Shown piece after piece: positions 1-64,000 of a DNA stretch of 64,000 bases. The position numbers were made by a program, and so were the translations under genes. Source of the DNA: Actinomyces oricola (GTDB lineage: Bacteria; Actinomycetota; Actinomycetes; Actinomycetales; Actinomycetaceae); NCBI RefSeq assembly GCF_004104015.1, contig NZ_RYFV01000004.1, positions 1 through 64,000 of the forward strand. The letters are read 5' to 3'. The number at the start of each line of letters is the position of its first letter. Positions within the stretch are counted from its first letter, which is position 1. Below the pieces are notes generated by a model, which saw only the letters and a list, made by a program, of their open reading frames with translations, did not search any database and was not told where the DNA came from.

Positions 1-2
1 AG

Positions 3-120
3 CACCAGCCCTACCTGACCGCCATCGCCGAAGAACACGGGTGAACGCCCCCGCGCCACCCTGAACTACCTCACCCCACGAGAAGCCTTCGAACGCCTCC
101 TCGTTGCTTCCACCCCTTGA
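3..120 (+). pseudogene. IS30-family transposase, C-terminal remnant with frameshift
   Basis: The window opens inside the end of an IS30-like transposase. One frame reads HQPYLTAIAEEHG and stops at 42-44; after the stop a second frame reads ERPRATLNYLTPREAFERLL and ends with TGA at 118-120. The arginine/proline-rich stretch followed by TLNYLTPREAFERLL is the usual end of IS30 transposases. Dropping one base (the T at 42) joins the two halves in frame, so this copy carries a one-base insertion and is probably dead. Sequence just downstream (about 150-175) faintly resembles IS30 terminal sequence, but I cannot define the element's end. The rest of the gene lies outside the window. Confidence 0.6.
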
Positions 121-194
121 CACCAAGCCGGCCCGAAACCGCGAACCCTAGGGTCGCACCGCCTGAACCCGCCGAAGATGCCCGCAACTTAGGG

Positions 195-823
195 AATGAG
201 CGGAGGAAGAAGATCCGGATCGTGCTCAGTGTGCTGGCCGGGGAGGTCTTGATGGCTGAAGCGACTGGCAAGGAGAAGGTCGGCGAGCAGTCCCTCGGGC
301 GTCCGAGGGCGGATTTTTGAAGGCGGGCAAGACCGTGCTGGCGGCCAGAAGGATGAGGGTGTCAGGGCTCCTGGGGTTGTGCCGGCTCGTCGAGATGCTT
401 GAGCGCACGTGGCGACGCCGGCGGGTCAAGGCCCGTACCAGCGCGGATCTCTGGGCCGTGACCACGACTGGTGGCACTTGGCGGCTGGCCGGATGCCGGG
501 ACTACTGGTCCAAGTACGAGCACCCATCGGTGATGATCGTGACGGGCAACGGTGGACCGTTCAGATCGCTGAACTTCGAGCTGTTCATCGCCAGTGGCCC
601 TGAACTCGGGCACGTGCGCACCCCAGTGAAGTCACCGGGTGCCAACGGGCCGACAGAGCGCGGGCTCGGCACCTGGGAGCACGAACGGCTCTACCTCGAC
701 GCCATCGATGACGCCCTCGATCTCGTCGCCCGGGCCGAGGACTACCGCACCGAGTACAACACCGTGCACCCCCGCGAAACCACCGCCCTCAACCAGCCAC
801 TCCAGCTTAGGCGCCGTGCATGA
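195..823 (+). pseudogene. IS3-type transposase remnant (frameshift plus internal deletion)
   Basis: Two reading frames together make a wrecked transposase. The first (about 195-317) reads KIRIVLSVLAGE, the N-terminal helix-turn-helix part of single-ORF IS3-like transposases, and ends at a TGA at 318-320. It continues one frame over as KAGKTVLA; one extra T in the T-run at 314-318 would restore the frame. The second part has DDE-integrase landmarks: VTGNGGPFRS, HVRTPVKSPGANG, ERGLGTWEHERL and EYNTVHP. In intact relatives, as I recall them, about 30 residues separate the CRDYWSKYEH block from the block leading to the second Asp; here they are nearly fused, which suggests an internal deletion. 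The C-terminus is also altered. Not expected to be functional. Confidence 0.6.
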
Positions 824-941
824 AATGCACGACAACGCTCTCACGCCCCCTTCCCAGGATAGGAACACTGCTGATCATCTACTCCGATCAGCCGGAGAGT
901 GCCCGACGAGATTCGCTCCCCTTTGCTTGAACCCAGCCCGC

Positions 942-1625
942 TCACGAATCACCGTGGACGAAGCGCCCGATGCCAGCACACCCGATACCTATGATCCAAG
1001 ATGTAAGCACAGCGGCAGAAACGGTCTCATGGGGGAGATCACTATTCAAGAACAGATCCGCACTAACCTGCGACGGCAGCCATTCGCCCCAGTCCATCAA
1101 CGGCATTAACACGGGGGGAGCCACCACCAGCAATACCAAACTTACACTGAGTGTCGGCACGACTGCTCTTATCAGGAACGCCAGTAGCGCCGGAAGCATG
1201 CCCATGATTGCAAGATGGATGCTGCTATAACACACAATGCGCACGCCCTCCCCACTGACCTTTTCCAGGATGACGGCAGAGGCAACCGACATGGAGGCCA
1301 GGCCCTGCAGGAAAAGCGTCACTGAGAATAGTGCGACCTTGACCGCCACCAGGATCGATCGTTGCGGCACCGCAGAAACAGTGGTATATATCTGCCCTCC
1401 TTGATACTCCTGACCGCTGAGAATAGTCCCGAGCGCAACAAAGCCAATCGCAATATAATCAGGAACCGTTTTCAGAATATCGTGCTCTACCACCCACCCC
1501 TGATCGCCAAACCGAGATTCGAACACCAGCGAGACTGCTACAGAAAATACGACAGTACACACGAAGACCGCCCATGTCACCGGCACGGAGCCGATCTTCT
1601 TGAACTCGGAAACCACAGTGCTCAT
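942..1625 (-). CDS. ABC transporter permease, ABC-2 type (exporter/immunity cassette)
   Basis: A 227-residue integral membrane protein with about six hydrophobic segments and no signal peptide, starting MSTVVSEFKKIG. An amphipathic N-terminus followed by a first membrane span is typical of ABC-2 permeases of bacteriocin-immunity or drug-export systems. The ATG at 1625 was chosen because it overlaps the stop of the upstream permease by 4 bases (ATGA), a translational-coupling arrangement that recurs at the next junction. It is last in a three-gene minus-strand operon (ATPase, permease, permease), so the two permeases probably form a heterodimer. GC content is visibly lower than in the rest of the window. 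The substrate cannot be deduced; a peptide antibiotic or lantibiotic is a guess from the layout. Confidence 0.75.
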   Translation of the reverse strand: MSTVVSEFKKIGSVPVTWAVFVCTVVFSVAVSLVFESRFGDQGWVVEHDILKTVPDYIAIGFVALGTILSGQEYQGGQIYTTVSAVPQRSILVAVKVALFSVTLFLQGLASMSVASAVILEKVSGEGVRIVCYSSIHLAIMGMLPALLAFLIRAVVPTLSVSLVLLVVAPPVLMPLMDWGEWLPSQVSADLFLNSDLPHETVSAAVLTSWIIGIGCAGIGRFVHGDS

Positions 1626-2401
1626 GACTGCGCATCCCTCGTCACCCAGCTCACGACAATAACCCCTATCGCAAGTAGGGCCCATGCTGCACATACATAG
1701 AAACCGGTTGCTGCGTCCACAGCGCCCTCGACAGGAGATTCCACTAAGAACATGCTGAGCGCTGCCGTGTCCGGTAGATACCTAGCCGAATCAGTAACCA
1801 GCGCGAGAAGACGACTGAATGAGAGGACCGTGCTGTTCGCGAGAAGAACAACTAGCGGCAACACACCGCTCCGGGTGACCGCCGTGAAGGCGCAAGAAAT
1901 CAATGCCATCGTCACCCAGAACACGGACACTCCAGCGACGCGCCGCCAGCATGTCCCATCCAACGGACTGGCGTACTCTCCGAGTATGTGCCGTGACGTA
2001 ATAGTCGTTACTGCCGTCGCTACAACGGAAGTCGCAATCACCCACATGCACAACACGACGATTTTCGAAATTACTGCTCGAAATCGTCGGGGTGCAGCGA
2101 TCATGGTGGTCGTCAATTGCCTCGACCGCCCGACTTTCTGTGCATTTCTCGCATACTCGCTCGACATGACAATCACGCCGATCACCACCACACCGATAGT
2201 ACCGAAAATCAGATGCCCGAATCCTGCATCGACGGTAGATGCGCTCGGCAGCCCTCTTTCCTCCCCAGTACTGAGGGCACGATGCATCGCGCGCGCACTG
2301 AGCGCAGCCAGACCAACAGGAACCAGAACGCAGCTCGCGGTTGCCACCCAGATCGACGTCAGAGTGCACAACTTCTTCAGCTCAGCCCTTACCAGTATCA
2401 T
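1622..2401 (-). CDS. ABC transporter permease, ABC-2 type (exporter/immunity cassette)
   Basis: A 259-residue membrane protein beginning MILVRAELKKLCTL, with about six predicted spans, including a large extracytoplasmic stretch after the first one. MxxVRAEL(K)KL is a common opening of actinobacterial ABC-2 permeases whose partner is a BcrA/DrrA-like ATPase. It overlaps both neighbours by ATGA (2398-2401 and 1622-1625), so all three genes are translated as one unit. Its pairing with a second, dissimilar permease resembles LanE/LanG-type immunity exporters. That is a resemblance of organisation; no lantibiotic biosynthesis gene is present nearby. Confidence 0.75.
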   Translation of the reverse strand: MILVRAELKKLCTLTSIWVATASCVLVPVGLAALSARAMHRALSTGEERGLPSASTVDAGFGHLIFGTIGVVVIGVIVMSSEYARNAQKVGRSRQLTTTMIAAPRRFRAVISKIVVLCMWVIATSVVATAVTTITSRHILGEYASPLDGTCWRRVAGVSVFWVTMALISCAFTAVTRSGVLPLVVLLANSTVLSFSRLLALVTDSARYLPDTAALSMFLVESPVEGAVDAATGFYVCAAWALLAIGVIVVSWVTRDAQS

Positions 2402-3105
2402 ACTGAAGCACCGCTCTTCGTGTAAGCGAAGAAAGCAGATTCCAGATCGGAGTACCCCCTGGTGATATCTGCAAGTGCTCCGGCCGCGGTGATGCGACCC
2501 CGCGATATGACTACGATATCATCTGCGATCTCAGCCAACTCAGATATCAGGTGACTCGAGAGCAAAACTGTTCCGCCCATATCGGCATGCCCTCTCAGTA
2601 AATCCCTCATCCAACGCACCCCTTCGGGATCCAGCCCATTCACGGGTTCATCCAGAACGAGGTACTCAGGACTGCCCAACAGGGCAGTGGCAAGTCCTAA
2701 GCGCTGCCCCATTCCCAACGAGAATGTTCCGATGCGCTGCTTCTCCGCACCACTCAGCCCCACTTGCTCAAGAACCTCAGGTACTCGTCTAACGGGTATC
2801 TTATTGCTTGTCGCGACCCAACTAAGATGAGATCGGGCTGAGCGCATCGGATGGGCACCAGGACCATCCAGCATTGAACCCACGGTGCGCAACGGGTACC
2901 GATACGCCCGATAATTCATCCCACCGATGCTCGTTGTCCCGGAACTAGGCCTATCCAACCCAAGTAGGATGCGCAACGTCGAGGACTTCCCTGAACCGTT
3001 GGGCCCCACGAAACCAGTAACTCTGCCCGACGCCGCCGTGAAGGACACTTGATGAAGAACGGTCCGTCTCCCATGTCTTTTCACGACATCATTGATCACA
3101 ACCAT
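2398..3105 (-). CDS. ABC transporter ATP-binding protein (BcrA/DrrA-like)
   Basis: A 235-residue cytosolic ATPase that would power export by the two downstream permeases. It has Walker A GPNGSGKS (residues 34-41), the signature motif FSLGMGQRL (128-136), Walker B YLVLDEP (148-154) and a later switch histidine in LLSSHLISE. The GMGQRL signature and the LDGPGAHP segment in place of a normal Q-loop region are typical of the actinobacterial daunorubicin/bacitracin-resistance-like subfamily. The start at 3105 (MVVINDVVKRHG) fits the family; an upstream in-frame start at 3141 would add 12 unlikely residues. First gene of the low-GC cassette, which sits beside IS remnants, consistent with horizontal acquisition. 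Confidence 0.85.
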   Translation of the reverse strand: MVVINDVVKRHGRRTVLHQVSFTAASGRVTGFVGPNGSGKSSTLRILLGLDRPSSGTTSIGGMNYRAYRYPLRTVGSMLDGPGAHPMRSARSHLSWVATSNKIPVRRVPEVLEQVGLSGAEKQRIGTFSLGMGQRLGLATALLGSPEYLVLDEPVNGLDPEGVRWMRDLLRGHADMGGTVLLSSHLISELAEIADDIVVISRGRITAAGALADITRGYSDLESAFFAYTKSGASV

Positions 3106-3526
3106 GATTACAGTCTCGCAAACAACATGGCAGGTGTACATCGGACGTCAGGCCGATTCACTTAGGCCCGTGGGCCCACGGGCCCACGGGCCGAGCCCGT
3201 CAATTGGGCCCGGTGAGGCACGGGCGCGTCTGCTGCGCTCCATCGAGCCACGCCGACGGCCAACTCAGCTGTCTCCGGCTCCCTGGCCAAGGAGGTGAAG
3301 AGCCGGACGCCCCCTGTCCTGGGCCATGGACCCGATGATTCTCTCCCTGTCCCGCCGGCGGGAACCCGGTATCCTTCGATCACGAAGATGCCCGCCCCCG
3401 GAGTTCACGGAGCTCAACAACTCGCATGATCCCAGTCGAAGAGGTATCTTCCCATCTTCAGCACCGCGTCCACGAGACCCCGGTGAGAGCGTTGGAATGG
3501 CCGGCGCCCTCACTCTGAGGAGCCCC
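3106..3526. other. Intergenic region with GC-rich palindrome, edge of the low-GC island
   Basis: A 421-base gap between the divergent ABC cassette and the first polysaccharide gene. Base composition switches from about 50 percent GC to about 70 percent near 3150-3165. A perfect 20-base palindrome lies at 3165-3184 (GGCCCGTGGGCCCACGGGCC), followed by another copy of its CCCACGGG half at 3183-3190. It must contain the promoters for both directions, but I cannot assign clear -35/-10 pairs. No convincing gene is visible. Confidence 0.5.
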
Positions 3527-4300
3527 ATGCCCCGCACCACCCCGAGCGCAGCGCCACGAACGCTGATCATCATGCCCGCCTGGAACGAGGAGAAGGCCAT
3601 TGGGGCCACAATCCGTGAACTGCGGGAGGTTGTGCCGGACTACGACCTTCTGGTGGTCAATGACGGGTCCCGGGACCGCACCTCGCATATTGCCGCCCAG
3701 GCGGGCGCCCTGGTCCTGGATCTGCCGTACAACCTCGGGGTTGGCGGCGCCATGCGCGCCGGCTACAAATTCGCTCAGCGCTTCGGCTACGAGCGGGCCA
3801 TTCAGGTCGACGCCGACGGCCAGCACGATCCCCGCGATATTGAGGCGGTACTTGGGGGCCTGGAGCATTCGAATATCTCCATTGGCGCCCGTTTCGCACA
3901 GACCGGCACCTACACGGTGCGGGGCCCGCGACGGTGGGCCATGGTCATGCTGGCGGGAATCGTCGGGCGGTTGAGCCGTACCCGCCTGACCGATGTCACC
4001 AGCGGGTTCCGGGCCGCCGATGCCACCGCTATCGACCAGTACTGCCTCCACTACCCCGCCGAGTACCTGGGCGACACCATTGATTCCCTGGTTATCGCGG
4101 TCCGCTCGGGCCTGACCGTGAGTCAGGTCGGGGTTTCCATGCGCCCGCGTCAAGCCGGAACCCCGTCGAACAACCCCTGGAAGGCGGCAATCTACCTGGT
4201 CCGGTCAATGTTCGCCCTTTTCATCTCGCTGACCCGCCGGCCGATCGACCGCGCACGGCGCCAGGTCATTCCCGCCTCTGCGCAGACCGAGGAGAGCTGA
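3527..4300 (+). CDS. Family 2 glycosyltransferase (dolichyl-phosphate-mannose-synthase-like)
   Basis: A 257-residue cytoplasmic GT-A enzyme that transfers a sugar from a nucleotide donor, probably onto a polyprenyl phosphate. Visible motifs are MPAWNEE (16-22), VVNDGSRDRT (43-52) and VDADGQHD (94-101), which holds the metal-binding DxD. This is the DPM1-like branch of GT2. The ATG at 3527 was chosen over upstream in-frame ATGs because CTGAGGAG lies about 6 bases before it. The next gene, only 2 bases downstream, encodes a DUF2304 membrane protein; this pair often occurs in Gram-positive glycan loci, and a second copy of the same pair lies at 47753-48929. Such lipid-linked donors usually feed extracytoplasmic GT-C enzymes, and several candidate multi-spanning proteins are present in the window. 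Confidence 0.8.
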   Translation: MPRTTPSAAPRTLIIMPAWNEEKAIGATIRELREVVPDYDLLVVNDGSRDRTSHIAAQAGALVLDLPYNLGVGGAMRAGYKFAQRFGYERAIQVDADGQHDPRDIEAVLGGLEHSNISIGARFAQTGTYTVRGPRRWAMVMLAGIVGRLSRTRLTDVTSGFRAADATAIDQYCLHYPAEYLGDTIDSLVIAVRSGLTVSQVGVSMRPRQAGTPSNNPWKAAIYLVRSMFALFISLTRRPIDRARRQVIPASAQTEES

Positions 4301-4302
4301 TT

Positions 4303-4740
4303 ATGACCCGGTTGTTCTATTTCCTCGTCACGGTTATCGTCATTGTCATTATCCTGACGCTCCTGCGCAGCCGCAGACTGCGGGAGAAGTACGCCGCACT
4401 GTGGATCGTCGTGGGGCTCGCCATTGTCCTGCTCGCGACGGTGCCCGGGCTGCTGTCCTTCCTCTCGAACCTCCTTGGTTTTGAAGTCCCCTCCAACCTG
4501 CTCTTCGTGCTGGCGATATTCCTCCTTCTCGGTGTCTCCCTGCATCTGTCCCTGGAGATCAGTCGCCTTGAGGATGAGACCCGGGTACTGGCGGAGAATG
4601 TTGCGATCCTCAATCTTCTGGTGTCCAGGGCGGGGCTGGCCGAGCACCTCACCGCGCGCTCTGATGCCGGCCGGGTGGTCAAGGACCGAGCGGATGAAGA
4701 AGAGAAGAAGAGTGAAGAAGAGAAGAAGGGCAGAGAGTAG
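4303..4740 (+). CDS. DUF2304 family small membrane protein
   Basis: A 145-residue protein with three hydrophobic segments (about residues 3-21, 29-50 and 60-80), then a charged cytoplasmic tail with coiled-coil character that ends in a Lys/Glu-rich run (EEKKSEEEKK). This matches the DUF2304 pattern. The start ATG follows GAGGAGAG at a normal distance, and the gene is 2 bases after the GT2 gene, so they are surely co-transcribed. In this arrangement the DUF2304 protein may anchor or assist the cytoplasmic GT2 at the membrane; that role is inferred from gene pairing. Confidence 0.8.
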   Translation: MTRLFYFLVTVIVIVIILTLLRSRRLREKYAALWIVVGLAIVLLATVPGLLSFLSNLLGFEVPSNLLFVLAIFLLLGVSLHLSLEISRLEDETRVLAENVAILNLLVSRAGLAEHLTARSDAGRVVKDRADEEEKKSEEEKKGRE

Positions 4741-4822
4741 CCCCTGATCGCAGGAGAGCGCCTTTTCGCCGGCCCCGGGCCGCTGCCGGGTCCTGGGGCG
4801 CGGGCCGTGAGTGCGAGGAGTC

Positions 4823-5938
4823 TCAGTCCCGTCCCGTCGCGCGATCCACGACCTCACTGGCGATCTGACTGTACTCACGCGCCCGCACCGGCCAGGTCCA
4901 CGGGGTGATGAGCTCCTTGCCCGCGGGTGGCAGGGGGCGGGAGATCATCTCCTTCAGCGCGGCGACCAGTGACGTCGCCGTGCGCTCGGGGCAGACAATA
5001 ACCGGGGCGCCCGAGTCGCGCAGGAGCTGTGCGCCGGGGACCTCGAAGGTCACCACGCGGCCGCCCTCCGCAATCGCCTCCAGCAGCGTGGTCTGAAAAC
5101 CCTCGGAGAGGACGGTGGGGTTGACCAAAGTCGCGCCATCCAGGCTTTGACGAACCTCCTCTTGTCTGACGCGGCCGGGAATCCTGACCACCGCGTCAAG
5201 ACCGAGCTCTGCGGCCCGCCGGCGCGCAATGTCCAGCTCCGCCCCCTCCCCCAGGAGCTCGGCATCTACAGTCATCCCCTCCGCTCGCAGTGCGGCAATC
5301 GCATCGAGGAACACCTCCCAGCCCTTACCGGCGACGACCCGTCCGACGAACACAAGATGATGGGGGCGGTCGGCGTGAGTGGCTGACGGATCTGGCGGGG
5401 TGATGGCGTTGTAGAAGACCGTGGCGTGGACCCCGCTCAGACGTTCAACGAAGTCGGCCGCCTGGGGGGAGACCGCCAGGACTTGGTTCGCGTGCCGCAG
5501 AACATAGCGTCCCAAGGTGAGGTCGACGGCGCGGGATCCCAGCGCGATCACCGGGGAGCGGCTTGCGACGAAATCACTTCCGTGCTCGGTGTGGATAACG
5601 GGGACACCGGCCGCTTGAGCCGCCCGCAGCCCCGCGAAGCTCAGGGGGAAGAAGCGTGTGTGCGTCGAGGCAATATCGATCCTATTGCGGCGGAGAAAGG
5701 TCGCGATCTTTCGCGTGGCGCCCACGGAGGGGAAACTGATGACCTCGGCAATGGGAAGATGGGAGCGTCCGGTGAGGACCGCGACATTGTCGTCATGCCG
5801 CGAGCCGGTCTCTTCAGCGATCGTCAGCACCCAGACCCGGTGCCCCTGCGCGGCGAGCCCGTGCGCGAGGTTCTGGACGTGGAGTTCAAGCCCGCCCATA
5901 CGCGGCGGATAGCTGTTAACGATAATAGCGACTCTCAT
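4823..5938 (-). CDS. Family 4 (GT-B) glycosyltransferase
   Basis: A 371-residue cytosolic GT-B glycosyltransferase. The N-terminus reads NSYPPRMGGLELHVQNLA, the usual acceptor-side glycine loop of GT4 enzymes. The C-terminal domain has VGRVVAGKGWEVFL and the donor-binding EGFQTTLLE (E-x7-E). No signal peptide or membrane span. It is the last gene of the minus-strand lic operon, 162 bases after the flippase gene, so it may build the glycan that LicD decorates. Donor and linkage cannot be read from sequence. Confidence 0.85.
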   Translation of the reverse strand: MRVAIIVNSYPPRMGGLELHVQNLAHGLAAQGHRVWVLTIAEETGSRHDDNVAVLTGRSHLPIAEVISFPSVGATRKIATFLRRNRIDIASTHTRFFPLSFAGLRAAQAAGVPVIHTEHGSDFVASRSPVIALGSRAVDLTLGRYVLRHANQVLAVSPQAADFVERLSGVHATVFYNAITPPDPSATHADRPHHLVFVGRVVAGKGWEVFLDAIAALRAEGMTVDAELLGEGAELDIARRRAAELGLDAVVRIPGRVRQEEVRQSLDGATLVNPTVLSEGFQTTLLEAIAEGGRVVTFEVPGAQLLRDSGAPVIVCPERTATSLVAALKEMISRPLPPAGKELITPWTWPVRAREYSQIASEVVDRATGRD

Positions 5939-6100
5939 CCACCTGTCCTTCGCACGCTAACAACGGGCCACGGTCCTGCACGGGAGGCCCGGCACTCGGT
6001 GGCGCCGCAGTCACGGGCCGGCAGAATCAACAGGCATTGAGCATACTCTCCTTATGGGACGGCGATGATCGCAAACTCCCAAGGAACCGCAATGCGCGTC

Positions 6101-7363
6101 TCATTCGTCCGACTTGTCCGGCTGCTCGGCTGTGGCGCCGCCTCGGCGGTCCTTGCGCAATCCCGCGGCGAACGAGGCCGCAAGCACGGTCATGGCCCCG
6201 GTGTAGGCCACCGAGGCCCCCAGGAGCCCGTGGGCCGGCACCAGCACGAGGCACAGGACGGTAATGGCGCCGGCAGCGACCACGTATCCGACGAAGACGA
6301 GTTTCTGGCGCCTCATGGTGGTCAGCGCGTAATACAGGATCACCCCCGCCGAGTTCATTGCGCCCCCGGCGACCAGCACCATCAACTCCAGCCTGAGCCC
6401 AGACACGTCCTGTCCGAAGATGAGGCCCAGAATTGGCACCCCAACAGCATAGGTGACGACGGTCACAACTATGGAGGCGGCCAGAGTGCTGAGCAGGCCT
6501 CGCTTGATCACGGCCGTGAATCCCGCCCAGTCGCCCTCCACCCATCGCCTCGCCATGCGCGTGAGCAGGGGGCGGAAGACTAGGAGCGACAACAGGTTAA
6601 TGGCCACGGCCGGCATGTAGATAATGGCGAAGTACCCCTGGGCGGCCGAGTCCAGAAAATGGTCGATGGCATACCTCGGCACATTAACCAAATACATGGC
6701 GATAAAGGATGCCAGAAACAGGGGCAGGCACTCTGCCAACAGTCTCTTTATGCGCCGTACATCCCACTGCGGGCGCAGCGAGAATAATGCGCGGGCAGGC
6801 GGGAGGAAGGCCGCCGTCATCACCATCAGGGAGACGAGCAGGGTCGTAATGGTGGAGACGAGTAGATTCCTGAAGATAATGAGCGCCGCAGAGAAGACGG
6901 CCGTGGTGGCCACGGTGCGCAAAAAACTCGCCCTGCCCCCGATGTCCAGGCGCCCGGCGCGTTGGAACTCGCTGTAGAACACGTCCTCGAAGGCGTCGAA
7001 CAATCGCAGTGAGGCCACCAGTGCGATCAGCACAACGAGGAAGGCGGTGTCGCCGGAGACCATCGCATAGCCCACGATCCCCAGCACCATGAGGGTGACC
7101 GTGACCAGTCTGGTCGCCAGGTAGGTGCCGAAGGAGAAGCGGTGGCCAACGTCGGTGACGTGGTAGGTCCTGACCTCGTACATGCCGAGCGTCTGGAATT
7201 GCTGCCCCACCGCGATCGCCAGCGAATAGATCCCAGTGGCCTGAATCCCGGCCGTGCGAGTGACGACCATGAGCATAATGACCAGCGACAACGACCCCAT
7301 CAGGGACGCGGCGGTGTTCCAGAAGTAATCGCGGCTGAGCTGCGACCTGTCATTGACGGGCAC
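6101..7363 (-). CDS. Oligosaccharide flippase (Wzx/MOP family)
   Basis: A 420-residue polytopic protein with about 12 predicted spans and the MOP-family opening RDYFWNTAASLMGSLSLVIM. It would move lipid-linked oligosaccharide from the inner to the outer leaflet. It starts 2 bases after the stop of the upstream licD, so it belongs to the phosphocholine operon. That linkage suggests its cargo is the repeat unit carrying phosphocholine, added before export. A second MOP flippase lies at 39200-40573, so the locus likely exports at least two lipid-linked glycans besides the ABC-exported one. Confidence 0.85.
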   Translation of the reverse strand: MPVNDRSQLSRDYFWNTAASLMGSLSLVIMLMVVTRTAGIQATGIYSLAIAVGQQFQTLGMYEVRTYHVTDVGHRFSFGTYLATRLVTVTLMVLGIVGYAMVSGDTAFLVVLIALVASLRLFDAFEDVFYSEFQRAGRLDIGGRASFLRTVATTAVFSAALIIFRNLLVSTITTLLVSLMVMTAAFLPPARALFSLRPQWDVRRIKRLLAECLPLFLASFIAMYLVNVPRYAIDHFLDSAAQGYFAIIYMPAVAINLLSLLVFRPLLTRMARRWVEGDWAGFTAVIKRGLLSTLAASIVVTVVTYAVGVPILGLIFGQDVSGLRLELMVLVAGGAMNSAGVILYYALTTMRRQKLVFVGYVVAAGAITVLCLVLVPAHGLLGASVAYTGAMTVLAASFAAGLRKDRRGGATAEQPDKSDE

Positions 7364-7365
7364 GG

Positions 7366-8235
7366 TCAGACATCCCGAAAGCTGTGGGGACCGAAATCGA
7401 CGTGGAAGGGCTGGTGGTTCCTCCGCTCCTCTTGAGGGGGAAGCTCCATGTATTCGCCGTAACCGCGCCTGAGCACAGTGTCATAGCTTTTCGACAGCCT
7501 CACCGTAATGGTCTCGAAAGGGACCTCGACCGTGGGGAGGAGTTCATTGCGCCGCACCGACCACTGCTTGGGATCCCGCGTGGAGAAGTCGGCGAGCCAT
7601 GGCGAATCGGTCCCCTCGAATTGGCGCGCCGCCCGCTCCCAGCGCCGTTGGAGCGCGCGCGGCGTTACGCCCAGCACCCGCAAAGTCCAGTGGGTGGCGT
7701 GCATCACCGCCACTGCTAGTTGTCGAGCGGGAGTAGGCAGGCTGATCGCCGGGCTCGGGGTCCCCCTGAGGAATAGCAGGCGGCCCCAGAGCCATGTCCT
7801 GCGACTTTGGCGACGGAAAGCCGCATTGTCCAAGGGCATGGTGTCCAGGGGGAAGACGTCGACGCCAATCGGCATCCGGTACGTCCGATTCTTCGCTGCC
7901 TGCGAGATGAATTCGGTTCCAGCCAGTCCCAGGACCGCGAACGTGGTCGGATAGTCCGCACTAGTGCGCGGGCTGACCAGGGAGAAGTCCTGGCCCAGGT
8001 GCGCGGGCGCCTCAGCCAAGAACCTCTCATAGTCCGATCGTTCCATACACACGTCGGCGTCGTCGTCCCAGGGGATGAATCCCTGATGGCGCACCGCCCC
8101 GATCGCAGTCCCGCCGTAGACCGTGTAGGGAATCCCCAATTCCTCACAGACGCGGTCGAGTTCTGCCAGCACGTAGGTGGTGGCGCGCTGAATGCGTCCC
8201 AGCAGGTCGGGATCCTCAGACGGAGCGAGGGCCAT
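7366..8235 (-). CDS. licD: LicD family phosphocholine transferase (first of two adjacent)
   Basis: A 289-residue cytosolic protein of the LicD nucleotidyltransferase fold, which moves phosphocholine from CDP-choline to a glycan. It has YTVYGGTAIGAVRHQGFIPW followed by DDDAD, the conserved catalytic acidic cluster, near residues 45-70. The ATG at 8235 is preferred because AAGGA sits 7 bases upstream. A GTG at 8253 is also possible; it overlaps the previous stop (GTGA) and would add 6 residues. It follows a second licD (8250-9122) with the same core but many differences elsewhere, so the two enzymes probably modify different sugar positions, as LicD1/LicD2 do in pneumococcus. Choline as substrate is inferred from the LicA/LicC fusion and LicB neighbours. 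Confidence 0.85.
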   Translation of the reverse strand: MALAPSEDPDLLGRIQRATTYVLAELDRVCEELGIPYTVYGGTAIGAVRHQGFIPWDDDADVCMERSDYERFLAEAPAHLGQDFSLVSPRTSADYPTTFAVLGLAGTEFISQAAKNRTYRMPIGVDVFPLDTMPLDNAAFRRQSRRTWLWGRLLFLRGTPSPAISLPTPARQLAVAVMHATHWTLRVLGVTPRALQRRWERAARQFEGTDSPWLADFSTRDPKQWSVRRNELLPTVEVPFETITVRLSKSYDTVLRRGYGEYMELPPQEERRNHQPFHVDFGPHSFRDV

Positions 8236-8249
8236 AACCTCATCCTTTC

Positions 8250-9122
8250 TCACGGGAGCGCGTCGGCGTAAGGGCCGAAGTCGACCAGGTGCGGCTTATG
8301 GTTCATTCTCTTGTCTAGGGGAGGAAGCTCCATGTAGTCACCGTAGGTGCGGCGCAGAAGCGCATCATAGTGGCGGGCGAGCTTGACCGTGATCCCCTCG
8401 AAGGGGACATCAAGGGCCGGATAGAGCTCTTCCCTGGTAACGACCCAGTTCTGCGGATCGCGCATGGTGAAGTCGGCCATGCGCCCGGTCTCCTCGTTCT
8501 CATAGCGCCGCACGGCCTTCTCCCAGCGGGCCTGAAGGAATCTGGGGGTCACGTGCAGGCAGCGCATGAGCCAGTGGGCCGCCGTGGTCGCGGTATAGAT
8601 CATGGCGCGCTTGGGTCCAGTAATACCAATGAGGTAGGGCCTGGGGGTCCCCAGGAGGAACAGCAGCCGGCCCCAAATCCAACTCCGGCGACTCATGGCG
8701 CGGAACGCCCGGGGCGACAGCGGAATGTTGTCGACGGGGAGGATGTCGAGGAAGAACGGCATGCGGTACGCCGAGTCCTTGGCGAACTCGGGGATGAGCA
8801 GGGTGCCGGTAAGCACCATCTTGGTGAACATGAAGGGGAAGTCCGGGACGGTGCGGGTGTTGTCCAACCGGTAGTCCGGCCCCAGGAGCGCCGGCGCCTC
8901 CTTAAGGAACCGCTCGTAGTCGGCGCGCGTCATGAGCACGTCGGCGTCGTCATCCCAGGGGATGAATCCCTGATGGCGCACCGCCCCGATCGCGGTGCCG
9001 CCGTACACCACATACGGGATGTCCAGCTGGCGGCACACGCGATCGAACTCCCCGAGGATCCTCGTGATCAGGACATGAATCCGGTCCAGGAGCAGTGAGT
9101 CGGCGGAGTCATTAGGCGTCAT
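8250..9122 (-). CDS. licD: LicD family phosphocholine transferase (second of two adjacent)
   Basis: A 290-residue paralogue of the neighbouring LicD. It shares VYGGTAIGAVRHQGFIPW and the DDDADV acidic motif, then diverges (LMTRADYERFLKEAP and onward). Both end with a PPxxxRxNHxPxxVDFGP-like tail, so they arose by duplication. The ATG at 9122 was chosen for a TGGGA about 6 bases upstream; an ATG two codons earlier (9128) is equally possible. It lies about 100 bases after licB, with no obvious terminator between. Its role is transfer of phosphocholine from CDP-choline to a cell-surface glycan precursor, inferred from family and operon. Confidence 0.85.
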   Translation of the reverse strand: MTPNDSADSLLLDRIHVLITRILGEFDRVCRQLDIPYVVYGGTAIGAVRHQGFIPWDDDADVLMTRADYERFLKEAPALLGPDYRLDNTRTVPDFPFMFTKMVLTGTLLIPEFAKDSAYRMPFFLDILPVDNIPLSPRAFRAMSRRSWIWGRLLFLLGTPRPYLIGITGPKRAMIYTATTAAHWLMRCLHVTPRFLQARWEKAVRRYENEETGRMADFTMRDPQNWVVTREELYPALDVPFEGITVKLARHYDALLRRTYGDYMELPPLDKRMNHKPHLVDFGPYADALP

Positions 9123-9220
9123 GCGCATCCCATCAACAGAAAGGCCCTCCCCCTGCGGGCGGGATCCTTCGGCCCATACTCTCACAGGCTCTCACAGGCG
9201 CCCGCAGGGCGAGGTTGTGC

Positions 9221-10201
9221 TCAACTCCGCGCGGTCAGGCGGTCTTCTTCGGGATTCTTCGGGCCGGGCGCCGACCGGAGCGTGGCGAACCTCAGTTCCT
9301 TCCAGTCGGAGGTCGCCGCCAGGACCGTGCCCGTGAGGATGACCACGCAGCAGGCGATCTGCAGGGGGGTCGGCACGGTGCCCTGCAGCACCAGGGCGAA
9401 GATGACCGCCCACGCCGAGTAGGAGATGTTCAGGGCCATCCCCCGGGAGGCGCCGATCGTGCCCAGCGCCTTGTAGTAGAAGAGGTATGAGGTGGTGCCC
9501 GCGATGGCGGCCAGGGCGATGATCCCGGTGGCCGGTGTGAGGGCCGCGTGGGCGGAGAAGCCGAGGGCCCCCGCGATCGGGGCCACCACGAGGAGGTAGG
9601 CCAGACCCGAGGTCGTCTGCCGGATCTGCAGGGCGGTCTCGTTGTCCACGGAGTCATCGCGCATACCCCAGGTGAGGATGACCGCCTCGGAGCCCCAGCC
9701 GAAAACGCAGGCCAGCGCCGCGACGATCCCCAGGATCGCGTTGCCGTCGCCGGCGTCGGCGGAGGAGGACCAACCGATGGCGATGATCGCGGCCAGGGCC
9801 ACGAGGAGGGCCACGATCTGGCGCGGCCTCATGCGCTCGCCGAGGATGAGGAAGGCGAGCAGGGTGCCCAGGGCCGGGTAGAAGGTGGAGATGATCGCCG
9901 TATAGGAGGGTCCGATGTTGTTGATGGCGATGAGGTAACCGCTCATGCCGACCGGCCCGCCGAGCAGGGCGGCCAGCACCACGACCCGCCCCGAGCGCGT
10001 GCGCAGCGCAGCGAGGGTGTGACCCAGGCGCCCGCGCGCTCCCATGTAGGCCACGAGGAGCAGCGCTGAGATCACGTCGTGGATGAGCGCGCTCGCGATG
10101 GGGGCCTGCGAGGCCCCGAGGAAGGGGGCCAGGGCGACGGCCATGGCCAGGATGACGGTGTCGAGGCCCCAGGTGGCCCCGCTGAGGATTCCGTATTTCA
10201 T
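9221..10201 (-). CDS. licB: EamA/DMT-family transporter, probable choline permease (LicB-like)
   Basis: A 326-residue protein with about ten hydrophobic helices in two repeated halves, the EamA/DMT architecture. The start MKYGILSGATWGLDT is like LicB choline importers of Haemophilus and Streptococcus. Its ATG overlaps the stop of the upstream LicA-LicC fusion by 4 bases (ATGA, 10198-10201), so uptake and activation of the substrate are translated together. Position between the kinase/cytidylyltransferase and the licD genes reproduces the licABCD order of function. Substrate specificity is inferred; DMT proteins also carry other small metabolites. Confidence 0.8.
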   Translation of the reverse strand: MKYGILSGATWGLDTVILAMAVALAPFLGASQAPIASALIHDVISALLLVAYMGARGRLGHTLAALRTRSGRVVVLAALLGGPVGMSGYLIAINNIGPSYTAIISTFYPALGTLLAFLILGERMRPRQIVALLVALAAIIAIGWSSSADAGDGNAILGIVAALACVFGWGSEAVILTWGMRDDSVDNETALQIRQTTSGLAYLLVVAPIAGALGFSAHAALTPATGIIALAAIAGTTSYLFYYKALGTIGASRGMALNISYSAWAVIFALVLQGTVPTPLQIACCVVILTGTVLAATSDWKELRFATLRSAPGPKNPEEDRLTARS

Positions 10202-12033
10202 GCCGTCCTCCTGACCTTGGCGCCGACGCTAGGAGCGGGGGCGGCCAGGAGGGGCTCGTCGCCTTCGTAGGAGGCCAGCAATGCGTCGACGTAATCGACC
10301 GCATGGCGGTAGTAGATGAAAAGCCACTCGCCGACGTCGTCGCCCTCGGCCTCCTTGGCCAGGGACCACACGTACCAGCACCAGCCCGCCAGGACCACAT
10401 AGGACCAGAAATGGCGCCGTTCAACGGCGGTGGGGGTCTGTCCGAAGTAGGCTCCCAGAGCCGTCTCGGCCTGCTCGGCGGTAAGTTCGGCACACACGAC
10501 GAGGGTCCCGAAGTCGCTGGCGACATCGGACATGCCGGCGTACTCCCAGTCAATGAGGTCAATGTGCCCGGACTCGTCCACGAGGAAGTTCAGGGGGAAG
10601 AAGTCATTGTGGCTGGGAGTGATGGGGAAACCGTCGGCGTCGGCGTAGGACTTCAATCGCATGACCTTGTCCCGCAGCTCGAAATAGCCGGGGACGTCAA
10701 TGGGGCCGTAGTGCTCAAGCAACTTCTCATAGGCGATCCCCTCCTGGACGAAGTCGAAGGTCCGGGACAGCTGTGCGCCACTGTCATGGAGCTCGCGGTC
10801 CATGACCATGGCCCGCTCGAGTTCTCCGGGCCGAGTGGGTTCCAGGTTGCGCGAGCCGCAGATGAAGTGGGATATCTTCCAGCCCTTGACCGGGTCGCCG
10901 GTGAGGAAGGTGCGGTCCAGGCCGAGTCGGCCGGCCAGGTGCAGGGCCTCGAACTCGGCGCCCCGATTGACGATCTTGTCTGTGCCGACGCCGGGGTGAC
11001 GGTAAACGTACTCCTTGTCCCCCACCGTGAAGTGGCAGGAGAGGTTGGTGATCCCCTGCTTGAGCGGGTAGAGGTCGTGAATCTCCGTCTTGGCGCAGCC
11101 CAGCACGGCGGTTATGTTGTCGAAGACTTCGGAGTCCACGTTCTCCAGGAACAGGGGGTCGAAGTCGCGGATCTCATCGACCGAGTCGAACTCGTTAATG
11201 ACGCCGGCCGGGTAGCGGCGGATGACCATGTCGAGGTCCTTAATGTGCTCAAGGTAGATCGACTCCCAGAGCTTGGGCGCCGTCTCGGGCTGGTGGTAGA
11301 CCTCCTCCAGGACGCGGCGGAAGGTAGCCGAGAACTCACGATCGAAGTAGACGTGGCCGAGCATGGTCCAGGCGTCATGACCGCCGATGGTGGCCCCCGT
11401 GATCCGATCGTTCGCCCCGGTGACCAGGCACCACTCGGGTGTGGGGCCCTCGGCGTATTGGGCGGAGTAGTAGGCCTTGTAGACATGGGACTCGAAGGGG
11501 TTGACCGTGAAGTAGTCGTCGGAGGAGCACACGTAGGTATTGCCCAGGCCCTCTCGAACCACCCATAGGGAGCCGTTGTTGTTCCTCTGGACGTAGTCGT
11601 CGTTGACGACGATCCGCACCCCGAACTGCTCGGCCAGATAGAAGAAGTACTCCTTCTTGTAGCCGACCACAAGCGTGACGTCGGCGATCCCGGCCTCGTG
11701 CAGCTGCTTGATCTGCCTCTCGACCAGGACCTCTCCGTGCACGCGCAGCGTGCCCTTGGGGCGCTCGTAGGAGATTGGGGCCAGGCGCTGCGACAACCCG
11801 GCGGCCATAATGACCGCGTTGTCCACCCGGTAGGGCTCCAGCGCACTCCTACCGGACTCGGTAATGCGTCGCTCGGCAATGTGCCCGAGTGCCTCGCACT
11901 CCCTGACCACCGCGTTCACGCTCCCCAGGGACAAGCCCGTGGAGGCGTGGATCTGGCGCTGGGTGAGCGCGGCATCCGCTCGGAGGAGCGCGTACAGGAC
12001 GTCGAACTGGGGCTGCGAGAGCGTACCCGCCAT
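10198..12033 (-). CDS. Winged-helix / CTP:phosphocholine cytidylyltransferase / choline kinase fusion (LicC-LicA)
   Basis: A 611-residue three-domain protein. Residues 1-65 form a winged helix-turn-helix (LTQRQIHASTGLSLGSVNAV). About 70-310 is a sugar-nucleotidyltransferase-type domain with VIMAAGLSQRLAPISYERPK, like LicC. About 320-590 is a choline/aminoglycoside-kinase fold with GITNLSCHF near its start, HNDFFPLN and LIDWEYAG, like LicA. One polypeptide would thus phosphorylate choline, convert it to CDP-choline and, through the N-terminal domain, possibly sense substrate and control transcription. The ATG at 12033 follows AGGTGG; an upstream GTG at 12045 is less likely. First gene of the lic operon; its start is preceded by repeated GTTCRAG sites. 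Such fusions occur in other Gram-positive lic loci; the choline specificity is inferred. Confidence 0.88.
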   Translation of the reverse strand: MAGTLSQPQFDVLYALLRADAALTQRQIHASTGLSLGSVNAVVRECEALGHIAERRITESGRSALEPYRVDNAVIMAAGLSQRLAPISYERPKGTLRVHGEVLVERQIKQLHEAGIADVTLVVGYKKEYFFYLAEQFGVRIVVNDDYVQRNNNGSLWVVREGLGNTYVCSSDDYFTVNPFESHVYKAYYSAQYAEGPTPEWCLVTGANDRITGATIGGHDAWTMLGHVYFDREFSATFRRVLEEVYHQPETAPKLWESIYLEHIKDLDMVIRRYPAGVINEFDSVDEIRDFDPLFLENVDSEVFDNITAVLGCAKTEIHDLYPLKQGITNLSCHFTVGDKEYVYRHPGVGTDKIVNRGAEFEALHLAGRLGLDRTFLTGDPVKGWKISHFICGSRNLEPTRPGELERAMVMDRELHDSGAQLSRTFDFVQEGIAYEKLLEHYGPIDVPGYFELRDKVMRLKSYADADGFPITPSHNDFFPLNFLVDESGHIDLIDWEYAGMSDVASDFGTLVVCAELTAEQAETALGAYFGQTPTAVERRHFWSYVVLAGWCWYVWSLAKEAEGDDVGEWLFIYYRHAVDYVDALLASYEGDEPLLAAPAPSVGAKVRRTA

Positions 12034-12289
12034 AGAAGCCACCACCTGTTCAAGAGAAGGTCAACTGATTGCGTGTTCGAGACTAGCACTCGAACTCACG
12101 ATCTTGAACTTCAGTTTGTGTCGGCTGCCTCTCACGGCCGCCCGTCGGCCTCGCCGGCGCCACCGGCCGCCCTACGCCGTCGACCCCACCCCCGGGACCG
12201 GCCACCGGGGGCGTTAGACTCATCTGCGACCCGGCCCTCCGACGCAGGCGCATCCATGACCAACGCCGACCAACAAGGACTATCGCCCT
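12034..12289. other. Divergent intergenic region between lic operon and rmlCD
   Basis: 256 bases separating two divergent starts. The left third holds the predicted lic promoter/operator. In the right half a -10-like TAGACT at 12215-12220 could serve rmlCD on the plus strand, giving a leader of about 60 bases. AAGGA precedes the rmlCD ATG. The middle (12120-12200) is C-rich and featureless. Confidence 0.45.
12048..12109 (-). promoter_or_regulatory. Predicted lic operon promoter with four GTTCRAG operator half-sites
   Basis: On the minus strand a -10-like TAGTCT (12080-12085) sits 17 bases after a weak -35-like TTCAAG (12103-12108). The 7-mer GTTCRAG or its complement occurs four times: 12048-12054, 12075-12081, 12089-12095 and 12103-12109. 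The two central copies form a perfect inverted repeat with a 7-base spacer that overlaps the -10 box. This is a natural operator layout for a repressor, and the encoded protein itself carries a winged helix. The sites are read directly from the sequence; the regulator assignment is inference. Confidence 0.5.
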
Positions 12290-13723
12290 ATGACTAAGAC
12301 CAAGACCCTGGGCATTGAGCCCACTCCGATCCCCGGGTTCCTGCGGATCGACCTGAGCGTTCACGGTGACAACCGGGGCTGGTTCAAGGAGAACTGGCAA
12401 CGCGAGAAGATGACTGCGCTGGGCCTGCCGGACTTCGGCCCGGTTCAGAACAATGTCTCCTTCAATGATGAGGTCGGCGTCACCCGCGGTATTCACGCCG
12501 AGCCCTGGGATAAGTACGTCTCCGTGGCCACCGGCCGCGTCTTCGGCGCCTGGGTCGACCTGCGCGAGGGCCCCAGCTTCGGGACGCTCTACACCACCGA
12601 GATCGACCCCTCTGTGGCGGTCTACGTTCCCCGGGGCGTGGGCAACGCCTACCAGACACTGGAGCCGAACACCGCCTACACCTACCTGGTCAACGCCCAC
12701 TGGTCCCCCGACGTCGAGTACACCTTCCTCAATCTCGCCGACGAGACCGCCAATGTGCCCTGGCCCATACCGCTGGATGAGGCCATTATCTCGGACAAGG
12801 ACAGGGGCCACCCCCGCATGGCCGCGGTGGTGCCCTTCCCCACCCCGGAGACGACGCCCTCTCGTGGGCGCCGTGTGCTGGTCACCGGCGACAAGGGCCA
12901 GCTGGGCCGTGAGCTCATGCGCCTTCTCCCCCGTGCCGGCTACACCGCTACCGGGGTCGACCTGCCCGAGGTCGATATCTCCGACGCCGCCACCATGAGG
13001 GACTACCCCTGGGATGAGTACGACATTATTGTCAATGCCGCCGCATGGACCGACGTCGACGGTGCCGAGTCCCCCGAGGGGCGTCGCCTGTCGTGGCGGG
13101 CCAACGCCACCGGCCCGGCCAACCTCGCCCGCGCCGCCTCCCAGCACAACCTGACCCTGGTGCACATCTCCAGCGAGTACACCTTCGACGGCTCCACCGC
13201 AATCCACACCGAGGACGAGCCTCCCAGCCCATTGGGCGTCTACGGCCAGTCCAAGGCCGGTGGCGACGCCGCCGTCATGGGCACCCCCCGCCACTACCTG
13301 GTGCGCACCTCCTGGGTCGTGGGCGAGGGCAAGAACTTCGCCAAGACCATGGCGGCGCTGGCCGCTAAGGGCGTGGACCCCACGGTGGTCAGCGACCAAG
13401 TGGGCCGCCTCACCTTCACCGCCGACCTGGCGGCAGGCATCATCCACCTGCTGTCCAGCGGCGCGGAGCACGGCACCTACAATCTCTCCGGCGAAGGGCC
13501 AGTGGTCTCCTGGTGCGACATTGCCAAGCGCGTCTATCAGCTCACGGGCCATGACCCGAACCGCGTCACCCCGGTCAGCACCGAGGAGTACTTCGCGGGC
13601 CGGGACGTCGCCCCCCGCCCACTGAGTTCCACCCTGGACTTGAGCAAGATCGAAGCCACCGGCTTCACCCCGGCCAACTCCATGGAGCGCCTGGACACCT
13701 ACATGGCCGCCCTCCAAGCCTGA
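12290..13723 (+). CDS. rmlCD: Bifunctional dTDP-4-dehydrorhamnose 3,5-epimerase / reductase (RmlC-RmlD fusion)
   Basis: A 477-residue fusion catalysing the last two steps of dTDP-L-rhamnose synthesis. Residues 1-180 are an RmlC cupin (GFLRIDLSVHGDNRGWFKE, then NNVSFNDEVGVTRGIHAEPW with the catalytic His, then VYVPRGVGNAYQTLEPNTAYTY). Residues about 193-477 are an RmlD short-chain reductase with VTGDKGQLGREL as nucleotide-binding loop and YGQSKAGGD as YxxxK. Fusions of this type occur in several Actinobacteria. RmlB is about 11 kb downstream on the same strand; RmlA is not in the window. Together with RgpF-type enzymes and GT2 rhamnosyltransferase-like proteins this indicates a rhamnose-containing wall glycan. 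Confidence 0.92.
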   Translation: MTKTKTLGIEPTPIPGFLRIDLSVHGDNRGWFKENWQREKMTALGLPDFGPVQNNVSFNDEVGVTRGIHAEPWDKYVSVATGRVFGAWVDLREGPSFGTLYTTEIDPSVAVYVPRGVGNAYQTLEPNTAYTYLVNAHWSPDVEYTFLNLADETANVPWPIPLDEAIISDKDRGHPRMAAVVPFPTPETTPSRGRRVLVTGDKGQLGRELMRLLPRAGYTATGVDLPEVDISDAATMRDYPWDEYDIIVNAAAWTDVDGAESPEGRRLSWRANATGPANLARAASQHNLTLVHISSEYTFDGSTAIHTEDEPPSPLGVYGQSKAGGDAAVMGTPRHYLVRTSWVVGEGKNFAKTMAALAAKGVDPTVVSDQVGRLTFTADLAAGIIHLLSSGAEHGTYNLSGEGPVVSWCDIAKRVYQLTGHDPNRVTPVSTEEYFAGRDVAPRPLSSTLDLSKIEATGFTPANSMERLDTYMAALQA

Positions 13724-13857
13724 GCTGAGCCGCTGGGCCCCGCCGAGCCACCGCTCCACTCAGGCCCGGCGAGTCCCGCCCGGCCTCCACAGCGAGACAA
13801 CTGAGGAGGGCAGGGCCTTCTTCGCCCCGGCCTCCTCCCCCTCCCCCGGGAGGGGTA

Positions 13858-15552
13858 TCAGGTCCGCACGGTCGGCTGCGGCCCCCCATTGTCGGTACTG
13901 GCGTCATCGTCGGTACTGGCGGTATTGGCCGCATCGATGACGACGGGTGCGGGGGCGCCGGCGTCGTCGCCGTCCCCCGTGTCAACGTCGGCAGGGGCAT
14001 GCCGCCGCATGCGGGTGAGCAGTACTGCCGGGCGCAGACTCAGCAGGCTCCCGTGACGGTCAGGACCTGTACGCGCCAGCACGACCCCCACGACAATGGC
14101 GATGAAGTAGAAGACGGTGGCGGCCCTCCACACGGTCATGGGAGAAACCGGTAGGTCCCACCACCACGCCGGATTGAAATTGAGGTTGAAGAGCAAGTCG
14201 TCGTCGGGGTCGCGAACCCCGTGGGTGTAGCGGTGCAGCAGCTCGTGGATCGCAACGGAGTGCACCAGCACTGATGCACCGACTAGCAGCGCCACCTGAG
14301 ACCTGGACAGCACGGGCCCCTCACGCGGCCTGTCCAACCATATGAGGAAGAAGACCGCCAGCAGCGGCAGCATATAGCGCGGCTGGTATTGGAAAGTGCG
14401 CACGAACCCCTGTTGCATGGACACCAGCAGCGGGACTCCCGCCAGCGCCCCGACAACGGTGAGCGCGGACAGGAGCTTGCGCCAGGTCAGCATCCCCGCC
14501 CCCAGGAAGACAGCCGCACCGGCCACAGCAATGGCAATAACAGTGACGAGCCCGTCAAGCGGGACGTCGAACCAGCCCGCCCCCCAGCGGCGGCCGTAGA
14601 ACCCGGCGAAGTACTCCGGGAGGGTCCGCAGGTTGGACATCAGCCTGGCGTGGGCCGGCATATCAAAGGGCGGGGGCGCCGGCTCCAAGGCCCGCGACTG
14701 ACCGGTGTGCGACATAATCCACACGCCAATGCCGCTGGCGCACGCCGCCACGAGTGTCTGAACTAGAAGATCGCGGCGCCACCGCACACCGATGAGCACC
14801 GCCAGGGACGCCACGAAGATGAAGAAGGACGAGTCGCCGCGGGAGGTGAAGGACAGTAGCGCTCCCACCAGGGCCAGGCCCAGCAACACCCAGCGCCGGC
14901 GCCCCTGGGCCCTGACCGACGCGTAGAGCCCCGCAGCGTAGGCGAACACACCGGTTAAAGCCCATGAGCTGGGGTTGTTCGAGGCTATGAAGTACACCCC
15001 CATGGGGATCCACGACACGCACATGGCCAGCACATAGCTCTCCCTCATCCGGACGGGGATGCGCACTCCCAGCGCCCCCAGGAGCGCGACCGCGATCACC
15101 ACATTGACCATGCGCATAATGAGCACGGACTCATTGACGCTCTCCCTAATGAGAAGGTGATGAAAACGGTAGTACCCGATGGGGTAGTTCCCGTCGTCAT
15201 AGCGGGCGCTGTAGGTCGTCTCGCGGTCCGACATCGACAGGCGGCACGCCGCGGACTTCTCCGGATGGAAGGCGAAGCAGGGGGCGCCCTCGGCAATGGT
15301 CTCAGGGACGCGCACCTCAACCCGCCCATCAATGACCGCGGTCTGGCAGCCCGATGAGGCCACGGGACGGGGGCACCAGATGCTGCCCAGGTGGTACTCG
15401 TCATCAGGCGAGCCGGCAACCGGCGAGGCCAGCACCCAACTCACACCGGTCGCCAGCAGCGCCATGACCACCAATGCGCCGCAAACCCACCGGCGTCGGC
15501 GTCGCACGCGTGCTGTGGTGCGATCCGCGTCCACCTGCTCTGTCCCGGACAT
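13858..15552 (-). CDS. DUF2142 family multi-spanning membrane protein
   Basis: A 564-residue protein with a basic N-terminus (RVRRRRRW), a first span, a large external loop and then about ten further spans, ending in a charged, Asp/Thr-rich cytoplasmic tail. The PDDEYHLGSIW segment after the first span is the acidic signature of DUF2142, a GT-C-like family found in polysaccharide loci. The ATG at 15552 is chosen because GGAAGGTGG lies just upstream, replacing a longer alternative start at 15588. It likely transfers sugars from polyprenyl-phosphate donors outside the membrane; no activity can be read directly. It is convergent with rmlCD and divergent from wzm. Confidence 0.7.
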   Translation of the reverse strand: MSGTEQVDADRTTARVRRRRRWVCGALVVMALLATGVSWVLASPVAGSPDDEYHLGSIWCPRPVASSGCQTAVIDGRVEVRVPETIAEGAPCFAFHPEKSAACRLSMSDRETTYSARYDDGNYPIGYYRFHHLLIRESVNESVLIMRMVNVVIAVALLGALGVRIPVRMRESYVLAMCVSWIPMGVYFIASNNPSSWALTGVFAYAAGLYASVRAQGRRRWVLLGLALVGALLSFTSRGDSSFFIFVASLAVLIGVRWRRDLLVQTLVAACASGIGVWIMSHTGQSRALEPAPPPFDMPAHARLMSNLRTLPEYFAGFYGRRWGAGWFDVPLDGLVTVIAIAVAGAAVFLGAGMLTWRKLLSALTVVGALAGVPLLVSMQQGFVRTFQYQPRYMLPLLAVFFLIWLDRPREGPVLSRSQVALLVGASVLVHSVAIHELLHRYTHGVRDPDDDLLFNLNFNPAWWWDLPVSPMTVWRAATVFYFIAIVVGVVLARTGPDRHGSLLSLRPAVLLTRMRRHAPADVDTGDGDDAGAPAPVVIDAANTASTDDDASTDNGGPQPTVRT

Positions 15553-15878
15553 GGCGCCACCTTCCCTAATAGACAACGGTGTATCCATTGTCAGCCACGC
15601 AGATTACCTTAGGTTAGCCACAGAGGGCTCACAGCGGAACAGCGCCGCTGGGCGCGCCGCCAGGAGCTGTCCCCATTGGGTCCTGATGCCCACGGCTCCT
15701 GATACTCATCAGGGGCAAGGGTTGCGGCCGACCTCACCGCAGCACGACCTGGCCGTGCTCCTCCGGTGACCTAGACTGACTCGGTCGCCGACTGAGGCCG
15801 GCTCAGGACGCTCAGGACATCGAGCAGGTGACAGCGACATCACGACCATCCCAGCATCATCCCGACGCGAGCGAAGGC
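15553..15878. other. Divergent promoter region between DUF2142 gene and wzm
   Basis: 326 bases without a gene. On the plus strand TAGACT at 15772-15777 is a plausible -10 for the ABC exporter operon. On the minus strand the moderately AT-rich stretch at 15570-15615 probably holds the DUF2142-gene promoter. TTAGGTTAGCC at 15609-15619 equals half of a DtxR/IdeR iron box, but the other half is absent. Nothing else stands out. Confidence 0.35.
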
Positions 15879-16712
15879 ATGACCCAGAAGACAGACATAC
15901 GCACGCCTCTACCGCTCATGCAGCAGTGGGCCCTCATTAACGCCTTCGGCCAACGCGACCTGAAGGCGAAGTTCAACGGCACGCTCCTGGGGTGGCTGTG
16001 GTCGCTCGTGGTGCCACTGGCGACACTGGGCATCTACACCCTCATTTTCGGTGGGTTGTTCAAGATGCAGGTGCCCGGCGTCACCGACCGGCACGCGGGC
16101 ATCTCCTTGTTCGCCGTGTGGCTCTTCGCCGGGTTGGCCATCTGGGGCTACTTCCAGAACTCCATCAACGCCGGCATTAACGGCCTACTGTCCACTGGCG
16201 GCCTACTCCAGAAGGTGTACTTCCCGTCCTACGCCCCGGTCCTGGGCGCCGGGCTGGCGGTAGGAACGCAGTCCGCCATTGAGGGCGCTCTGCTGCTCGT
16301 GGTTCTGGCCCTATTGCGGCACGCCGCCTGGTCCTGGCTCCTGCTGCCCGTCTTCCTGGTTATTTTGGCCGTCTTCGTTCAGGCGGTCGCCGTCGTCCTG
16401 GCGGTATGGAATGTCTACGTGCGCGACCTCGCCCAACTCGTCGGGGTCATCCTCCAACTCATGTTCTACGCCACCCCCATTATCTACTCGGTCGCCATTG
16501 TGCCCGAGATCTTATGGGGGCTTCCCGTCCAGTTCATAGTCGCCCACATGCCCATTGCTGAGTTCATTGACCTTTTCCGCACGATCACTTACGGCGGTGA
16601 AACTGGCACCTGGACCGCCTGGGCGGCCTGCGCCGGCTGGGCCCTAGCGGCCACGGCCTGCGCCACCTGGGCGCACCGCCGCTGGGGGGCCGACCTGGGA
16701 GAGAGGATTTGA
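15879..16712 (+). CDS. wzm: Polysaccharide ABC exporter permease (Wzm)
   Basis: A 277-residue ABC-2 permease with six predicted spans. QWALINAFGQRDLKAKFNGT, then LLGWLWSLVVPL is the standard opening of Wzm/TagG-type O-antigen and teichoic-acid permeases. The next gene, read through a 2-base gap, is its Wzt ATPase. It forms the channel that exports a completed lipid-linked polysaccharide. The ATG at 15879 begins the conserved part; a GTG at 15828 would add 17 polar residues and cannot be excluded because neither has a strong ribosome site. The presence of an ABC exporter next to RgpF-type proteins matches the rhamnan-type pathway. Confidence 0.88.
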   Translation: MTQKTDIRTPLPLMQQWALINAFGQRDLKAKFNGTLLGWLWSLVVPLATLGIYTLIFGGLFKMQVPGVTDRHAGISLFAVWLFAGLAIWGYFQNSINAGINGLLSTGGLLQKVYFPSYAPVLGAGLAVGTQSAIEGALLLVVLALLRHAAWSWLLLPVFLVILAVFVQAVAVVLAVWNVYVRDLAQLVGVILQLMFYATPIIYSVAIVPEILWGLPVQFIVAHMPIAEFIDLFRTITYGGETGTWTAWAACAGWALAATACATWAHRRWGADLGERI

Positions 16713-16714
16713 GC

Positions 16715-17998
16715 ATGGGTGCAGGAAACCTCGCTGTCGCCGAGGATGCAGCAATCGTTGTCAGCAACGTCTCGAAGACCTTCGAGATGCAATCCGATCG
16801 TCGAGACACGTTCAAGGAGCGCTTCGTCCGGGGCAAGGCGAAGGCTCGCCGTGAGCGGTTCCATGCGCTCAACGACGTCTCCTTCTCCGTGCGCCGGGGC
16901 TCCACCTTCGGCCTCATTGGCCACAATGGCTCGGGGAAGTCCACCATGCTCAAGATGCTCGCGGGCGTCTACCGGCCCTCTTCGGGAACCATTAAGGTTG
17001 CCGAGAAGGTTGATGCCCTCCTGGAGTTGGGCGCCGGGTTCCACGGCGAACTCACCGGTCGGGAGAACATATTCCTCAATGGGGCGATTCTGGGGCGGAC
17101 TAAGAAGCAGATTCAGGACACCCTGGAGTGGATCATTGACTTCGCCGACATTGGCGAGTTCATCGACCAGCCGGTGAAGGTCTACTCCTCTGGTATGACA
17201 GTGCGGCTCGGCTTCGCCGTCGCGGTGGCCATCCAGCCGCGGATCCTCATTGTTGACGAGATCATTGCCGTAGGCGATGAGGAGTTCCAGCGCAAGTGCT
17301 TCGACTACATGCGCCGGCTGCGCGACGAGGGAACCACCATCGCCCTGGTGACCCACTCCCTATCCATTGCCCAGGAAATGTGCGACGAGGTGGTCTGGCT
17401 CGACCACGGCAAGGTCCGTGCCGTTGGCCCGGCCGACAAAACCATCTCCGCCTACCTCGCCGCGGTCAATGCGAAGGAGGCCGAGCACCGGGCCGCCGAC
17501 GGGCAGGCCACCGACGACGCCTACCGGGAGAACCAGGGGACCGGGGCCTGCCGTATGACCGGGGTTGAGGTCCTGGACGCCAACGGCCGGCCAACACCCT
17601 TTCTCATCACCGGGGAGGCCGCCACGCTCCGCATCCACGTCCACGCCTACACCGACCTGACCGAGGTCGAACTTGGCCTGGCGTTCGTCACCGACCAGGG
17701 GGCGTCGCTGGCCGGCCCCAATTCCCGCTGCGCCGGAACCCTGTACTCCCTACGCGCCGGCGAGGACACCTACATCGATTACCGCATGGAACCGGTACTC
17801 TTCGAGCCAGGGCGTTTGCGGCTCACCACATGCTTCATGAGTGCGGGAGAAACCTACGACTACTCCGACCGGCGGACAACGCTAATGATTCGTTCCGACA
17901 AGGTCATGGAGGAGCCCGGGCTCTTCCTGCTCCCAGGTGGCCGCTGGAGCGCATCCGCAGGGGTTCCGGCCTTGGACCAGAACGTGGAGGGATCATGA
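16715..17998 (+). CDS. wzt: Polysaccharide ABC exporter ATPase with C-terminal carbohydrate-binding domain (Wzt)
   Basis: A 427-residue ATPase. Walker A GHNGSGKST is at 69-77, followed by the signature YSSGM and Walker B ILIVDEI. After residue 255 comes an extra beta-rich domain (ITGEAATLRIHVHAYTDLTE and onward) like the Wzt C-terminal domain that recognises the terminal modification of the finished chain in E. coli O8/O9a. The ATG at 16715 follows GAGAGGA by 7 bases. It ends in an ATGA overlap with the next small gene. The C-terminal domain suggests that this exporter checks a chain-end signal before transport. Confidence 0.9.
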   Translation: MGAGNLAVAEDAAIVVSNVSKTFEMQSDRRDTFKERFVRGKAKARRERFHALNDVSFSVRRGSTFGLIGHNGSGKSTMLKMLAGVYRPSSGTIKVAEKVDALLELGAGFHGELTGRENIFLNGAILGRTKKQIQDTLEWIIDFADIGEFIDQPVKVYSSGMTVRLGFAVAVAIQPRILIVDEIIAVGDEEFQRKCFDYMRRLRDEGTTIALVTHSLSIAQEMCDEVVWLDHGKVRAVGPADKTISAYLAAVNAKEAEHRAADGQATDDAYRENQGTGACRMTGVEVLDANGRPTPFLITGEAATLRIHVHAYTDLTEVELGLAFVTDQGASLAGPNSRCAGTLYSLRAGEDTYIDYRMEPVLFEPGRLRLTTCFMSAGETYDYSDRRTTLMIRSDKVMEEPGLFLLPGGRWSASAGVPALDQNVEGS

Positions 17999-18237
17999 CA
18001 GAGGACGAATACAGTGAGGAGATTCGCAGGCTTCGTGCGGCGCTGCACTCCTCCCGCTACGAGGTCGCGGTTCTGAGTCGTCGCAACGAGCAGTTGGAGC
18101 ATGACCTGGAGGTCGCCATCCGTCAGTTGCGCCGCTCCTGGGAGCAGCTGACCGCCCTGCGCCGCTCAGTGTCCTGGCAGGCCACCAGGGGCGTGCGCCA
18201 GGCCAAGCGGTTCATCCAGACAGGGCTCGGTCGATGA
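17995..18237 (+). CDS. Small coiled-coil protein between Wzt and RgpF
   Basis: An 80-residue protein that overlaps Wzt by ATGA and RgpF by ATGA, so it is certainly part of the operon. Residues about 5-60 are rich in Leu, Glu and Arg with heptad spacing (EEIRRLRAALHSSRYEVAVL, then RRNEQLEHDLEVAIRQLRRS), a clear coiled coil. The tail is basic (RQAKRFIQTGLGR). No membrane span or signal peptide. Coiled coils set chain length as molecular rulers in the WbdA-WbdD O-antigen system, so a scaffold or ruler role with the RgpF proteins is worth testing. No named family recognised. Confidence 0.75.
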   Translation: MTEDEYSEEIRRLRAALHSSRYEVAVLSRRNEQLEHDLEVAIRQLRRSWEQLTALRRSVSWQATRGVRQAKRFIQTGLGR

Positions 18238-19061
18238 GGCGTGGGCGCGCCCTGGGACCGTACGTCTGGCAGGTCACGCGCGGGCAGGTCACCTGTGAGC
18301 GCGGAAGCGCCGCGCAATTGCGGAACCGGGAGCGCATTGCCGTCGTCGCCCAGTACTCGGCCGATCCCCTCCAGTCACGCTCCTTGTCGGAGTACCTGAC
18401 CGCCTTGGACTCCAATGGCTATGCCACCGTCCTGGTCTCGACCTGCGAGTCCCCCGGGCCGCTTCAGTTCCCTCACGGCCTCCCCGAAACGACCGTGATT
18501 ATGCGGCGCCCCAATCGTGGGTACGATTTCGGCTCCTGGGCCACCGCCCTGGGCGTCATCCCGGCTATTCGCCGCGCACCAGTGGTCCTGTTGACCAATG
18601 ACTCACTCGTGGGCCCCCTGGCCCCGATTGACCACCTGCTCGACTGGGCGGCGCAGGACGGCCCGGACATCCGGGCGCTGACCTCCTCTCTCCAGTTCAT
18701 CTACCACCTTCAGAGTTACTTCCTGGCATTCCGCGGAGGCATCCTCCAGGACCGCACCTGGATGGACTTCTTCAATGGCGTGCGCGTGGAGGCCAATAAG
18801 GACGCCGTTGTGCTGCGCTACGAGTTGGGCCTGTCGCGGATGTGCTTCTCCGAGGCCTACTCCTCCCAGGAGTGGGTCACTGGGGCGGACATTGGTCTCC
18901 CCTTCGAGAACCCGACGATCGGCGGATGGAAGGGTCTATTGGACTCCGGGGTCCCGTTTCTGAAGCGAACCATCGTGACCCACCCGTCGACCGTAGACCT
19001 GGCCGCCGAAGCCGTGCCCTACATCCAACACCGCTACGGCGTCGACGTCACCTCGTGGTGA
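18234..19061 (+). CDS. RgpF-family (rhamnan synthesis protein F) glycosyltransferase
   Basis: A 275-residue soluble protein of the RgpF family, which acts in rhamnose-glucose polysaccharide synthesis. It contains the typical block RPNRGYDFGSWATALG followed by VVLLTNDSLVGPL, and later FRGGIL and WVTGADIGLPF. It is shorter than streptococcal RgpF (about 580 residues) and lacks an additional C-terminal region. The ATG overlaps the coiled-coil gene stop (ATGA). The next gene carries a related N-terminal domain, so two RgpF-like modules act in the same chain. Exact linkage unknown. Confidence 0.8.
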   Translation: MRRGRALGPYVWQVTRGQVTCERGSAAQLRNRERIAVVAQYSADPLQSRSLSEYLTALDSNGYATVLVSTCESPGPLQFPHGLPETTVIMRRPNRGYDFGSWATALGVIPAIRRAPVVLLTNDSLVGPLAPIDHLLDWAAQDGPDIRALTSSLQFIYHLQSYFLAFRGGILQDRTWMDFFNGVRVEANKDAVVLRYELGLSRMCFSEAYSSQEWVTGADIGLPFENPTIGGWKGLLDSGVPFLKRTIVTHPSTVDLAAEAVPYIQHRYGVDVTSW

Positions 19062-19074
19062 GAAAGGACCACCT

Positions 19075-21144
19075 ATGCCAGCACCGACCACCTGGGGTCT
19101 TCAGCGGCGTGCGCAGTACTTCGCCGCCCGCGCCCGGATTGCAGCGGCGAACCTGATCTCCACGGGAAACATCCACGGCGATGTCGTCAAGCACCCCGCT
19201 GACTTCGCCGGCTTCGTCGCCCGCCAAGGCGGTCGGCAGAGCTCGGGCTTCCCCGATCACTGGCGCATTGACCCGCAGTTCGAGATCACTGGCCCCGCGC
19301 GGGTGGCCGTCGTCATCCACTGCTACTACGCCGAGCTGCTGCCCGAGCTCTTGGCCCACTTGCACAATGTCCCCGTCGACTTCGACCTGTTCATTACCAA
19401 CGCCTCCCCCGCTGCGATTACCGTCCCCACGGATCTGGAGCACATGAGGCACGGGGTCGTCGTCGAGGTGGACAACCACGGCCGCGACATCTTCCCCCTT
19501 ATTCAGCTGGTCAACTCCGGTGCCCTGGACCCCTATGAGATGGTGCTCAAGCTCCACACCAAGTGCAGCGCCTGGCGTCAGGACCACCCCGAGCTCTCCG
19601 GCGACGGCGAGTCCTGGAAGGACCAGTTCCTCACCGACCTGGTGGGCTCCCGCGAGACGGTGGAGGCGAACCTCAACGCCTTCGCCACCGACAGCTCCCT
19701 GGGCGTGCTCACCGCCACCGACGCGATCGTCGGCCCTGAGTTCTGGGGCGGGGACAAACGGATCGTCACTCAGCTCCTACGCCGCCTCGAGATGCGGGTC
19801 GAGTCGCGCTCCCTGCGCTTCGCCTCAGGCTCCATGTACTGGGCCCGGGCCTTCGTCCTCCAAGGACTACGCGCCCTCAACCTCCAGGCCGAGGATTTCG
19901 ACGAGGAAGCCGGCCAGGTTGACGGAACCACCGCCCATGCCCTAGAGCGCATCATTGGCATTCTCACTCATGAGGCGGCGCTGCGCACCGCCGAGCCCGA
20001 CCACGTGGTCTCACTGCGTGAGGCCGGCTGGGATCCCCGCGGTTACACCCGGTTCGCCCCGGAGGCCCCCCGCACTCCGGCGGCCACCATTGTGCCGTTC
20101 TACCTGCCGCAGTTCCATGAGTGCCCCCAGAACAACCGGTGGTGGGGTAAGGGCTTTACCGAGTGGTTCAATGTCAGCGCCGCTGTACCGGCCTGGCAGG
20201 GCCACTACCAGCCCAAACAGCCCACCGAGTTGGGCTACTACGACCTGGCGCAGGACGAGCCCCGTCGCCGCCAAGCGGCGCTCGCCCAGGAGCACGGTAT
20301 TAGCGCCTTCATGTACTACTACTACTGGTTCTCCGGTGAACGGCTCCTTCACGTGCCCATTGAGCGGCTCCACGCTTCCAGTGCCCATGACATGCCCATG
20401 CCCTTCTGCCTCATGTGGGCCAATGAGAACTGGACCCGGCGCTGGGACGGCCGCTCCGAGGACGTCCTCGTGGGGCAGGACTACTCCAAGGTCCCCGCGG
20501 AGGACTTCATTGACGACGTTATGGAGTTCCTGCTCGACCCGCGCTACCTCCGCGTGGACGGCAAGGCGATTCTGGCTGTCTACCGCCCCGCCCAGATGGA
20601 CAACTTCGCCGATGTGGTCTCGGTCTGGCGCGAGCGCGCCCGCGCCGCCGGCGTCGGCGAACTGAAGGTCCTCGCCGTTTCGGTCGCCCAGGAGTTCGAC
20701 GGCCTGGGGCAGGAGACCACCTCCCTGGGCATTGACGGACAGCTGCAGTTCCCCCCGCACAACCTGCCGTGGATCAGTGGGCCGACCACCCGCGTGCGCC
20801 TGGACCGCCGCTGGCGCGGCAACTTTATGAGCTACCAGGCCATTGCCAAGGCCTCGCTGCGCGCTGCCTCCCGGCTCCCTGATAACGAGTACCCGGGAGC
20901 CATGGTCACCTTTGACAACACCGCGCGCCGGCAGTGGCGGGCGGACGCCTGGTACGGCTCGAACCCCTACACCTTCCACCGTTGGCTCACCGGCCTGGTC
21001 CGGGCGGTCACCGACCGCGCCCCCCAGGAGCGCCTGGTGTTCATTAATGCCTGGAACGAATGGGCTGAGGGGGCTGTGCTGGAGCCCACCACCCGCTTCG
21101 GGCGGACCTACCTCCAGGCGGTCCGCAATGTGGCCTGGAGCTGA
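19075..21144 (+). CDS. RgpF-like / WbsX (GH99-like) two-domain protein
   Basis: A 689-residue soluble protein. Residues about 70-320 resemble RgpF (HCYYAELLPELLAHLHNVPV, VDNHGRDIFPLI, LKLHTKCSAW, SGSMYWARAF). Residues about 335-685 form a WbsX/GH99-like domain starting FYLPQFHECPQNNRWWGKGF and including HYQPKQP, YYYYWFSGERLL, MWANENWTRRWDG and FINAWNEWAEG. WbsX domains are common in polysaccharide clusters; they are usually fused to or beside GTs, and their activity is uncertain (hydrolase-like fold, possibly glycan processing or chain termination). It starts 13 bases after the RgpF gene with an AGAAAGGA ribosome site, and ends the exporter operon. No signal peptide, so it acts in the cytosol. 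Confidence 0.85.
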   Translation: MPAPTTWGLQRRAQYFAARARIAAANLISTGNIHGDVVKHPADFAGFVARQGGRQSSGFPDHWRIDPQFEITGPARVAVVIHCYYAELLPELLAHLHNVPVDFDLFITNASPAAITVPTDLEHMRHGVVVEVDNHGRDIFPLIQLVNSGALDPYEMVLKLHTKCSAWRQDHPELSGDGESWKDQFLTDLVGSRETVEANLNAFATDSSLGVLTATDAIVGPEFWGGDKRIVTQLLRRLEMRVESRSLRFASGSMYWARAFVLQGLRALNLQAEDFDEEAGQVDGTTAHALERIIGILTHEAALRTAEPDHVVSLREAGWDPRGYTRFAPEAPRTPAATIVPFYLPQFHECPQNNRWWGKGFTEWFNVSAAVPAWQGHYQPKQPTELGYYDLAQDEPRRRQAALAQEHGISAFMYYYYWFSGERLLHVPIERLHASSAHDMPMPFCLMWANENWTRRWDGRSEDVLVGQDYSKVPAEDFIDDVMEFLLDPRYLRVDGKAILAVYRPAQMDNFADVVSVWRERARAAGVGELKVLAVSVAQEFDGLGQETTSLGIDGQLQFPPHNLPWISGPTTRVRLDRRWRGNFMSYQAIAKASLRAASRLPDNEYPGAMVTFDNTARRQWRADAWYGSNPYTFHRWLTGLVRAVTDRAPQERLVFINAWNEWAEGAVLEPTTRFGRTYLQAVRNVAWS

Positions 21145-21160
21145 GGGGCCCGGCGCCCTC

Positions 21161-21195
21161 CGGCCGTCCACCGCCACCATGGCGGTCGGCGGCCG
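21161..21195. terminator. Imperfect hairpin between convergent genes
   Basis: CGGCC and ACCGCC pair with GGCGGT and GGCCG around the loop ACCAT. It lies 16 bases after the stop of the WbsX gene and upstream of the convergent GT2 stop at 21237. There is no T-run, so this is a weak terminator call. Confidence 0.35.
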
Positions 21196-21236
21196 TTCGC
21201 CGGCCGTCCTGTGGTGAGGCGGATGTCGACCGGTCG

Positions 21237-22130
21237 CTATGACCGGTCAAAGCGCCCGAGTCGTCCCCGCAGTCCGTCCACAAGTCCTCGCTGAAGCATT
21301 CTGGCGCGCTCTGCGCGGTGGTCGGCGCACAGGGCGTTGAACACCCCGTACTTGAGTGCCCAGTAGGCGTACCTCACCCGCCATCGTGGGGGGAAGCCTG
21401 TCCACTTGACCAAAGCAATGGTGTTGCGCATGAGGTAGTAGTTCCTCACCGGCGCATGAAGGTGGACGGGTTGGCGCCGTCCGGGGAGCTTGACCGTCTT
21501 ATCACCCAGACTGTGGTGGAGCCGCGCCCCCGGGACGGCGACAATGCGCCACCCCCGATTCCGGGCGCGGACCCCCCATTCCAGGTCGACATGGTCAATG
21601 AACAGGTCCTCGCGCATGGCGCCGACGTCGTCGAGCGCCGCCAGGCGGATGAGGCAGCCGGAGGCGATGAGGAAGGGGACGTCGAGCCGCAGGCGCGTCA
21701 GCTCGGCGGGCGTCGCCCTCTTGGGGCTCCACCCGCGGTCAACATAAACAAGTTCATCGCCCGTGCCACTGTCATCAACGGGCAGTGGTCCTACCGCGGC
21801 AATCGAGTCGTCCTCCTTGAGCGCGGCCGCCAGCTGATCGACCATCCCCGGTGCGGGGCTGGAGTCCTGATCCGAGAGCAGTACGCACTCCGCGCCCTGG
21901 CTGCGGGCCAGCGCAATCCCCCGGTTCTGCGCGGCCGCGATCCCGCGGTTGTCGCCGAGCTCGACAAGCCCGGCCCCCGTCTGCTCGCAGACCTGGCGCA
22001 GCCGCTCCAGGCCCGCCGGCCGCGAGCCGTTGTCAACCACAATGACCCTGGTGCACTGCGTCGTCAGTGTTCTGAGTAACTGCGTCATGTCACCCGGCTG
22101 GTAGGTAACCACGACGGCGATCACGTACAC
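21237..22130 (-). CDS. Family 2 rhamnosyltransferase-like glycosyltransferase
   Basis: A 297-residue GT-A enzyme with VVDNGSRP, GDNRGIAAAQNRGI, LLSDQDSSP (metal site) and the later DHVDLEWGVRARNRGW. The SDQDS and D.VD.EW motifs are characteristic of the rhamnosyltransferase branch of GT2 (RfbF/RgpB-like). The GTG at 22130 follows GGAGGACGGACC, a good ribosome site. It is a single gene, convergent with the Wzm/Wzt operon, and probably contributes rhamnose to the exported glycan. Acceptor not identifiable. Confidence 0.82.
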   Translation of the reverse strand: MYVIAVVVTYQPGDMTQLLRTLTTQCTRVIVVDNGSRPAGLERLRQVCEQTGAGLVELGDNRGIAAAQNRGIALARSQGAECVLLSDQDSSPAPGMVDQLAAALKEDDSIAAVGPLPVDDSGTGDELVYVDRGWSPKRATPAELTRLRLDVPFLIASGCLIRLAALDDVGAMREDLFIDHVDLEWGVRARNRGWRIVAVPGARLHHSLGDKTVKLPGRRQPVHLHAPVRNYYLMRNTIALVKWTGFPPRWRVRYAYWALKYGVFNALCADHRAERARMLQRGLVDGLRGRLGRFDRS

Positions 22131-22266
22131 GGTCCGTCCTCCATCCTGTCAGGCCCACCGGTCCGGGAGCCCTATGAGGCCGGGGCAGCCCGTCGCGCGC
22201 CATCGCATGGTAGCGGACATGGGAATCGCACAGTTCTCCTTATAAGCCTCTTGTAAGCGCATGACC

Positions 22267-24201
22267 TCAGTCGCAGGCGGTGATCCGCCAAACCGTCGCC
22301 GGCCCGAGCTCTGCGACCTTCACAAAACCGACAGAGGTGTCAACGTCACGGAACCCGGGATAGTCATCGTAGGCGCTGTCGGGCAAGCTCTCATCGACGT
22401 AGTACAAGGGAGTGCCACCCTGGTCGTTAATGATGACGCACACCTCGGGGTCGGTCAGGATCTCATTGAAGTTGTGGGCCAGGTAGATGCCGTACTCCCC
22501 CACCGGGCGCGAGCGCTGACGGTAGAAGGACTGCCCCTGCGTGAGGACACCGACATAGCTCACCCCCGAATCCGGGACCCCGAACACAACGGCGCCGTCG
22601 AATACAGTAGCGTCCTCGCCGACCATCTGCTCCATCTCCTCGGCACTAATCCATTCGGTGTGGAGGAAGACCTGGAAGCTGTAGACGGTCCACTGCCTGG
22701 TCTCCACGGTGGTGCCCAGCGCGGACGCGCAGAGCACCAGGGTCAGTGCCCCGGCCCCGATCACCCGCGCACGAGCCGCCCAGCCTCCTCGGAGAGCCTG
22801 CGGTATCGTCCCCGCCAGGGCGTCGCAGGCCGCCGCCGCTAAGACGCCGTCGAGTAGGGCGAGCATGCCAACCAGCCTCAGGGGGTCACGCCACCAGCCC
22901 CCAGTCAGGGCGCCAATGCCCGGGTCGGTTGAGGCCGTGCTGACAACGAGAAGGGCTACGGCCGCCCACGCCGCCACGGGCTCCCAGCGTCGCGTGACCA
23001 GCAGGCACAACGCCCCCACGGCGGCCGCCAGGACCACGGGCAGGTAGTCCAGCGCCCCGCCGTAGCCCGACAAAGGGCTCAGGAGGATCGCTTTGGCCAG
23101 GGTGTCGGGCACCGACAGGGTCTCGTCGGGGAACCCGGCCATGACTCGCAGGATTGGGACCAGGGGCATGAGGGCCACGGGCAGGAGGCACAGGGCCGCC
23201 AGGAGGGCGCGTTCGAGGGGGGCGATGGGGGCCGGGCGCCCCGAGGGGCCCATTCCGCCCCCGACCATCATCGCGCCCCCGAGGCACACAATGACCAGCA
23301 GGCACTGGGCGCCACCGGGGTGGGCCACGCCGGCTCCCGCAATGAGCACGGCAGACAGGGCCGCCGTCGCCGGCAGTGAGGTGCGGCCCGCGCGGATCGT
23401 GGCCGTCAGGCTCGCCAGGGCGCCGATCATGACGGCAACGGCGAGGCCCGCCGGCACTTGGGCGTTGAAGAAGAGCATGAAGCCCGGCATCCACATTGTT
23501 GACATCCCCAGGAGTGGGGCGAGTGCGCACGCCCACCAGCGCAATCCCACCGAGCGGGCCAGCAGGACGAGCACAAAAGGCGTAAGCATGGCCCCTATCG
23601 CTATGACGCCCGCATTAAGGATGACCGGGGCGCTGACGAAGGGCCTCAGGATGACGGCGACGGCGTGAAAGGCGTCCGGGTAGAAGCCGCCGTTAATGCT
23701 CCTGGCGGCGGAGAGCATTGACGCATTGCCGCTGCGGTGGATTGTTTCAATGAGGTTGAGGTGGAGGATGGCGTCATGGTTCTGCAGGATCGCTCCAGGG
23801 CTGCCCATGATCGGGAGGCAGAGCACGAGCTGGAGGACTGTTGCGGGAACGGCCGCCAGAGCCGCGCGCCCAGCAGTCCCGAGAACACCCGGCCCCGGGG
23901 TGAACTGGGTGAGGCTGTCTTCCCCCTCAGGGAGTGATTCCGGTGATCGTGCGGGCCGCCTGCCGATGAGCAGGAGGCATGGCGCAGCGAGAACAACCGC
24001 CTGTACAGGGGTGTTCCAAGGGACATCGGCGAAGGCGAGCACGAGGCATGCGGCACTCACCATGAGGATGGACACCGCCGGGGCGGTGGCGAGAACTGCG
24101 ACCGGCTCAAGCCTGGACCTGGACAGGAGGAGAGCACCGGGCAGGATGGTCACCACGGCAAGAGTCAAGGAGATGACGATGAAACCCAGCCAGATTGTCA
24201 T
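22267..24201 (-). CDS. Large membrane protein, DUF6541-like (paralogue 1 of 3)
   Basis: A 644-residue protein with about 13 hydrophobic spans and a C-terminal extracytoplasmic domain of roughly 150 residues. The start at 24201 (MTIWLGFIVISL) has a near-perfect ribosome site AAGGAGG just before it. It ends ATVWRITACD, a tail shared with the proteins at 28105-30156 and 34230-36371. Each also has a loop with an IDQWD or similar motif, then HNDAILHLNLI or FHYNLA-like sequences, and PDAFHAV or YPLMWHAL. These resemble GT-C enzymes: many spans with acidic residues in the first external loops. I infer transfer of sugars from polyprenyl-phosphate carriers; no activity is established by sequence. Confidence 0.7.
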   Translation of the reverse strand: MTIWLGFIVISLTLAVVTILPGALLLSRSRLEPVAVLATAPAVSILMVSAACLVLAFADVPWNTPVQAVVLAAPCLLLIGRRPARSPESLPEGEDSLTQFTPGPGVLGTAGRAALAAVPATVLQLVLCLPIMGSPGAILQNHDAILHLNLIETIHRSGNASMLSAARSINGGFYPDAFHAVAVILRPFVSAPVILNAGVIAIGAMLTPFVLVLLARSVGLRWWACALAPLLGMSTMWMPGFMLFFNAQVPAGLAVAVMIGALASLTATIRAGRTSLPATAALSAVLIAGAGVAHPGGAQCLLVIVCLGGAMMVGGGMGPSGRPAPIAPLERALLAALCLLPVALMPLVPILRVMAGFPDETLSVPDTLAKAILLSPLSGYGGALDYLPVVLAAAVGALCLLVTRRWEPVAAWAAVALLVVSTASTDPGIGALTGGWWRDPLRLVGMLALLDGVLAAAACDALAGTIPQALRGGWAARARVIGAGALTLVLCASALGTTVETRQWTVYSFQVFLHTEWISAEEMEQMVGEDATVFDGAVVFGVPDSGVSYVGVLTQGQSFYRQRSRPVGEYGIYLAHNFNEILTDPEVCVIINDQGGTPLYYVDESLPDSAYDDYPGFRDVDTSVGFVKVAELGPATVWRITACD

Positions 24202-24398
24202 CCATCCTCCTTCGGGAATGGGGAAGACCGTCTCACGCACCGCCTCGCAGCACGTGGGGAATTGGGTACACCGTGATGCGCGCGTAAAGGACGACATTAC
24301 CGGCAGAACCGGTAGGCGCCCACCCTGGCAGTGGTCCTGCACCCAGTTCCGGCCAGGACCATTGTGACATGATGGGAGGCGGAACAGCGGCGTCGTGA

Positions 24399-25424
<1,026 letters not shown>

Positions 25425-25491
25425 GCCCAAAGCCTCTAAAGCTCAGGTGATGCCCTGACGCGCTCGCGCCATTGCCCGACCCCTCGGCCCT

Positions 25492-25541
25492 GCCCCTTGT
25501 GGCGATAGCCTCCCCGCCGGTTGGTGAACGTCACAAGGGGC
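25492..25541. terminator. Inverted repeat between rmlB and amidase gene
   Basis: GCCCCTTGTG (25492-25501) pairs perfectly with CACAAGGGGC (25532-25541) across a 30-base loop. It lies in the gap between two convergent genes, so it could end transcription from both sides. The long loop and lack of T-runs keep confidence modest. Confidence 0.4.
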
Positions 25542-25551
25542 GGGGCGCCTC

Positions 25552-27777
25552 TCAGTTGTCCAGGACGCCGGTACGCGGGTTCAGGTGGTACCACTTCGAG
25601 TTGATATAGGCCCAGCCCGTTGCCATGGCGCCAGTTTGGGGAACCAGGTAATACCAGGAGGAGCCCAGTTTGAGCCACCCGGTCGCCATGGCCCCATTAC
25701 CGGGGTTGAGGTAGTACCACGACGAGCCCACGTAGATCCAGCCAGTCGCCATGGCGCCGGAGCCCCGGTCGAAGTAGTACCACTTCGAGTTGATGTACGC
25801 CCAACCACGCGCCATGGCGCCAGTTTGGGGGGTCAGGTAATACCAGGAGGAGCCCAGTTTGAGCCACCCGGTCGCCATGGCCCCATTACCGGGGTTGAGG
25901 TAGTACCACGACGAGCCCACGTAGATCCAGCCAGTCGCCATGGCGCCGGAGCCCCGGTCGAAGTAGTACCACTTCGAGTTGATGTACGCCCAGCCGGTCG
26001 CCATGGCCCCGGAACCGGGGTCCAGGTAGTACCACCGTGACCCGTCCTTGAGCCATCCCAGAGTCAAGACCCCTGGGGAGGCGTAGTGGAACCATGATCC
26101 GCCGCCGTTCACCCAACCGACGGCGGTGGCGGAGCGCCCCGAGATCTGAGCCTGTTTTTGCGCAATGCTGCGGATGGTCCCGAGCAGGGAGTAGCCGACA
26201 TTACCGGGGCAGGAGGTGGCACCCGAATCCCGGTGCCCGAAGATCCTCGGCAACTGGAGCACAGTACCCGCCTGGTACTTCTCAGTCGTGCGCACCAGAA
26301 TACCTGCGACCTCATTGACGTTCATGTAGCCGCCTCGCCCCAGGAACCACCCGGCGAGCTTGCCGACCCGGTCCAGAGTCACGCTCGTGGGGGACACCGA
26401 GGAGTAGTCGCCCATCATGGAGATACCCATGGAGCCAGTGTTGACACCGCGGGCGTGAGCTCCAATGACCATGGTGCCGGGAGCGGCGCTCAGAGTCCCC
26501 GAGCGCCCCTCGAAGACCTGCCCGTACTTGTCGACCAGGAAGTTGTAGCCAATGTCGCCCCAGTCCAGGGTCACCGCGTGGTAGTAGTAGATGCCGCGCA
26601 CAATCGAGGCCGACTGTCCGGCGGTGTAATTGTTGGTCCCCGCCGTGTGATGGACCACCACGTGGCCGGCCGACACATACTCGGGGCTCCACGTCATGTA
26701 GGAAGGGTTGGCCCCCCACTCGGCCCGGGTGTGCACGGGAACGGGCAGGGAGCCCGCCGTCGTCGTGGCCGCGACTATAGCCGGCTGCACTGCCTGGCCG
26801 ACCTCAGCGTCAACGTTGGCTGCCTGCACGCCCGCTGTTGCGGCTGCCGTCTCAACAGCGGGCAGGGCCGCGGGCGCCGTGGTGGTCAGCGGGGTTGTGA
26901 AGCTCGCCTCCTGCGCCGTCGGGCCGGGGCTCGCCTCCTGCGCCGGGTCCGGGGCGGTTTCCTCATGCGCCGCGTCAGGGGTGGCGACCTGTGTGGGCTC
27001 CGCCTGCGTCGTCTCCAGGTCACTGACCTCAAGGGTCTCCTCGCCGGAAGGATCGGCAGGCACCATTGCCAGGGCGAGATCCGCAGGCAGGTCCGCCCGA
27101 TCCCCGACAATGCTGACCTGGACCGCGTCGGCGCCGCCGGTGATGAACTCCTCAGTGCCGGCAACACCACCAGTGTCCTTGCCCGCCCCGCTGTCCGCGC
27201 CCTCGTACCAGGGCGTCCATGAGCCATCCTCACGCACGCGCAGGTATATTGACAGCCCCTCGGGGAGAGTGTCGGTTCCGCTCCAGCGGAAGCCGGCCAC
27301 GAGGAAATCATCGACCACGAGGGGGTCGGTCAGGACCACGGCATCCGCGAGCGGGTCCGCACTGGAGTCCGCCGGGGCGCCACCGACAGCGGGCACCACC
27401 ATCGCACCGGAGTCCGCCGAGGCGGGCTCGGCTTCCGCAGCGGGACTGGTCTCCTCGGCGGCCTCGCCCTGTGAATCTGAATCGGTGTCACTCTCCGCAG
27501 CGGGGTCGGCCTTCTCGGCGCCCTCGCCTTCTGAGCCTTCTGAGGCCGCATCGTCCTCCGCAGCCGGACTGGTCTCGTGGGGTGCGCTAGCCGCAGTCCC
27601 GTCAAGGCCCGCCTCTCCGGCTTCGGTGACCTCCCCCGTGGAGGTCGTCAAGGGGAGGATCTGCACGGGTGCTGGTGTTGTGGTGGCGTCGTCCGCCGTC
27701 GCCGTGGCTATGGGGACCAGGCCGAGGGTGAACAGCGCGCAAACGACGACGGAACTCAGAAACCGGGAAGCGGGCAT
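25552..27777 (-). CDS. Secreted N-acetylmuramoyl-L-alanine amidase with choline-binding repeats
   Basis: A 741-residue exported wall hydrolase. Residues 1-28 are a signal peptide. About 30-140 and 230-345 are Ala/Glu/Pro-rich linkers flanking a beta domain found in actinobacterial amidases (LVAGFRWSG, YLRVREDGSWTPWYEG, ITGGADAVQVSI). About 350-540 is a PGRP/amidase-2 domain with VVHHTAGTN, GDIGYNFLVD, VIGAHARGVNTGSMGI and FGHRD-x5-CPG, which include the zinc ligands. The last 190 residues hold nine repeats of the choline-binding type (SSWYYLNPGNGAMATGW). The start has GGAAGG upstream. The repeats match CW_binding_1 and, with the lic operon 14 kb away, suggest binding to phosphocholine on the cell's own wall glycan. 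Related repeats also bind other glycans, so choline binding needs testing. Confidence 0.9.
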   Translation of the reverse strand: MPASRFLSSVVVCALFTLGLVPIATATADDATTTPAPVQILPLTTSTGEVTEAGEAGLDGTAASAPHETSPAAEDDAASEGSEGEGAEKADPAAESDTDSDSQGEAAEETSPAAEAEPASADSGAMVVPAVGGAPADSSADPLADAVVLTDPLVVDDFLVAGFRWSGTDTLPEGLSIYLRVREDGSWTPWYEGADSGAGKDTGGVAGTEEFITGGADAVQVSIVGDRADLPADLALAMVPADPSGEETLEVSDLETTQAEPTQVATPDAAHEETAPDPAQEASPGPTAQEASFTTPLTTTAPAALPAVETAAATAGVQAANVDAEVGQAVQPAIVAATTTAGSLPVPVHTRAEWGANPSYMTWSPEYVSAGHVVVHHTAGTNNYTAGQSASIVRGIYYYHAVTLDWGDIGYNFLVDKYGQVFEGRSGTLSAAPGTMVIGAHARGVNTGSMGISMMGDYSSVSPTSVTLDRVGKLAGWFLGRGGYMNVNEVAGILVRTTEKYQAGTVLQLPRIFGHRDSGATSCPGNVGYSLLGTIRSIAQKQAQISGRSATAVGWVNGGGSWFHYASPGVLTLGWLKDGSRWYYLDPGSGAMATGWAYINSKWYYFDRGSGAMATGWIYVGSSWYYLNPGNGAMATGWLKLGSSWYYLTPQTGAMARGWAYINSKWYYFDRGSGAMATGWIYVGSSWYYLNPGNGAMATGWLKLGSSWYYLVPQTGAMATGWAYINSKWYHLNPRTGVLDN
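25622..25999. repeat. Tandem 189-base repeat inside the amidase gene
   Basis: Two nearly identical 189-base units lie head to tail (25622-25810 and 25811-25999). Each encodes three 21-residue choline-binding-type repeats (AYINSK, IYVGSS and LKLGSS types). They differ at only a few bases, for example where VPQTGAMATG is TPQTGAMARG. This is a recent in-frame duplication, and the array can expand or shrink without a frameshift. Confidence 0.85.
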
Positions 27778-28104
27778 GACAGCCTTCCATCCAATGAACC
27801 CATCACCTGGGGCGTGTGAGGCTCATGAGGCTTGAGGGGAGTTGTGTCATCATACCGCCCCACCGCCCCCTCAGTGACGCGGATGGTGAAAAACGCCTCA
27901 TGCAGCTCTGGGCCCGAGTCGGCCGTGCCGTCCTCACTCCTGGGATGAGGTCATGGTGGTGTCACCGGCAACCATATGCCGGACCCGTCCCCTGGCACCC
28001 GCCCCTTTCTCTCCTTCCCTCCAACGAAATCCTCACAGCACAACGTCCGTGGATGTTGTGCTGTGAGGATTTCGTTGGAGGGAGGAAGGGGTAAGGGCGG
28101 GCAG
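27778..28104. other. Intergenic region upstream of the amidase gene, with a large palindrome
   Basis: 327 bases between two minus-strand genes. The right part holds a 29-bp perfect stem (listed separately). The remainder (27778-28010) must contain the amidase promoter; I do not see a clear -35/-10. No coding potential beyond chance. Confidence 0.4.
28016..28083. repeat. 29-bp perfect inverted repeat (palindromic intergenic element or terminator)
   Basis: Arm 28016-28044 is the exact reverse complement of 28055-28083, with a 10-base loop GTCCGTGGAT. The arms contain CCAACGAAATCCTCACAG, which is AT-richer than the surroundings. It begins 21 bases after the stop of the minus-strand DUF6541-like gene, where a terminator would be expected. 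However, the stem is unusually long and is followed by an AGAAAGG purine run, not T's. It may be a dispersed palindromic element. Confidence 0.75.
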
Positions 28105-30156
28105 TTAGTCGCAGGCGGTAATGCGCCACAGGGCGTAGTCCCCGTCCTGGGCCACCAACTCGACGCCATGAGAGGGCGCAGTGGCGAGCGCCGCGTCCCA
28201 GCGCAGCGGCGGTTGACCGTGGAGCGCCCCCTCAGCATCCGGTGAGGAATCGGTGTAGAGGTAGTCAGCACCGAGCCCGGCCAGCAACGCGCACGTTCCA
28301 GACCATACAGAAGCGTCGACGCCGCCGGGGTCCGCGGCCCCGTCCTCCTGTCCGGATGCGGGCCAGGCCTGTGCCAGGCGCTCCTGCGGGCTGCCCGACC
28401 ATGGTGCGGAGCGCACCGGATAGACCACCTCGACGCCCTCGAGCGCCCACAGGAGGGAGGCCCCGCGGGAGGGGGCGCCGACGACGACGGCCTGCTCAGG
28501 CACCTGGGAGGCGAGCTGGTGGAAGAACCTGATCTCGGTGGCGGTGAGCACAGTGCCGTACTGGATCCGTGCAGGGTCGTAGACGCTGGCCACCAGGTCC
28601 TGCTGCAGCGGCTGTCTCCCCCCGGCGATGAGGAGTGCCACGAGTCCCAGCGCCACGGGGCGCCACAGGGTCCTGTAGTCCTCGGCGCGTGGCCGGCAGC
28701 GCTGAAGCAGCCGGGACCAGGCCAGGCACATGAGAAACAGGGAGGGAAGCAGTACCAGGGGGGCCAAACGCGCCTTCTGCAGGTACCAGGGTGAACCGAG
28801 CTGGCGCCCCCACCAGGCGGGGCCGCCAACCATGACGGTGAGAACAAGAGCGGTCACCCACATGCCGACCCATCGTCGTGCTCCCGTACGCCAACCGATC
28901 CAGGCGCCCATCAGGGTCAAGGCGCCCACCATGACCCCTAGGAGGGCCGTCGCGTTCCACACCCCCCCGTACATGGGCAGGTCGGCCAGGGCCTGGCCGA
29001 GCGTCCCGGCCAGGCCCGCCCAGCCGCCACTGGGACGCTGGTAGCCCAGGACTGAGGCCAGTGATTCACGCATGACCCACAGCGTCCCGGCCGCGGCGAG
29101 CACGATCAGGCCGAGGAGAACGAACCTGGCGGCACGAGCCCACGACCGCTGCCCCGCACGACCCCACAGCACTGAGAGCATCAAGGGGAACCACGCCAGG
29201 CCCAGGACACCGAGGTTGAAGGCGCCGGCGCCATGGGCTGCGACCGCCCCTGCCGCCGTGAGAGCCAGGGCCATCGCCAACGCCCCGGTGCTGCCGCGGG
29301 GCCGCTTCTCCCCGCCGGACATACTGGAGACCCGGTGCGCCAGGAGCAGCACGCCGGGAAGGGCGGTCACGCTCAGGGCGTAGGGCCATACGGTCAGGGA
29401 GGTGGTGAGCACCACGAACGCTGTCGCCCCGCCCCCTAACAAGACGGTCAGGGCCACCGCCCACCCCCGCAGGCGCTCGCCAGACGGCAGAAGCCCGCGC
29501 AGACCCAGCAACATGCCGGCCAGGCAGGTCGGCCAGACCAGGGCCGCCAGGGCCAGCACCGCCCCATTGGTGGCCGGAACGGCGCCGCCGGGCAGAAGAG
29601 CCACCAGGGCGTGCCAGACGCTGGGGTAATAGATGCTGTTGCCCTGGTACAGGGCCCGCAGGCCGCCGAGCAGTGAGGCATCACCCCCCTGCCGGATGGC
29701 GGCCACGGCATTGAGATGGAATGTGGCATCAAAGGTCTGGGCCGGCCACTGGTCCACAACCGCCCCCCCGTGGAAGGCGCACCACGCGGCCACGGCGCAG
29801 ACCAGCACAGCGCCGGCCACGGGCAGGGTCGCCGGCCCCCGCGCCCACGGGGGCCTAGGCTCGCCCCTGCCGGAGGCCACCGGCCCTCGACGGTCGCGCC
29901 GCGCAAGCGCTCCGGAGAGCGCGGCCAGCACGGCTGCCGCCACGGCCGTGACCACCGCCAGGACGGGCGGGCCAACCGCCCCCCAGTGCCACCCCAGCGC
30001 ACCCATGACGGTGGCGGTCACTGCCACGAGCACATAGCTGAGGCCGGGGGCCACCGCCAGGACGCTCCAGCCCCGCAGCCCCGCCGCGCGTCCCAGGACC
30101 GACCCCGGCGCCCACACCAGGGCGGTGAAGCAGACGGCGGCCACGAGGATCATCAT
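28105..30156 (-). CDS. Large membrane protein, DUF6541-like (paralogue 2 of 3)
   Basis: A 683-residue polytopic protein with about 13 spans and a C-terminal external domain ending in YALWRITACD, the tail shared with its two paralogues. An early external loop has VDQWPAQTFDATFHLNAV, matching positions in the others (HNDAILHLNLI; IDQWDPALPAQQIDSVFHYN). The ATG at 30156 follows GGGAGGCC. Gene order: 84 bases after the nucleotide-sugar dehydrogenase stop on the same strand, so likely co-transcribed. A GT-C-type sugar transferase is the best guess; a polymerase role is also possible. Confidence 0.7.
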   Translation of the reverse strand: MMILVAAVCFTALVWAPGSVLGRAAGLRGWSVLAVAPGLSYVLVAVTATVMGALGWHWGAVGPPVLAVVTAVAAAVLAALSGALARRDRRGPVASGRGEPRPPWARGPATLPVAGAVLVCAVAAWCAFHGGAVVDQWPAQTFDATFHLNAVAAIRQGGDASLLGGLRALYQGNSIYYPSVWHALVALLPGGAVPATNGAVLALAALVWPTCLAGMLLGLRGLLPSGERLRGWAVALTVLLGGGATAFVVLTTSLTVWPYALSVTALPGVLLLAHRVSSMSGGEKRPRGSTGALAMALALTAAGAVAAHGAGAFNLGVLGLAWFPLMLSVLWGRAGQRSWARAARFVLLGLIVLAAAGTLWVMRESLASVLGYQRPSGGWAGLAGTLGQALADLPMYGGVWNATALLGVMVGALTLMGAWIGWRTGARRWVGMWVTALVLTVMVGGPAWWGRQLGSPWYLQKARLAPLVLLPSLFLMCLAWSRLLQRCRPRAEDYRTLWRPVALGLVALLIAGGRQPLQQDLVASVYDPARIQYGTVLTATEIRFFHQLASQVPEQAVVVGAPSRGASLLWALEGVEVVYPVRSAPWSGSPQERLAQAWPASGQEDGAADPGGVDASVWSGTCALLAGLGADYLYTDSSPDAEGALHGQPPLRWDAALATAPSHGVELVAQDGDYALWRITACD

Positions 30157-30240
30157 CCCCGGCCTCCCGCCGGCGACAGGCGCCCCTGAGGGTTCCTTGT
30201 GGCCCCTCGCGGCACGCGCGAGGACGCGCTCACGCCTTGG

Positions 30241-31554
30241 TCACTTCCCTCCGCCGATGGTCAGGCGGGGCACGCCCGTCCACAGGTCGGGATCGGTGGC
30301 GCGGCGCCCATCCAGCAGGAGGCGCACGCCGGGCAGGTCCGCGGGGGTGAGGCTGCGGTATTCGGGGTGGTCGGCCTGGACAATGGCGGCGTCCACCTCC
30401 TCCCCCAGGTGGTGGGGGGCCCAACCGAAGGCGATGAGTTCGGCGTCGGAGTACATGGGGTCATGGACACTCACCTCGGCGCCGGCCTCGCGCAGGGCCG
30501 CCACAGTGGGGAAGACGCCGGAGAATGCGGTCTCCTTGACCCGCCCGCGGTAGGAGGCGCCCAGGACCACCACGCGCAGGCCCTCCAGGGAGCCCAGGAC
30601 CTCCTTGGCGCGGTCGACCACGTACTGGGGCATGGTGGCGTTGAAGCTCCGAGCGGTGCGCACCACGGAGGCCTCAGGATCAGTGGACAGGTACAGGCGC
30701 GGGTAGACCGGGATGCAGTGGCCGCCCACGGCAATGCCGGGGGTGTGAATGTGGGAGTAGGGCTGGGAGTTGCAGGCTTCAATGACGCGCTGAATGTCGA
30801 AGCCGGCCTTGTCGGCGTAGACGGCGAACTGGTTGGCCAGGCCAATATTGACGTCCCGGTAGGTGGTCTCGGCGAGTTTGGCCATCTCGGCGGCCTCGGC
30901 GGTGCCCATGTCCCACACGCCGTTGGGGCGGGGCAGGTCATCACGGGCGTCGAAGTCCAGGACCTGCTCGTAGAAGGCAATGCCGGCGGCGGTGCCGGCC
31001 TCGGTGAGCCCGCCCACCAGCTTGGGGTAGCGGCGCAGGTCGGCGAAAACCCGGCCGGTCAGGACGCGCTCGGGGCTGAAGACCAGGTGGAAGCCGCGCT
31101 CGCCGTCGCCCTCGCTCAGGCCGGAGATCGACTCGATCATGGGCTTCCAGCGCCCGCGCGTGGTACCCACGGGCAAAGTGGTCTCATAGGAGATGAGGGT
31201 GCCGGGGCTCAGGTGCTCGGCCAGGGAGGCGGTGGCCGCGTCCATCCAGGTGAAGTCCGGCTCCCAGGTGGCGTCGTCAACGAAGAGCGGCACCACCAGG
31301 ACAATGGCGTCAGCCCCAGGGATCGCCTGACCGTAGTCGGTGGTGGCGCGCAGGGCGCCGTTACCGGTGGCCGGGCTCAAGGCGGCGAGCTTGTCGGCCA
31401 GGTGGGCCTCGCCGGGGAAGGGCTCAGTGCCGGCATTGACCGCCTCGACGGTGGCGGGGTTGACGTCCACACCAATGACCTCGTGGCCCTTCTCGGCGTA
31501 CTGGACGGCCAGGGGCAGCCCGATCTTCCCCAGGGCGACGACGGCGATGCGCAT
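30241..31554 (-). CDS. UDP-N-acetylhexosamine 6-dehydrogenase (WbpA/WecC family)
   Basis: A 437-residue NAD-dependent nucleotide-sugar dehydrogenase that oxidises C6 of UDP-GlcNAc or UDP-ManNAc to the uronic acid. It has an N-terminal VALGKIGLPLA binding loop, FSPERV (about 157), and the catalytic cysteine in VGGHCIPVYP (about 255), followed by a C-terminal UDP-binding domain (GASYRGRVKET). ATG 31554 follows GGAGG by 8 bases. The divergent neighbour is a UDP-GlcNAc 2-epimerase. With WbpB/E/D-like genes at 44860-47619, the simplest reading is the WbpA step towards UDP-GlcNAcA and then UDP-ManNAc3NAcA. A WecB-WecC route to UDP-ManNAcA is the alternative. Confidence 0.85.
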   Translation of the reverse strand: MRIAVVALGKIGLPLAVQYAEKGHEVIGVDVNPATVEAVNAGTEPFPGEAHLADKLAALSPATGNGALRATTDYGQAIPGADAIVLVVPLFVDDATWEPDFTWMDAATASLAEHLSPGTLISYETTLPVGTTRGRWKPMIESISGLSEGDGERGFHLVFSPERVLTGRVFADLRRYPKLVGGLTEAGTAAGIAFYEQVLDFDARDDLPRPNGVWDMGTAEAAEMAKLAETTYRDVNIGLANQFAVYADKAGFDIQRVIEACNSQPYSHIHTPGIAVGGHCIPVYPRLYLSTDPEASVVRTARSFNATMPQYVVDRAKEVLGSLEGLRVVVLGASYRGRVKETAFSGVFPTVAALREAGAEVSVHDPMYSDAELIAFGWAPHHLGEEVDAAIVQADHPEYRSLTPADLPGVRLLLDGRRATDPDLWTGVPRLTIGGGK

Positions 31555-31887
31555 AGGAGTCCCTCCAAAGTCTGTAGCAGACGTTACGGCACGGAGCACT
31601 GCGCTAGGGCAATAGGGGCCGGGGGCGCCGGCCCTGACCTGCGGGCTCTCGGCATGAGGGTAGTGGACCGCGATGACTGGTGCGATAAGTGCGCGCAGGG
31701 AGGATGGTCTCATTAGGGCGGTCATCGGCGACCTCTGGAGGCGGTCGCGGGGCCCGGCTACCGGGTCCGGCGGCCCGGGGGCCCGAACGCTGAGCCCGGG
31801 GCCCGGCATCACTCCCGCGGAGTGCTCCCCGCGGCCCGCCTGTGGGATAGTTGGCGTCATTAGCCCTAAGGAGAGGTCGCTTTGCCC
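31555..31887. other. Divergent promoter region between dehydrogenase and 2-epimerase genes
   Basis: 333 bases without a gene. AAGGAGAGG (31868-31876) is the ribosome site of the plus-strand gene, and GATAGT near 31847 could be its -10. On the minus strand GGAGG precedes the dehydrogenase. The middle is GC-rich with no notable repeat. Confidence 0.35.
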
Positions 31888-32961
31888 ATGCGCGTCATGT
31901 CAGTGGTCGGGGCCCGCCCGCAGTTCGTCAAGCTCGCCCCCATCGATACCGAGCTCCGTCGGGCCGGGATCGACCACACGATCGTCCACACCGGCCAGCA
32001 CTACGACCCACTGCTGTCTGATGTTTTCTTCGAGGACCTGGGCATTGCGGCCCCCGACCACCACCTTGGCGTGGGCTCGGGCAGCCACGGCCGCCAAACC
32101 GGTGCCATGCTCGCGGCCATGGACGAGGTGCTTGAAACCACGCCCACGGACTGGGTGCTCGTCTACGGGGACACGAACTCGACGCTGGCTGCGGCGCTGG
32201 CGGCCGTCAAACTCCACATCCCAGTGGCCCACCTGGAGGCCGGCCTGCGCTCCTTCAATCGGCGGATGCCCGAGGAGATCAACCGCGTGGTCACCGACCA
32301 CACCGCCGACCTTCTTCTGGCCCCCACGCGCACCGCCATGGAGCACCTGGACGCCGAGGGCCTGGGAAGCCGGTCGCTCATGGTCGGAGACGTCATGACC
32401 GACGTCCTGTTCGCGGTGCGTCATGAGGTCGAGCAGCGGCCCTCCTCGCCGATTATGGATGAGCTCGGACTCGACGACGGCGCCTACTCCCTGGCCACCA
32501 TCCACCGACCGGACAACACTGACGACCCGGAGCACCTCGCCGGGCTCCTGGACTCCTTGGGAGCCGTGAATCACCCGGTGGTGCTGCTGGCCCACCCCCG
32601 GCTGGTGGCCAAGTGCGAGGAGTTCGGCATGACCATTGCCCGTGGCTCGCTCCGCGCCCATGCGCCCCTGCCCTACCCCGACCTCATCTGCGCGGCGCTG
32701 CACTCGCGGGGGATTATCACCGACTCCGGGGGGCTGCAGAAGGAGGCATTCCTCCTGCGGGTCCCCGCCACGACGGTGCGACCCCAGACTGAGTGGGTCG
32801 AGACCGTCGAGTTGGGGTGGAATGTCCTGGTGGGGCCTGGCGAGGAGCTGGTGGCGGCCGCCCAGCGGCCCAGGCCCCGGGACACCGACGCCGCCCCCTA
32901 CGGCGACGGGCATGCTGCGCGCCGAGTCGCCGACGCGCTGCTGACCGAGTTGCCCCATTGA
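31888..32961 (+). CDS. UDP-N-acetylglucosamine 2-epimerase, non-hydrolysing (WecB/WbpI family)
   Basis: A 357-residue GT-B-fold epimerase interconverting the C2 position of UDP-HexNAc sugars. It has VVGARPQFVK at the start, HTGQHYD, VYGDTNSTL, HLEAGLRSFNRRMPEE, NRVVTDH and TDSGGLQKEA, all diagnostic. The start is probably ATG 31888. TTG 31882, two codons earlier, is better placed relative to AAGGAGAGG and may be used. In the Pseudomonas pathway WbpI acts last, making UDP-ManNAc3NAcA; alternatively it makes UDP-ManNAc. It is followed 70 bases later by a glycosyltransferase gene on the same strand. Confidence 0.9.
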   Translation: MRVMSVVGARPQFVKLAPIDTELRRAGIDHTIVHTGQHYDPLLSDVFFEDLGIAAPDHHLGVGSGSHGRQTGAMLAAMDEVLETTPTDWVLVYGDTNSTLAAALAAVKLHIPVAHLEAGLRSFNRRMPEEINRVVTDHTADLLLAPTRTAMEHLDAEGLGSRSLMVGDVMTDVLFAVRHEVEQRPSSPIMDELGLDDGAYSLATIHRPDNTDDPEHLAGLLDSLGAVNHPVVLLAHPRLVAKCEEFGMTIARGSLRAHAPLPYPDLICAALHSRGIITDSGGLQKEAFLLRVPATTVRPQTEWVETVELGWNVLVGPGEELVAAAQRPRPRDTDAAPYGDGHAARRVADALLTELPH

Positions 32962-33031
32962 TTCCTTCTGATTCCTCCTCCTTCCCTCTTCCCCCAACGC
33001 CCAACCGACCGCGCCAACGTCTGTCTTCACC

Positions 33032-34183
33032 ATGAGCACAACCCCGCGAATCCTCGTCATCTCCTTCTCGCCAATCCACCGCGACTCGCGGGTGCTCCGC
33101 GAGATCTCAGCCCTTGCGCACCATGGGCGGGTCACCACGGTTGGCTACGGCACCCAGCCCGCCGGATCAGCCGAGCACCTGCGCATCCCCGACAGGGCCC
33201 TCTCCTTGCCCCAGACCCCCAGCGGGGTCCTCACGTTGGCCCTGCGGCGCTTGAAGCGCGCCGAGATGGCCGCACCGGGCACCAAGGCGGCCCTCAAGCT
33301 CCTGGAGGGACGCCGTTTCGACCTGGTAGTGGCCAATGACGCCCGCGCCCTGCCGCTGGCCTTCGCCGTGGCCCACGGGGCGCCGATCTGGGCCGACATG
33401 CACGAGTGGGCCCCGGAGGAGCGCACCCACGTCACCTCCTGGAGGCTCCTGGTGGCGCCGCTCATGGACCACATCTGCCGCACTTATCTGCCGCGCTGCG
33501 ACGCGGTCACGACCATTGGCCCGTCCATTGCCGACCTCTACCGGGAGCACTACGGGGCCACGGCCCGCATTGTGCGCAACGCCGCTCCCCGGGCCGACCT
33601 GGAGCCCGGCCCATTGGCCGCCGACGGCGCCATCCGCCTGGTCCACTCCGGAGGCGCCGTCCCCGGTCGCAGCATTGAGACCATGATCGACGCCGCCAGG
33701 CTCCTGCCCGACCACTTCACCCTCGATCTCTACCTAGTTCCCGGGGGCGATGGGGGCCGGTATCTGCGTAGGCTCCAGGAGCGCGCTCAAGGCTGCGACC
33801 GCATCGCCTTCCACGCCCCTGTGCCCCCCGCCGAACTGCCGGCCACGCTTAACGCCTACGACGTCGGCGTCTTCTGGATTCCGCCGTTCAACACCAATGC
33901 GCGCCTGACCCTGCCCAACAAGCTCTTCGACTTCGTCCAGGCCCGCCTCGCCCTGGCGGTGGGCCCCACCATGGAGATGGTCAGGGTCATTGAGGAGTTC
34001 GGCCTCGGAGTGGTCTCCAAGGACTACTCGCTGGACTCAATCGTGGAGACCCTCTCCTCTTTGACTCCCCGGCAGGTGGCCGACTACAAGCGGGCCGCGC
34101 ACTCAGCCGCCGACATCCTCTGCTTTGAATCAGAGATGGCGACCATTGACCGGATTGTCACCACTCTTCTCAACCGCACCTGA
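33032..34183 (+). CDS. GT-B (family 4-like) glycosyltransferase
   Basis: A 383-residue cytosolic glycosyltransferase. The start MSTTPRILVISFSPIHRDSR has the SPxxRDSR loop of a GT4-like subgroup (SRV.R.I..L). Later features are ADMHEWAPEE, IVRNAAPRADLE, HSGGAVPGRSIETMI and LPNKLFDFVQARLALAVGP, where the donor phosphates bind. Co-directional with the 2-epimerase gene and likely co-transcribed. It could use the aminouronate donor, but specificity cannot be read. Confidence 0.8.
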   Translation: MSTTPRILVISFSPIHRDSRVLREISALAHHGRVTTVGYGTQPAGSAEHLRIPDRALSLPQTPSGVLTLALRRLKRAEMAAPGTKAALKLLEGRRFDLVVANDARALPLAFAVAHGAPIWADMHEWAPEERTHVTSWRLLVAPLMDHICRTYLPRCDAVTTIGPSIADLYREHYGATARIVRNAAPRADLEPGPLAADGAIRLVHSGGAVPGRSIETMIDAARLLPDHFTLDLYLVPGGDGGRYLRRLQERAQGCDRIAFHAPVPPAELPATLNAYDVGVFWIPPFNTNARLTLPNKLFDFVQARLALAVGPTMEMVRVIEEFGLGVVSKDYSLDSIVETLSSLTPRQVADYKRAAHSAADILCFESEMATIDRIVTTLLNRT

Positions 34184-34191
34184 CCAACACT

Positions 34192-34210
34192 GGCGCTGGA
34201 GCCCAGCGCC
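34192..34210. terminator. Short perfect hairpin between convergent genes
   Basis: GGCGCTGG (34192-34199), loop AGC, CCAGCGCC (34203-34210). It is 9 bases past the glycosyltransferase stop and 20 bases before the convergent membrane-protein stop, so it probably acts in both directions. No T-run. Confidence 0.5.
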
Positions 34211-34229
34211 CGAACGCCCCGGCGCCGGC

Positions 34230-36371
34230 TCAGCTAATGCAATTGCCTTCGGCGTCAAAGCTATTGCGGTGGCCCTCCTCGCCGAAGATCGGCTCGAAGG
34301 GGGCTTTGAGCACCCACCAGTCCCGATCCTGGTTGAACTCGCCGCAAGCGGTAATTCGGTACACCGAGGCCTCCCCCGAGGAGGCGACTAGCTCAAAACC
34401 GGTGGAGGTGTCCACATTGTAGAGGCCCGGGGAGCGCTCCTCGACGTCTATGCCGGGGACGGTGCCGGCCGGGGCGGCGTAGTAGTAGCCGATCCGGTAG
34501 TGCCTGACCACCTCGCAGATGCGCGGGTCCGTGTCGAGGTCGACGAAGTGCTCGGCCAGCAGCAGGGCGTCGGTGTCCAGTGGCCGATAGGTCATGTGAG
34601 GGAAGACCGAGCGCAGGCCGGCCATGACCTGAGCGTAGGCGGCGCCGGCGGCGGGGTCCCCCAGGACCATGAGCGTGGGGTCTGTGCGACCGCGCAGGGA
34701 GGTGATCATTTCCGCCTCCTCGGTGTTCAAGATGCGCACCAGAACCAAGGAGCTCGGGTCGTAGGAAGAGCCTGAGACGTCGTAGCGGCCTGGGGAGGCC
34801 CCGAGCCCAGCGGCTAGGAGCACCAGCGCGCAGCACACGGCCACCACCTCCCGGGGGCGGCGCAGGCGGACTCGTAGGGTTCTGCCCCCAATGCTCCAGT
34901 TCACCTCGTGACCGGCCCTGCCCTCCACCCTCTGGAGCGCCTTCTCCACGCAGGCCGCCGCCATCAGGGCGATCGCCGGGATAATGAGGGGGATAATGCG
35001 GTAGGGGTCGTTGTACCACAGACCAGTCAGGGCGGTCAGCGGCCCCAGCGGCAGGTAAGCGGCCACCAGCAGCATCATGGGCAGGCCCCACGCCCAGGCG
35101 ATCCAGCGCTGCTCCCGCTCCCTGCAGGTGATCACCAGCCCGGCGCAAATGACGAGGACCTGCACCAGCTGAGTCAGAACCATCCCAGCGCCACCACTGC
35201 CGAAGGGCCACAGGGTGACCATGGAGCGCAAGCGATTGAACAGGTTCGTGACCCCCGCATAGTTGGGACGGGCCAGCCTCGCCATGAGGTTCGGCTCGGC
35301 AGCGGCCAGGGCCACAATCCCCAGCACTATGAGGCAGGCGGAGGCCAGCAGAAGTATGCGCGTCCGGGCCCCCACCCGGCGCCACACGAAGCGGTGGACA
35401 ACCCCCACAATGGTCACGAGCAGGGGCAAGCCGGTCAGGAGGATTGAGACAAGGGCGGTCGGATAGGTACTGACAGCACCCGCCAGAGAGGCGAGGAAGG
35501 CGAGCAGGCCCAGAAGCGCGCGCCGTCGTCCGGCCTCACCGGTCATCCGCAGCAGGCGCACCGCCCGGCACAGCAGGGCCAGGGTCGCCGGCAGGACCGC
35601 GTAGCCCAGGGCGTTGGGCCACAACTGGCGGTAGGCGAGCATGAACACCGGGTAGGAGGGAAGGAGCGCCGTGGTCAGGACAGCGACCGTAGGCGCCCAC
35701 CGGGACCTGGGGAAGGCCTCGCGTGCGAGTCCGGCAATGCCCAGGACCCAGATGAGGGGCACCAGGACCACGAGCACATTGGTGACCTCCACAATGTGAT
35801 CAGGGCCGGCGACGGCGGCAACCAGGGCGTGCCACATGAGCGGGTAGTAGGCGGGGATGGCCCGCAGACTAAAGGACCACGAGGCACCGGTGAGCAGGGA
35901 GGCGTCGCCGGTTTGGGTAATGGTCCAGGCGAGGTTGTAGTGGAACACCGAGTCGATCTGCTGAGCGGGCAGCGCCGGATCCCACTGGTCGACAATGGGC
36001 AGGGCGGTGAGCAGGGCGGTCACCAGGCAGGCCGCCAAGGTCAAACCGGTGGCGCCCGGAGGCGGTGAGATGAGAGCAACCGGGGGTGAGGCGGTCAAAC
36101 GCCCCAGAACCACTCGCGCTATGAGGGCCACGGCGAGAAGAACCACCACCGTGCCCGCCATAAGACTCATGAGGTTGAAGTGCACATCGAGGGCGCCCAG
36201 CACGAGCCCGACAGCGGCCATCACCCCCAAGGACAGCGGCGGCGCGGTCGCCACCGACAGGAAGCCGCGAAAGCCGATAATCCGCAGCACCAGGTAGCCG
36301 GGGACGGTCAGCAGGAGCATGAGCATCAGGGCGTACCCGCTAAGAGGAGCCCATGCGGTAAGGACAGACAT
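34230..36371 (-). CDS. Large membrane protein, DUF6541-like (paralogue 3 of 3)
   Basis: A 713-residue polytopic protein with about 13 spans and an external C-terminal domain. It shares the RITAC motif with paralogues 1 and 2, then continues for about 40 more residues (GEFNQDRDWWVLKAPFEP) to a unique end; a GxxAAG-type loop and IDQWD are also present. The start ATG 36371 (MSVLTAWAPL) is chosen because GGGAG lies 9 bases upstream and the next residues form the first span; an earlier start at 36455 is less likely. Probable GT-C-type sugar transferase or related glycan assembly protein. Single gene, convergent with the glycosyltransferase. Confidence 0.7.
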   Translation of the reverse strand: MSVLTAWAPLSGYALMLMLLLTVPGYLVLRIIGFRGFLSVATAPPLSLGVMAAVGLVLGALDVHFNLMSLMAGTVVVLLAVALIARVVLGRLTASPPVALISPPPGATGLTLAACLVTALLTALPIVDQWDPALPAQQIDSVFHYNLAWTITQTGDASLLTGASWSFSLRAIPAYYPLMWHALVAAVAGPDHIVEVTNVLVVLVPLIWVLGIAGLAREAFPRSRWAPTVAVLTTALLPSYPVFMLAYRQLWPNALGYAVLPATLALLCRAVRLLRMTGEAGRRRALLGLLAFLASLAGAVSTYPTALVSILLTGLPLLVTIVGVVHRFVWRRVGARTRILLLASACLIVLGIVALAAAEPNLMARLARPNYAGVTNLFNRLRSMVTLWPFGSGGAGMVLTQLVQVLVICAGLVITCREREQRWIAWAWGLPMMLLVAAYLPLGPLTALTGLWYNDPYRIIPLIIPAIALMAAACVEKALQRVEGRAGHEVNWSIGGRTLRVRLRRPREVVAVCCALVLLAAGLGASPGRYDVSGSSYDPSSLVLVRILNTEEAEMITSLRGRTDPTLMVLGDPAAGAAYAQVMAGLRSVFPHMTYRPLDTDALLLAEHFVDLDTDPRICEVVRHYRIGYYYAAPAGTVPGIDVEERSPGLYNVDTSTGFELVASSGEASVYRITACGEFNQDRDWWVLKAPFEPIFGEEGHRNSFDAEGNCIS

Positions 36372-36739
36372 TCTTCGGTGCTCCCAGTAGCAGCTCAGAA
36401 CCTGAAACATCGTCACCTTAGCGGACAGACCGCCCCACGACTTCCACAGCGGCATCCGTAACCCACCGCCGCCGGTGGGTTACGGGGCCAGAAGGCGCTG
36501 AATGCCGCCACAAAGCGGCCTGGCCGCAGGAGCGCACCGAGTCGGACCGGTGCACAATGAGAGCGACCTCTCCCCCAACACGCACTCCCCTTCCTTGCCC
36601 TGGGCGACATCCACTGACCATTTAAGGATAGGTGGACGTCGCACAAGGCAAGCACAAAACATAGGCAGAAGAGGAAGGATCGGAAGAGGGATGAGAGGAT
36701 GGGCGGCTGACGGCGGTCGGGCCGTACCCGCACACCCCG
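36372..36739. other. Intergenic region with a 13-bp perfect stem-loop
   Basis: 368 bases between two minus-strand genes. It contains a strong stem-loop at 36456-36485 and a weaker inverted repeat (GACATCCAC 36606-36614 with GTGGACGTC 36632-36640, one mismatch) around an AT-richer stretch TTTAAGGATA. The AT-rich stretch may hold a promoter. No convincing gene. Confidence 0.45.
36456..36485. terminator. 13-bp stem-loop with 4-base loop
   Basis: CCGTAACCCACCG (36456-36468), loop CCGC, CGGTGGGTTACGG (36473-36485): a perfect stem. It lies about 255 bases beyond the stop of the minus-strand glycosyltransferase operon and 85 bases before the start of the next minus-strand gene. It could be a late terminator or a leader structure of that gene. 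Confidence 0.5.
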
Positions 36740-37843
36740 TTAGCCGGTGGCCCCGGTGAGGACGTCGCGCACCGTGCGCGCCCGGTCGGCCCAGGTGTTG
36801 GACTCCGCCATCCTCCCGGCGGCCCCGGCCCGGTCCGCGACCTCCTGGGGGTGGTCGCGCAAGTGGATCAGGAGGTTGGTCAAGGCCGAGCGCTCGTGGT
36901 CGACCACCCACCCCACGCCATTGGCCTCCACGATTCTGCCCGCCTCGGTGCCCCGGGTGGCGATAATCGGCCGCCCATACCCGATGTACTCGAAAAGCTT
37001 GACCGGCACCGCAATGTCACGGTAGGCGGATGGACGTACCGCGAGGACGCCAATATGGCTGCCCGCGTAGAGGGGGGCCAGCTCGCCGGCATGCTTGTGG
37101 TGCACGCTGACTGCGGCACTGGAGAGCTCCGGCATGGTGTGCACAGCCGCCTGCCACTGCTCGGGGCGGGTCACCAGGTCCAGGTGCACCCCGGGGACCG
37201 AGGTGAGGGACTGGAGGAACACGCCCAGGTCGTAGTGGCCGCCCAGTCCCCCTACGTAGACCAGGTTGAGCCCGTCGCCCCGCGGCGGCAGCCCCAGCAC
37301 TCGGCCGGGGTCGGTCGCCGGGGGCAGTGCGGAGAAGGAGTCCCCCCCTCCGAGGCCGACCAGCTTGGACATGGGCTCGGAGGGCAGAAAGAAATGGACC
37401 TTATTGCGCCGATAGCCGACCAGGTCAAGACGTTGTAGGGCCGGGATCAGTGCCCCGCGCACGCCGCTGCTGCGCGTCTCGGGGACCCGCCAGTAGGCGT
37501 CCCGGTAGAACACTCCCACCGGGACGCGATGCCGGTGGGCCTGCCGCATAATGGCGTAGTCGAGCCGCGGCGCGAAACCGTCCTTGACGCTGGTGGCCAG
37601 GGCGTTGGGCTGGGTGGAGTTCTCCGAGTAGAGCAGTTCAAGGCGCGTGCCGGCGCGCAGCCGGGAGCGCAGGTCGCGCAACGCGGCCCGGCGCTGAGCC
37701 ACGGTGCCGGTGAGGTCAACGACCTCGTAACCGAGGTCCATGAAGGCCTGGCGCATCCTCAAGGGCCGTAGCCGGGAGGCGGCGGTCGGATTGGGGTCCA
37801 GTGGGTAGGGGGCGTGGAAGGCCATGAGCGGAGGACTGCTCAC
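36740..37843 (-). CDS. GT-B (family 4-like) glycosyltransferase
   Basis: A 367-residue cytosolic GT-B enzyme, starting MSSPPLMAFHAPYPLDPNPTA. C-terminal donor-site segment: FEYIGYGRPIIATRGTEAGR. The GTG start overlaps the upstream stop (GTGA, 37840-37843) and GGAGGTGA lies a few bases before it, so translation is coupled. Last of a minus-strand unit: flippase, GT, GT. Sugar specificity unknown. Confidence 0.82.
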   Translation of the reverse strand: MSSPPLMAFHAPYPLDPNPTAASRLRPLRMRQAFMDLGYEVVDLTGTVAQRRAALRDLRSRLRAGTRLELLYSENSTQPNALATSVKDGFAPRLDYAIMRQAHRHRVPVGVFYRDAYWRVPETRSSGVRGALIPALQRLDLVGYRRNKVHFFLPSEPMSKLVGLGGGDSFSALPPATDPGRVLGLPPRGDGLNLVYVGGLGGHYDLGVFLQSLTSVPGVHLDLVTRPEQWQAAVHTMPELSSAAVSVHHKHAGELAPLYAGSHIGVLAVRPSAYRDIAVPVKLFEYIGYGRPIIATRGTEAGRIVEANGVGWVVDHERSALTNLLIHLRDHPQEVADRAGAAGRMAESNTWADRARTVRDVLTGATG

Positions 37844-39144
37844 TGCTCACCTCCGGGGACGAGCCCCTGGGCCAGCTCCAGGAGGTGGTCGGCCAGGTCG
37901 GGGTACTGCGCAGCGGCATTGAACTCATCTCGCCAGGTGGTGTGGGCGGCCGTGCGCATGTGCCGGTAGCGGTCCTCACTGGCGTCGGCAATGTCCGCAA
38001 TGGCGCGGGCAATGTCGTGGCCGGTGGCGGCGGCCGGCACGAGGCGGCCGTTGACGCCGTCGGCGACGATCTCCCGAACGCCCCCCACATCGGTGGCCAC
38101 AACGGGCAGGGCGGCGGCCATGGCCTCCATTATCGACACCGGCACCCCCTCACCGGAGGAGGTGTTGACCAGCATGGAGTAGCCCTCCTGGGCCAGTAGG
38201 CGGCGCACCCGGCTATTGGGCACATAGCCGAGCAGTTCGATATGAGCACCAGGGGCCTGTTCCTCGGCGTAGGCGCGCAGCGCCGTCAGGCGCTCCTGGT
38301 TGCGCTCACCAATGTGGGTCCAGCGCACCGCGCGGCCGGCGCGGTCAAGGACCCCCACGGCATCGGCCATGCGCTCGACCCGCTTGTAAGGAGCCAGGTG
38401 GGAGCAGGTCACCAGGTGCAGTGGTTCACGGCGGGCCGACCCGGGTATTGGCCCGGTGTCCGCCGGCCCCACCGATGGGGGCACTCCCAGGTGGCGCACA
38501 CTCACGGCCGCGGCCCTCCCGTTGCCGCGATAGGGCTCCAGGAATGCGGCGGCGTACTGGGAGATCGGGTAGATCTCGTCCAGACCGCTCACGAGCCGGC
38601 GGCGGGCGGGCACATGTTCTTGGGGGGCGTCGGCCTCGTCGACGTCGTAGGCGTGAGCCCGTGACACGGCGATGACGGGACGATCGTGGGTGGCGCGCAG
38701 CATTTGGGCCAGGCCGGCGCAGTGGTGCAGCCAGTACGCGTAGGCCAGGAAGGGGCGGCCGGCCAGCCGCTCACGGTAGAGGCGGGTGCGGGTGAACAGT
38801 TCGTGGCGCCACAGCACGTCAACGGCGAAGTGGAGCTCGCGCACCGCACAGGTGGGGTTGGATTTCCCGGCCGGGCGCTCCACCCGCCCGGGACCGATGA
38901 GCAGCCGGCGGGCATAGCGCGCGGCGCGCTGCTTCCACGTCCGACCGTCATTGAGGGGCAGCAGGACGGCGGTCACATTGGCCGGCATGGTGCGGGTCTT
39001 CGTGGCCCCCACCCCCAGCCGCATGGGCACCACCCACACGGACTCAAAGCGTTGGGCGAGATAGTCGATCTCCTGCTCGAAGAACTCCTCACCGGTCTCA
39101 AAGGGGTAATAGTCGGTGAAGACCACCAGGGGCACCTGGGACAC
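37840..39144 (-). CDS. Family 4 (GT-B) glycosyltransferase
   Basis: A 434-residue cytosolic glycosyltransferase. YYPFETGEEFFEQEI at the N-terminus and EGVPVSIMEAMAAALP (E-x7-E donor site) with VVATDVGGVREIV at the C-terminus place it in GT4. I chose GTG 39144 because GAGGTGA sits about 6 bases upstream; GTG 39150 is only one base from it. It lies 55 bases after the flippase gene and overlaps the next GT by GTGA. Confidence 0.85.
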   Translation of the reverse strand: MSQVPLVVFTDYYPFETGEEFFEQEIDYLAQRFESVWVVPMRLGVGATKTRTMPANVTAVLLPLNDGRTWKQRAARYARRLLIGPGRVERPAGKSNPTCAVRELHFAVDVLWRHELFTRTRLYRERLAGRPFLAYAYWLHHCAGLAQMLRATHDRPVIAVSRAHAYDVDEADAPQEHVPARRRLVSGLDEIYPISQYAAAFLEPYRGNGRAAAVSVRHLGVPPSVGPADTGPIPGSARREPLHLVTCSHLAPYKRVERMADAVGVLDRAGRAVRWTHIGERNQERLTALRAYAEEQAPGAHIELLGYVPNSRVRRLLAQEGYSMLVNTSSGEGVPVSIMEAMAAALPVVATDVGGVREIVADGVNGRLVPAAATGHDIARAIADIADASEDRYRHMRTAAHTTWRDEFNAAAQYPDLADHLLELAQGLVPGGEQ

Positions 39145-39199
39145 CTGCACTCACCTCACTGCTCACACGGCGCCTCGCGCCTGGCCGTCACCGTCATTG

Positions 39200-40573
39200 T
39201 CACACGCCGTCACCGGCTTGGGCGCCGGAGCGCGCACCGCTGCCAGTCGGGTCGCCGGTCAGGTCAGCGCCCCCAGCGCCCGTGCGGTCGCCGCGGTCGA
39301 AGCTGCGGGCCGCGGCCAGCGCCATGACCACCATGCCCGCTAGCAGGGCCGCCATGAGCCACCCCAAGACAATGATTGAGGTCATGAGCTCCAGGGGGCT
39401 CAGCCACATCCAGGTCAGGGGTGCCACGCAGTAGACCACCGCAAAACCCAACAGTTGGCTCTGCTTCTCAGTGACTACGAAAATATTGGATACCGGGGAG
39501 GTGAGCACGTTCATGAACAGCCATGGCGTCAGTGCCCGGGCGTAGTAGCCGGCGTCGTGCCAGGTAGAGCCGAAAACCAGGGGGAAGAGCCAGGGCGCCA
39601 GAATGTACAGCAGCGTAAAAGGCCCCAGGGCCGCCAGGAAGGCGCGCATCAGGACGGTGCGCACCAGTGGTGTCATGGCGCCGGGCTCAATATCGGAGAG
39701 TTTCTTGAGGAAGACCTGGGCTATTGAACCGGCAATGAGCCCCACCGGCACCTGCATAATGGCCCAAGCCAGCTGGAACTGCCCCAGGGCCGCCACTGAG
39801 GCCGCCCCAATGAGCAGATTAAGGCCGTTGTTGCGCAGCGAGTCGACAATGGCGTTGGGGCCGTTGAGCAGTGGCATTCTGCGGTAGCGGTAGGCCATGG
39901 CCCGCAGGCCAGGGGCGCCGTCGCCCAAGGGCTGGCGCAGTTCGGGTGTGCGCCGCCACAGCCCGGCCAGGGTGATGAACTGGCCAAGAATAGTGCCAAT
40001 GACAATGGCCGCCAGGCCCCCGTGCAGCAGCAGGCCCATGCCCAGCTGGCAGCCCGCAGTCGCAGTGGACTGCAGCACCCGGTTCTTGGCAATGGCGCCG
40101 AAGCGCCCTTGACGAGTGAGCCAGTACTGCAGGTTTGCGATCTGGGCGACCAGGAAGACGGTCAGGCCGGAAACCATGAGCCACCAGGTCAGGGCCTCCG
40201 AGTGGTGGTAGTGGTCGTGCAGTAGTTGAGCCCCCACCACGCACACCAAGGAGGTCAGCAGGGAGGAGGCGATAATGCAGCGTGAGGCCAGCCGCAACAG
40301 GACGCGGGCGGCCAGGTCGCTCTTGGGCAGCATAATGGCCAGGTCGAAGCGCATGGCCGCGAAAGTGATAACAAAACCGGTGATAGAGCCGTAGACGCCG
40401 AATAGGCCCTTGTCAACATCGGAGTAGACGCGCGCAATGAAGACCTGGAGCACCAGGGTAATGACCTGGGCGGTCGCCGTGCCGGACACCAGGGTGAGGA
40501 TGGCGCCGAGCACGGGGCTGCGACGCCCCAGCTCACGCCATGTCTGGGAGATCGAGCGGGCCATGTGCGCCAT
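39200..40573 (-). CDS. Oligosaccharide flippase (Wzx/MOP family), second copy
   Basis: A 457-residue protein with about 12 spans. The first reads LTLVSGTATAQVITLVLQVF followed by IARVYS, the MOP/RfbX signature. The start at 40573 gives the conserved opening; the frame stays open to 40702, but that would overlap the divergent gene's start codon and would add a low-complexity Ala/Thr/Ile stretch. First gene of a minus-strand unit with two glycosyltransferases, divergent from the asparagine-synthetase-like gene. Probably exports the lipid-linked unit made with the diacetamido-uronate sugar; this is inferred from position. Confidence 0.85.
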   Translation of the reverse strand: MAHMARSISQTWRELGRRSPVLGAILTLVSGTATAQVITLVLQVFIARVYSDVDKGLFGVYGSITGFVITFAAMRFDLAIMLPKSDLAARVLLRLASRCIIASSLLTSLVCVVGAQLLHDHYHHSEALTWWLMVSGLTVFLVAQIANLQYWLTRQGRFGAIAKNRVLQSTATAGCQLGMGLLLHGGLAAIVIGTILGQFITLAGLWRRTPELRQPLGDGAPGLRAMAYRYRRMPLLNGPNAIVDSLRNNGLNLLIGAASVAALGQFQLAWAIMQVPVGLIAGSIAQVFLKKLSDIEPGAMTPLVRTVLMRAFLAALGPFTLLYILAPWLFPLVFGSTWHDAGYYARALTPWLFMNVLTSPVSNIFVVTEKQSQLLGFAVVYCVAPLTWMWLSPLELMTSIIVLGWLMAALLAGMVVMALAAARSFDRGDRTGAGGADLTGDPTGSGARSGAQAGDGV

Positions 40574-40700
40574 TGAACCACGCCCGCCCCGAGCGGCCAC
40601 CACCGCACCGGCGATGGTGGTAGCGATGGCGATGGTGGTGGCGATAATGAACGGGCGCTGCCGTGCGCGGCGCCTCGCCCCGCACACAGTCAGGAGCCCC

Positions 40701-42293
40701 ATGGAGCACTACCGTCTGGAGTTGACCTCCTCCACGTGGACCGGCGACGCCACCGGCCACACCCGCCTGTGGCGCCCCTACCGGGCGACCTGGGACACGG
40801 AGCGGGACGCCACCGCCGCCCCGCGGGATCTGAGCGGGGAGTGGACGCGGATCACAACCGACGGCGGCACTGTGCGCCTGACCACCGACCGCCTCCGCTC
40901 CCACCACCTGCTCTTCGCCCACGTGGACGGCACCTGGGTGGTCAGTGACGATCCGGTGCGCATGCGGGCCCTGATTCCCTCCTGGCGGCGCGACACCGAG
41001 GCCTGCGAGGTCTTCCGGCACACCGGCTTCACCGTGGGCACCCGCACCCTGGTGCGCGGGGTGGGCGCTACTCCGGCGGCCAGCACTGTCGAGCTGCGGC
41101 CGGACGGCTCATGGGACCAGGCCCTGTGGCAGGACTACTGTTACACCAGTCCTGAGGTGACCCGGGCCGAGGATTTCTCCGAGCGCTTTTCCCGGGCAAT
41201 GGACCTGGTGGTGGGGCGCCTACTGGAGCGCGCCGGGGACCGTCAGCTGGTGGTGCCACTGTCGGGCGGATTGGACTCGCGACTGCTGGCGGCGTGGCTG
41301 GTGCGCCTGGGCGCACCCAGGGTGGTGACCTTCACCTACGGCAAACCGGGCGGCCGGGAGGGGGTGATCTCCCGCCAAGTCGCCAGGGCGCTGGGGTTGC
41401 CGTGGTTCAGTGTCGACCTTGACCCGGCACGGGTGGCGCGGGCCTGGGCCAGTCCCGAGGGGGCGAACTTCCAGGAGCTGACCTGGGGCCTGACCTCGCT
41501 GCCCCACGTTCAGGACTGGTACGCCCTGCGCGCCATCCACCGCGACACCCTGGTGGAGCATGACGCAATCTTCATCCCCGGGCACACCATTGTGGGCAAC
41601 ACTCACGACGAGGACGTCCTGGAGCGGGACTCGGCCCCCACCCGTGAAGAAGTCCTCACCCTCATTGCCCGGCATCACGCCTCCCTTCAGGGCCGGCCGG
41701 GGTCCTTCCGCAACCTTCCACTGCTGCGCCAAGAAGTGGTGCGCGCCGGCCGGGAGTGCTCCTGGCCGGGGCCGCGCGCCGCCCAGGAACTCATTGAGTG
41801 GTTCAACCTGCGCGAGCGCCAGGCCAAGTACATTAACAACTCGATGAAGGGCTACGAGGCCTTTGACTATGGCTGGGCCCTGCCCATGCTCGACAATGAG
41901 ATATGGGCCTGCTGGCTCTCAGGATCCCAGGAGTTGACCAGCACTCGGCAGTGGTACGCGGACTTCACCGCACAGGCCTTCGACTCAGTCGTCGGCACGG
42001 CCCCCGCCGGCACAACCCCTGAGCTCTTCACCGCGCCCCGCACCCATCTGCCTCCGACCCCTCGAAGGGCGGCACTGGCGGTGCTGCGCGCCACCGGCGG
42101 GGACCGGCTGTTGTCCCGCTACCGCTCAGTGCGCACCATGCTGAACCACCCCATGGCCTTCGAGGCCTTCGCGGTAGGCCTCCCGCGATCCACGCAGGCG
42201 CTGCGCATGGCCGCGGGGGCCACGAGCCTGGGCCTGTGGGCGAACCTATTCCTGGCCAACGCCTGGGGTGCGGACCTGGTTCCCCCGGACTGA
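40701..42293 (+). CDS. Asparagine-synthetase-like amidotransferase homologue
   Basis: A 530-residue protein of the AsnB family. The synthetase domain has the PP-loop LSGGLDSRLLAAW (about 187-199) that binds ATP, and EGVISRQVARALG after it. The N-terminal part resembles a class II glutaminase domain in layout (LRSHHLLFAHVDG, then WVVSDDPVRMR) but starts MEHYRLEL, so the catalytic Cys2 is missing. It could use free ammonia, or join or transfer something other than an amide. Such homologues occur in O-antigen loci with acetamido-uronates, where they are proposed to make uronamides (WbpS in P. aeruginosa). AGGAG lies 5 bases before the ATG. Not a housekeeping asparagine synthetase by context. Confidence 0.75.
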   Translation: MEHYRLELTSSTWTGDATGHTRLWRPYRATWDTERDATAAPRDLSGEWTRITTDGGTVRLTTDRLRSHHLLFAHVDGTWVVSDDPVRMRALIPSWRRDTEACEVFRHTGFTVGTRTLVRGVGATPAASTVELRPDGSWDQALWQDYCYTSPEVTRAEDFSERFSRAMDLVVGRLLERAGDRQLVVPLSGGLDSRLLAAWLVRLGAPRVVTFTYGKPGGREGVISRQVARALGLPWFSVDLDPARVARAWASPEGANFQELTWGLTSLPHVQDWYALRAIHRDTLVEHDAIFIPGHTIVGNTHDEDVLERDSAPTREEVLTLIARHHASLQGRPGSFRNLPLLRQEVVRAGRECSWPGPRAAQELIEWFNLRERQAKYINNSMKGYEAFDYGWALPMLDNEIWACWLSGSQELTSTRQWYADFTAQAFDSVVGTAPAGTTPELFTAPRTHLPPTPRRAALAVLRATGGDRLLSRYRSVRTMLNHPMAFEAFAVGLPRSTQALRMAAGATSLGLWANLFLANAWGADLVPPD

Positions 42294-42608
42294 GCGCCTC
42301 CCCGCTGGGGGCGTGCTCGGCGGGCACAGCCCTGTCAATGCAGTCCCGTCAATGCAGTCCCGTCAATACAGCTCCGTCGAATACGGGGCCCGCCGGATGC
42401 GCCCCACCGGGCGTGGCCTTGTCAGATGCGGGATCCGCCACCCCCTGCCCGGAGCAGCCCCGCCCGGAGGCGGCCCGGTCTGGGATCCCCGGTCTGGGAT
42501 GCGCAACTCGCTCAACCGCCATGCTGGTGCACCGGAAGGGCCCCCGAGCGCCGGGCGGCCCGGGCTTGGCCGCGAGCCCGGGCTTGGCCGCGATGCGGGT
42601 CTACTGAC
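42294..42608. repeat. Convergent intergenic region with three short tandem repeats
   Basis: 315 bases between convergent genes. It holds three copies of a 14-base unit starting GTCAATGCAGTCCC (42334-42376, the third degenerate), two copies of a 13-base unit starting GGTCTGGGATCCC (42478 and 42491), and two copies of an 18-base unit starting CCCGGGCTTGGCCGCGA (42559-42576, 42577-42594). No gene is evident. Confidence 0.7.
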
Positions 42609-43607
42609 TTAATGCGGGCCCCCGAATACCGGGCGGCTCAGCAGGCGGTCGACGGCTGCGGCGGGCGAATGGTGCTCGGCCACCCACTGGCGGCCCCCAT
42701 TGACGCGCTCGCCGTTGAGCACCTGCCCCACCGCCTCGACAATCGCGTCCACGGCCTCGGCGGGTGCCACTGGCCCGGCGAGCACGGGGACGTCACGGGT
42801 GGTGGGGTGGGCGCCGTCGTACCACTGAGGGTTGAGGGCCATAATGAGGCTCACGCCGCTGCCGATCGCCTCCAGTTCAGAGACCCCCATGCAGCCCGTC
42901 ATCTGTCCGATGGCCGCTGTGCCTGAGGCAATCCACCGCACGTAGGCGCCATGGCCCATTTTGGGCAGTAGCTTGACCCCGTGCGCGGCCGCCTGCCCGG
43001 CGTCCTGCCCCCAGTCCAGCCCCTCCAGGAGGAGTGACCCGCCGTAGGCGCTTCGCAGGGCCGCCAGCACGGCGATCTGCATGGCGCCGCCCTTGGAGGC
43101 GTCCCAGCGCGAGGGGAAGAGGAAGCGCGCTGGGCCGTCGGCGGCTACCGCCTGTGGGATTTCGGTGGTGTCCACAATGACGGGCTGGAGGGTTGCCTCC
43201 TGGCGCAGTCCCGCCACATGCTCGGCCAGGTCGGGGGTGGTGTAGTAGACGTCGCACGCCTCAAGAACGGCGCGCCGAACCAGCGGGGCGTAGCGCTCCT
43301 CGTACTGGCGCTGGCGTATGTCACTGCCGTGAAGGTGGAGCACATAGGGGCGGCGCAGCCACCGGGTGTGGGCGGTGACGGTTGCGCCGTGCACGTCAAG
43401 CAGGTCGGTGCCCAGGGCGCGTCGAGCCAGTCCTGTTTCCCAGGCGGCGCCCCGCAGCGCCCGGCGCAGTGCCCGGGTGCGCGCCGACCAGCGGGGATCG
43501 GTGCGCGCCGTGTCGTACAGGCTCCAGTCCAGGCCCCGCGACCGGGCCTGGCGCACCAGGGCGCTGCCAATGCGGGCTATGTTGTTGACGTGGAGGACCT
43601 TCACCAC
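42609..43607 (-). CDS. GT-B (family 4-like) glycosyltransferase
   Basis: A 332-residue soluble protein beginning MVKVLHVNNIARIGSALVRQ. YVLHLHGSDIRQRQYEERY and GCMGVSELEAIGSGVSLI are typical of GT4-like enzymes with a short N-terminal domain. The GTG start is 8 bases after the upstream stop, and GAGGGGG overlaps that stop. Last gene of the wbpD-wbpE-wbpB-GT-GT unit. It probably adds a sugar onto the chain containing the diacetamido-uronate. Confidence 0.78.
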   Translation of the reverse strand: MVKVLHVNNIARIGSALVRQARSRGLDWSLYDTARTDPRWSARTRALRRALRGAAWETGLARRALGTDLLDVHGATVTAHTRWLRRPYVLHLHGSDIRQRQYEERYAPLVRRAVLEACDVYYTTPDLAEHVAGLRQEATLQPVIVDTTEIPQAVAADGPARFLFPSRWDASKGGAMQIAVLAALRSAYGGSLLLEGLDWGQDAGQAAAHGVKLLPKMGHGAYVRWIASGTAAIGQMTGCMGVSELEAIGSGVSLIMALNPQWYDGAHPTTRDVPVLAGPVAPAEAVDAIVEAVGQVLNGERVNGGRQWVAEHHSPAAAVDRLLSRPVFGGPH

Positions 43608-43615
43608 GGGCCCCC

Positions 43616-44863
43616 TCAGGTGTGGCGCCCCAGGACCAGGTTGGCCCCGCGCTGCGCGGTGGCCGCCGCGGAGTGGTGCTCCTGGACCCAGGCCCTCCGG
43701 TGCCCGGCCCGGGCGCGGCGCTCAGCGGGCGGGGCCTCAGCGGCCTCCAGTGCCGCGAGCATGGCTTGGGCGACTCCCTGGGCATCGTAGTCCTGGGCCC
43801 AGCCCAGGTTGAAGGCGGGTAAGTCGGTGCGGGCGGGCCCCGGGCCGGCGTAGATCACCGGGGTTCCGCAGGCCAGCGCCGCGAAGATCTTGGTGGGATA
43901 GGCGAAGTCATAGCCCAGCCCCGGGCGGATCGACACCAACGAGGCGACGGCCCCGCGCTGCCATGCGGCCGCCTCCTGCGCCGGCACCAGGTCGTGCAGA
44001 TGTATGCGTGGATCCTCCCCGGCCTGCTCCCCCAGCGCCGCCCAGTCGCTGCCCTGACCGAGGAAGACGAGCTCGGCCTCGGGACGGGTGCGGTGGACCA
44101 GTCGAAGTGCCTCAATGAAGATCCCAGCGCCCTGCCACTCCGAGGCGGTGCCGGCGTACAGGAAGTACGGGGCCGCCGGGGCGTCGGGGGCGAGGGCGCC
44201 CTGCGGGCTGAAGGTCTGGGTATCAATGCCGTTGACAACAGTGGCCACGTGGCGCGCGCCCAGCTGTGCCGCCCGCTGCGCCACGCCGTCGTTGACCGCC
44301 AGAACAACGCGCGCCCCACTCACGGCGAAGCGCTCGACCAGGTTGACAGCGCGCACCACCCACCCGGGTGCGCCCGTGGAGGCGGCGGCGTCGGACCACA
44401 CGTCCGCGGCGTAGTAGGCGTAGGGCACGCCGCGCAGGGCGGCAACCACGCGCACCACCGCCCCGGTGGTCGGCGGCGGCTCGGCCACGATAATGTCAGG
44501 GCGCCTGGCGGCCACCAGCCGTGCGGCCAGGGGGATGTCGAAGCTCATGTACTGGGCGTAGCCGCGGATATACCCGCTGGCGTCGCGCAGTGCCGGCAGG
44601 GAGCGCACGCTCACGCCCCGGTCCTGGGGTGGGCGGACTCCCGGCGGCGTGGAGGTGTAAACCGTCACCTCCACGCCCTGGTCGGCCAGTGCTTTGGCGA
44701 GGCCGTGCAGGCGCAGCGCCGCGGCTGCGGGCTCAGGGGCGTAGAGGCGGGTGGCCAGAGCCACCCGGCCGCCCGGCCCCCGGGCCGGGCGGCGGGCGGC
44801 GGCCACGGCCGCGCCCACTGCCCCGGCCGCCCCCAGCGCCAGGAGCAGCGCGCCCCGGTTCAC
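43616..44863 (-). CDS. Family 4 (GT-B) glycosyltransferase, membrane-anchored
   Basis: A 415-residue protein. An N-terminal Ala/Gly-rich hydrophobic segment (LLLALGAAGAVGAAVAAA) looks like a membrane anchor, followed by RLYAPEPAAAALRLHGLAKA. The C-terminal donor-site region is FAALACGTPVIYAGPG. The GTG start overlaps the wbpB-like stop (GTGA, 44860-44863). WbuB-like enzymes that add a sugar after an initiating step have this organisation; donor is unknown, but the operon suggests it uses UDP-diacetamido-uronate. Confidence 0.82.
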   Translation of the reverse strand: MNRGALLLALGAAGAVGAAVAAARRPARGPGGRVALATRLYAPEPAAAALRLHGLAKALADQGVEVTVYTSTPPGVRPPQDRGVSVRSLPALRDASGYIRGYAQYMSFDIPLAARLVAARRPDIIVAEPPPTTGAVVRVVAALRGVPYAYYAADVWSDAAASTGAPGWVVRAVNLVERFAVSGARVVLAVNDGVAQRAAQLGARHVATVVNGIDTQTFSPQGALAPDAPAAPYFLYAGTASEWQGAGIFIEALRLVHRTRPEAELVFLGQGSDWAALGEQAGEDPRIHLHDLVPAQEAAAWQRGAVASLVSIRPGLGYDFAYPTKIFAALACGTPVIYAGPGPARTDLPAFNLGWAQDYDAQGVAQAMLAALEAAEAPPAERRARAGHRRAWVQEHHSAAATAQRGANLVLGRHT

Positions 44864-45879
44864 AGTTCGACCGTGCGGTTCTGGGCCGCCGCCTCCAGGA
44901 CGGCCTCGACGACGGCCAGGGTGGCCACGCCCTCGGCCATGGTGACGTGCTCGGAGCCGACCCCGAGCACGGCGTCCCGGAACCGCTCCTGCTCCAGGGC
45001 CAGGGGCTCGCGCTTCTCAATGGCGTAGCGGATGACGTCGCCCTCTGAGACTCCGCGGAAGTTGGCCACCTGGTCCCAGGTATGCGCCACGGTGCCATTG
45101 GCGTGGAAGGTGAGGTCCCCCGTGAGGGTGTCGGCCACGAAAGCGCCCTTCTCCCCGGTGACGATGGTGACGCGCTCCTTGAAGGGGGTCAACCAGTTGA
45201 CCACGTGGGAGGTAATAATGCCGTTGGCCAGGCGACCGGTGGCCACCACCATGTCCTCATTCTCACGGCCCGAGCGGTGGGCGACCTGGGCGCTGACGGA
45301 GATGAAGGGGCTCCCGGCCACCCAGGCGGTGAGGTCGACGTCGTGGGTGGCCAGGTCCTTGACTACTCCGACGTCACTAATGCGGGCGGGGAAGGGGCCC
45401 TGGCGGCGGGTGAGGACTTGGTAGACCTCACCGAGCTCACCGCGATCCAACCGCTCGTGCAGGGCGCGCAGGGCGGGGTTGCAGCGCTCGACATAGCCGA
45501 CAGCGCCCACGACCCCATTGTCGGCGAAAGCCTGGGCGACGCGCCTGCCGGCTTCAATGCTGTGGGCAATGGGCTTCTCGACCATGGTGGGCACGCCCGC
45601 GGCGGCCAGGGCCAGGGCCACCTCCTCGTGGTAGGCGGTGGGCACGGCCACCATGGCGGCATCCAGTCCGGCATCAATCAGGGCGTGGACATCGCCGAGG
45701 ACCGGAAGGGGGCCGGCGACACCGAAGCGGTCGCCGCCCGGGTCGGCCACCGCCACCAGGTCCATGCCCTCGGTGGTGCGAATGACGCGGGCGTGGTGGC
45801 GGCCCATGGAGCCCAGGCCTATGAGGCCCACGCGCAGGGGGTTGTTCGCGGTGCCCTTCTGAGTCGGGTTCGCACTCAT
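44860..45879 (-). CDS. Gfo/Idh/MocA oxidoreductase, UDP-GlcNAcA 3-dehydrogenase-like (WbpB/WlbA)
   Basis: A 339-residue NAD-dependent dehydrogenase. The Rossmann loop VGLIGLGSMGRHHA is at about 17-30, followed by MVEKPIAHS (catalytic Lys) and ATHDVDL (His). It is directly between an aminotransferase (45881-47002) and a GT, and the next gene upstream is a left-handed helix acetyltransferase. This order matches WbpB-WbpE-WbpD, which convert UDP-GlcNAcA to UDP-GlcNAc3NAcA: oxidation at C3, transamination and N-acetylation. ATG 45879 lies 2 bases before the upstream stop. The pathway call rests on the three-gene set; alone this family is broad. Confidence 0.85.
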   Translation of the reverse strand: MSANPTQKGTANNPLRVGLIGLGSMGRHHARVIRTTEGMDLVAVADPGGDRFGVAGPLPVLGDVHALIDAGLDAAMVAVPTAYHEEVALALAAAGVPTMVEKPIAHSIEAGRRVAQAFADNGVVGAVGYVERCNPALRALHERLDRGELGEVYQVLTRRQGPFPARISDVGVVKDLATHDVDLTAWVAGSPFISVSAQVAHRSGRENEDMVVATGRLANGIITSHVVNWLTPFKERVTIVTGEKGAFVADTLTGDLTFHANGTVAHTWDQVANFRGVSEGDVIRYAIEKREPLALEQERFRDAVLGVGSEHVTMAEGVATLAVVEAVLEAAAQNRTVEL

Positions 45880-45880
45880 C

Positions 45881-47002
45881 TCAGGCACCCGCCTTCGCCA
45901 CGGCAGTCACGGCCCGGACAATGCGCTCCAGGTCGTCCTGGCTCAGTGAGGGGTGGACCGGCAGGGAGAGGCACTCGCGGGCGGCCCTCTCGGTGCCGGG
46001 CAGCTCCAGGTCGGGGGCGTAGGGGGCCAGGGAGTCCAGGCGGTGGTTGGGGATCGGGTAGTACACGCCGGTACCGACCTGCCACTCCTCGCGCAGAGCC
46101 TTCTGGGCGGCGTCGCGCTGGGCGCCGGTGGCCCCCTCCAGGCGGATGGTGTACTGGTGGTAGACGTGGGTGTAGCCCGCGGGCACGTGCGGGGTGACCA
46201 CACCGGCCACACCGGCCAGCCCCTCGTCCAAGACGGCCGCGTTGGCCTGGCGGGTGGCGGTCCAGCCGGCCAACTTGGTCAGTTGGACGCGGCCGACGGC
46301 GGCGGCCACGTCGGTCATGCGGTTGTTGAGGCCCACGACCTCGTTGGCGTACTGCCTCTCCATGCCCTGGTTGCGGATGAGTCGGCAGCGGCGGGCAAGA
46401 TCGGCGTCGCCGGTAGAGATCATGCCCCCCTCCAGACTGGTCATGTTCTTGGTGGGGTAGAAGGAGAAGGATCCCCAGGCTCCGAAGGTTCCCACGGGCT
46501 TGGAGTCGATGGCGGCGGCATGCGCCTGCGCGCAGTCCTCGAAGACCTGCAGGCCGTGACGCCGCGCAATGTCCATGATCTCGGGCATGCTTGCGGGCAG
46601 GCCATAGAGGTGGACTACCTCAATGGCCACCGTGTTCTCGGTGATGGCGGCCTCCACCGAAGCCGGGTCGAGGGTGAAGGTGACCGGGTCAATGTCGGCG
46701 AAGACCGGGGTGGCCCCGGAGATCGCCACGGAGTTACCGGTGGCGGCGAAGGTGAAGGAGGGAACGATGACCTCGGCACCCTGCGGGAGCCGGCACGCCA
46801 GGGTCGCCACATGTTGGGCGGAGGTGCCGGAGTTGACGGCGACGCAGTGGGCGCCGGCGACCACCTGGGCGGCGAACTCCTCCTCGAAGGCAGCCACCTG
46901 GGGGCCCTGGACCACCATGCCGGAGGCCATGACGGCGTCAACGGCATCACGCTCCTCCTGGCCGATGACTGGCTTGGCGGGGGGGATGAAGGTGCGTTCC
47001 AT
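45881..47002 (-). CDS. DegT/DnrJ/EryC1 aminotransferase (WbpE/WlbC-like)
   Basis: A 373-residue PLP-dependent sugar aminotransferase. MERTFIPPAKPVIGQEE is the usual start, followed by NSGTSAQHVA, FEDCAQAHAA and SFYPTKNMTSLEGGM, with the PLP-binding Lys at about residue 184. It would aminate the 3-keto sugar made by the WbpB-like enzyme. Its ATG overlaps the stop of the acetyltransferase by one base (TAATG). Length is normal for the family. Confidence 0.88.
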   Translation of the reverse strand: MERTFIPPAKPVIGQEERDAVDAVMASGMVVQGPQVAAFEEEFAAQVVAGAHCVAVNSGTSAQHVATLACRLPQGAEVIVPSFTFAATGNSVAISGATPVFADIDPVTFTLDPASVEAAITENTVAIEVVHLYGLPASMPEIMDIARRHGLQVFEDCAQAHAAAIDSKPVGTFGAWGSFSFYPTKNMTSLEGGMISTGDADLARRCRLIRNQGMERQYANEVVGLNNRMTDVAAAVGRVQLTKLAGWTATRQANAAVLDEGLAGVAGVVTPHVPAGYTHVYHQYTIRLEGATGAQRDAAQKALREEWQVGTGVYYPIPNHRLDSLAPYAPDLELPGTERAARECLSLPVHPSLSQDDLERIVRAVTAVAKAGA

Positions 47003-47619
47003 TAGTGGCGAACCTCTCGGATTGTGTTCTCGGACTCTTCGTACAGGGTGCCGGTGACCGGGCAGCGCCAGCGGGCGGGACCGTCGGGGCCGTCACCGGA
47101 TTCGACCGCCACCAGCGGCTCGCCGGCTCGTCCCACCCAGGCTATGCGCCGGGCGGGAACACCCGCGACCAGGGCGTGGGCGGGGACGTCCTTGGTGACC
47201 ACGGCCCCGGCCGCCACCGTGGCCCAGGCGCCAATGCGCACCGGGGCCACGCACACCGCGCGCGCCCCGATAGAGGCGCCCTCCTCAATGGTCACACCGA
47301 CCGGCTCCCAGTCGGAGGCTGATTTCAGCGTGCCATCAGGGTTGACGGCGCGGGGGAAGTGGTCGTTGGTGAGGGTGACCGCCGGACCAATGAAAACGCC
47401 GTCGCCCAGGGTCGCCGGCTCATAGACCAGGGCGTAGTTCTGCACCTTGCAGTTGTCGCCCATGCGCACGCCCTCGCCTATGTAGGCGCCCCGCCCAATG
47501 ACGCAGTTGCGGCCGACAACGGCGTCCTCGCGCACCTGTGCCAGGTGCCAGACGCTGGTCCCCTCTCCAATGACGGCCCCGGGCGAGACATCTGCGGACT
47601 CAACAATGCGGGTGGCCAC
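47002..47619 (-). CDS. Left-handed beta-helix N-acetyltransferase (WbpD/WlbB-like)
   Basis: A 205-residue hexapeptide-repeat acetyltransferase: repeated [VI]G-type turns (VIGEGTSVW, VIGRGAYIGEGVRMG), then TLTNDHFPRA and VTKDVPAHALVAGVPARRI. These are hallmarks of WbpD/WlbB, which acetylate the 3-amino group of UDP-GlcNAc3NA. The GTG at 47619 is chosen because AGGAG lies 6 bases upstream; longer in-frame extensions are unlikely. First gene of the minus-strand unit with wbpE, wbpB and two GTs. Confidence 0.88.
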   Translation of the reverse strand: MATRIVESADVSPGAVIGEGTSVWHLAQVREDAVVGRNCVIGRGAYIGEGVRMGDNCKVQNYALVYEPATLGDGVFIGPAVTLTNDHFPRAVNPDGTLKSASDWEPVGVTIEEGASIGARAVCVAPVRIGAWATVAAGAVVTKDVPAHALVAGVPARRIAWVGRAGEPLVAVESGDGPDGPARWRCPVTGTLYEESENTIREVRH

Positions 47620-47752
47620 GGCGGCTCCTGTGGTTGGTCGACCTGTATACCGCCACAACTGTGAGGCCAATGGTCAGGCCAGCGGCTCCACCATCCTACC
47701 CAACCGTCGTCCCGGGTCACCGGCGGCCACCGCCACGTGCAAGAATGCAGCG

Positions 47753-48481
47753 ATGGCAACACAGAGCAGCCCCAGCCCCGCGGCCGCACTCCCCGAGGAC
47801 CCCCGCCCCGGCCCGGTCACGGACGCCTGGCTCGTTGTCCCCCTGTACAACGAGGCCCAGGTGGTGCACGAGGTCATTGCCGAGGCGCGCCACATCTTCC
47901 CCCACATTGTGGTGGTTGACGATGGTTCCCGAGATGGTTCGGCGCGCCAGGCGGAGGCCGCGGGCGCCATTGTGGTGCGCCACCCCATTAACCTGGGGCA
48001 GGGGGCGGCCCTGCAGACCGGCTTCACCTATGTGTTGGAGCGCACCGACGCCCAGTACGTGGTGACCTTCGACGCCGACGGGCAGCATTCGGCCGCGGAC
48101 GCGGCGGCCATGGTCGCCCGGGCCCGCGCTGAGGGTCTGGCCATCGTCCTGGGATCCCGCTTCCTGAAGGGACCCTCCCCCGTGGGTTGGCTCAAGCGCC
48201 TTATTCTGCGCACCGCCGCCTGGGTGAGTTCACGGACCTCGGGCATGCGCCTGTCCGACGCCCACAATGGGCTGCGGGTGCTGCGGCGCGACGCCGTCGA
48301 GCGCCTGGACCTGCGGCAGAACCGGATGGCGCACGCCAGTGAGATCATCCGCCAACTGGGGGCCACTGGCCTGCCCTGGAAGGAGATGCCGGTGACAATC
48401 GTTTACACGGACTACTCGCGCGCCAAGGGGCAGTCGCTGTGGAACTCGGTCAATATTCTGGTTGACCTGGTCTTCTCCTGA
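47753..48481 (+). CDS. Family 2 glycosyltransferase (second DPM1-like copy)
   Basis: A 242-residue GT-A enzyme with VVPLYNEAQVV (28-38), VVDDGSRD (54-61) and FDADGQHS (106-113). It shows the same DPM1-like layout as the gene at 3527-4300, including RTSGMRLSDAHNGLRV in the middle. ATG 47753 has no SD; AAGAAT lies 6 bases upstream, so it may be leaderless. Followed 22 bases later by a DUF2304 gene, again forming the GT2/DUF2304 pair. It would make a polyprenyl-phosphate-sugar donor. Confidence 0.82.
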   Translation: MATQSSPSPAAALPEDPRPGPVTDAWLVVPLYNEAQVVHEVIAEARHIFPHIVVVDDGSRDGSARQAEAAGAIVVRHPINLGQGAALQTGFTYVLERTDAQYVVTFDADGQHSAADAAAMVARARAEGLAIVLGSRFLKGPSPVGWLKRLILRTAAWVSSRTSGMRLSDAHNGLRVLRRDAVERLDLRQNRMAHASEIIRQLGATGLPWKEMPVTIVYTDYSRAKGQSLWNSVNILVDLVFS

Positions 48482-48503
48482 TCCCATGTTGAGGAGTGGC
48501 ATT

Positions 48504-48929
48504 GTGAGCTCTCGGATCATTATCCAGATCGTCCTGGTCATTGCCGTGGCGGCAATGGGGTGGATGATGCTGCGCAGCCCCTCCGGGGCCCGCCATCAGG
48601 CATCGCGGCGCCTGATCACGCTCGTTTTCGTGGTCTTCGCCGTGGTCGCCATTCTGGTGCCCTCCCTGACCACCCGGCTGGCCCACCTGGTGGGCGTGGG
48701 GCGCGGCACCGACCTGCTCCTGTATTCCCTAGTCGTCGCCTTCCTGGCGCAGATCCTCTCCTCCTTCCGGCGCAATGCGGCCATGGAGCGCAAACTCACC
48801 CACCTGGCGCGCCGGGTGGCGCTCGACGCAGCGCCGGATCCCTTCAATCCCCTCAATAATCTCAATAATCTCAATAATGAGGGCCGTCATTCAACGCCGG
48901 ACCAAGCCCACCAGTCCCAGCCGCACTAG
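48504..48929 (+). CDS. DUF2304 family small membrane protein (second copy)
   Basis: A 141-residue protein with three hydrophobic segments and a polar tail, paired with the upstream GT2 as at 4303-4740. GTG 48504 is chosen because TTGAGGAG lies 8 bases upstream. The tail contains NPLNNLNNLNNEG, encoded by three 9-base CTCAATAAT repeats (48852-48878). Probable membrane partner of the GT2. Confidence 0.78.
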   Translation: MSSRIIIQIVLVIAVAAMGWMMLRSPSGARHQASRRLITLVFVVFAVVAILVPSLTTRLAHLVGVGRGTDLLLYSLVVAFLAQILSSFRRNAAMERKLTHLARRVALDAAPDPFNPLNNLNNLNNEGRHSTPDQAHQSQPH

Positions 48930-49015
48930 CCCGGCGGGGATCAGCGGGCGTCGAGATCAGCGGGCATCGAGGAGAGTCCCCCGCTCCTCCTCGCGACTCG
49001 GGCGATAGGCGCTGA

Positions 49016-49954
49016 TCAGCGCCGCGAGGCGCGCACCGCGACCTCCTCGCGCAGCCGCAGCCCGCCGCCAATCACCCAGCGCACCGGCGCCTGCCAGAGG
49101 GCGGGGTGGGCGGTATTGATGTAGCGGCGCGCCGAGGCGTGGTGGGCGCGGATCATCTTCTCGGGGCGGGCCTTCCAACTGGCGCCCTGGTCGTGGACGA
49201 CAACCGCCTGGGGCACCTGGACATTGAGCCAGCCCGCCCGCGCCACCCGCGCCCCCAAGTCCACGTCCTCGAAGAACATGAAGTACTCCTCGTCGAATCC
49301 GCCCAGGGTGCGCCAGACCGCGGCCGGCAGGAGGAGGCAGGCCCCGGAGAGCCACCCGACGGCATGGACGCCGTCGGAGTTGGCGCCGTGGTAGGCGGCT
49401 GAGAAGGGGTTGGAGGGCCACACCCTGCCCAGGACGGCGTGGCCGGCGCCTTTGAACAGGGACGGCAGTGCACGCCCCGAGGGGTAGACGGTGCCGTCGG
49501 GGTTGAGCAGCCGGGGGCCCAGGCAGCCGGCGCGGGGCTCGTCGTAGGCGGCGTCGATTAGAGCGTCGAGGCTGCCCGGCTCCCAGACAATGTCCGGGTT
49601 GGCCACCACCACCCAGTCCTCGCTCAAGTCGGCGGCCGCCAGGTTCGCACCGCCCCCGTAGCCGTGGTTGACGCCGTCGCTGACCACGCGCGCACCGTGG
49701 GCCTGCGCTGCCGCGTGCACCACGTCATGCTGGGAACCATTGTCCGCAATGACCAGGGTCAGGGGCCTGCTGGTGGCGGCGCGGGTCGAGGCCAAGAAGT
49801 GCTCGAGCTCCTCACCCGGGTTGTAGGCGACCGTCACGACGCGGACGCTCTCGCTCCCCCCCTTCCCTGGATCGTCCAGGCTCCTGCAGGTCGTCTCCCG
49901 GCGGCTGGGGGCAGAGCTCTCGGTGTTCTCGGTGTTCTCGGTGTTCTCGATCAC
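49016..49954 (-). CDS. Family 2 glycosyltransferase (WbbL/rhamnosyltransferase-like)
   Basis: A 312-residue GT-A enzyme: VTVAYNPGEE, IADNGSQHD, NHGYGGGANLAA, VVANPDIVWEPG (metal-site Asp), LSGACLLLPAAVW and FMFFEDVDLGARV. NPDI and FFEDVDL are typical of WbbL-type rhamnosyltransferases that add rhamnose to GlcNAc-PP-polyprenol, a linkage-unit step. GTG 49954 is chosen because TAGTCT (49962-49967) is 7 bases upstream, a leaderless arrangement. The N-terminus begins with the repeat ENTENTENTES, encoded by 9-base units. Divergent from the LCP gene. Confidence 0.82.
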   Translation of the reverse strand: MIENTENTENTESSAPSRRETTCRSLDDPGKGGSESVRVVTVAYNPGEELEHFLASTRAATSRPLTLVIADNGSQHDVVHAAAQAHGARVVSDGVNHGYGGGANLAAADLSEDWVVVANPDIVWEPGSLDALIDAAYDEPRAGCLGPRLLNPDGTVYPSGRALPSLFKGAGHAVLGRVWPSNPFSAAYHGANSDGVHAVGWLSGACLLLPAAVWRTLGGFDEEYFMFFEDVDLGARVARAGWLNVQVPQAVVVHDQGASWKARPEKMIRAHHASARRYINTAHPALWQAPVRWVIGGGLRLREEVAVRASRR

Positions 49955-49961
49955 GGCACTG

Positions 49962-49967
49962 AGACTA
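49962..49967 (-). promoter_or_regulatory. -10 element of leaderless WbbL-like gene
   Basis: TAGTCT on the minus strand, 7 bases before the GTG at 49954. Confidence 0.45.
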
Positions 49968-50129
49968 ACTGAGGCCAACGGAGCATTCCGGCACTGGAGA
50001 CCTCAAAAGGCACCGGAGCGAACCTCGGCGCCCCCTGTTGGGCCCGCCGCGCGGCGCCCGTGGCAAGTTTCACGGCAGAACCATGTGTGAGTCGGCTCAA
50101 ACCGTGCGGGCAAACGCCCATACCTTCCC

Positions 50130-50135
50130 TATGAT
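50130..50135 (+). promoter_or_regulatory. -10 element of leaderless LCP gene
   Basis: TATGAT, 7 bases before the GTG at 50143. The match to the -10 consensus is strong, and no ribosome site is visible for this or the other in-frame starts. Confidence 0.5.
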
Positions 50136-50142
50136 CGGAAGC

Positions 50143-51414
50143 GTGTCGACTCATACCAAGCCGCAGGCGCGGCACTCCTCCAAGGACCTTGGGCGCCACC
50201 TCGCGCGCAAGATCCTTCTGTGCTGCTTCACCGTGGTGTTCTTCCTCACCTCGGCGGCGGCGCTGGCCTACTACGATCTGCAGTCCCAAGTAAACCGCGT
50301 CGACATTGGCGAACTGCTGGGAACCGACCGCCCCACCCGCCCAGACGGGGAGGGCGACTCCTATGAGGGCAGGGCCGTCAATATTCTCATCCTGGGCAGC
50401 GACTCCCGTACCGGGGCCAACAACGTTGATGGCTCGGAGGGGACCGAGGATGTCCTGGTCGCTCGCTCGGACACCGCCATGATCATGCATATTTCGGCTG
50501 ATCGGACGCGCATAGAGGTGGTCTCGATCCCGCGCGACACCATGGTCGATATTCCCTCCTGCAAGACCGCCGCGGGAGAGACCACAGAGGAATGGGAGGA
50601 CGCCCAGTTCAACTACGCGTTCCAGACCGGCGCCGGTGAAGGTGACAACAAGGAAGCAGTCGCCGCCGGCGCCGCGTGCACTATCAGGACCGTTGAGAAG
50701 ATGACCGGGATCTTCATTGACGAGTTCATGGTGGTCGACTTCAACGGCCTGTCCACCATGATCGATTCCCTGGGCGGTGTCAACGTTTATGTCGATGAGG
50801 ACATTGACGACGCCGACTACACCGGCCTGGTTCTGCCGGCGGGATGCCACCACATGGATGGGACTATGGCGCTCCAGTACGCCCGAGTGCGCCACGGCGT
50901 GGGAGACGGCTCCGACCTGTCCCGCATCTCCCGCCAGCAGAATCTCATGAGCGCCATGATGCGCACCGCCAAGCAGAAGAATCTGTTGACCGACGCCGAC
51001 GAGTTGTACTCCTTCGCCCGTGATGCACTGGGGTCGTTGACGACCTCGGAGAAAATCGGTGAGCTAACCACGCTCGCAGGCCTGGCCCAGTCCATTCAGG
51101 CCATTGGCATGGACAAAATCACCTTCGTCACCATGCCCTACACCCCCTCCGACTGGGACCCGAACCGTGTTGTCCCCAGTCCTGAGGCCGACGCGGTCTG
51201 GGACGCTCTCATCCATGACAAGCCGGTGCCCGAAGAGTCGGTCTCAACCACCGCCGATGGGCCCGTTCCCGGCGCCTCCGCAGAATCGACAACCTCTGAG
51301 GCCGAGTCCACCGATGACACGCAGACCGACGACCCCGATGGCTCCAGCAGTCAGACCCAACCGCCTTCGGGTACTGCTACCGCCACGGATGACCCTGCGG
51401 CCCAGTGCCGCTGA
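50143..51414 (+). CDS. LytR-CpsA-Psr (LCP) family glycopolymer ligase 1
   Basis: A 423-residue membrane-anchored enzyme that attaches lipid-linked glycopolymers to peptidoglycan. A short basic cytosolic N-terminus is followed by a span (about 23-43: ILLCCFTVVFFLTSAAALAY) and an extracytoplasmic LCP domain. The domain has ILGSDSRTG, VVSIPRDTMVDIP with the conserved Arg, FNYAFQTG, LGGVNVYVDEDI and ALQYARVRHG. The last 90 residues are a Ser/Thr/Asp-rich tail. GTG 50143 is chosen over earlier starts because TATGAT is 7 bases upstream. A second LCP gene follows after 15 bases. Confidence 0.9.
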   Translation: MSTHTKPQARHSSKDLGRHLARKILLCCFTVVFFLTSAAALAYYDLQSQVNRVDIGELLGTDRPTRPDGEGDSYEGRAVNILILGSDSRTGANNVDGSEGTEDVLVARSDTAMIMHISADRTRIEVVSIPRDTMVDIPSCKTAAGETTEEWEDAQFNYAFQTGAGEGDNKEAVAAGAACTIRTVEKMTGIFIDEFMVVDFNGLSTMIDSLGGVNVYVDEDIDDADYTGLVLPAGCHHMDGTMALQYARVRHGVGDGSDLSRISRQQNLMSAMMRTAKQKNLLTDADELYSFARDALGSLTTSEKIGELTTLAGLAQSIQAIGMDKITFVTMPYTPSDWDPNRVVPSPEADAVWDALIHDKPVPEESVSTTADGPVPGASAESTTSEAESTDDTQTDDPDGSSSQTQPPSGTATATDDPAAQCR

Positions 51415-51429
51415 CCGAGGAGAGCGCCT

Positions 51430-52914
51430 ATGACTCCTTCTGCGGGCTCAGACGGATCCCTCCCGCCCTCCTACGCCGCCAACTCAGGCAGCCCGTCGCG
51501 GCGCCGTCGGCGCACTGAGGACTCCGACGGCGCCTGGCCCGCGGCCGTCCCCCCGCCGGGACGCGACGACGGCGCACAGCCCTTGCCGCCATCACACCCG
51601 GTGGCCCACTCCCCGGCGCCGGCCCCAGGCGGTGGGGCAAGCCGGCGCCGTTCCCCCGCACCCGGCTCACGCACTCCCGGTGACCGGGCCCGCCGCGGCG
51701 CCGGGGGCCCGGCTCGCCCGGCTCATGGTGCCAGCCGGGCCCGGGAGGGCTCCTCCGCAGTCCCGCTCGGCCAGGACCCCGCCCCCGAGCCGGCGGAGCG
51801 CACCCAGGTCATGCCGGTGGGGGCCGTGCGCCCCCACCAGGCGGCGGAGCACCCCCCACCCGGAGCCACGTACGGGTCGCCGGCCCCCGAGACCGCCCCG
51901 CCCCCCGTGCGCCCGGGGGAGGCCGGGCCCGAGGTCCGGCCGGCGCGCCCTGGGCGCCGCCGTCGACGTTTTCGCCCACTCAGGTGGGTGGCGATCGTCC
52001 TGGTACTCCTCATCGCCCTTATCGCCGGGCGCGTGGCCTGGCTCGTCCACGACGTCAATTCCAAACTGCAGCGAGTGGATGCGCTCTCGGGCGCGGCGGA
52101 CACGCCCGGGCAGACCTGGCTCATTGTCGGCTCTGACGCCCGGGGGGATGGCGGTGTTGCTGATGACGGCACCGAGGGGGCCCGCGCGGACTCGATCATG
52201 CTGCTGCACCGGGCCGAGAACGGCCAGGCATCACTGACCTCCCTGCCACGGGACACCTACGTGGAGATCCCCGGCTATGGGGGTGACAAGATCAATTCCG
52301 CCTACTCCTACGAGGGCCCAGCGCTGCTGGTGCAAACGGTCGAGTCCCTGACCGGCCTGACCGTGGACCACTATGTTGAGGTGGGCATGGGCGGAGTCTC
52401 GCAGATGGTTGATGCCGTTGACGGCGTTAACGTCTGCCTGGACTACGACGTCGATGACGCCGACTCCGGGCTGCAGTGGGACACGTCGGAAGGCACCTGC
52501 CAGGACGTCGATGGGCAAAGGGCCCTGGCCTACTCCCGTATGCGCAAGTCCGACCCCACCGGCGACATTGGCCGCGGCCTGCGTCAGCGGGCCGTCATTA
52601 ACGCGGTCGTGGACAAGGCGGCCTCATGGCAAACGGTGGTGAACTTCCCCCGGCAGGACGCCCTCGTCGACGCAGGCACCCAGGCGTTCACAGTGGACCG
52701 GGACACGAACTCCGTTGACCTGGCGCAGATGGTGCTCGCTTTCCGCGCCGCCTCGAGCAGCGGCCTGACCGGGGCCCCTCCAATTGAATCCCTGGACTAT
52801 GAGCCCGGATGGGTTGGTTCGGCGGTGCTCCTGCAGGACACGACAGCGCCCTCGTTCTTCGCGGCCTTGCGCGACGGCGAGTTGACCGTCAACGACTTCA
52901 ACCAGGGTCCCTGA
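51430..52914 (+). CDS. LytR-CpsA-Psr (LCP) family glycopolymer ligase 2
   Basis: A 494-residue LCP protein. Residues 1-180 are a Pro/Arg/Ala-rich cytoplasmic region of low complexity, followed by a span (about 187-208: VAIVLVLLIALIAGRVAWLV) and the external LCP domain: LIVGSDARGD, SLPRDTYVEIPG, KINSAYSY, DAVDGVNVCLDYDVDDADSG and ALAYSRMRKSDP. SD GAGGAGAG precedes the ATG. Two adjacent, dissimilar LCP genes suggest that at least two glycan types are attached, consistent with the two flippases and the ABC exporter. Confidence 0.9.
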   Translation: MTPSAGSDGSLPPSYAANSGSPSRRRRRTEDSDGAWPAAVPPPGRDDGAQPLPPSHPVAHSPAPAPGGGASRRRSPAPGSRTPGDRARRGAGGPARPAHGASRAREGSSAVPLGQDPAPEPAERTQVMPVGAVRPHQAAEHPPPGATYGSPAPETAPPPVRPGEAGPEVRPARPGRRRRRFRPLRWVAIVLVLLIALIAGRVAWLVHDVNSKLQRVDALSGAADTPGQTWLIVGSDARGDGGVADDGTEGARADSIMLLHRAENGQASLTSLPRDTYVEIPGYGGDKINSAYSYEGPALLVQTVESLTGLTVDHYVEVGMGGVSQMVDAVDGVNVCLDYDVDDADSGLQWDTSEGTCQDVDGQRALAYSRMRKSDPTGDIGRGLRQRAVINAVVDKAASWQTVVNFPRQDALVDAGTQAFTVDRDTNSVDLAQMVLAFRAASSSGLTGAPPIESLDYEPGWVGSAVLLQDTTAPSFFAALRDGELTVNDFNQGP

Positions 52915-52955
52915 GAAGGCCTTGATCCTCTCAGCCCTGGTCGTGGGCTCCTAGT

Positions 52956-52990
52956 CGTGGGTCCTGGCCCGGCGCGGGCCAGGACCCACG
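52956..52990. terminator. Bidirectional terminator hairpin, 16-bp perfect stem
   Basis: CGTGGGTCCTGGCCCG (52956-52971), loop GCG, CGGGCCAGGACCCACG (52975-52990). It lies between the convergent ends of LCP 2 (52914) and galE (52998). On the plus strand it is followed by GCGTCTCTTA, moderately T-rich. The best terminator in the window. Confidence 0.75.
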
Positions 52991-52997
52991 GCGTCTC

Positions 52998-53987
52998 TTA
53001 GGCGAAGTGGGGCCGGTTGGGGTCGGCCTGCCAGGAGGTGAAGGAGGAGGAGACAATGTCGTCCAGGTCGTGCTCGGCCTTCCAGCCCAGGACCTGGCCA
53101 ATGCGGGTGGCGTCGCCAATGAGCTGGGGCGGGTCCCCGGCGCGGCGGGGCAACTCCTCGGGCTCGACCGCCAGGCCAGTGGCCGCGATCACCTTGGAGA
53201 CGACCTCGCGCACTGAGGCTCCCCGACCAGTGCCCACATTGAAGATGTGCTCGGTCATCTCCCGACCGCCCGATAGGTAGTCCAGGGCGGCAATGTGCGC
53301 CACCGCCAAGTCGCGCACATGGATGTAGTCCCGGATGCAGGTACCGTCGGGGGTGGGGTAATCGGTGCCGAAGATCTTGGGGGTGTCCCCTGCGGCCAGC
53401 CGCTGGAGCACCATGGGGATGAGGTTGAGGGTGGCCATGTCCCCCAGATCATCCCAACCGGCGCCGGCGACGTTGAAGTAGCGCAGCCCCGCCCAGCGCA
53501 GGCCCCAGGCGCGCTGGCAGTCGGCCATCATCCACTCACCAATGAGCTTGGTCTCCCCGTAGGGGTTAATGGGGTGGCAGTCAATGTCCTCCTGGACGAT
53601 CTCAACCGGCGGCATGCCGTAGACGGCCGCTGAGGAGGAGAAGATCATCTGATCAACACTGGCGGCCTCCATGGCCATGAGCATGTTGGCCAATCCACCC
53701 ACGTTCTGCTGGTAGTACCACGATGGGCGCTCTACCGACTCGCCAACCTGCTTGCGGGCGGCGAAGTGGATGACGGCGGTGACATTGTGCGACTTCATGA
53801 GGTCGGTCAGCGCCTCGGTGGCCTGTCCGGAGGCGACGTCGAGTTGGACGAGCTCGGCGCCCGTCACCCGGCTGGGGGAGCCGTAGGAGAGATCATCAAC
53901 GACAACGACCTTCTCCCCGCGCCCGAGGAGGAGTCGGACCACATGGGCGCCAATGTAGCCGGCGCCTCCGGCGACAAGAATACTCAT
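52998..53987 (-). CDS. galE: UDP-glucose 4-epimerase
   Basis: A 329-residue SDR enzyme interconverting UDP-glucose and UDP-galactose (or the GlcNAc forms). It has GGAGYIGAHV (7-16), IHFAARKQVGESV, SSSAAVYG, YGETKLIGEW and RYFNVAGAGWDD, all standard. ATG 53987 is the only sensible start; TACTAT is 6 bases upstream and no SD is visible, so it is probably leaderless. Supplies galactose or galactosamine for the wall glycans. Confidence 0.93.
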   Translation of the reverse strand: MSILVAGGAGYIGAHVVRLLLGRGEKVVVVDDLSYGSPSRVTGAELVQLDVASGQATEALTDLMKSHNVTAVIHFAARKQVGESVERPSWYYQQNVGGLANMLMAMEAASVDQMIFSSSAAVYGMPPVEIVQEDIDCHPINPYGETKLIGEWMMADCQRAWGLRWAGLRYFNVAGAGWDDLGDMATLNLIPMVLQRLAAGDTPKIFGTDYPTPDGTCIRDYIHVRDLAVAHIAALDYLSGGREMTEHIFNVGTGRGASVREVVSKVIAATGLAVEPEELPRRAGDPPQLIGDATRIGQVLGWKAEHDLDDIVSSSFTSWQADPNRPHFA

Positions 53988-53993
53988 ACTGCC

Positions 53994-53999
53994 ATAGTA
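53994..53999 (-). promoter_or_regulatory. -10 element of leaderless galE
   Basis: TACTAT on the minus strand, 6 bases before the ATG at 53987. Confidence 0.45.
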
Positions 54000-54102
54000 C
54001 TCGGCCCCGGGGCCCATGCCGGGGGTCTGGCGCTACACCTTGCAGCGCCCACCATTCGCCCACCATTCAAGGGCGCAAGCCCCCGGACCCTCTCATTCCC
54101 GG

Positions 54103-54633
54103 TCACTTCTGGGCGGTGGCGCGCCTCTGGCGCAGCGCAACCCCCTTGTCGTGGGCCACCCGGGCCAGATCGGCCTGGAAGTCCCGCATGGCCTGGCGCA
54201 GACGGGCCGCCTCAGCCCCCTCACCGGCCCCCAGGATTCGGGCGGCCAGCAGCCCGGCGTTGCGGGCCCCGCCAATGGAGACGGTGGCCACCGGCACGCC
54301 CGCGGGCATCTGCACAATGGAGAGCAGGGAGTCCATGCCGTCCAGGTATTTCAGGGGCACTGGCACGCCGATCACCGGCAACTCGGTGACCGCCGCCAGC
54401 ATGCCGGGCAAGTGGGCGGCACCCCCGGCCCCGGCAATAATGACGCGCAGGCCCCGCCCGGCAGCGCGCTGCCCGTAGTCGATCATTTCCGCGGGCATGC
54501 GGTGCGCGGAGACGACGTCGGCTTCATAAACCACACCGAGCTCATCGAGGACGTCAGCGGCGGCGCTCATGGTGGGCCAGTCGGAGTCTGAGCCCATGAC
54601 AATGCCGACGACGGGTTGAGGGATGGGGCCCAT
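54103..54633 (-). CDS. purE: N5-carboxyaminoimidazole ribonucleotide mutase
   Basis: A 176-residue purine biosynthesis enzyme that converts N5-CAIR to [14 protein letters not shown] and SAHRMPAEM, the two active-site motifs of class I PurE, and an [13 protein letters not shown] loop are all present. AAAGGA lies 9 bases before the ATG. It follows purK (54 bases) on the same strand, so the two consecutive enzymes are co-transcribed. Confidence 0.95.
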
Positions 54634-54686
54634 GAGGGTGTTCCTTTCTCGGGTTTCGGCTCGTTGAGTGTTCGGGGTGCTCGGCG

Positions 54687-56042
54687 TCAGTGCGGATCCG
54701 GTGCAGGGGCGGAGGCGTCTCCGCGCAGAATGGCGACGACGGCGCGGGCGCGCTGGAGCGCCTCCTGAAGGTCCTGGCCGGGGCCGGCAGTCATATTCAC
54801 GTGGCCGAGCTTGCGCCCGGGTCGGTGGCTCTTGCCGTAGAGATGGATGCGGGCGCCCGGCTCCAGGGCCATGGCCCGTCTCAGGGCGTCGGGACCGGGT
54901 TGATGGGCCCCGCCGATCAGGTTGACCATGACCGTGGCCGGGGCGGTGGGCTCCGTCGACCCCAGGGGCAGGTCCAGGACCGCGCGCACGTGCTGGGCGA
55001 ACTGGCTGGTCACGCAGCCGTCCTGGGTCCAGTGCCCGGAGTTGTGGGGGCGCATGGCCAATTCGTTGACGAACAGCCTGGCGGGTTCACCGGGATGCTC
55101 CACGGCGAATAGTTCGACGGCGAGCACGCCGGTGACCCCGAAGCGATCGGCCACGGTCCGACCAATGCGCTGGGCCCGGGCTGAGGCCTCAGCGCTCAAG
55201 TGGGGGGCGGGAGCGAGCACCTCGGCGCACATGCCACCGGACTGCACCGTCTGAGTGACGGGCCACGCCGCCACCTGACCCGAGGGGGTGCGGGCCAGGA
55301 GTACGGACAGTTCGCGGGTGAAGGCGACGGCCTGCTCAAGGAGCAGGCTGGTGACGGCGCCACCCCCGAGGGAGCCACCCCCTCCGGCCCGCGGGACCGT
55401 ATCCGCTTGGTCCACTTGAGCGCCCGCCGCACCCATCGAGGCGGTGCCGGCTGCCGCAATCCACTGGGCGGCCTCGCCGTCGACCAGCTCCTCGGCGCCG
55501 TGCACCAGGAGCACGCCGTGACCGTCGTAGCCGCCGCGCGGGGTCTTGAGCACCACCGGCCAGGAGTACTTGCCGGCGAAGTCCCGCACTTGCCGGCGCA
55601 TCTGCTCGACGCTGCCGCTGACCTCCATCCAGGCGGGCTGCGGGAGGGAGGCCCTGTCCAGGGCCCGGCGCATGGCGAGCTTGTCCCGGGCCAGGAGCAG
55701 GGCCTCCGGCGGGGGCTGGACGCTAACCCCCTCGGCCCGGAGGCGGGCCAGGAGCGAGGAGTCCTGGTGCTCGTGTTCGAAGGTGAGGACACTGGCGGGC
55801 TCTGTCGCCTGGAGTCGGGGGGCCGCAGCCGCACCCTCACGGCCATCGCACCCCTGAACGAGCCGACGAACAGCGGCCTCGTCGTCGGCGCGGCCCACCG
55901 GGGCGTCGACCGTGACTTGTGCCGCAGATCCGTCGGCGGCCTCAACCAGGGTCCGCAGGCGGATCCCCAGCGCACTGGCCTCCTCCTGCATCATGCGGGC
56001 CAACTGGCCGCCCCCAATGACGGCGACAATCGATGCGCTCAC
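54687..56042 (-). CDS. purK: N5-carboxyaminoimidazole ribonucleotide synthase
   Basis: A 451-residue ATP-grasp enzyme that carboxylates AIR to N5-CAIR using ATP and bicarbonate. [11 protein letters not shown] at the start, [39 protein letters not shown] and HLYGK support the call. It is longer than usual (often about 350-400 residues). The extra length is mostly a Gly/Ala-rich insertion of about 30 residues (around 185-215, with [10 protein letters not shown]) before [14 protein letters not shown] 56042 is chosen because TAGCCT lies 6 bases upstream; a GTG one codon earlier is possible. Confidence 0.93.
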
Positions 56043-56048
56043 CACCCC

Positions 56049-56069
56049 AGGCTACCGGCCTCGTAGGCT
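56049..56069. promoter_or_regulatory. Back-to-back -10 elements of divergent leaderless genes purK and PIG-V-like
   Basis: Only about 34 bases separate the two start codons. The minus-strand TAGCCT (56049-56054) is 6 bases before the purK GTG, and the plus-strand TAGGCT (56064-56069) is 7 bases before the GTG at 56077. Any -35 regions would have to lie inside the opposite gene. Confidence 0.5.
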
Positions 56070-56076
56070 AGGCGTC

Positions 56077-57417
56077 GTGTCTGAAGCCCCGGTACCTCCC
56101 CCTGCTCCGTCGCCGGCCCTTTCTCCACCCGCCCCGGAGTCGGGGGGTGCCGCCATCCAGTCCCCCAATAGCGCCCCAGAATCGGCGCAACCTGCGGGAC
56201 TCGTGAGGGCGGGGGCCGCGTCCGCGGCCCGTCGTCTCCCCCGTGCAGTGCTCATCCTGGCGGTGTGGGGCGCGTGCACTGCGGTGAGTTTCGCGATCCT
56301 GCGGTTGGGGGCGCAGGACACCCCCGCCAATGTTTGGGCGCCGGCGGCACCGTCGTGGAGCGAGCACCTGAGCTTCTGGGATTCGGGCTGGTATGCGCGG
56401 ATTCATCGGGAGGGCTACCCCGTGGTACTGCCGGTGGGCCTTAATGGCACGGTGGCACAGAATTCCTGGGCATTCATGCCGCTACTGCCCATGCTCGCCG
56501 GCCTGCTGACCTGGACCGGCTGGTCCTTCTACGTCTGTGCCGCACTGGTGGCGATCGCAGCCAGTGCGGGGGCGGCACTGGCCATGGACCGGTGGCTGTC
56601 CCCCCGCGTGGGGCCCACGGCCTCGGCCTGGGCGGTGGCCCTGGTGTGGTCCTCGCCGTGCGCCGCCATTCTCCAGGTTCCCTACGCCGAGTCCCTGGGG
56701 CTGCTCCTCACCGCCCTGGTCCTGTGGCAGGCGGGGCGCCACCGTTTCCTCATGTGCGTGCCGCTGGTGGCGCTGGCGGCCTTCTCCCGCCCCATTGGGG
56801 TGCCGCTGGCGGCAGCACTGGGCCTGTGGTGGGCGTGGGAGACCACCTGCGCACGCGGCGTACTTCCCGAGTCGTGGACCTCCGCCCTACTGCCCGGCAC
56901 CCGGCGCCTGACGGCCGCTCAGCGCCTGCACCTCCTGATTCTCACTCTCCTGGCCTGCCTCAGCGCCCTGGCCTGGCCCGCCATTGCCTGGGCGGCCACG
57001 GGCAGGGCCGACGCATACACCGCCACCGAGACCTCATGGCGATCCGGTTCCCTGGCGCCCTTCGTGCCCTGGCTCATTCGGGGCCAGTGGTGGGTGGGGG
57101 CGCATTTGAGCCTCATCCTGGTGGCCATGGTCCTGGTGCTGGCGGCCCTCATGCTCTCCGCCCCGGCCCTGCGCCGGCTGGGGCCGGCGCCGTGGTTCTG
57201 GTGCCTGGCCTACGTCCTGTACCTGCTGGCGTTCTTCGACCCGACCAGCTCACTGCTGCGCCTCCTGTTGCCGTTGGCCCCGGCGGCGTGGGCGGCGGCC
57301 GGCTGCGTACGCGGCCTACGGGGCCGCCTGGCGCTGGCGGCCGGCGGGGTCATGGGGCAGTTGTTCTGGGTGAGCTGGGTGTGGGACGCCTCTATAGCCA
57401 TTAACTGGGTTCCGTGA
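56077..57417 (+). CDS. PIG-V-like multi-spanning mannosyltransferase-type membrane protein
   Basis: A 446-residue protein. The first 45 residues are Pro/Ala-rich and cytoplasmic, followed by about nine spans. The first external loop has FWDSGWYARIHREGYP, the acidic GT-C loop of the PIG-V/mannosyltransferase family (WD.GWY). It is probably a polyprenyl-phosphate-sugar-dependent transferase acting outside the membrane. GTG 56077 is chosen from the -10 TAGGCT 7 bases upstream and absence of an SD. A GtrA-like gene follows 119 bases downstream on the same strand, so the two could cooperate. Confidence 0.75.
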   Translation: MSEAPVPPPAPSPALSPPAPESGGAAIQSPNSAPESAQPAGLVRAGAASAARRLPRAVLILAVWGACTAVSFAILRLGAQDTPANVWAPAAPSWSEHLSFWDSGWYARIHREGYPVVLPVGLNGTVAQNSWAFMPLLPMLAGLLTWTGWSFYVCAALVAIAASAGAALAMDRWLSPRVGPTASAWAVALVWSSPCAAILQVPYAESLGLLLTALVLWQAGRHRFLMCVPLVALAAFSRPIGVPLAAALGLWWAWETTCARGVLPESWTSALLPGTRRLTAAQRLHLLILTLLACLSALAWPAIAWAATGRADAYTATETSWRSGSLAPFVPWLIRGQWWVGAHLSLILVAMVLVLAALMLSAPALRRLGPAPWFWCLAYVLYLLAFFDPTSSLLRLLLPLAPAAWAAAGCVRGLRGRLALAAGGVMGQLFWVSWVWDASIAINWVP

Positions 57418-57523
57418 GGCCCCGGGCCGATTCCGGCCCGAATCGGGCGGGCGCCGAAGAGACACCAAAGCGATGGGGCAGCCCTCCCCAAGACATCCCA
57501 AGACATTACTGGCGGCGCGCCCG

Positions 57524-57529
57524 TAGGAT
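57524..57529 (+). promoter_or_regulatory. -10 element of leaderless gtrA-like gene
   Basis: TAGGAT, 7 bases before the GTG at 57537. AAGACA at about 57500-57505 is a possible -35 with 18-base spacing. Confidence 0.5.
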
Positions 57530-57536
57530 CGGGCCC

Positions 57537-58052
57537 GTGACCCAACCGCACCTTAAAGCCTACCATATGTCCGGACAATCACCTGTGACACTGACGCTCC
57601 GCAGGCGCGCAGTGGCATGGGTACGCGAATTCCTCCAGTTCGGCCTGGTTGGGGCATTGGCCTTCGTGCTGGACTGGGGGTTGTTCAACCTCCTCCAGCA
57701 CGGTCCTACCGGGATCCTCGCCGGCCACCCGAACACGGCGCAGGCGCTGGCGGCGACAACGGCCACCGTCTTCTCCTGGGTGGTCAACCGCCGGTGGACG
57801 TACCAGGGCCGCACCCAGGACAACACCGCCCGTGAGGGCCTGCTTTTCGCCTCCGCAAATGTGGGGGGCATCGTCATTACCCAGCTCTGCCTGCTGTTCA
57901 CCCACCACGTTCTGGGGCTGACCAGTGTTCTGGCGGACAATATTGCCGCCTATGTGGTGGGGTTCGGCCTGGCCACCGCCTTCCGCTTCCTCTTCTACCA
58001 CTACATCGTGTTCACCGGCCGCCCCAAGAAGCCCGCCCCCCGGTCCACCTGA
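57537..58052 (+). CDS. GtrA family membrane protein
   Basis: A 171-residue protein with four predicted spans. REFLQFGLVGALAFVLDWG is the standard GtrA opening, followed by VFSWVVNRRWTY and FRFLFYHYIVF. GtrA proteins are thought to flip polyprenyl-phosphate-sugars to the outer leaflet for GT-C enzymes. GTG 57537 is supported by TAGGAT 7 bases upstream; an ATG at 57567 is the alternative. Together with the DPM1-like GT2 genes, GtrA and the PIG-V-like protein would form a complete synthesis-flip-transfer set. Confidence 0.85.
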   Translation: MTQPHLKAYHMSGQSPVTLTLRRRAVAWVREFLQFGLVGALAFVLDWGLFNLLQHGPTGILAGHPNTAQALAATTATVFSWVVNRRWTYQGRTQDNTAREGLLFASANVGGIVITQLCLLFTHHVLGLTSVLADNIAAYVVGFGLATAFRFLFYHYIVFTGRPKKPAPRST

Positions 58053-58120
58053 GCGTGCACGTGCCCGATCCCACATGAGTGCTGAGGGCGTACTCATGGC
58101 ACCGGGCCCGCTGCTGTCCC

Positions 58121-58126
58121 TACCCT
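58121..58126 (+). promoter_or_regulatory. -10 element of leaderless dedA-like gene
   Basis: TACCCT, 6 bases before the GTG at 58133. Confidence 0.4.
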
Positions 58127-58132
58127 GGCGCG

Positions 58133-58861
58133 GTGACCGCACTGACCTCGGCCCTCGCCGCATTGCCCGCCCTGCCCGCGCCGACATTGGGCCCCGAGTG
58201 GCTCGACCCGGTAAATATCATTAACGCCTTTGTTGGGTGGGTCGGCCCCTGGGCGGTGGTCGGCGTCATGTTCGTCATCTTCGCCGAGACCGGCCTGCTC
58301 GTCGGCTTCTTCCTGCCGGGGGACTCCCTGCTGTTCACCCTGGGCATGTTCGTGGGCACCGGGGTGGTGGGGGTTCCCATCTGGCTGGCGGCGCCCGCCG
58401 TGTGGCTGGCGGCCATCGCGGGCAACCAGACCGGTTACCTCATTGGCAGCAAGGCCGGCCCCGCGGTCTTCAATAAGCCCGACTCCAGGTTCTTCAAGCA
58501 GGAGTACGTGGAGCGCACCAGCGCATTCTTCGCGAAGCACGGCGGCAAGGCCGTAACTCTGGCCCAATTCGTGCCGATTGTGCGCACTTTCACCCCGGTG
58601 ATGGCGGGCGTGGGCAAGATGCACTACCGCCACTTCTTCGGGTTCAACCTGCTGGGCGCGACTCTGTGGGCCTTCGGCATTACCTGGCTGGGCTGGTTCC
58701 TGGGGTCGATCACCTGGATCCAGGAGAACATCGACTTCATGATCCTGGCGATCGTCTTCGTCTCCATCACCCCCATGATCATTCACGCCGTCCAGGAGCG
58801 CCGTTCATCGCGCACAGCCCCCGAGTCCGACCGGGCAGTCCCCGAGTCCAACCGGGCCTGA
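58133..58861 (+). CDS. DedA family membrane protein
   Basis: A 242-residue protein with about five spans. FAETGLLVGFFLPGDSLLF is the DedA signature (E..GL..G..LPGD), followed by GNQTGYLIGSKAGP, the FAKHGGKAVTLAQFVPIVRT block with the conserved Arg, and GYLIGS. DedA/VTT proteins help recycle polyprenyl phosphates or phospholipids across the membrane. GTG 58133 is chosen from TACCCT 6 bases upstream. Recycling of the lipid carrier would support the heavy glycan synthesis of the locus. Confidence 0.9.
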   Translation: MTALTSALAALPALPAPTLGPEWLDPVNIINAFVGWVGPWAVVGVMFVIFAETGLLVGFFLPGDSLLFTLGMFVGTGVVGVPIWLAAPAVWLAAIAGNQTGYLIGSKAGPAVFNKPDSRFFKQEYVERTSAFFAKHGGKAVTLAQFVPIVRTFTPVMAGVGKMHYRHFFGFNLLGATLWAFGITWLGWFLGSITWIQENIDFMILAIVFVSITPMIIHAVQERRSSRTAPESDRAVPESNRA

Positions 58862-59015
58862 GTGTCAAACGCGCAACACCGGGGCCCGCGCCCCCACCGG
58901 TCGCGGGCCTCCGCCGTCGCCGGACCCCCATCCGGGGTTCCGCTCTTTCTCACGCGACTAGCCGGCGGCCTCCCCGGGCTCCTTGAGTTCGGACAGCCGC
59001 CTTTTCAGGACCGGT

Positions 59016-60092
59016 TCAGAACCGGCGTCGTCGACCCACCGTCACCAGGGCGCCCTTGGGCAGGACATTGTCGGGGTCCAGGGACTTGGGCACCGAGTTG
59101 AGCAGAATGGAGAAGACCGGGGGACGGCGCTGGGTGAGCTCAATGCGCCCGCCGTCGGCCTCCACCAGCGCCTTGGCCAAGGCCAGCCCCACCCCGGTTG
59201 AGCCGTGCCCCGAAACATGGCGCTCGAAAATATTGGGGGCGATGTCGTCCGCAACGCCGGGGCCCTCGTCGGCGACATCGATGAAGACGCCATGACCGGC
59301 GTTGGCGGTGCGCACGCTCACGGTGGTGTCCCCGGCGCCGTAGCGCAGGGAGTTCTCAATGACGGTGGCCAGTTCCTGGGCCAGGGAGCCGGGGGTGGCC
59401 AGGACCGGCCGGTTCACGTCATCACTCAATGTGATAGTGCGCCCGGCGGCGGCGAAGGCCGGCTCCCACTCCTCGCGCTGTTGGGCGAAAACGTCCTCCA
59501 GGCGCACCGCCTCGGTCGAGCCCCCACCGGTGCGTCGGGAGACCTTGAGCAGGTCCTCAACCACGCTGGTGAGACGCTCAACCTGCTCAATGCAGGCGCG
59601 CGCCTCCTCACGCACCTCCTCCTGATCGGACAGGAACTCGATCTCCTCCAGGCGCAGGGACAAGCTGGTCAGGGGGGTGCGCAGTTGGTGAGAGGCGTCG
59701 GAGGCGAACTGCCGCTCAGCGGCCAGGCGCCCAGCAACCCGTTCGGCACTGCGCACGAGCTCGGCCTGGACCAGGTCGATCTCCTCAATGCCCGAGCTGC
59801 GCAGTCGGGGGCGGACCTGCCCACTGCCGAGCTGCTCGGCCTCGGCGGCCAGGTAAATCAGGGGTGCCGAGATCCGGCGGGAAACCTTGGCGGCCACGAC
59901 GGCACCGGCGATCACCGCTATGCCGGCGAGCCCCACAATAGTGGCCACGACCATTAACACAATCCGTGCATGATCCGCGGTGGAAGCGGAGCGCAGCGAC
60001 AGGATTACCCACGCGCACCCCAGGGGCAGGCCCAGCACCACCACGGACACCAGAACGGCCACCATGGTCATCTGCATAGCCCGGCGGCGCAT
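59016..60092 (-). CDS. Sensor histidine kinase
   Basis: A 358-residue membrane kinase. Two spans near the N-terminus (about 7-29 and 43-68) with a very short external loop of about 15 residues, a HAMP-like linker (SRRISAPLIYLAAEAEQL), the HisKA box FASDASHQLRTPLTSL (phosphorylated His), then N (VIENSLRYG), G1 (DVADEGPGV) and G2 (GHGSTGVGLALAKAL) boxes. ATG 60092 follows GGAGGAG by 7 bases. It is 106 bases downstream of its response regulator. The tiny sensor loop suggests sensing within the membrane or envelope stress. Confidence 0.9.
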   Translation of the reverse strand: MRRRAMQMTMVAVLVSVVVLGLPLGCAWVILSLRSASTADHARIVLMVVATIVGLAGIAVIAGAVVAAKVSRRISAPLIYLAAEAEQLGSGQVRPRLRSSGIEEIDLVQAELVRSAERVAGRLAAERQFASDASHQLRTPLTSLSLRLEEIEFLSDQEEVREEARACIEQVERLTSVVEDLLKVSRRTGGGSTEAVRLEDVFAQQREEWEPAFAAAGRTITLSDDVNRPVLATPGSLAQELATVIENSLRYGAGDTTVSVRTANAGHGVFIDVADEGPGVADDIAPNIFERHVSGHGSTGVGLALAKALVEADGGRIELTQRRPPVFSILLNSVPKSLDPDNVLPKGALVTVGRRRRF

Positions 60093-60198
60093 GGCGACTC
60101 CTCCTCTTGTTCATAGTCGGGGACAGCGGTGCCCCGGCTCTCGGAAGCGCGAGGCCGGGGCACCACTCCGCTTCGGGTTGACGGGCCCGTGCGGGGGC

Positions 60199-60870
60199 TC
60201 AGTCGATGACAATCCGGTAACCGTCGCCCTGGGCGACCAGAAGTGCGGGGGCGTCGACGTCGTCGCCCAGCTTGCGGCGCAGCCAGGTGACGTGCATCTC
60301 CAGGGTCTGCACGGTACCGGTGGGGTCCTCACCCCAGACCTCTTTGAGAACGTCGTCGGTGGCGACGACGCCGCCGCCCCCGCGCACGAGAACCCTCAGG
60401 AGCTCGAACTCGCGGACGGTGAGCTGGAGTTCGCGGGAGCCGACGAAGGCGCGGTGCTCGGCCACATCGACGCGGATATCCCCCACGCTGAGCTCGTCCT
60501 CGGCGGCCTCTCCGGAGGCGCGGCGCACCTGGGCGCGCACCCGGGCCAAAAGCTCGGCCAGGCGGAAGGGCTTGGTGACGTAGTCGTCCGCGCCGGCGTC
60601 CAGGCCGACAACCAGATCGGTCTCCTCGCTGCGCGCGGTGAGCATGAGGATTGGGGTAGTCAGACCCTGGGCGCGCACCTGGCGGGAGACGTCCAAACCG
60701 TCCATGTCGGGCAGCCCGAGGTCCAGAACGATAATGTCCGCCTCAGACACCTCCTCCAAGGCTCCTTTGCCAGTGCCGTGGGCGCGCACCTCGTAGCCCT
60801 CGCGGCCGAAGGCGCGAGCGAGCGGCTCGGAGATAGCCGGGTCATCTTCAACGAGAAGCACAGTGGTCAC
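60199..60870 (-). CDS. OmpR-family response regulator
   Basis: A 223-residue regulator. Receiver domain with VEDD (8-11), phospho-acceptor Asp in VLDLGLPDMDGL and conserved Lys in YVTKPFRLAEL, followed by a winged-helix DNA-binding domain (LTVREFELLRVLVRGG, VHVTWLRRKLG-type). GTG 60870 is chosen because TACCAT is 7 bases upstream; the frame stays open further upstream but without family-like sequence. Partner of the downstream kinase. Targets unknown. Confidence 0.92.
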   Translation of the reverse strand: MTTVLLVEDDPAISEPLARAFGREGYEVRAHGTGKGALEEVSEADIIVLDLGLPDMDGLDVSRQVRAQGLTTPILMLTARSEETDLVVGLDAGADDYVTKPFRLAELLARVRAQVRRASGEAAEDELSVGDIRVDVAEHRAFVGSRELQLTVREFELLRVLVRGGGGVVATDDVLKEVWGEDPTGTVQTLEMHVTWLRRKLGDDVDAPALLVAQGDGYRIVID

Positions 60871-60877
60871 ACTGGTG

Positions 60878-60883
60878 ATGGTA
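60878..60883 (-). promoter_or_regulatory. -10 element of leaderless response regulator gene
   Basis: TACCAT on the minus strand, 7 bases before the GTG at 60870. Confidence 0.45.
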
Positions 60884-60973
60884 TGCGACGAGATCGCCCG
60901 CCGCCATCCTCCTCGAGCCTGAAACCGGTGCAATGCCGGCCGGGCGCTACCCCAATGCCACCGACCCCACGGA

Positions 60974-62098
60974 TCATGCCCTTTCCAGGGACCACGGCGT
61001 AATGGACCCCAGCCCCTTGGCGACCACCTCGTGGCACCGGCGCACCCGGTACAGGGAGGAGGCGGGGGTGTCCTGCAGGGCCCGGGCGGTGGGCTCGTCC
61101 ATGCGAATACCCCCCGGTTCGGCAGTGTCAACCAGCCTGGAGGCGAGGTTGACGGTGGGGCCGAAGACGTCCCCGGAGCGGGAGACCACGCGCCCCTCGA
61201 CAAGACTGGCGCGCACTCGCATGGTCTCCGGCCCCGACTGGAGTTCAGCGACCAGGGCGGTCACGACATCGGCGGCAATGGTCAGGTCATCGGAGATGTA
61301 CATGACGGCGTCACCAATGGTCTTGACCACGCGGGCGCCCCGGGAGGTCACCACGTCGCGGGCCTTGGACTCGAAATCCTCCAGCATGGTGGATAGCTCC
61401 CGGCGCCCCATGGTCTGGGCGCGCTGGGTGAAGGAGACAATGTCAACGAAGCCCAGGGAGCGGGTCAGCGGATACATGTCGGGCCCGGCCTCCTCCCGGC
61501 CGCGCTGCGCCACCTCCCCGTTGGTGCGCCCAATGAGGGAGGCCAGGTGACGGCGCCACACGTAGGTCAGTTGGGCCGACAGTGAATCGATCATCTCGTC
61601 AATGTGGTCCAGGGCCACCAGCCGAGCGGAGGTGTCGTCGAGGTGGAGGCGCTGGGAAATGTCAGCCACGACCGTCTCGAACTGCCACAGCACCAGACGG
61701 TCCATGGTGTAGGACTGGGCGCGCAGGAGCTCCATAACGCTGGCGGCGCCCAGGCCGCCGCCGGGGGCGCTGGTGGAGGGCTTCCCGTCGTCGTTCTCGT
61801 CAATGAGCTCGGCCACGCCGCGCAGGGCCTGCACGTCGGCGTCAGTGAAGCGCACCAAGTCGACGGAGACGTCAGCAAAGCCCATGGCCCGCCAGAAGCG
61901 GCACGCCAGTTCCAGGCTGGTACCGGCGCGCTCAGCGACCTGCCGCAGCGCAAGCTCAGGATCGCCGCCCAGAAGCAGCCGCTCGTGCCCGGTGACGGTG
62001 GCCCAGTCATCCGGCTCGGGCAGGGCGGTGCCATCGGGGGCTACGGCAGTCGTGTACTTCTTCTTCGCTTCCTCCAGGGGTATCTGTACGTCACTCAC
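60974..62098 (-). CDS. Class III adenylate cyclase with Rv1264-like regulatory domain
   Basis: A 374-residue soluble enzyme that makes cyclic AMP from ATP. Residues 1-190 resemble the autoinhibitory pH-sensing half of mycobacterial Rv1264 (LELACRFWRAMGF, RFTDADVQALRG). Residues about 200-360 are the catalytic domain: LGFVDIVSFT with the first metal Asp, KTIGDAVMY with the second, and GDVFGPTVNLASRL. GTG 62098 is chosen because TACTCT is 6 bases upstream. The homology implies activation by acid, which would suit an oral organism; this is inference. Confidence 0.9.
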   Translation of the reverse strand: MSDVQIPLEEAKKKYTTAVAPDGTALPEPDDWATVTGHERLLLGGDPELALRQVAERAGTSLELACRFWRAMGFADVSVDLVRFTDADVQALRGVAELIDENDDGKPSTSAPGGGLGAASVMELLRAQSYTMDRLVLWQFETVVADISQRLHLDDTSARLVALDHIDEMIDSLSAQLTYVWRRHLASLIGRTNGEVAQRGREEAGPDMYPLTRSLGFVDIVSFTQRAQTMGRRELSTMLEDFESKARDVVTSRGARVVKTIGDAVMYISDDLTIAADVVTALVAELQSGPETMRVRASLVEGRVVSRSGDVFGPTVNLASRLVDTAEPGGIRMDEPTARALQDTPASSLYRVRRCHEVVAKGLGSITPWSLERA

Positions 62099-62104
62099 CG
62101 CGAC

Positions 62105-62110
62105 AGAGTA
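62105..62110 (-). promoter_or_regulatory. -10 element of leaderless cyclase gene
   Basis: TACTCT on the minus strand, 6 bases before the GTG at 62098. Confidence 0.45.
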
Positions 62111-62186
62111 GCGCACGTCACAGCCAAACGCTTACTGGGGCGCCCGGTGGCGGAAAACCTACCCATAACGCCCGGTCGCCGGCTTC

Positions 62187-63110
62187 TCAGGGCAGTGCGC
62201 GCAGCAGGCTCACCTCACCGGCGCTCACCGTGGTGAGGGGCCTCCCGCCGTCAGCGCTCAGCACCAGCCCGGGACGCAGGTCCACGGCCAAACCGGTGCA
62301 CTCCCCGGCCGGCGTAGTAACACTGACCTGCTGACCCAGGGTGGTGCAGGCCTCTCGCAGCCGCCGCCCTAGAGCACCGGCCCCGGCGTCCGGGTCGCCC
62401 TGCGCGCTCTCCCACTGCCCCACGACGGCGGCGAGGGCGTCGGCCAGGACACTGAGCACCTCGCCCGACGCGGCCTCGACACCCAGGGAGGCCAGTGAGG
62501 CGGCCCAGGGGACGGGAAGATCCTGGATGGGCTGAGCGATATTGACCCCGACGCCCAGGACGACGACGGGCGCCTCCTCGCGTCGCCGCGGCGCCCGTGC
62601 AGCCGGCCCCAGGGCGGGGGCGATGAGTTCAGTCAGGATCCCGGCGAGCTTGCGAGTGCGTCCCCAACCGGGGACGTCCGCGGTCTTGGCGGTGGCACCC
62701 GCCCCTTCACCGACTGGGAATGAGACCGGAATGGTGACGACATCATTGGGCCACTTGGTGCCCACCTCCCAGTCGGTTCCTCTCAGGAGAGGAGCCAGGG
62801 CGTCGCACACTGCCAGCCCCGCCAGCAGCGGCAGCCAGTCCAGGCGGGCGGTGGGGACCAGGGGCCGCAGCACGAAGGAGACGGTCAGCGCGCCTTGGGC
62901 GGGAGTGCGCCACACGCGGCCCGCCCGTCCTCTCCCCGCGGTTTGGTGGAGGGCGCGCAGGGCGGACAGGTGGGGCCAGGCGGCGGCGCCGGCGGGATTG
63001 AGGGCCCCGGTTGTGTCGGTCAGGGCTCGGCGCAGGTCCTCATTGGTGGAGCCGGTGCGCTCCACGGTGACCAGGCGGCTCAGTGCTGCGGGGGTCTCCT
63101 GGGGGCTCAT
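62187..63110 (-). CDS. birA: Biotin--protein ligase (monofunctional)
   Basis: A 307-residue enzyme that activates biotin and attaches it to carboxylase carrier proteins. ERTGSTNEDLR, TAGRGRAGRVW (biotinyl-adenylate loop), GALTVSFVLRP and GTKWPNDV (catalytic Lys region) are the core motifs, with a small C-terminal beta domain. No N-terminal HTH is present, so it is not a biotin repressor. ATG 63110 has TAGGCT 6 bases upstream. An insertion of about 40 residues follows WPNDV, longer than in E. coli BirA. Confidence 0.93.
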   Translation of the reverse strand: MSPQETPAALSRLVTVERTGSTNEDLRRALTDTTGALNPAGAAAWPHLSALRALHQTAGRGRAGRVWRTPAQGALTVSFVLRPLVPTARLDWLPLLAGLAVCDALAPLLRGTDWEVGTKWPNDVVTIPVSFPVGEGAGATAKTADVPGWGRTRKLAGILTELIAPALGPAARAPRRREEAPVVVLGVGVNIAQPIQDLPVPWAASLASLGVEAASGEVLSVLADALAAVVGQWESAQGDPDAGAGALGRRLREACTTLGQQVSVTTPAGECTGLAVDLRPGLVLSADGGRPLTTVSAGEVSLLRALP

Positions 63111-63116
63111 GGGCCG

Positions 63117-63122
63117 AGCCTA
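63117..63122 (-). promoter_or_regulatory. -10 element of leaderless birA
   Basis: TAGGCT on the minus strand, 6 bases before the ATG at 63110. Confidence 0.45.
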
Positions 63123-63321
63123 AAGGCGCTGTGGCGGAAGTTCGGGGATTGACTCCGGATTCGAACCGGCCCCGGGCCCCAAGGGCGCGGGCGGCGGCGG
63201 GCCGGGTCCGGGCCGCACCCCCGCCACGGCCCGGACCTCAAGGGCCCGGGCCGACGGCGCGGATCAGTCACCGCGGGCCGGCGGCCGGATCAGTCACCGC
63301 GGGCCGGCGGCGCGGGCCGGT

Positions 63322-63327
63322 TAAAGT
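63322..63327 (+). promoter_or_regulatory. -10 element of maf-like gene
   Basis: TAAAGT, 6 bases before the GTG at 63334. The intervening GGAGGG resembles an SD but abuts the start codon. Confidence 0.4.
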
Positions 63328-63333
63328 GGAGGG

Positions 63334-63969
63334 GTGATCTGCCTGGCCTCGAAGTCTCCCGGCCGCCTGGCCACCTTGCGCGCCGCAGGCGTTGACCCTC
63401 TGGTCCGGGTTTCGACCGTGGATGAGGCGGCCGTCCTGGCCGCCCTGGCGTCGAGCCGGGTCCAGGAGGGCCGCCCCGCCCCGGGGCCGGCGGAGCAGGT
63501 CCAGGAGTTGGCCCTGGCCAAGGCGGGCGAGGTGGCGGCCCGCACGCTGCCGACAGAGGCCGAGGTGGTGGTGGGCTGCGATTCCATGCTGGAGATCGAC
63601 GGCCGGGCGGTGGGCAAGCCCCGCACCCCTGAGCGGGCCCGCGAATGCTGGCTGGCAATGCGCGGGCGCAGCGGGGTTCTGCACTCGGGTCACGCCCTGG
63701 TGCGCACCGAAGACGGGGAGCGGGCCCTGGGGGTGTCCTCGACCGTGGTGCGCTTCGGATGCCCGACGTTGGAGGAGATCGACGCCTACATTGCCACGGG
63801 GGAGCCGTTGTGGTGCGCGGGGGCGTTCACCATTGACGGCCTGGGAGGGGCGTTCATTGAGGGCGTTGATGGGGACCCGCATGGGGTTGTGGGCCTGTCC
63901 CTGCCGCTGCTGCGCAGATTGCTGGCCGGGCTCGGGGTGCGTTGGACGGCCCTGTGGGCGCGGGACTGA
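63334..63969 (+). CDS. maf: Maf-like nucleoside triphosphate pyrophosphatase
   Basis: A 211-residue house-cleaning enzyme that hydrolyses non-canonical or damaged nucleotides. ICLASKSPGRLATLRAAGV at the N-terminus, then VVGCDSMLEIDG with the metal-binding Asp, KPRTPERARE, and GAFTIDGLGGAFIEGVDGDP followed by HGVVGLSLPLL match the family. The variant SPGR in place of the common SPRR leaves one conserved Arg. Divergent from birA. The start is GTG 63334. Confidence 0.9.
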   Translation: MICLASKSPGRLATLRAAGVDPLVRVSTVDEAAVLAALASSRVQEGRPAPGPAEQVQELALAKAGEVAARTLPTEAEVVVGCDSMLEIDGRAVGKPRTPERARECWLAMRGRSGVLHSGHALVRTEDGERALGVSSTVVRFGCPTLEEIDAYIATGEPLWCAGAFTIDGLGGAFIEGVDGDPHGVVGLSLPLLRRLLAGLGVRWTALWARD

Positions 63970-64000
63970 CCCGGCGGGCCGGGTGGCGCGCAGGGAGTCT

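What the first reader, a model, noticed from the sequence alone, without database searches (positions are those of the whole stretch)
25552..27777. Choline-binding-repeat amidase next to its own putative ligand pathway
The amidase ends in nine repeats of the choline-binding type (SSWYYLNPGNGAMATGW), and the genes to make a choline-marked glycan lie about 14 kb away. In pneumococcus the same pair (lic genes plus LytA-like choline-binding autolysins) controls lysis and surface protein docking. Co-location suggests an independently evolved or transferred write-and-read system in an actinobacterium, with the enzyme held on the wall by phosphocholine.
Basis: partly seen in the sequence, partly recalled or inferred. 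Interest (0 to 1): 0.85.

Follow-up and report, generated by a model that had tools for sequence, protein, structure and literature searches.

The report
Wall amidase with matching choline-reading tail
A cell-wall-cutting enzyme of an Actinomyces bacterium ends in a tail of the kind that binds choline, and in the relatives compared this enzyme carries that tail only in genomes that also have the genes for putting choline on a surface glycan; where those genes are missing, the same enzyme carries another tail or none.

Summary
Confirmed: 25552-27777 (-) encodes a PGRP-type amidase ending in nine GW...WYY choline-type repeats, the only such protein found in its draft genome. Choline-writing genes (LicC-LicA fusion, LicB, two LicD) lie at 7366-12045; LicCA is 13.5 kb away.

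The write-and-read reading gains comparative support. In 213 family genomes, LicCA and choline repeats occur together in 54, LicCA alone in 18, repeats alone in 5, neither in 136. Of 78 amidase orthologues whose tail could be read, choline repeats end 34 of 40 in LicCA+ and 0 of 38 in LicCA- genomes; the latter carry LGFP, FG-GAP-like, other or no tails. The amidase sits near rmlB with or without lic genes, so the pair is not a transferred cassette: the tail is what changes. The core is PGRP-like; no LytA among its solved matches.

Against: six LicCA+ amidases lack the tail; corrected for ancestry p is about 0.03 in the family, 0.25 in the genus alone; outside the family the link is not significant. 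Choline binding and glycan chemistry are untested. Phosphocholine and Lic-1 genes in Actinomyces are in print; I found no report of the tail exchange.

The parts
25552..27777 (-). secreted wall amidase with choline-type tail, 741 aa
26200..26664 (-). Amidase_2 (PGRP-like) catalytic domain, aa 372-526
   Evidence: His-His-Thr, His-Arg-Asp and Cys-Pro invariant in both ortholog sets
25555..26118 (-). nine choline-type repeats, aa 554-741
25618..25995 (-). two copies of a 189-bp block (repeats 3-5 and 6-8), 95.8% identical: a recent duplication
10198..12045 (-). fusion of an HTH, LicC (CTP:phosphocholine cytidylyltransferase) and LicA (choline kinase)
9221..10201 (-). LicB-like choline importer (EamA)
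   Evidence: LicB 7b0k/7paf is the only solved match, E 6.1e-33
8250..9185 (-). LicD phosphotransferase
7366..8253 (-). second LicD phosphotransferase
6101..7363 (-). many-pass membrane protein, flippase-like by eye; no Pfam match
12290..13723 (+). RmlC-RmlD-like fusion for dTDP-rhamnose (assignment by eye from its translation)
24429..25424 (+). RmlB-like dehydratase, neighbour of the amidase
   Evidence: kept near the amidase in 65 of 78 ortholog loci
15828..17998 (+). ABC export pair, Wzm/Wzt type
18234..21144 (+). RgpF-like and RgpF-WbsX glycan synthesis proteins

Best explanation
The amidase is a family wall amidase that belongs to the rhamnose-glycan locus and is fitted with a reader that matches the glycan made there. 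LicB takes up choline, the LicC-LicA fusion turns it into CDP-choline, and the two LicDs place phosphocholine on the exported glycan (inferred from homology). The secreted amidase docks on that phosphocholine through its nine repeats and cuts peptidoglycan nearby (inferred). In lineages without lic genes the same amidase at the same place carries another tail.
For: Nine repeats with both Trp positions in 9 of 9; Choline_bind_3 E 6.9e-60. Complete writer: LicC E 9.7e-39 and LicA E 1.6e-27 against solved enzymes, LicB E 6.1e-33, two LicDs. Co-occurrence 54/18/5/136 in 213 genomes, and 27/4/0/18 in the 49 of the genus. Tail: 34 of 40 LicCA+ and 0 of 38 LicCA- amidases; Pfam agrees, 32 of 38 against 0 of 23. 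LicD in 6 of 6 LicCA+ and 0 of 22 LicCA- genomes tested. On the tree the tail goes with lic in about 6 independent pairs, against in 0, no difference in 3. LicCA and amidase within 31 kb in 35 of 37 genomes with both on one contig.
Against: Six of 40 LicCA+ amidases lack the tail (G004, G007, G012, G043, G049, G156). Five genomes have repeats without LicCA, one of them only 70% complete. Pair test within the genus alone: p 0.25. Outside the family: LicCA in 11, repeats in 5, both in 1 (Fisher 0.14). By sequence alone the best-scoring solved matches of the tail are carbohydrate-binding clostridial toxin repeats (ligand recalled); choline-binding proteins follow. No binding test and no glycan chemistry.
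Confidence: 0.75

Rival explanations
1. The repeats bind a sugar polymer, as related repeats do elsewhere, and their link with lic genes is one of descent and shared locus only.
For: A glucan-binding repeat model matches at E 1.5e-10; clostridial toxin repeats and glucosyltransferases are among the 48 solved matches of the tail, toxins first. Five genomes have repeats without LicCA.
Against: The glucan model gives 41.1 bits against a cut-off of 147.7 (the pneumococcal PspA and PspC models score higher, 149-182 bits, but are below their whole-protein cut-offs too). Trp in both positions in 9 of 9 repeats. The tail is absent from all 38 LicCA- amidases read although the core and place are shared.
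Confidence: 0.13
2. Amidase and lic genes came together by transfer, for example from a streptococcus or its phage.
For: Close co-location; 160 of 186 phage records matching the protein are Streptococcus phages.
Against: Lic-less congeners keep the amidase core near rmlB in 17 of 18 loci. The core is PGRP-like, not LytA-like. No phage record matches over 80% of the protein; all best places are under 60% identical. LicCA is found as a relative of 36-79% identity in 71 other genomes of the family. GC over the lic genes (63-66%) is within the 60-68% of the window's left 28 kb.
Confidence: 0.05
3. Phosphocholine serves host mimicry only; the amidase tail is a relic or reads phosphocholine of neighbours or host.
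For: 18 of 72 LicCA+ genomes have no choline repeats, so a writer works without a reader; a sialidase-like protein with choline repeats occurs in a genome without LicCA and LicD (L067).
Against: All 9 repeats keep both Trp and part of the array was duplicated recently, which does not look like decay; the tail follows the genome's own writer.
Confidence: 0.07

Closest known systems
Pneumococcal choline-binding proteins (LytA type) with the lic genes (licA, licB, licC, licD1, licD2)
   Same: An amidase with choline-type repeats in a genome with LicA, LicB, LicC and LicD; tail matches solved choline-binding proteins CbpJ, Pce, CbpF and autolysin.
   Different: Catalytic part PGRP-like with no LytA match; LicC and LicA fused behind an HTH; lic genes inside a rhamnose-glycan locus with ABC export; one reader found instead of many (the streptococcal arrangement is recalled).
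Lic-1 pathway and phosphocholine reported for Actinomyces viscosus and A. gerencseriae (PMC10434233, passages)
   Same: Lic-1 enzymes in the same genus; phosphocholine there rests on antibody recognition.
   Different: That paper's passages do not mention choline-binding proteins ('choline-binding' occurs 0 times in its main text).
Gemella wall phosphocholine with choline-binding proteins (PMC7136413, passages)
   Same: Writer and readers in one genome, outside Streptococcus.
   Different: A firmicute; no exchange of the tail of one enzyme with lic genotype in the passages seen.
Modular phage lysins with interchangeable binding parts (recalled)
   Same: One catalytic core with alternative wall-binding modules.
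   Different: Here a chromosomal amidase at a kept locus, whose tail follows the host's own glycan genes.

Membership tests
Choline-binding proteins (PF01473/PF19127 repeats) | tandem repeats over the curated cut-off | tested here: met
   199.2 bits against 27 and 116.2 against 20.5
Choline-binding proteins (PF01473/PF19127 repeats) | aromatic residues of the choline site (two Trp per repeat; site recalled) | tested here: met
   9 of 9 repeats
Choline-binding proteins (PF01473/PF19127 repeats) | binds choline, released by free choline | not testable with these tools
LytA amidases | catalytic domain nearest to LytA | tested here: not met
   24 solved matches at E 1e-5, PGRPs and PGRP-like entries, none named LytA or lytic amidase
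Lic-1 phosphocholine pathway | LicA, LicB, LicC and LicD in one locus | tested here: met
Lic-1 phosphocholine pathway | phosphocholine on the surface glycan | not testable with these tools
   needs chemistry or antibody
Glucan-binding repeat proteins (TIGR04035) | score over the curated cut-off 147.7 | tested here: not met
   41.1 bits, E 1.5e-10

The most novel reading that the evidence does not exclude
One wall amidase of the Actinomycetaceae is a socket for interchangeable glycan readers: its tail is exchanged to match the decoration that the glycan locus writes. Choline repeats read phosphocholine; the LGFP and FG-GAP-like tails of lic-less relatives would read other decorations of the same rhamnose glycan, so that comparing loci would predict the ligand of each tail.
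Probability: 0.35. Interest if true: 0.82.

Novelty: new variant of a known kind. Interest (0 to 1): 0.62.

Why it matters
The window genome has one writer locus and, as far as found, one reader, the simplest setting in which to test whether wall phosphocholine positions an autolysin outside the streptococci. It also suggests a way to find the ligands of LGFP-type tails.

Tried and rejected
Transfer of amidase plus lic genes as a cassette: rejected, since lic-less relatives keep the amidase core near rmlB. LytA homology of the core: not met. Glucan reader: weak. Phage origin: 186 phage records match, none over 80% of the query, and among the 20 listed the catalytic part is at most 44.8% identical; the viral-contig scan gave one weak repeat match. 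Co-occurrence beyond the family: not significant. A repeat-by-repeat comparison with phage Dp-1 Pal was not usable because my pattern split its repeats wrongly. The label FG-GAP-like is from my motif; Pfam FG-GAP_3 matched only 1 of 23 LicCA- amidases. Reverse-strand frames such as 12083-13759 and 30199-31716 were set aside as shadows of genes on the other strand (by eye).

Selection: of 47 genomes of the genus with an amidase hit I read 46; G019 (weak hit, no place listed) was left out. Of the 104 other family genomes with a hit I read 33 of my choosing, so the 78-row count is no random sample. Apart from G149, G151, G157, G160 and G163, the LicCA- genomes of the family have no repeats at E 1e-6, so cannot carry the tail at that threshold; the amidases of G151, G157, G160 and G163 have LGFP tails; G149 was not read. 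LicCA+ G185 and G186 also have an amidase hit and no repeats and were not read. One orthologue (L104, G020) is cut by a contig end and was left out of the tail counts; L100 is cut too and was labelled LGFP by hand from its likeness to L105.

Papers: PMC10434233, PMC8235330, PMC7136413, PMC6166536 and PMC2928729 were seen as passages around search terms; the rest as search listings. 'Not found in print' rests, in a library of open-licence papers only.

Full report
What is there. The gene at 25552-27777 (-) encodes 741 aa: a signal-peptide-like start (by eye), an acidic low-complexity part, an Amidase_2 domain at aa 372-526 whose solved relatives are peptidoglycan recognition proteins, and nine choline-type repeats at aa 554-741 with Trp in both key positions in 9 of 9. 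Repeats 3-5 and 6-8 are copies of one 189-bp block, 95.8% identical. In the 2.93-Mb draft genome (78 contigs, rated 100% complete) every match to the repeats falls in this gene (PF01473 at E 1e-3; PF19127 at E 10; the whole protein at E 1). The organism is taken to be an Actinomyces, because the nine named loci that match the amidase core are all titled Actinomyces.

The writer. 10198-12045 joins an HTH, a LicC part (best solved match 1jyk, CTP:phosphocholine cytidylyltransferase, E 9.7e-39) and a LicA part (4r77, choline kinase, E 1.6e-27). 9221-10201 has LicB (7b0k, 7paf) as its only solved match, E 6.1e-33. These solved enzymes are pneumococcal as I recall; the calls give no organism. 8250-9185 and 7366-8253 are LicD proteins. 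Around them lie rhamnose, export and glycosyltransferase genes. LicCA is 13.5 kb from the amidase.

Genome survey. In 213 genomes of the family LicCA (E 1e-40) is in 72 and Choline_bind_3 (E 1e-6) in 59: both 54, LicCA only 18, repeats only 5, neither 136 (Fisher 8e-29, not corrected for ancestry). In the genus, 49 genomes with the own one: 27, 4, 0 and 18. The five repeat-only genomes gave nothing but short matches at E 0.008-0.2 with LicCA; one, G149, is 70% complete. Eighteen LicCA- congeners gave no match at E 0.01 except HTH-only ones in two. LicD is in 6 of 6 LicCA+ genomes tested and in 0 of 22 LicCA- ones.

The tail follows the writer. I read 79 amidase orthologues, the window's included. 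One is cut before the tail. Of the other 78, choline repeats end 34 of 40 in LicCA+ genomes and 0 of 38 in LicCA- genomes (Fisher 2.7e-16, not corrected); the latter end in FG-GAP-like repeats (17), LGFP repeats (11), other sequences (8) or almost nothing (2). Pfam, run on 61 of the 79, agrees: Choline_bind_3 in 32 of 38 LicCA+ and 0 of 23 LicCA- proteins, LGFP in 2 and 10. His-His-Thr, His-Arg-Asp and Cys-Pro of the amidase are invariant in both sets. On the quick 79-row tree the tail changes 12 times and lic status 13 times; in independent pairs that differ in lic the tail goes the same way in about 6, the other way in 0, and does not differ in 3 (median p 0.031, range 0.031-0.0625); pairs that differ in the tail give 5.5, 0 and 1.5 (median p 0.031, range 0.031-0.125). 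On the careful tree of the genus (45 rows, L112 left out for gaps) it is 2.9, 0 and 2.1, p 0.25: same direction, too few pairs. Both trees warn of long branches. A clear switch is the sister pair L101 (LicCA-, LGFP) and L134 (LicCA+, choline), support 100/100.

Named relatives. A. timonensis, A. gaoshouyii and A. denticolens carry choline repeats; two A. oris strains, A. haliotis and A. bovis carry LGFP; a third A. oris is cut too early to tell; A. provencensis has neither. Their lic status was not tested, the 10-kb flanks being too short.

The place. A well-matched rmlB (60% identity or more) lies within 6 kb of the amidase in 26 of 27 LicCA+ and 17 of 18 LicCA- loci of the genus, and in 22 of 33 loci of other genera (some stretches are cut short). 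LicCA and amidase lie within 31 kb in 35 of the 37 genomes in which I read both on one contig (median 18.2 kb; G186 39.7 kb, G035 183 kb); in G005, G144, G175 and G176 they are on different contigs. In G066 and G076, of two other genera, the matches are 1.4 and 0.7 kb apart. The amidase is thus at its place without lic genes too, and co-location alone says little; the tail is what changes.

Exceptions. G004 has a choline-repeat frame of 328 aa right beside its LGFP amidase (L142:6081-7064). G007 has a LicCA frame that lacks inner parts of both enzymes, and an amidase without a tail, but still another choline-repeat protein. Its sister in the tree, G034, has a licB gene beside a tail-less amidase and no LicCA. 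G012, G043, G049 and G156 have LicCA and no repeats at all: a writer can do without a reader. G151, a repeat-only genome, has the repeats on a sialidase-like protein (L067).

Beyond the family. In an order-wide sample of 396 genomes the part outside the family has LicCA in 11, repeats in 5 and both in 1 (Fisher 0.14 with 361 genomes as I count them from the listing). That one, G409, again has a choline-repeat protein near its lic genes (L242:16880-18508).

Sequence evidence against choline. By score the first solved matches of the tail are clostridial toxin repeats, which bind sugars as I recall; CbpJ, Pce, CbpF, a phage-type lysozyme and autolysin follow. The tail's choline reading therefore rests on the Pfam match, the Trp pairs and the link with lic genes.

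What is known. The passages I saw report antibody evidence for phosphocholine and Lic-1 enzymes in A. viscosus and A. gerencseriae (PMC10434233), choline-binding proteins of A. odontolyticus (PMC6166536), and both sides in Gemella (PMC7136413). I found no report of a chromosomal amidase whose tail follows lic genotype (open-licence papers only).

Verdict. A real and probably working choline writer and reader in an Actinomyces, built on a family amidase with an exchangeable tail. Shown: domains, distances, co-occurrence, tail by genotype. Inferred: that the glycan carries phosphocholine, that the tail binds it and that this places the enzyme.

Noticed in passing
L067 (G151): A sialidase-like protein with choline repeats in a genome without LicCA or LicD; it may read phosphocholine that the cell does not make.
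   Followed up: partly
L142:6081-7064 (G004): A separate choline-repeat protein right beside an amidase that carries LGFP repeats: reader and enzyme on two genes.
   Followed up: partly
L242:16880-18508 (G409, another family of the order): A choline-repeat protein close to a lic locus, with a different N-terminal part.
   Followed up: partly
L219:4272-5609 (G007) and L113 (G034): Sister lineages with a LicCA frame lacking inner parts, or a licB left without LicCA; both amidases have no tail.
   Followed up: partly
LicCA+ amidase orthologues (alignment A2): 17 of 38 carry a further Glucosaminidase domain; the window's protein does not.
   Followed up: no
22267-24342, 28105-30156, 34230-36455: Three DUF6541 membrane proteins in one glycan locus; role unknown.
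   Followed up: no
10198-12045: The LicC-LicA fusion begins with a MarR-type HTH, as if the enzyme also sensed or regulated.
   Followed up: no
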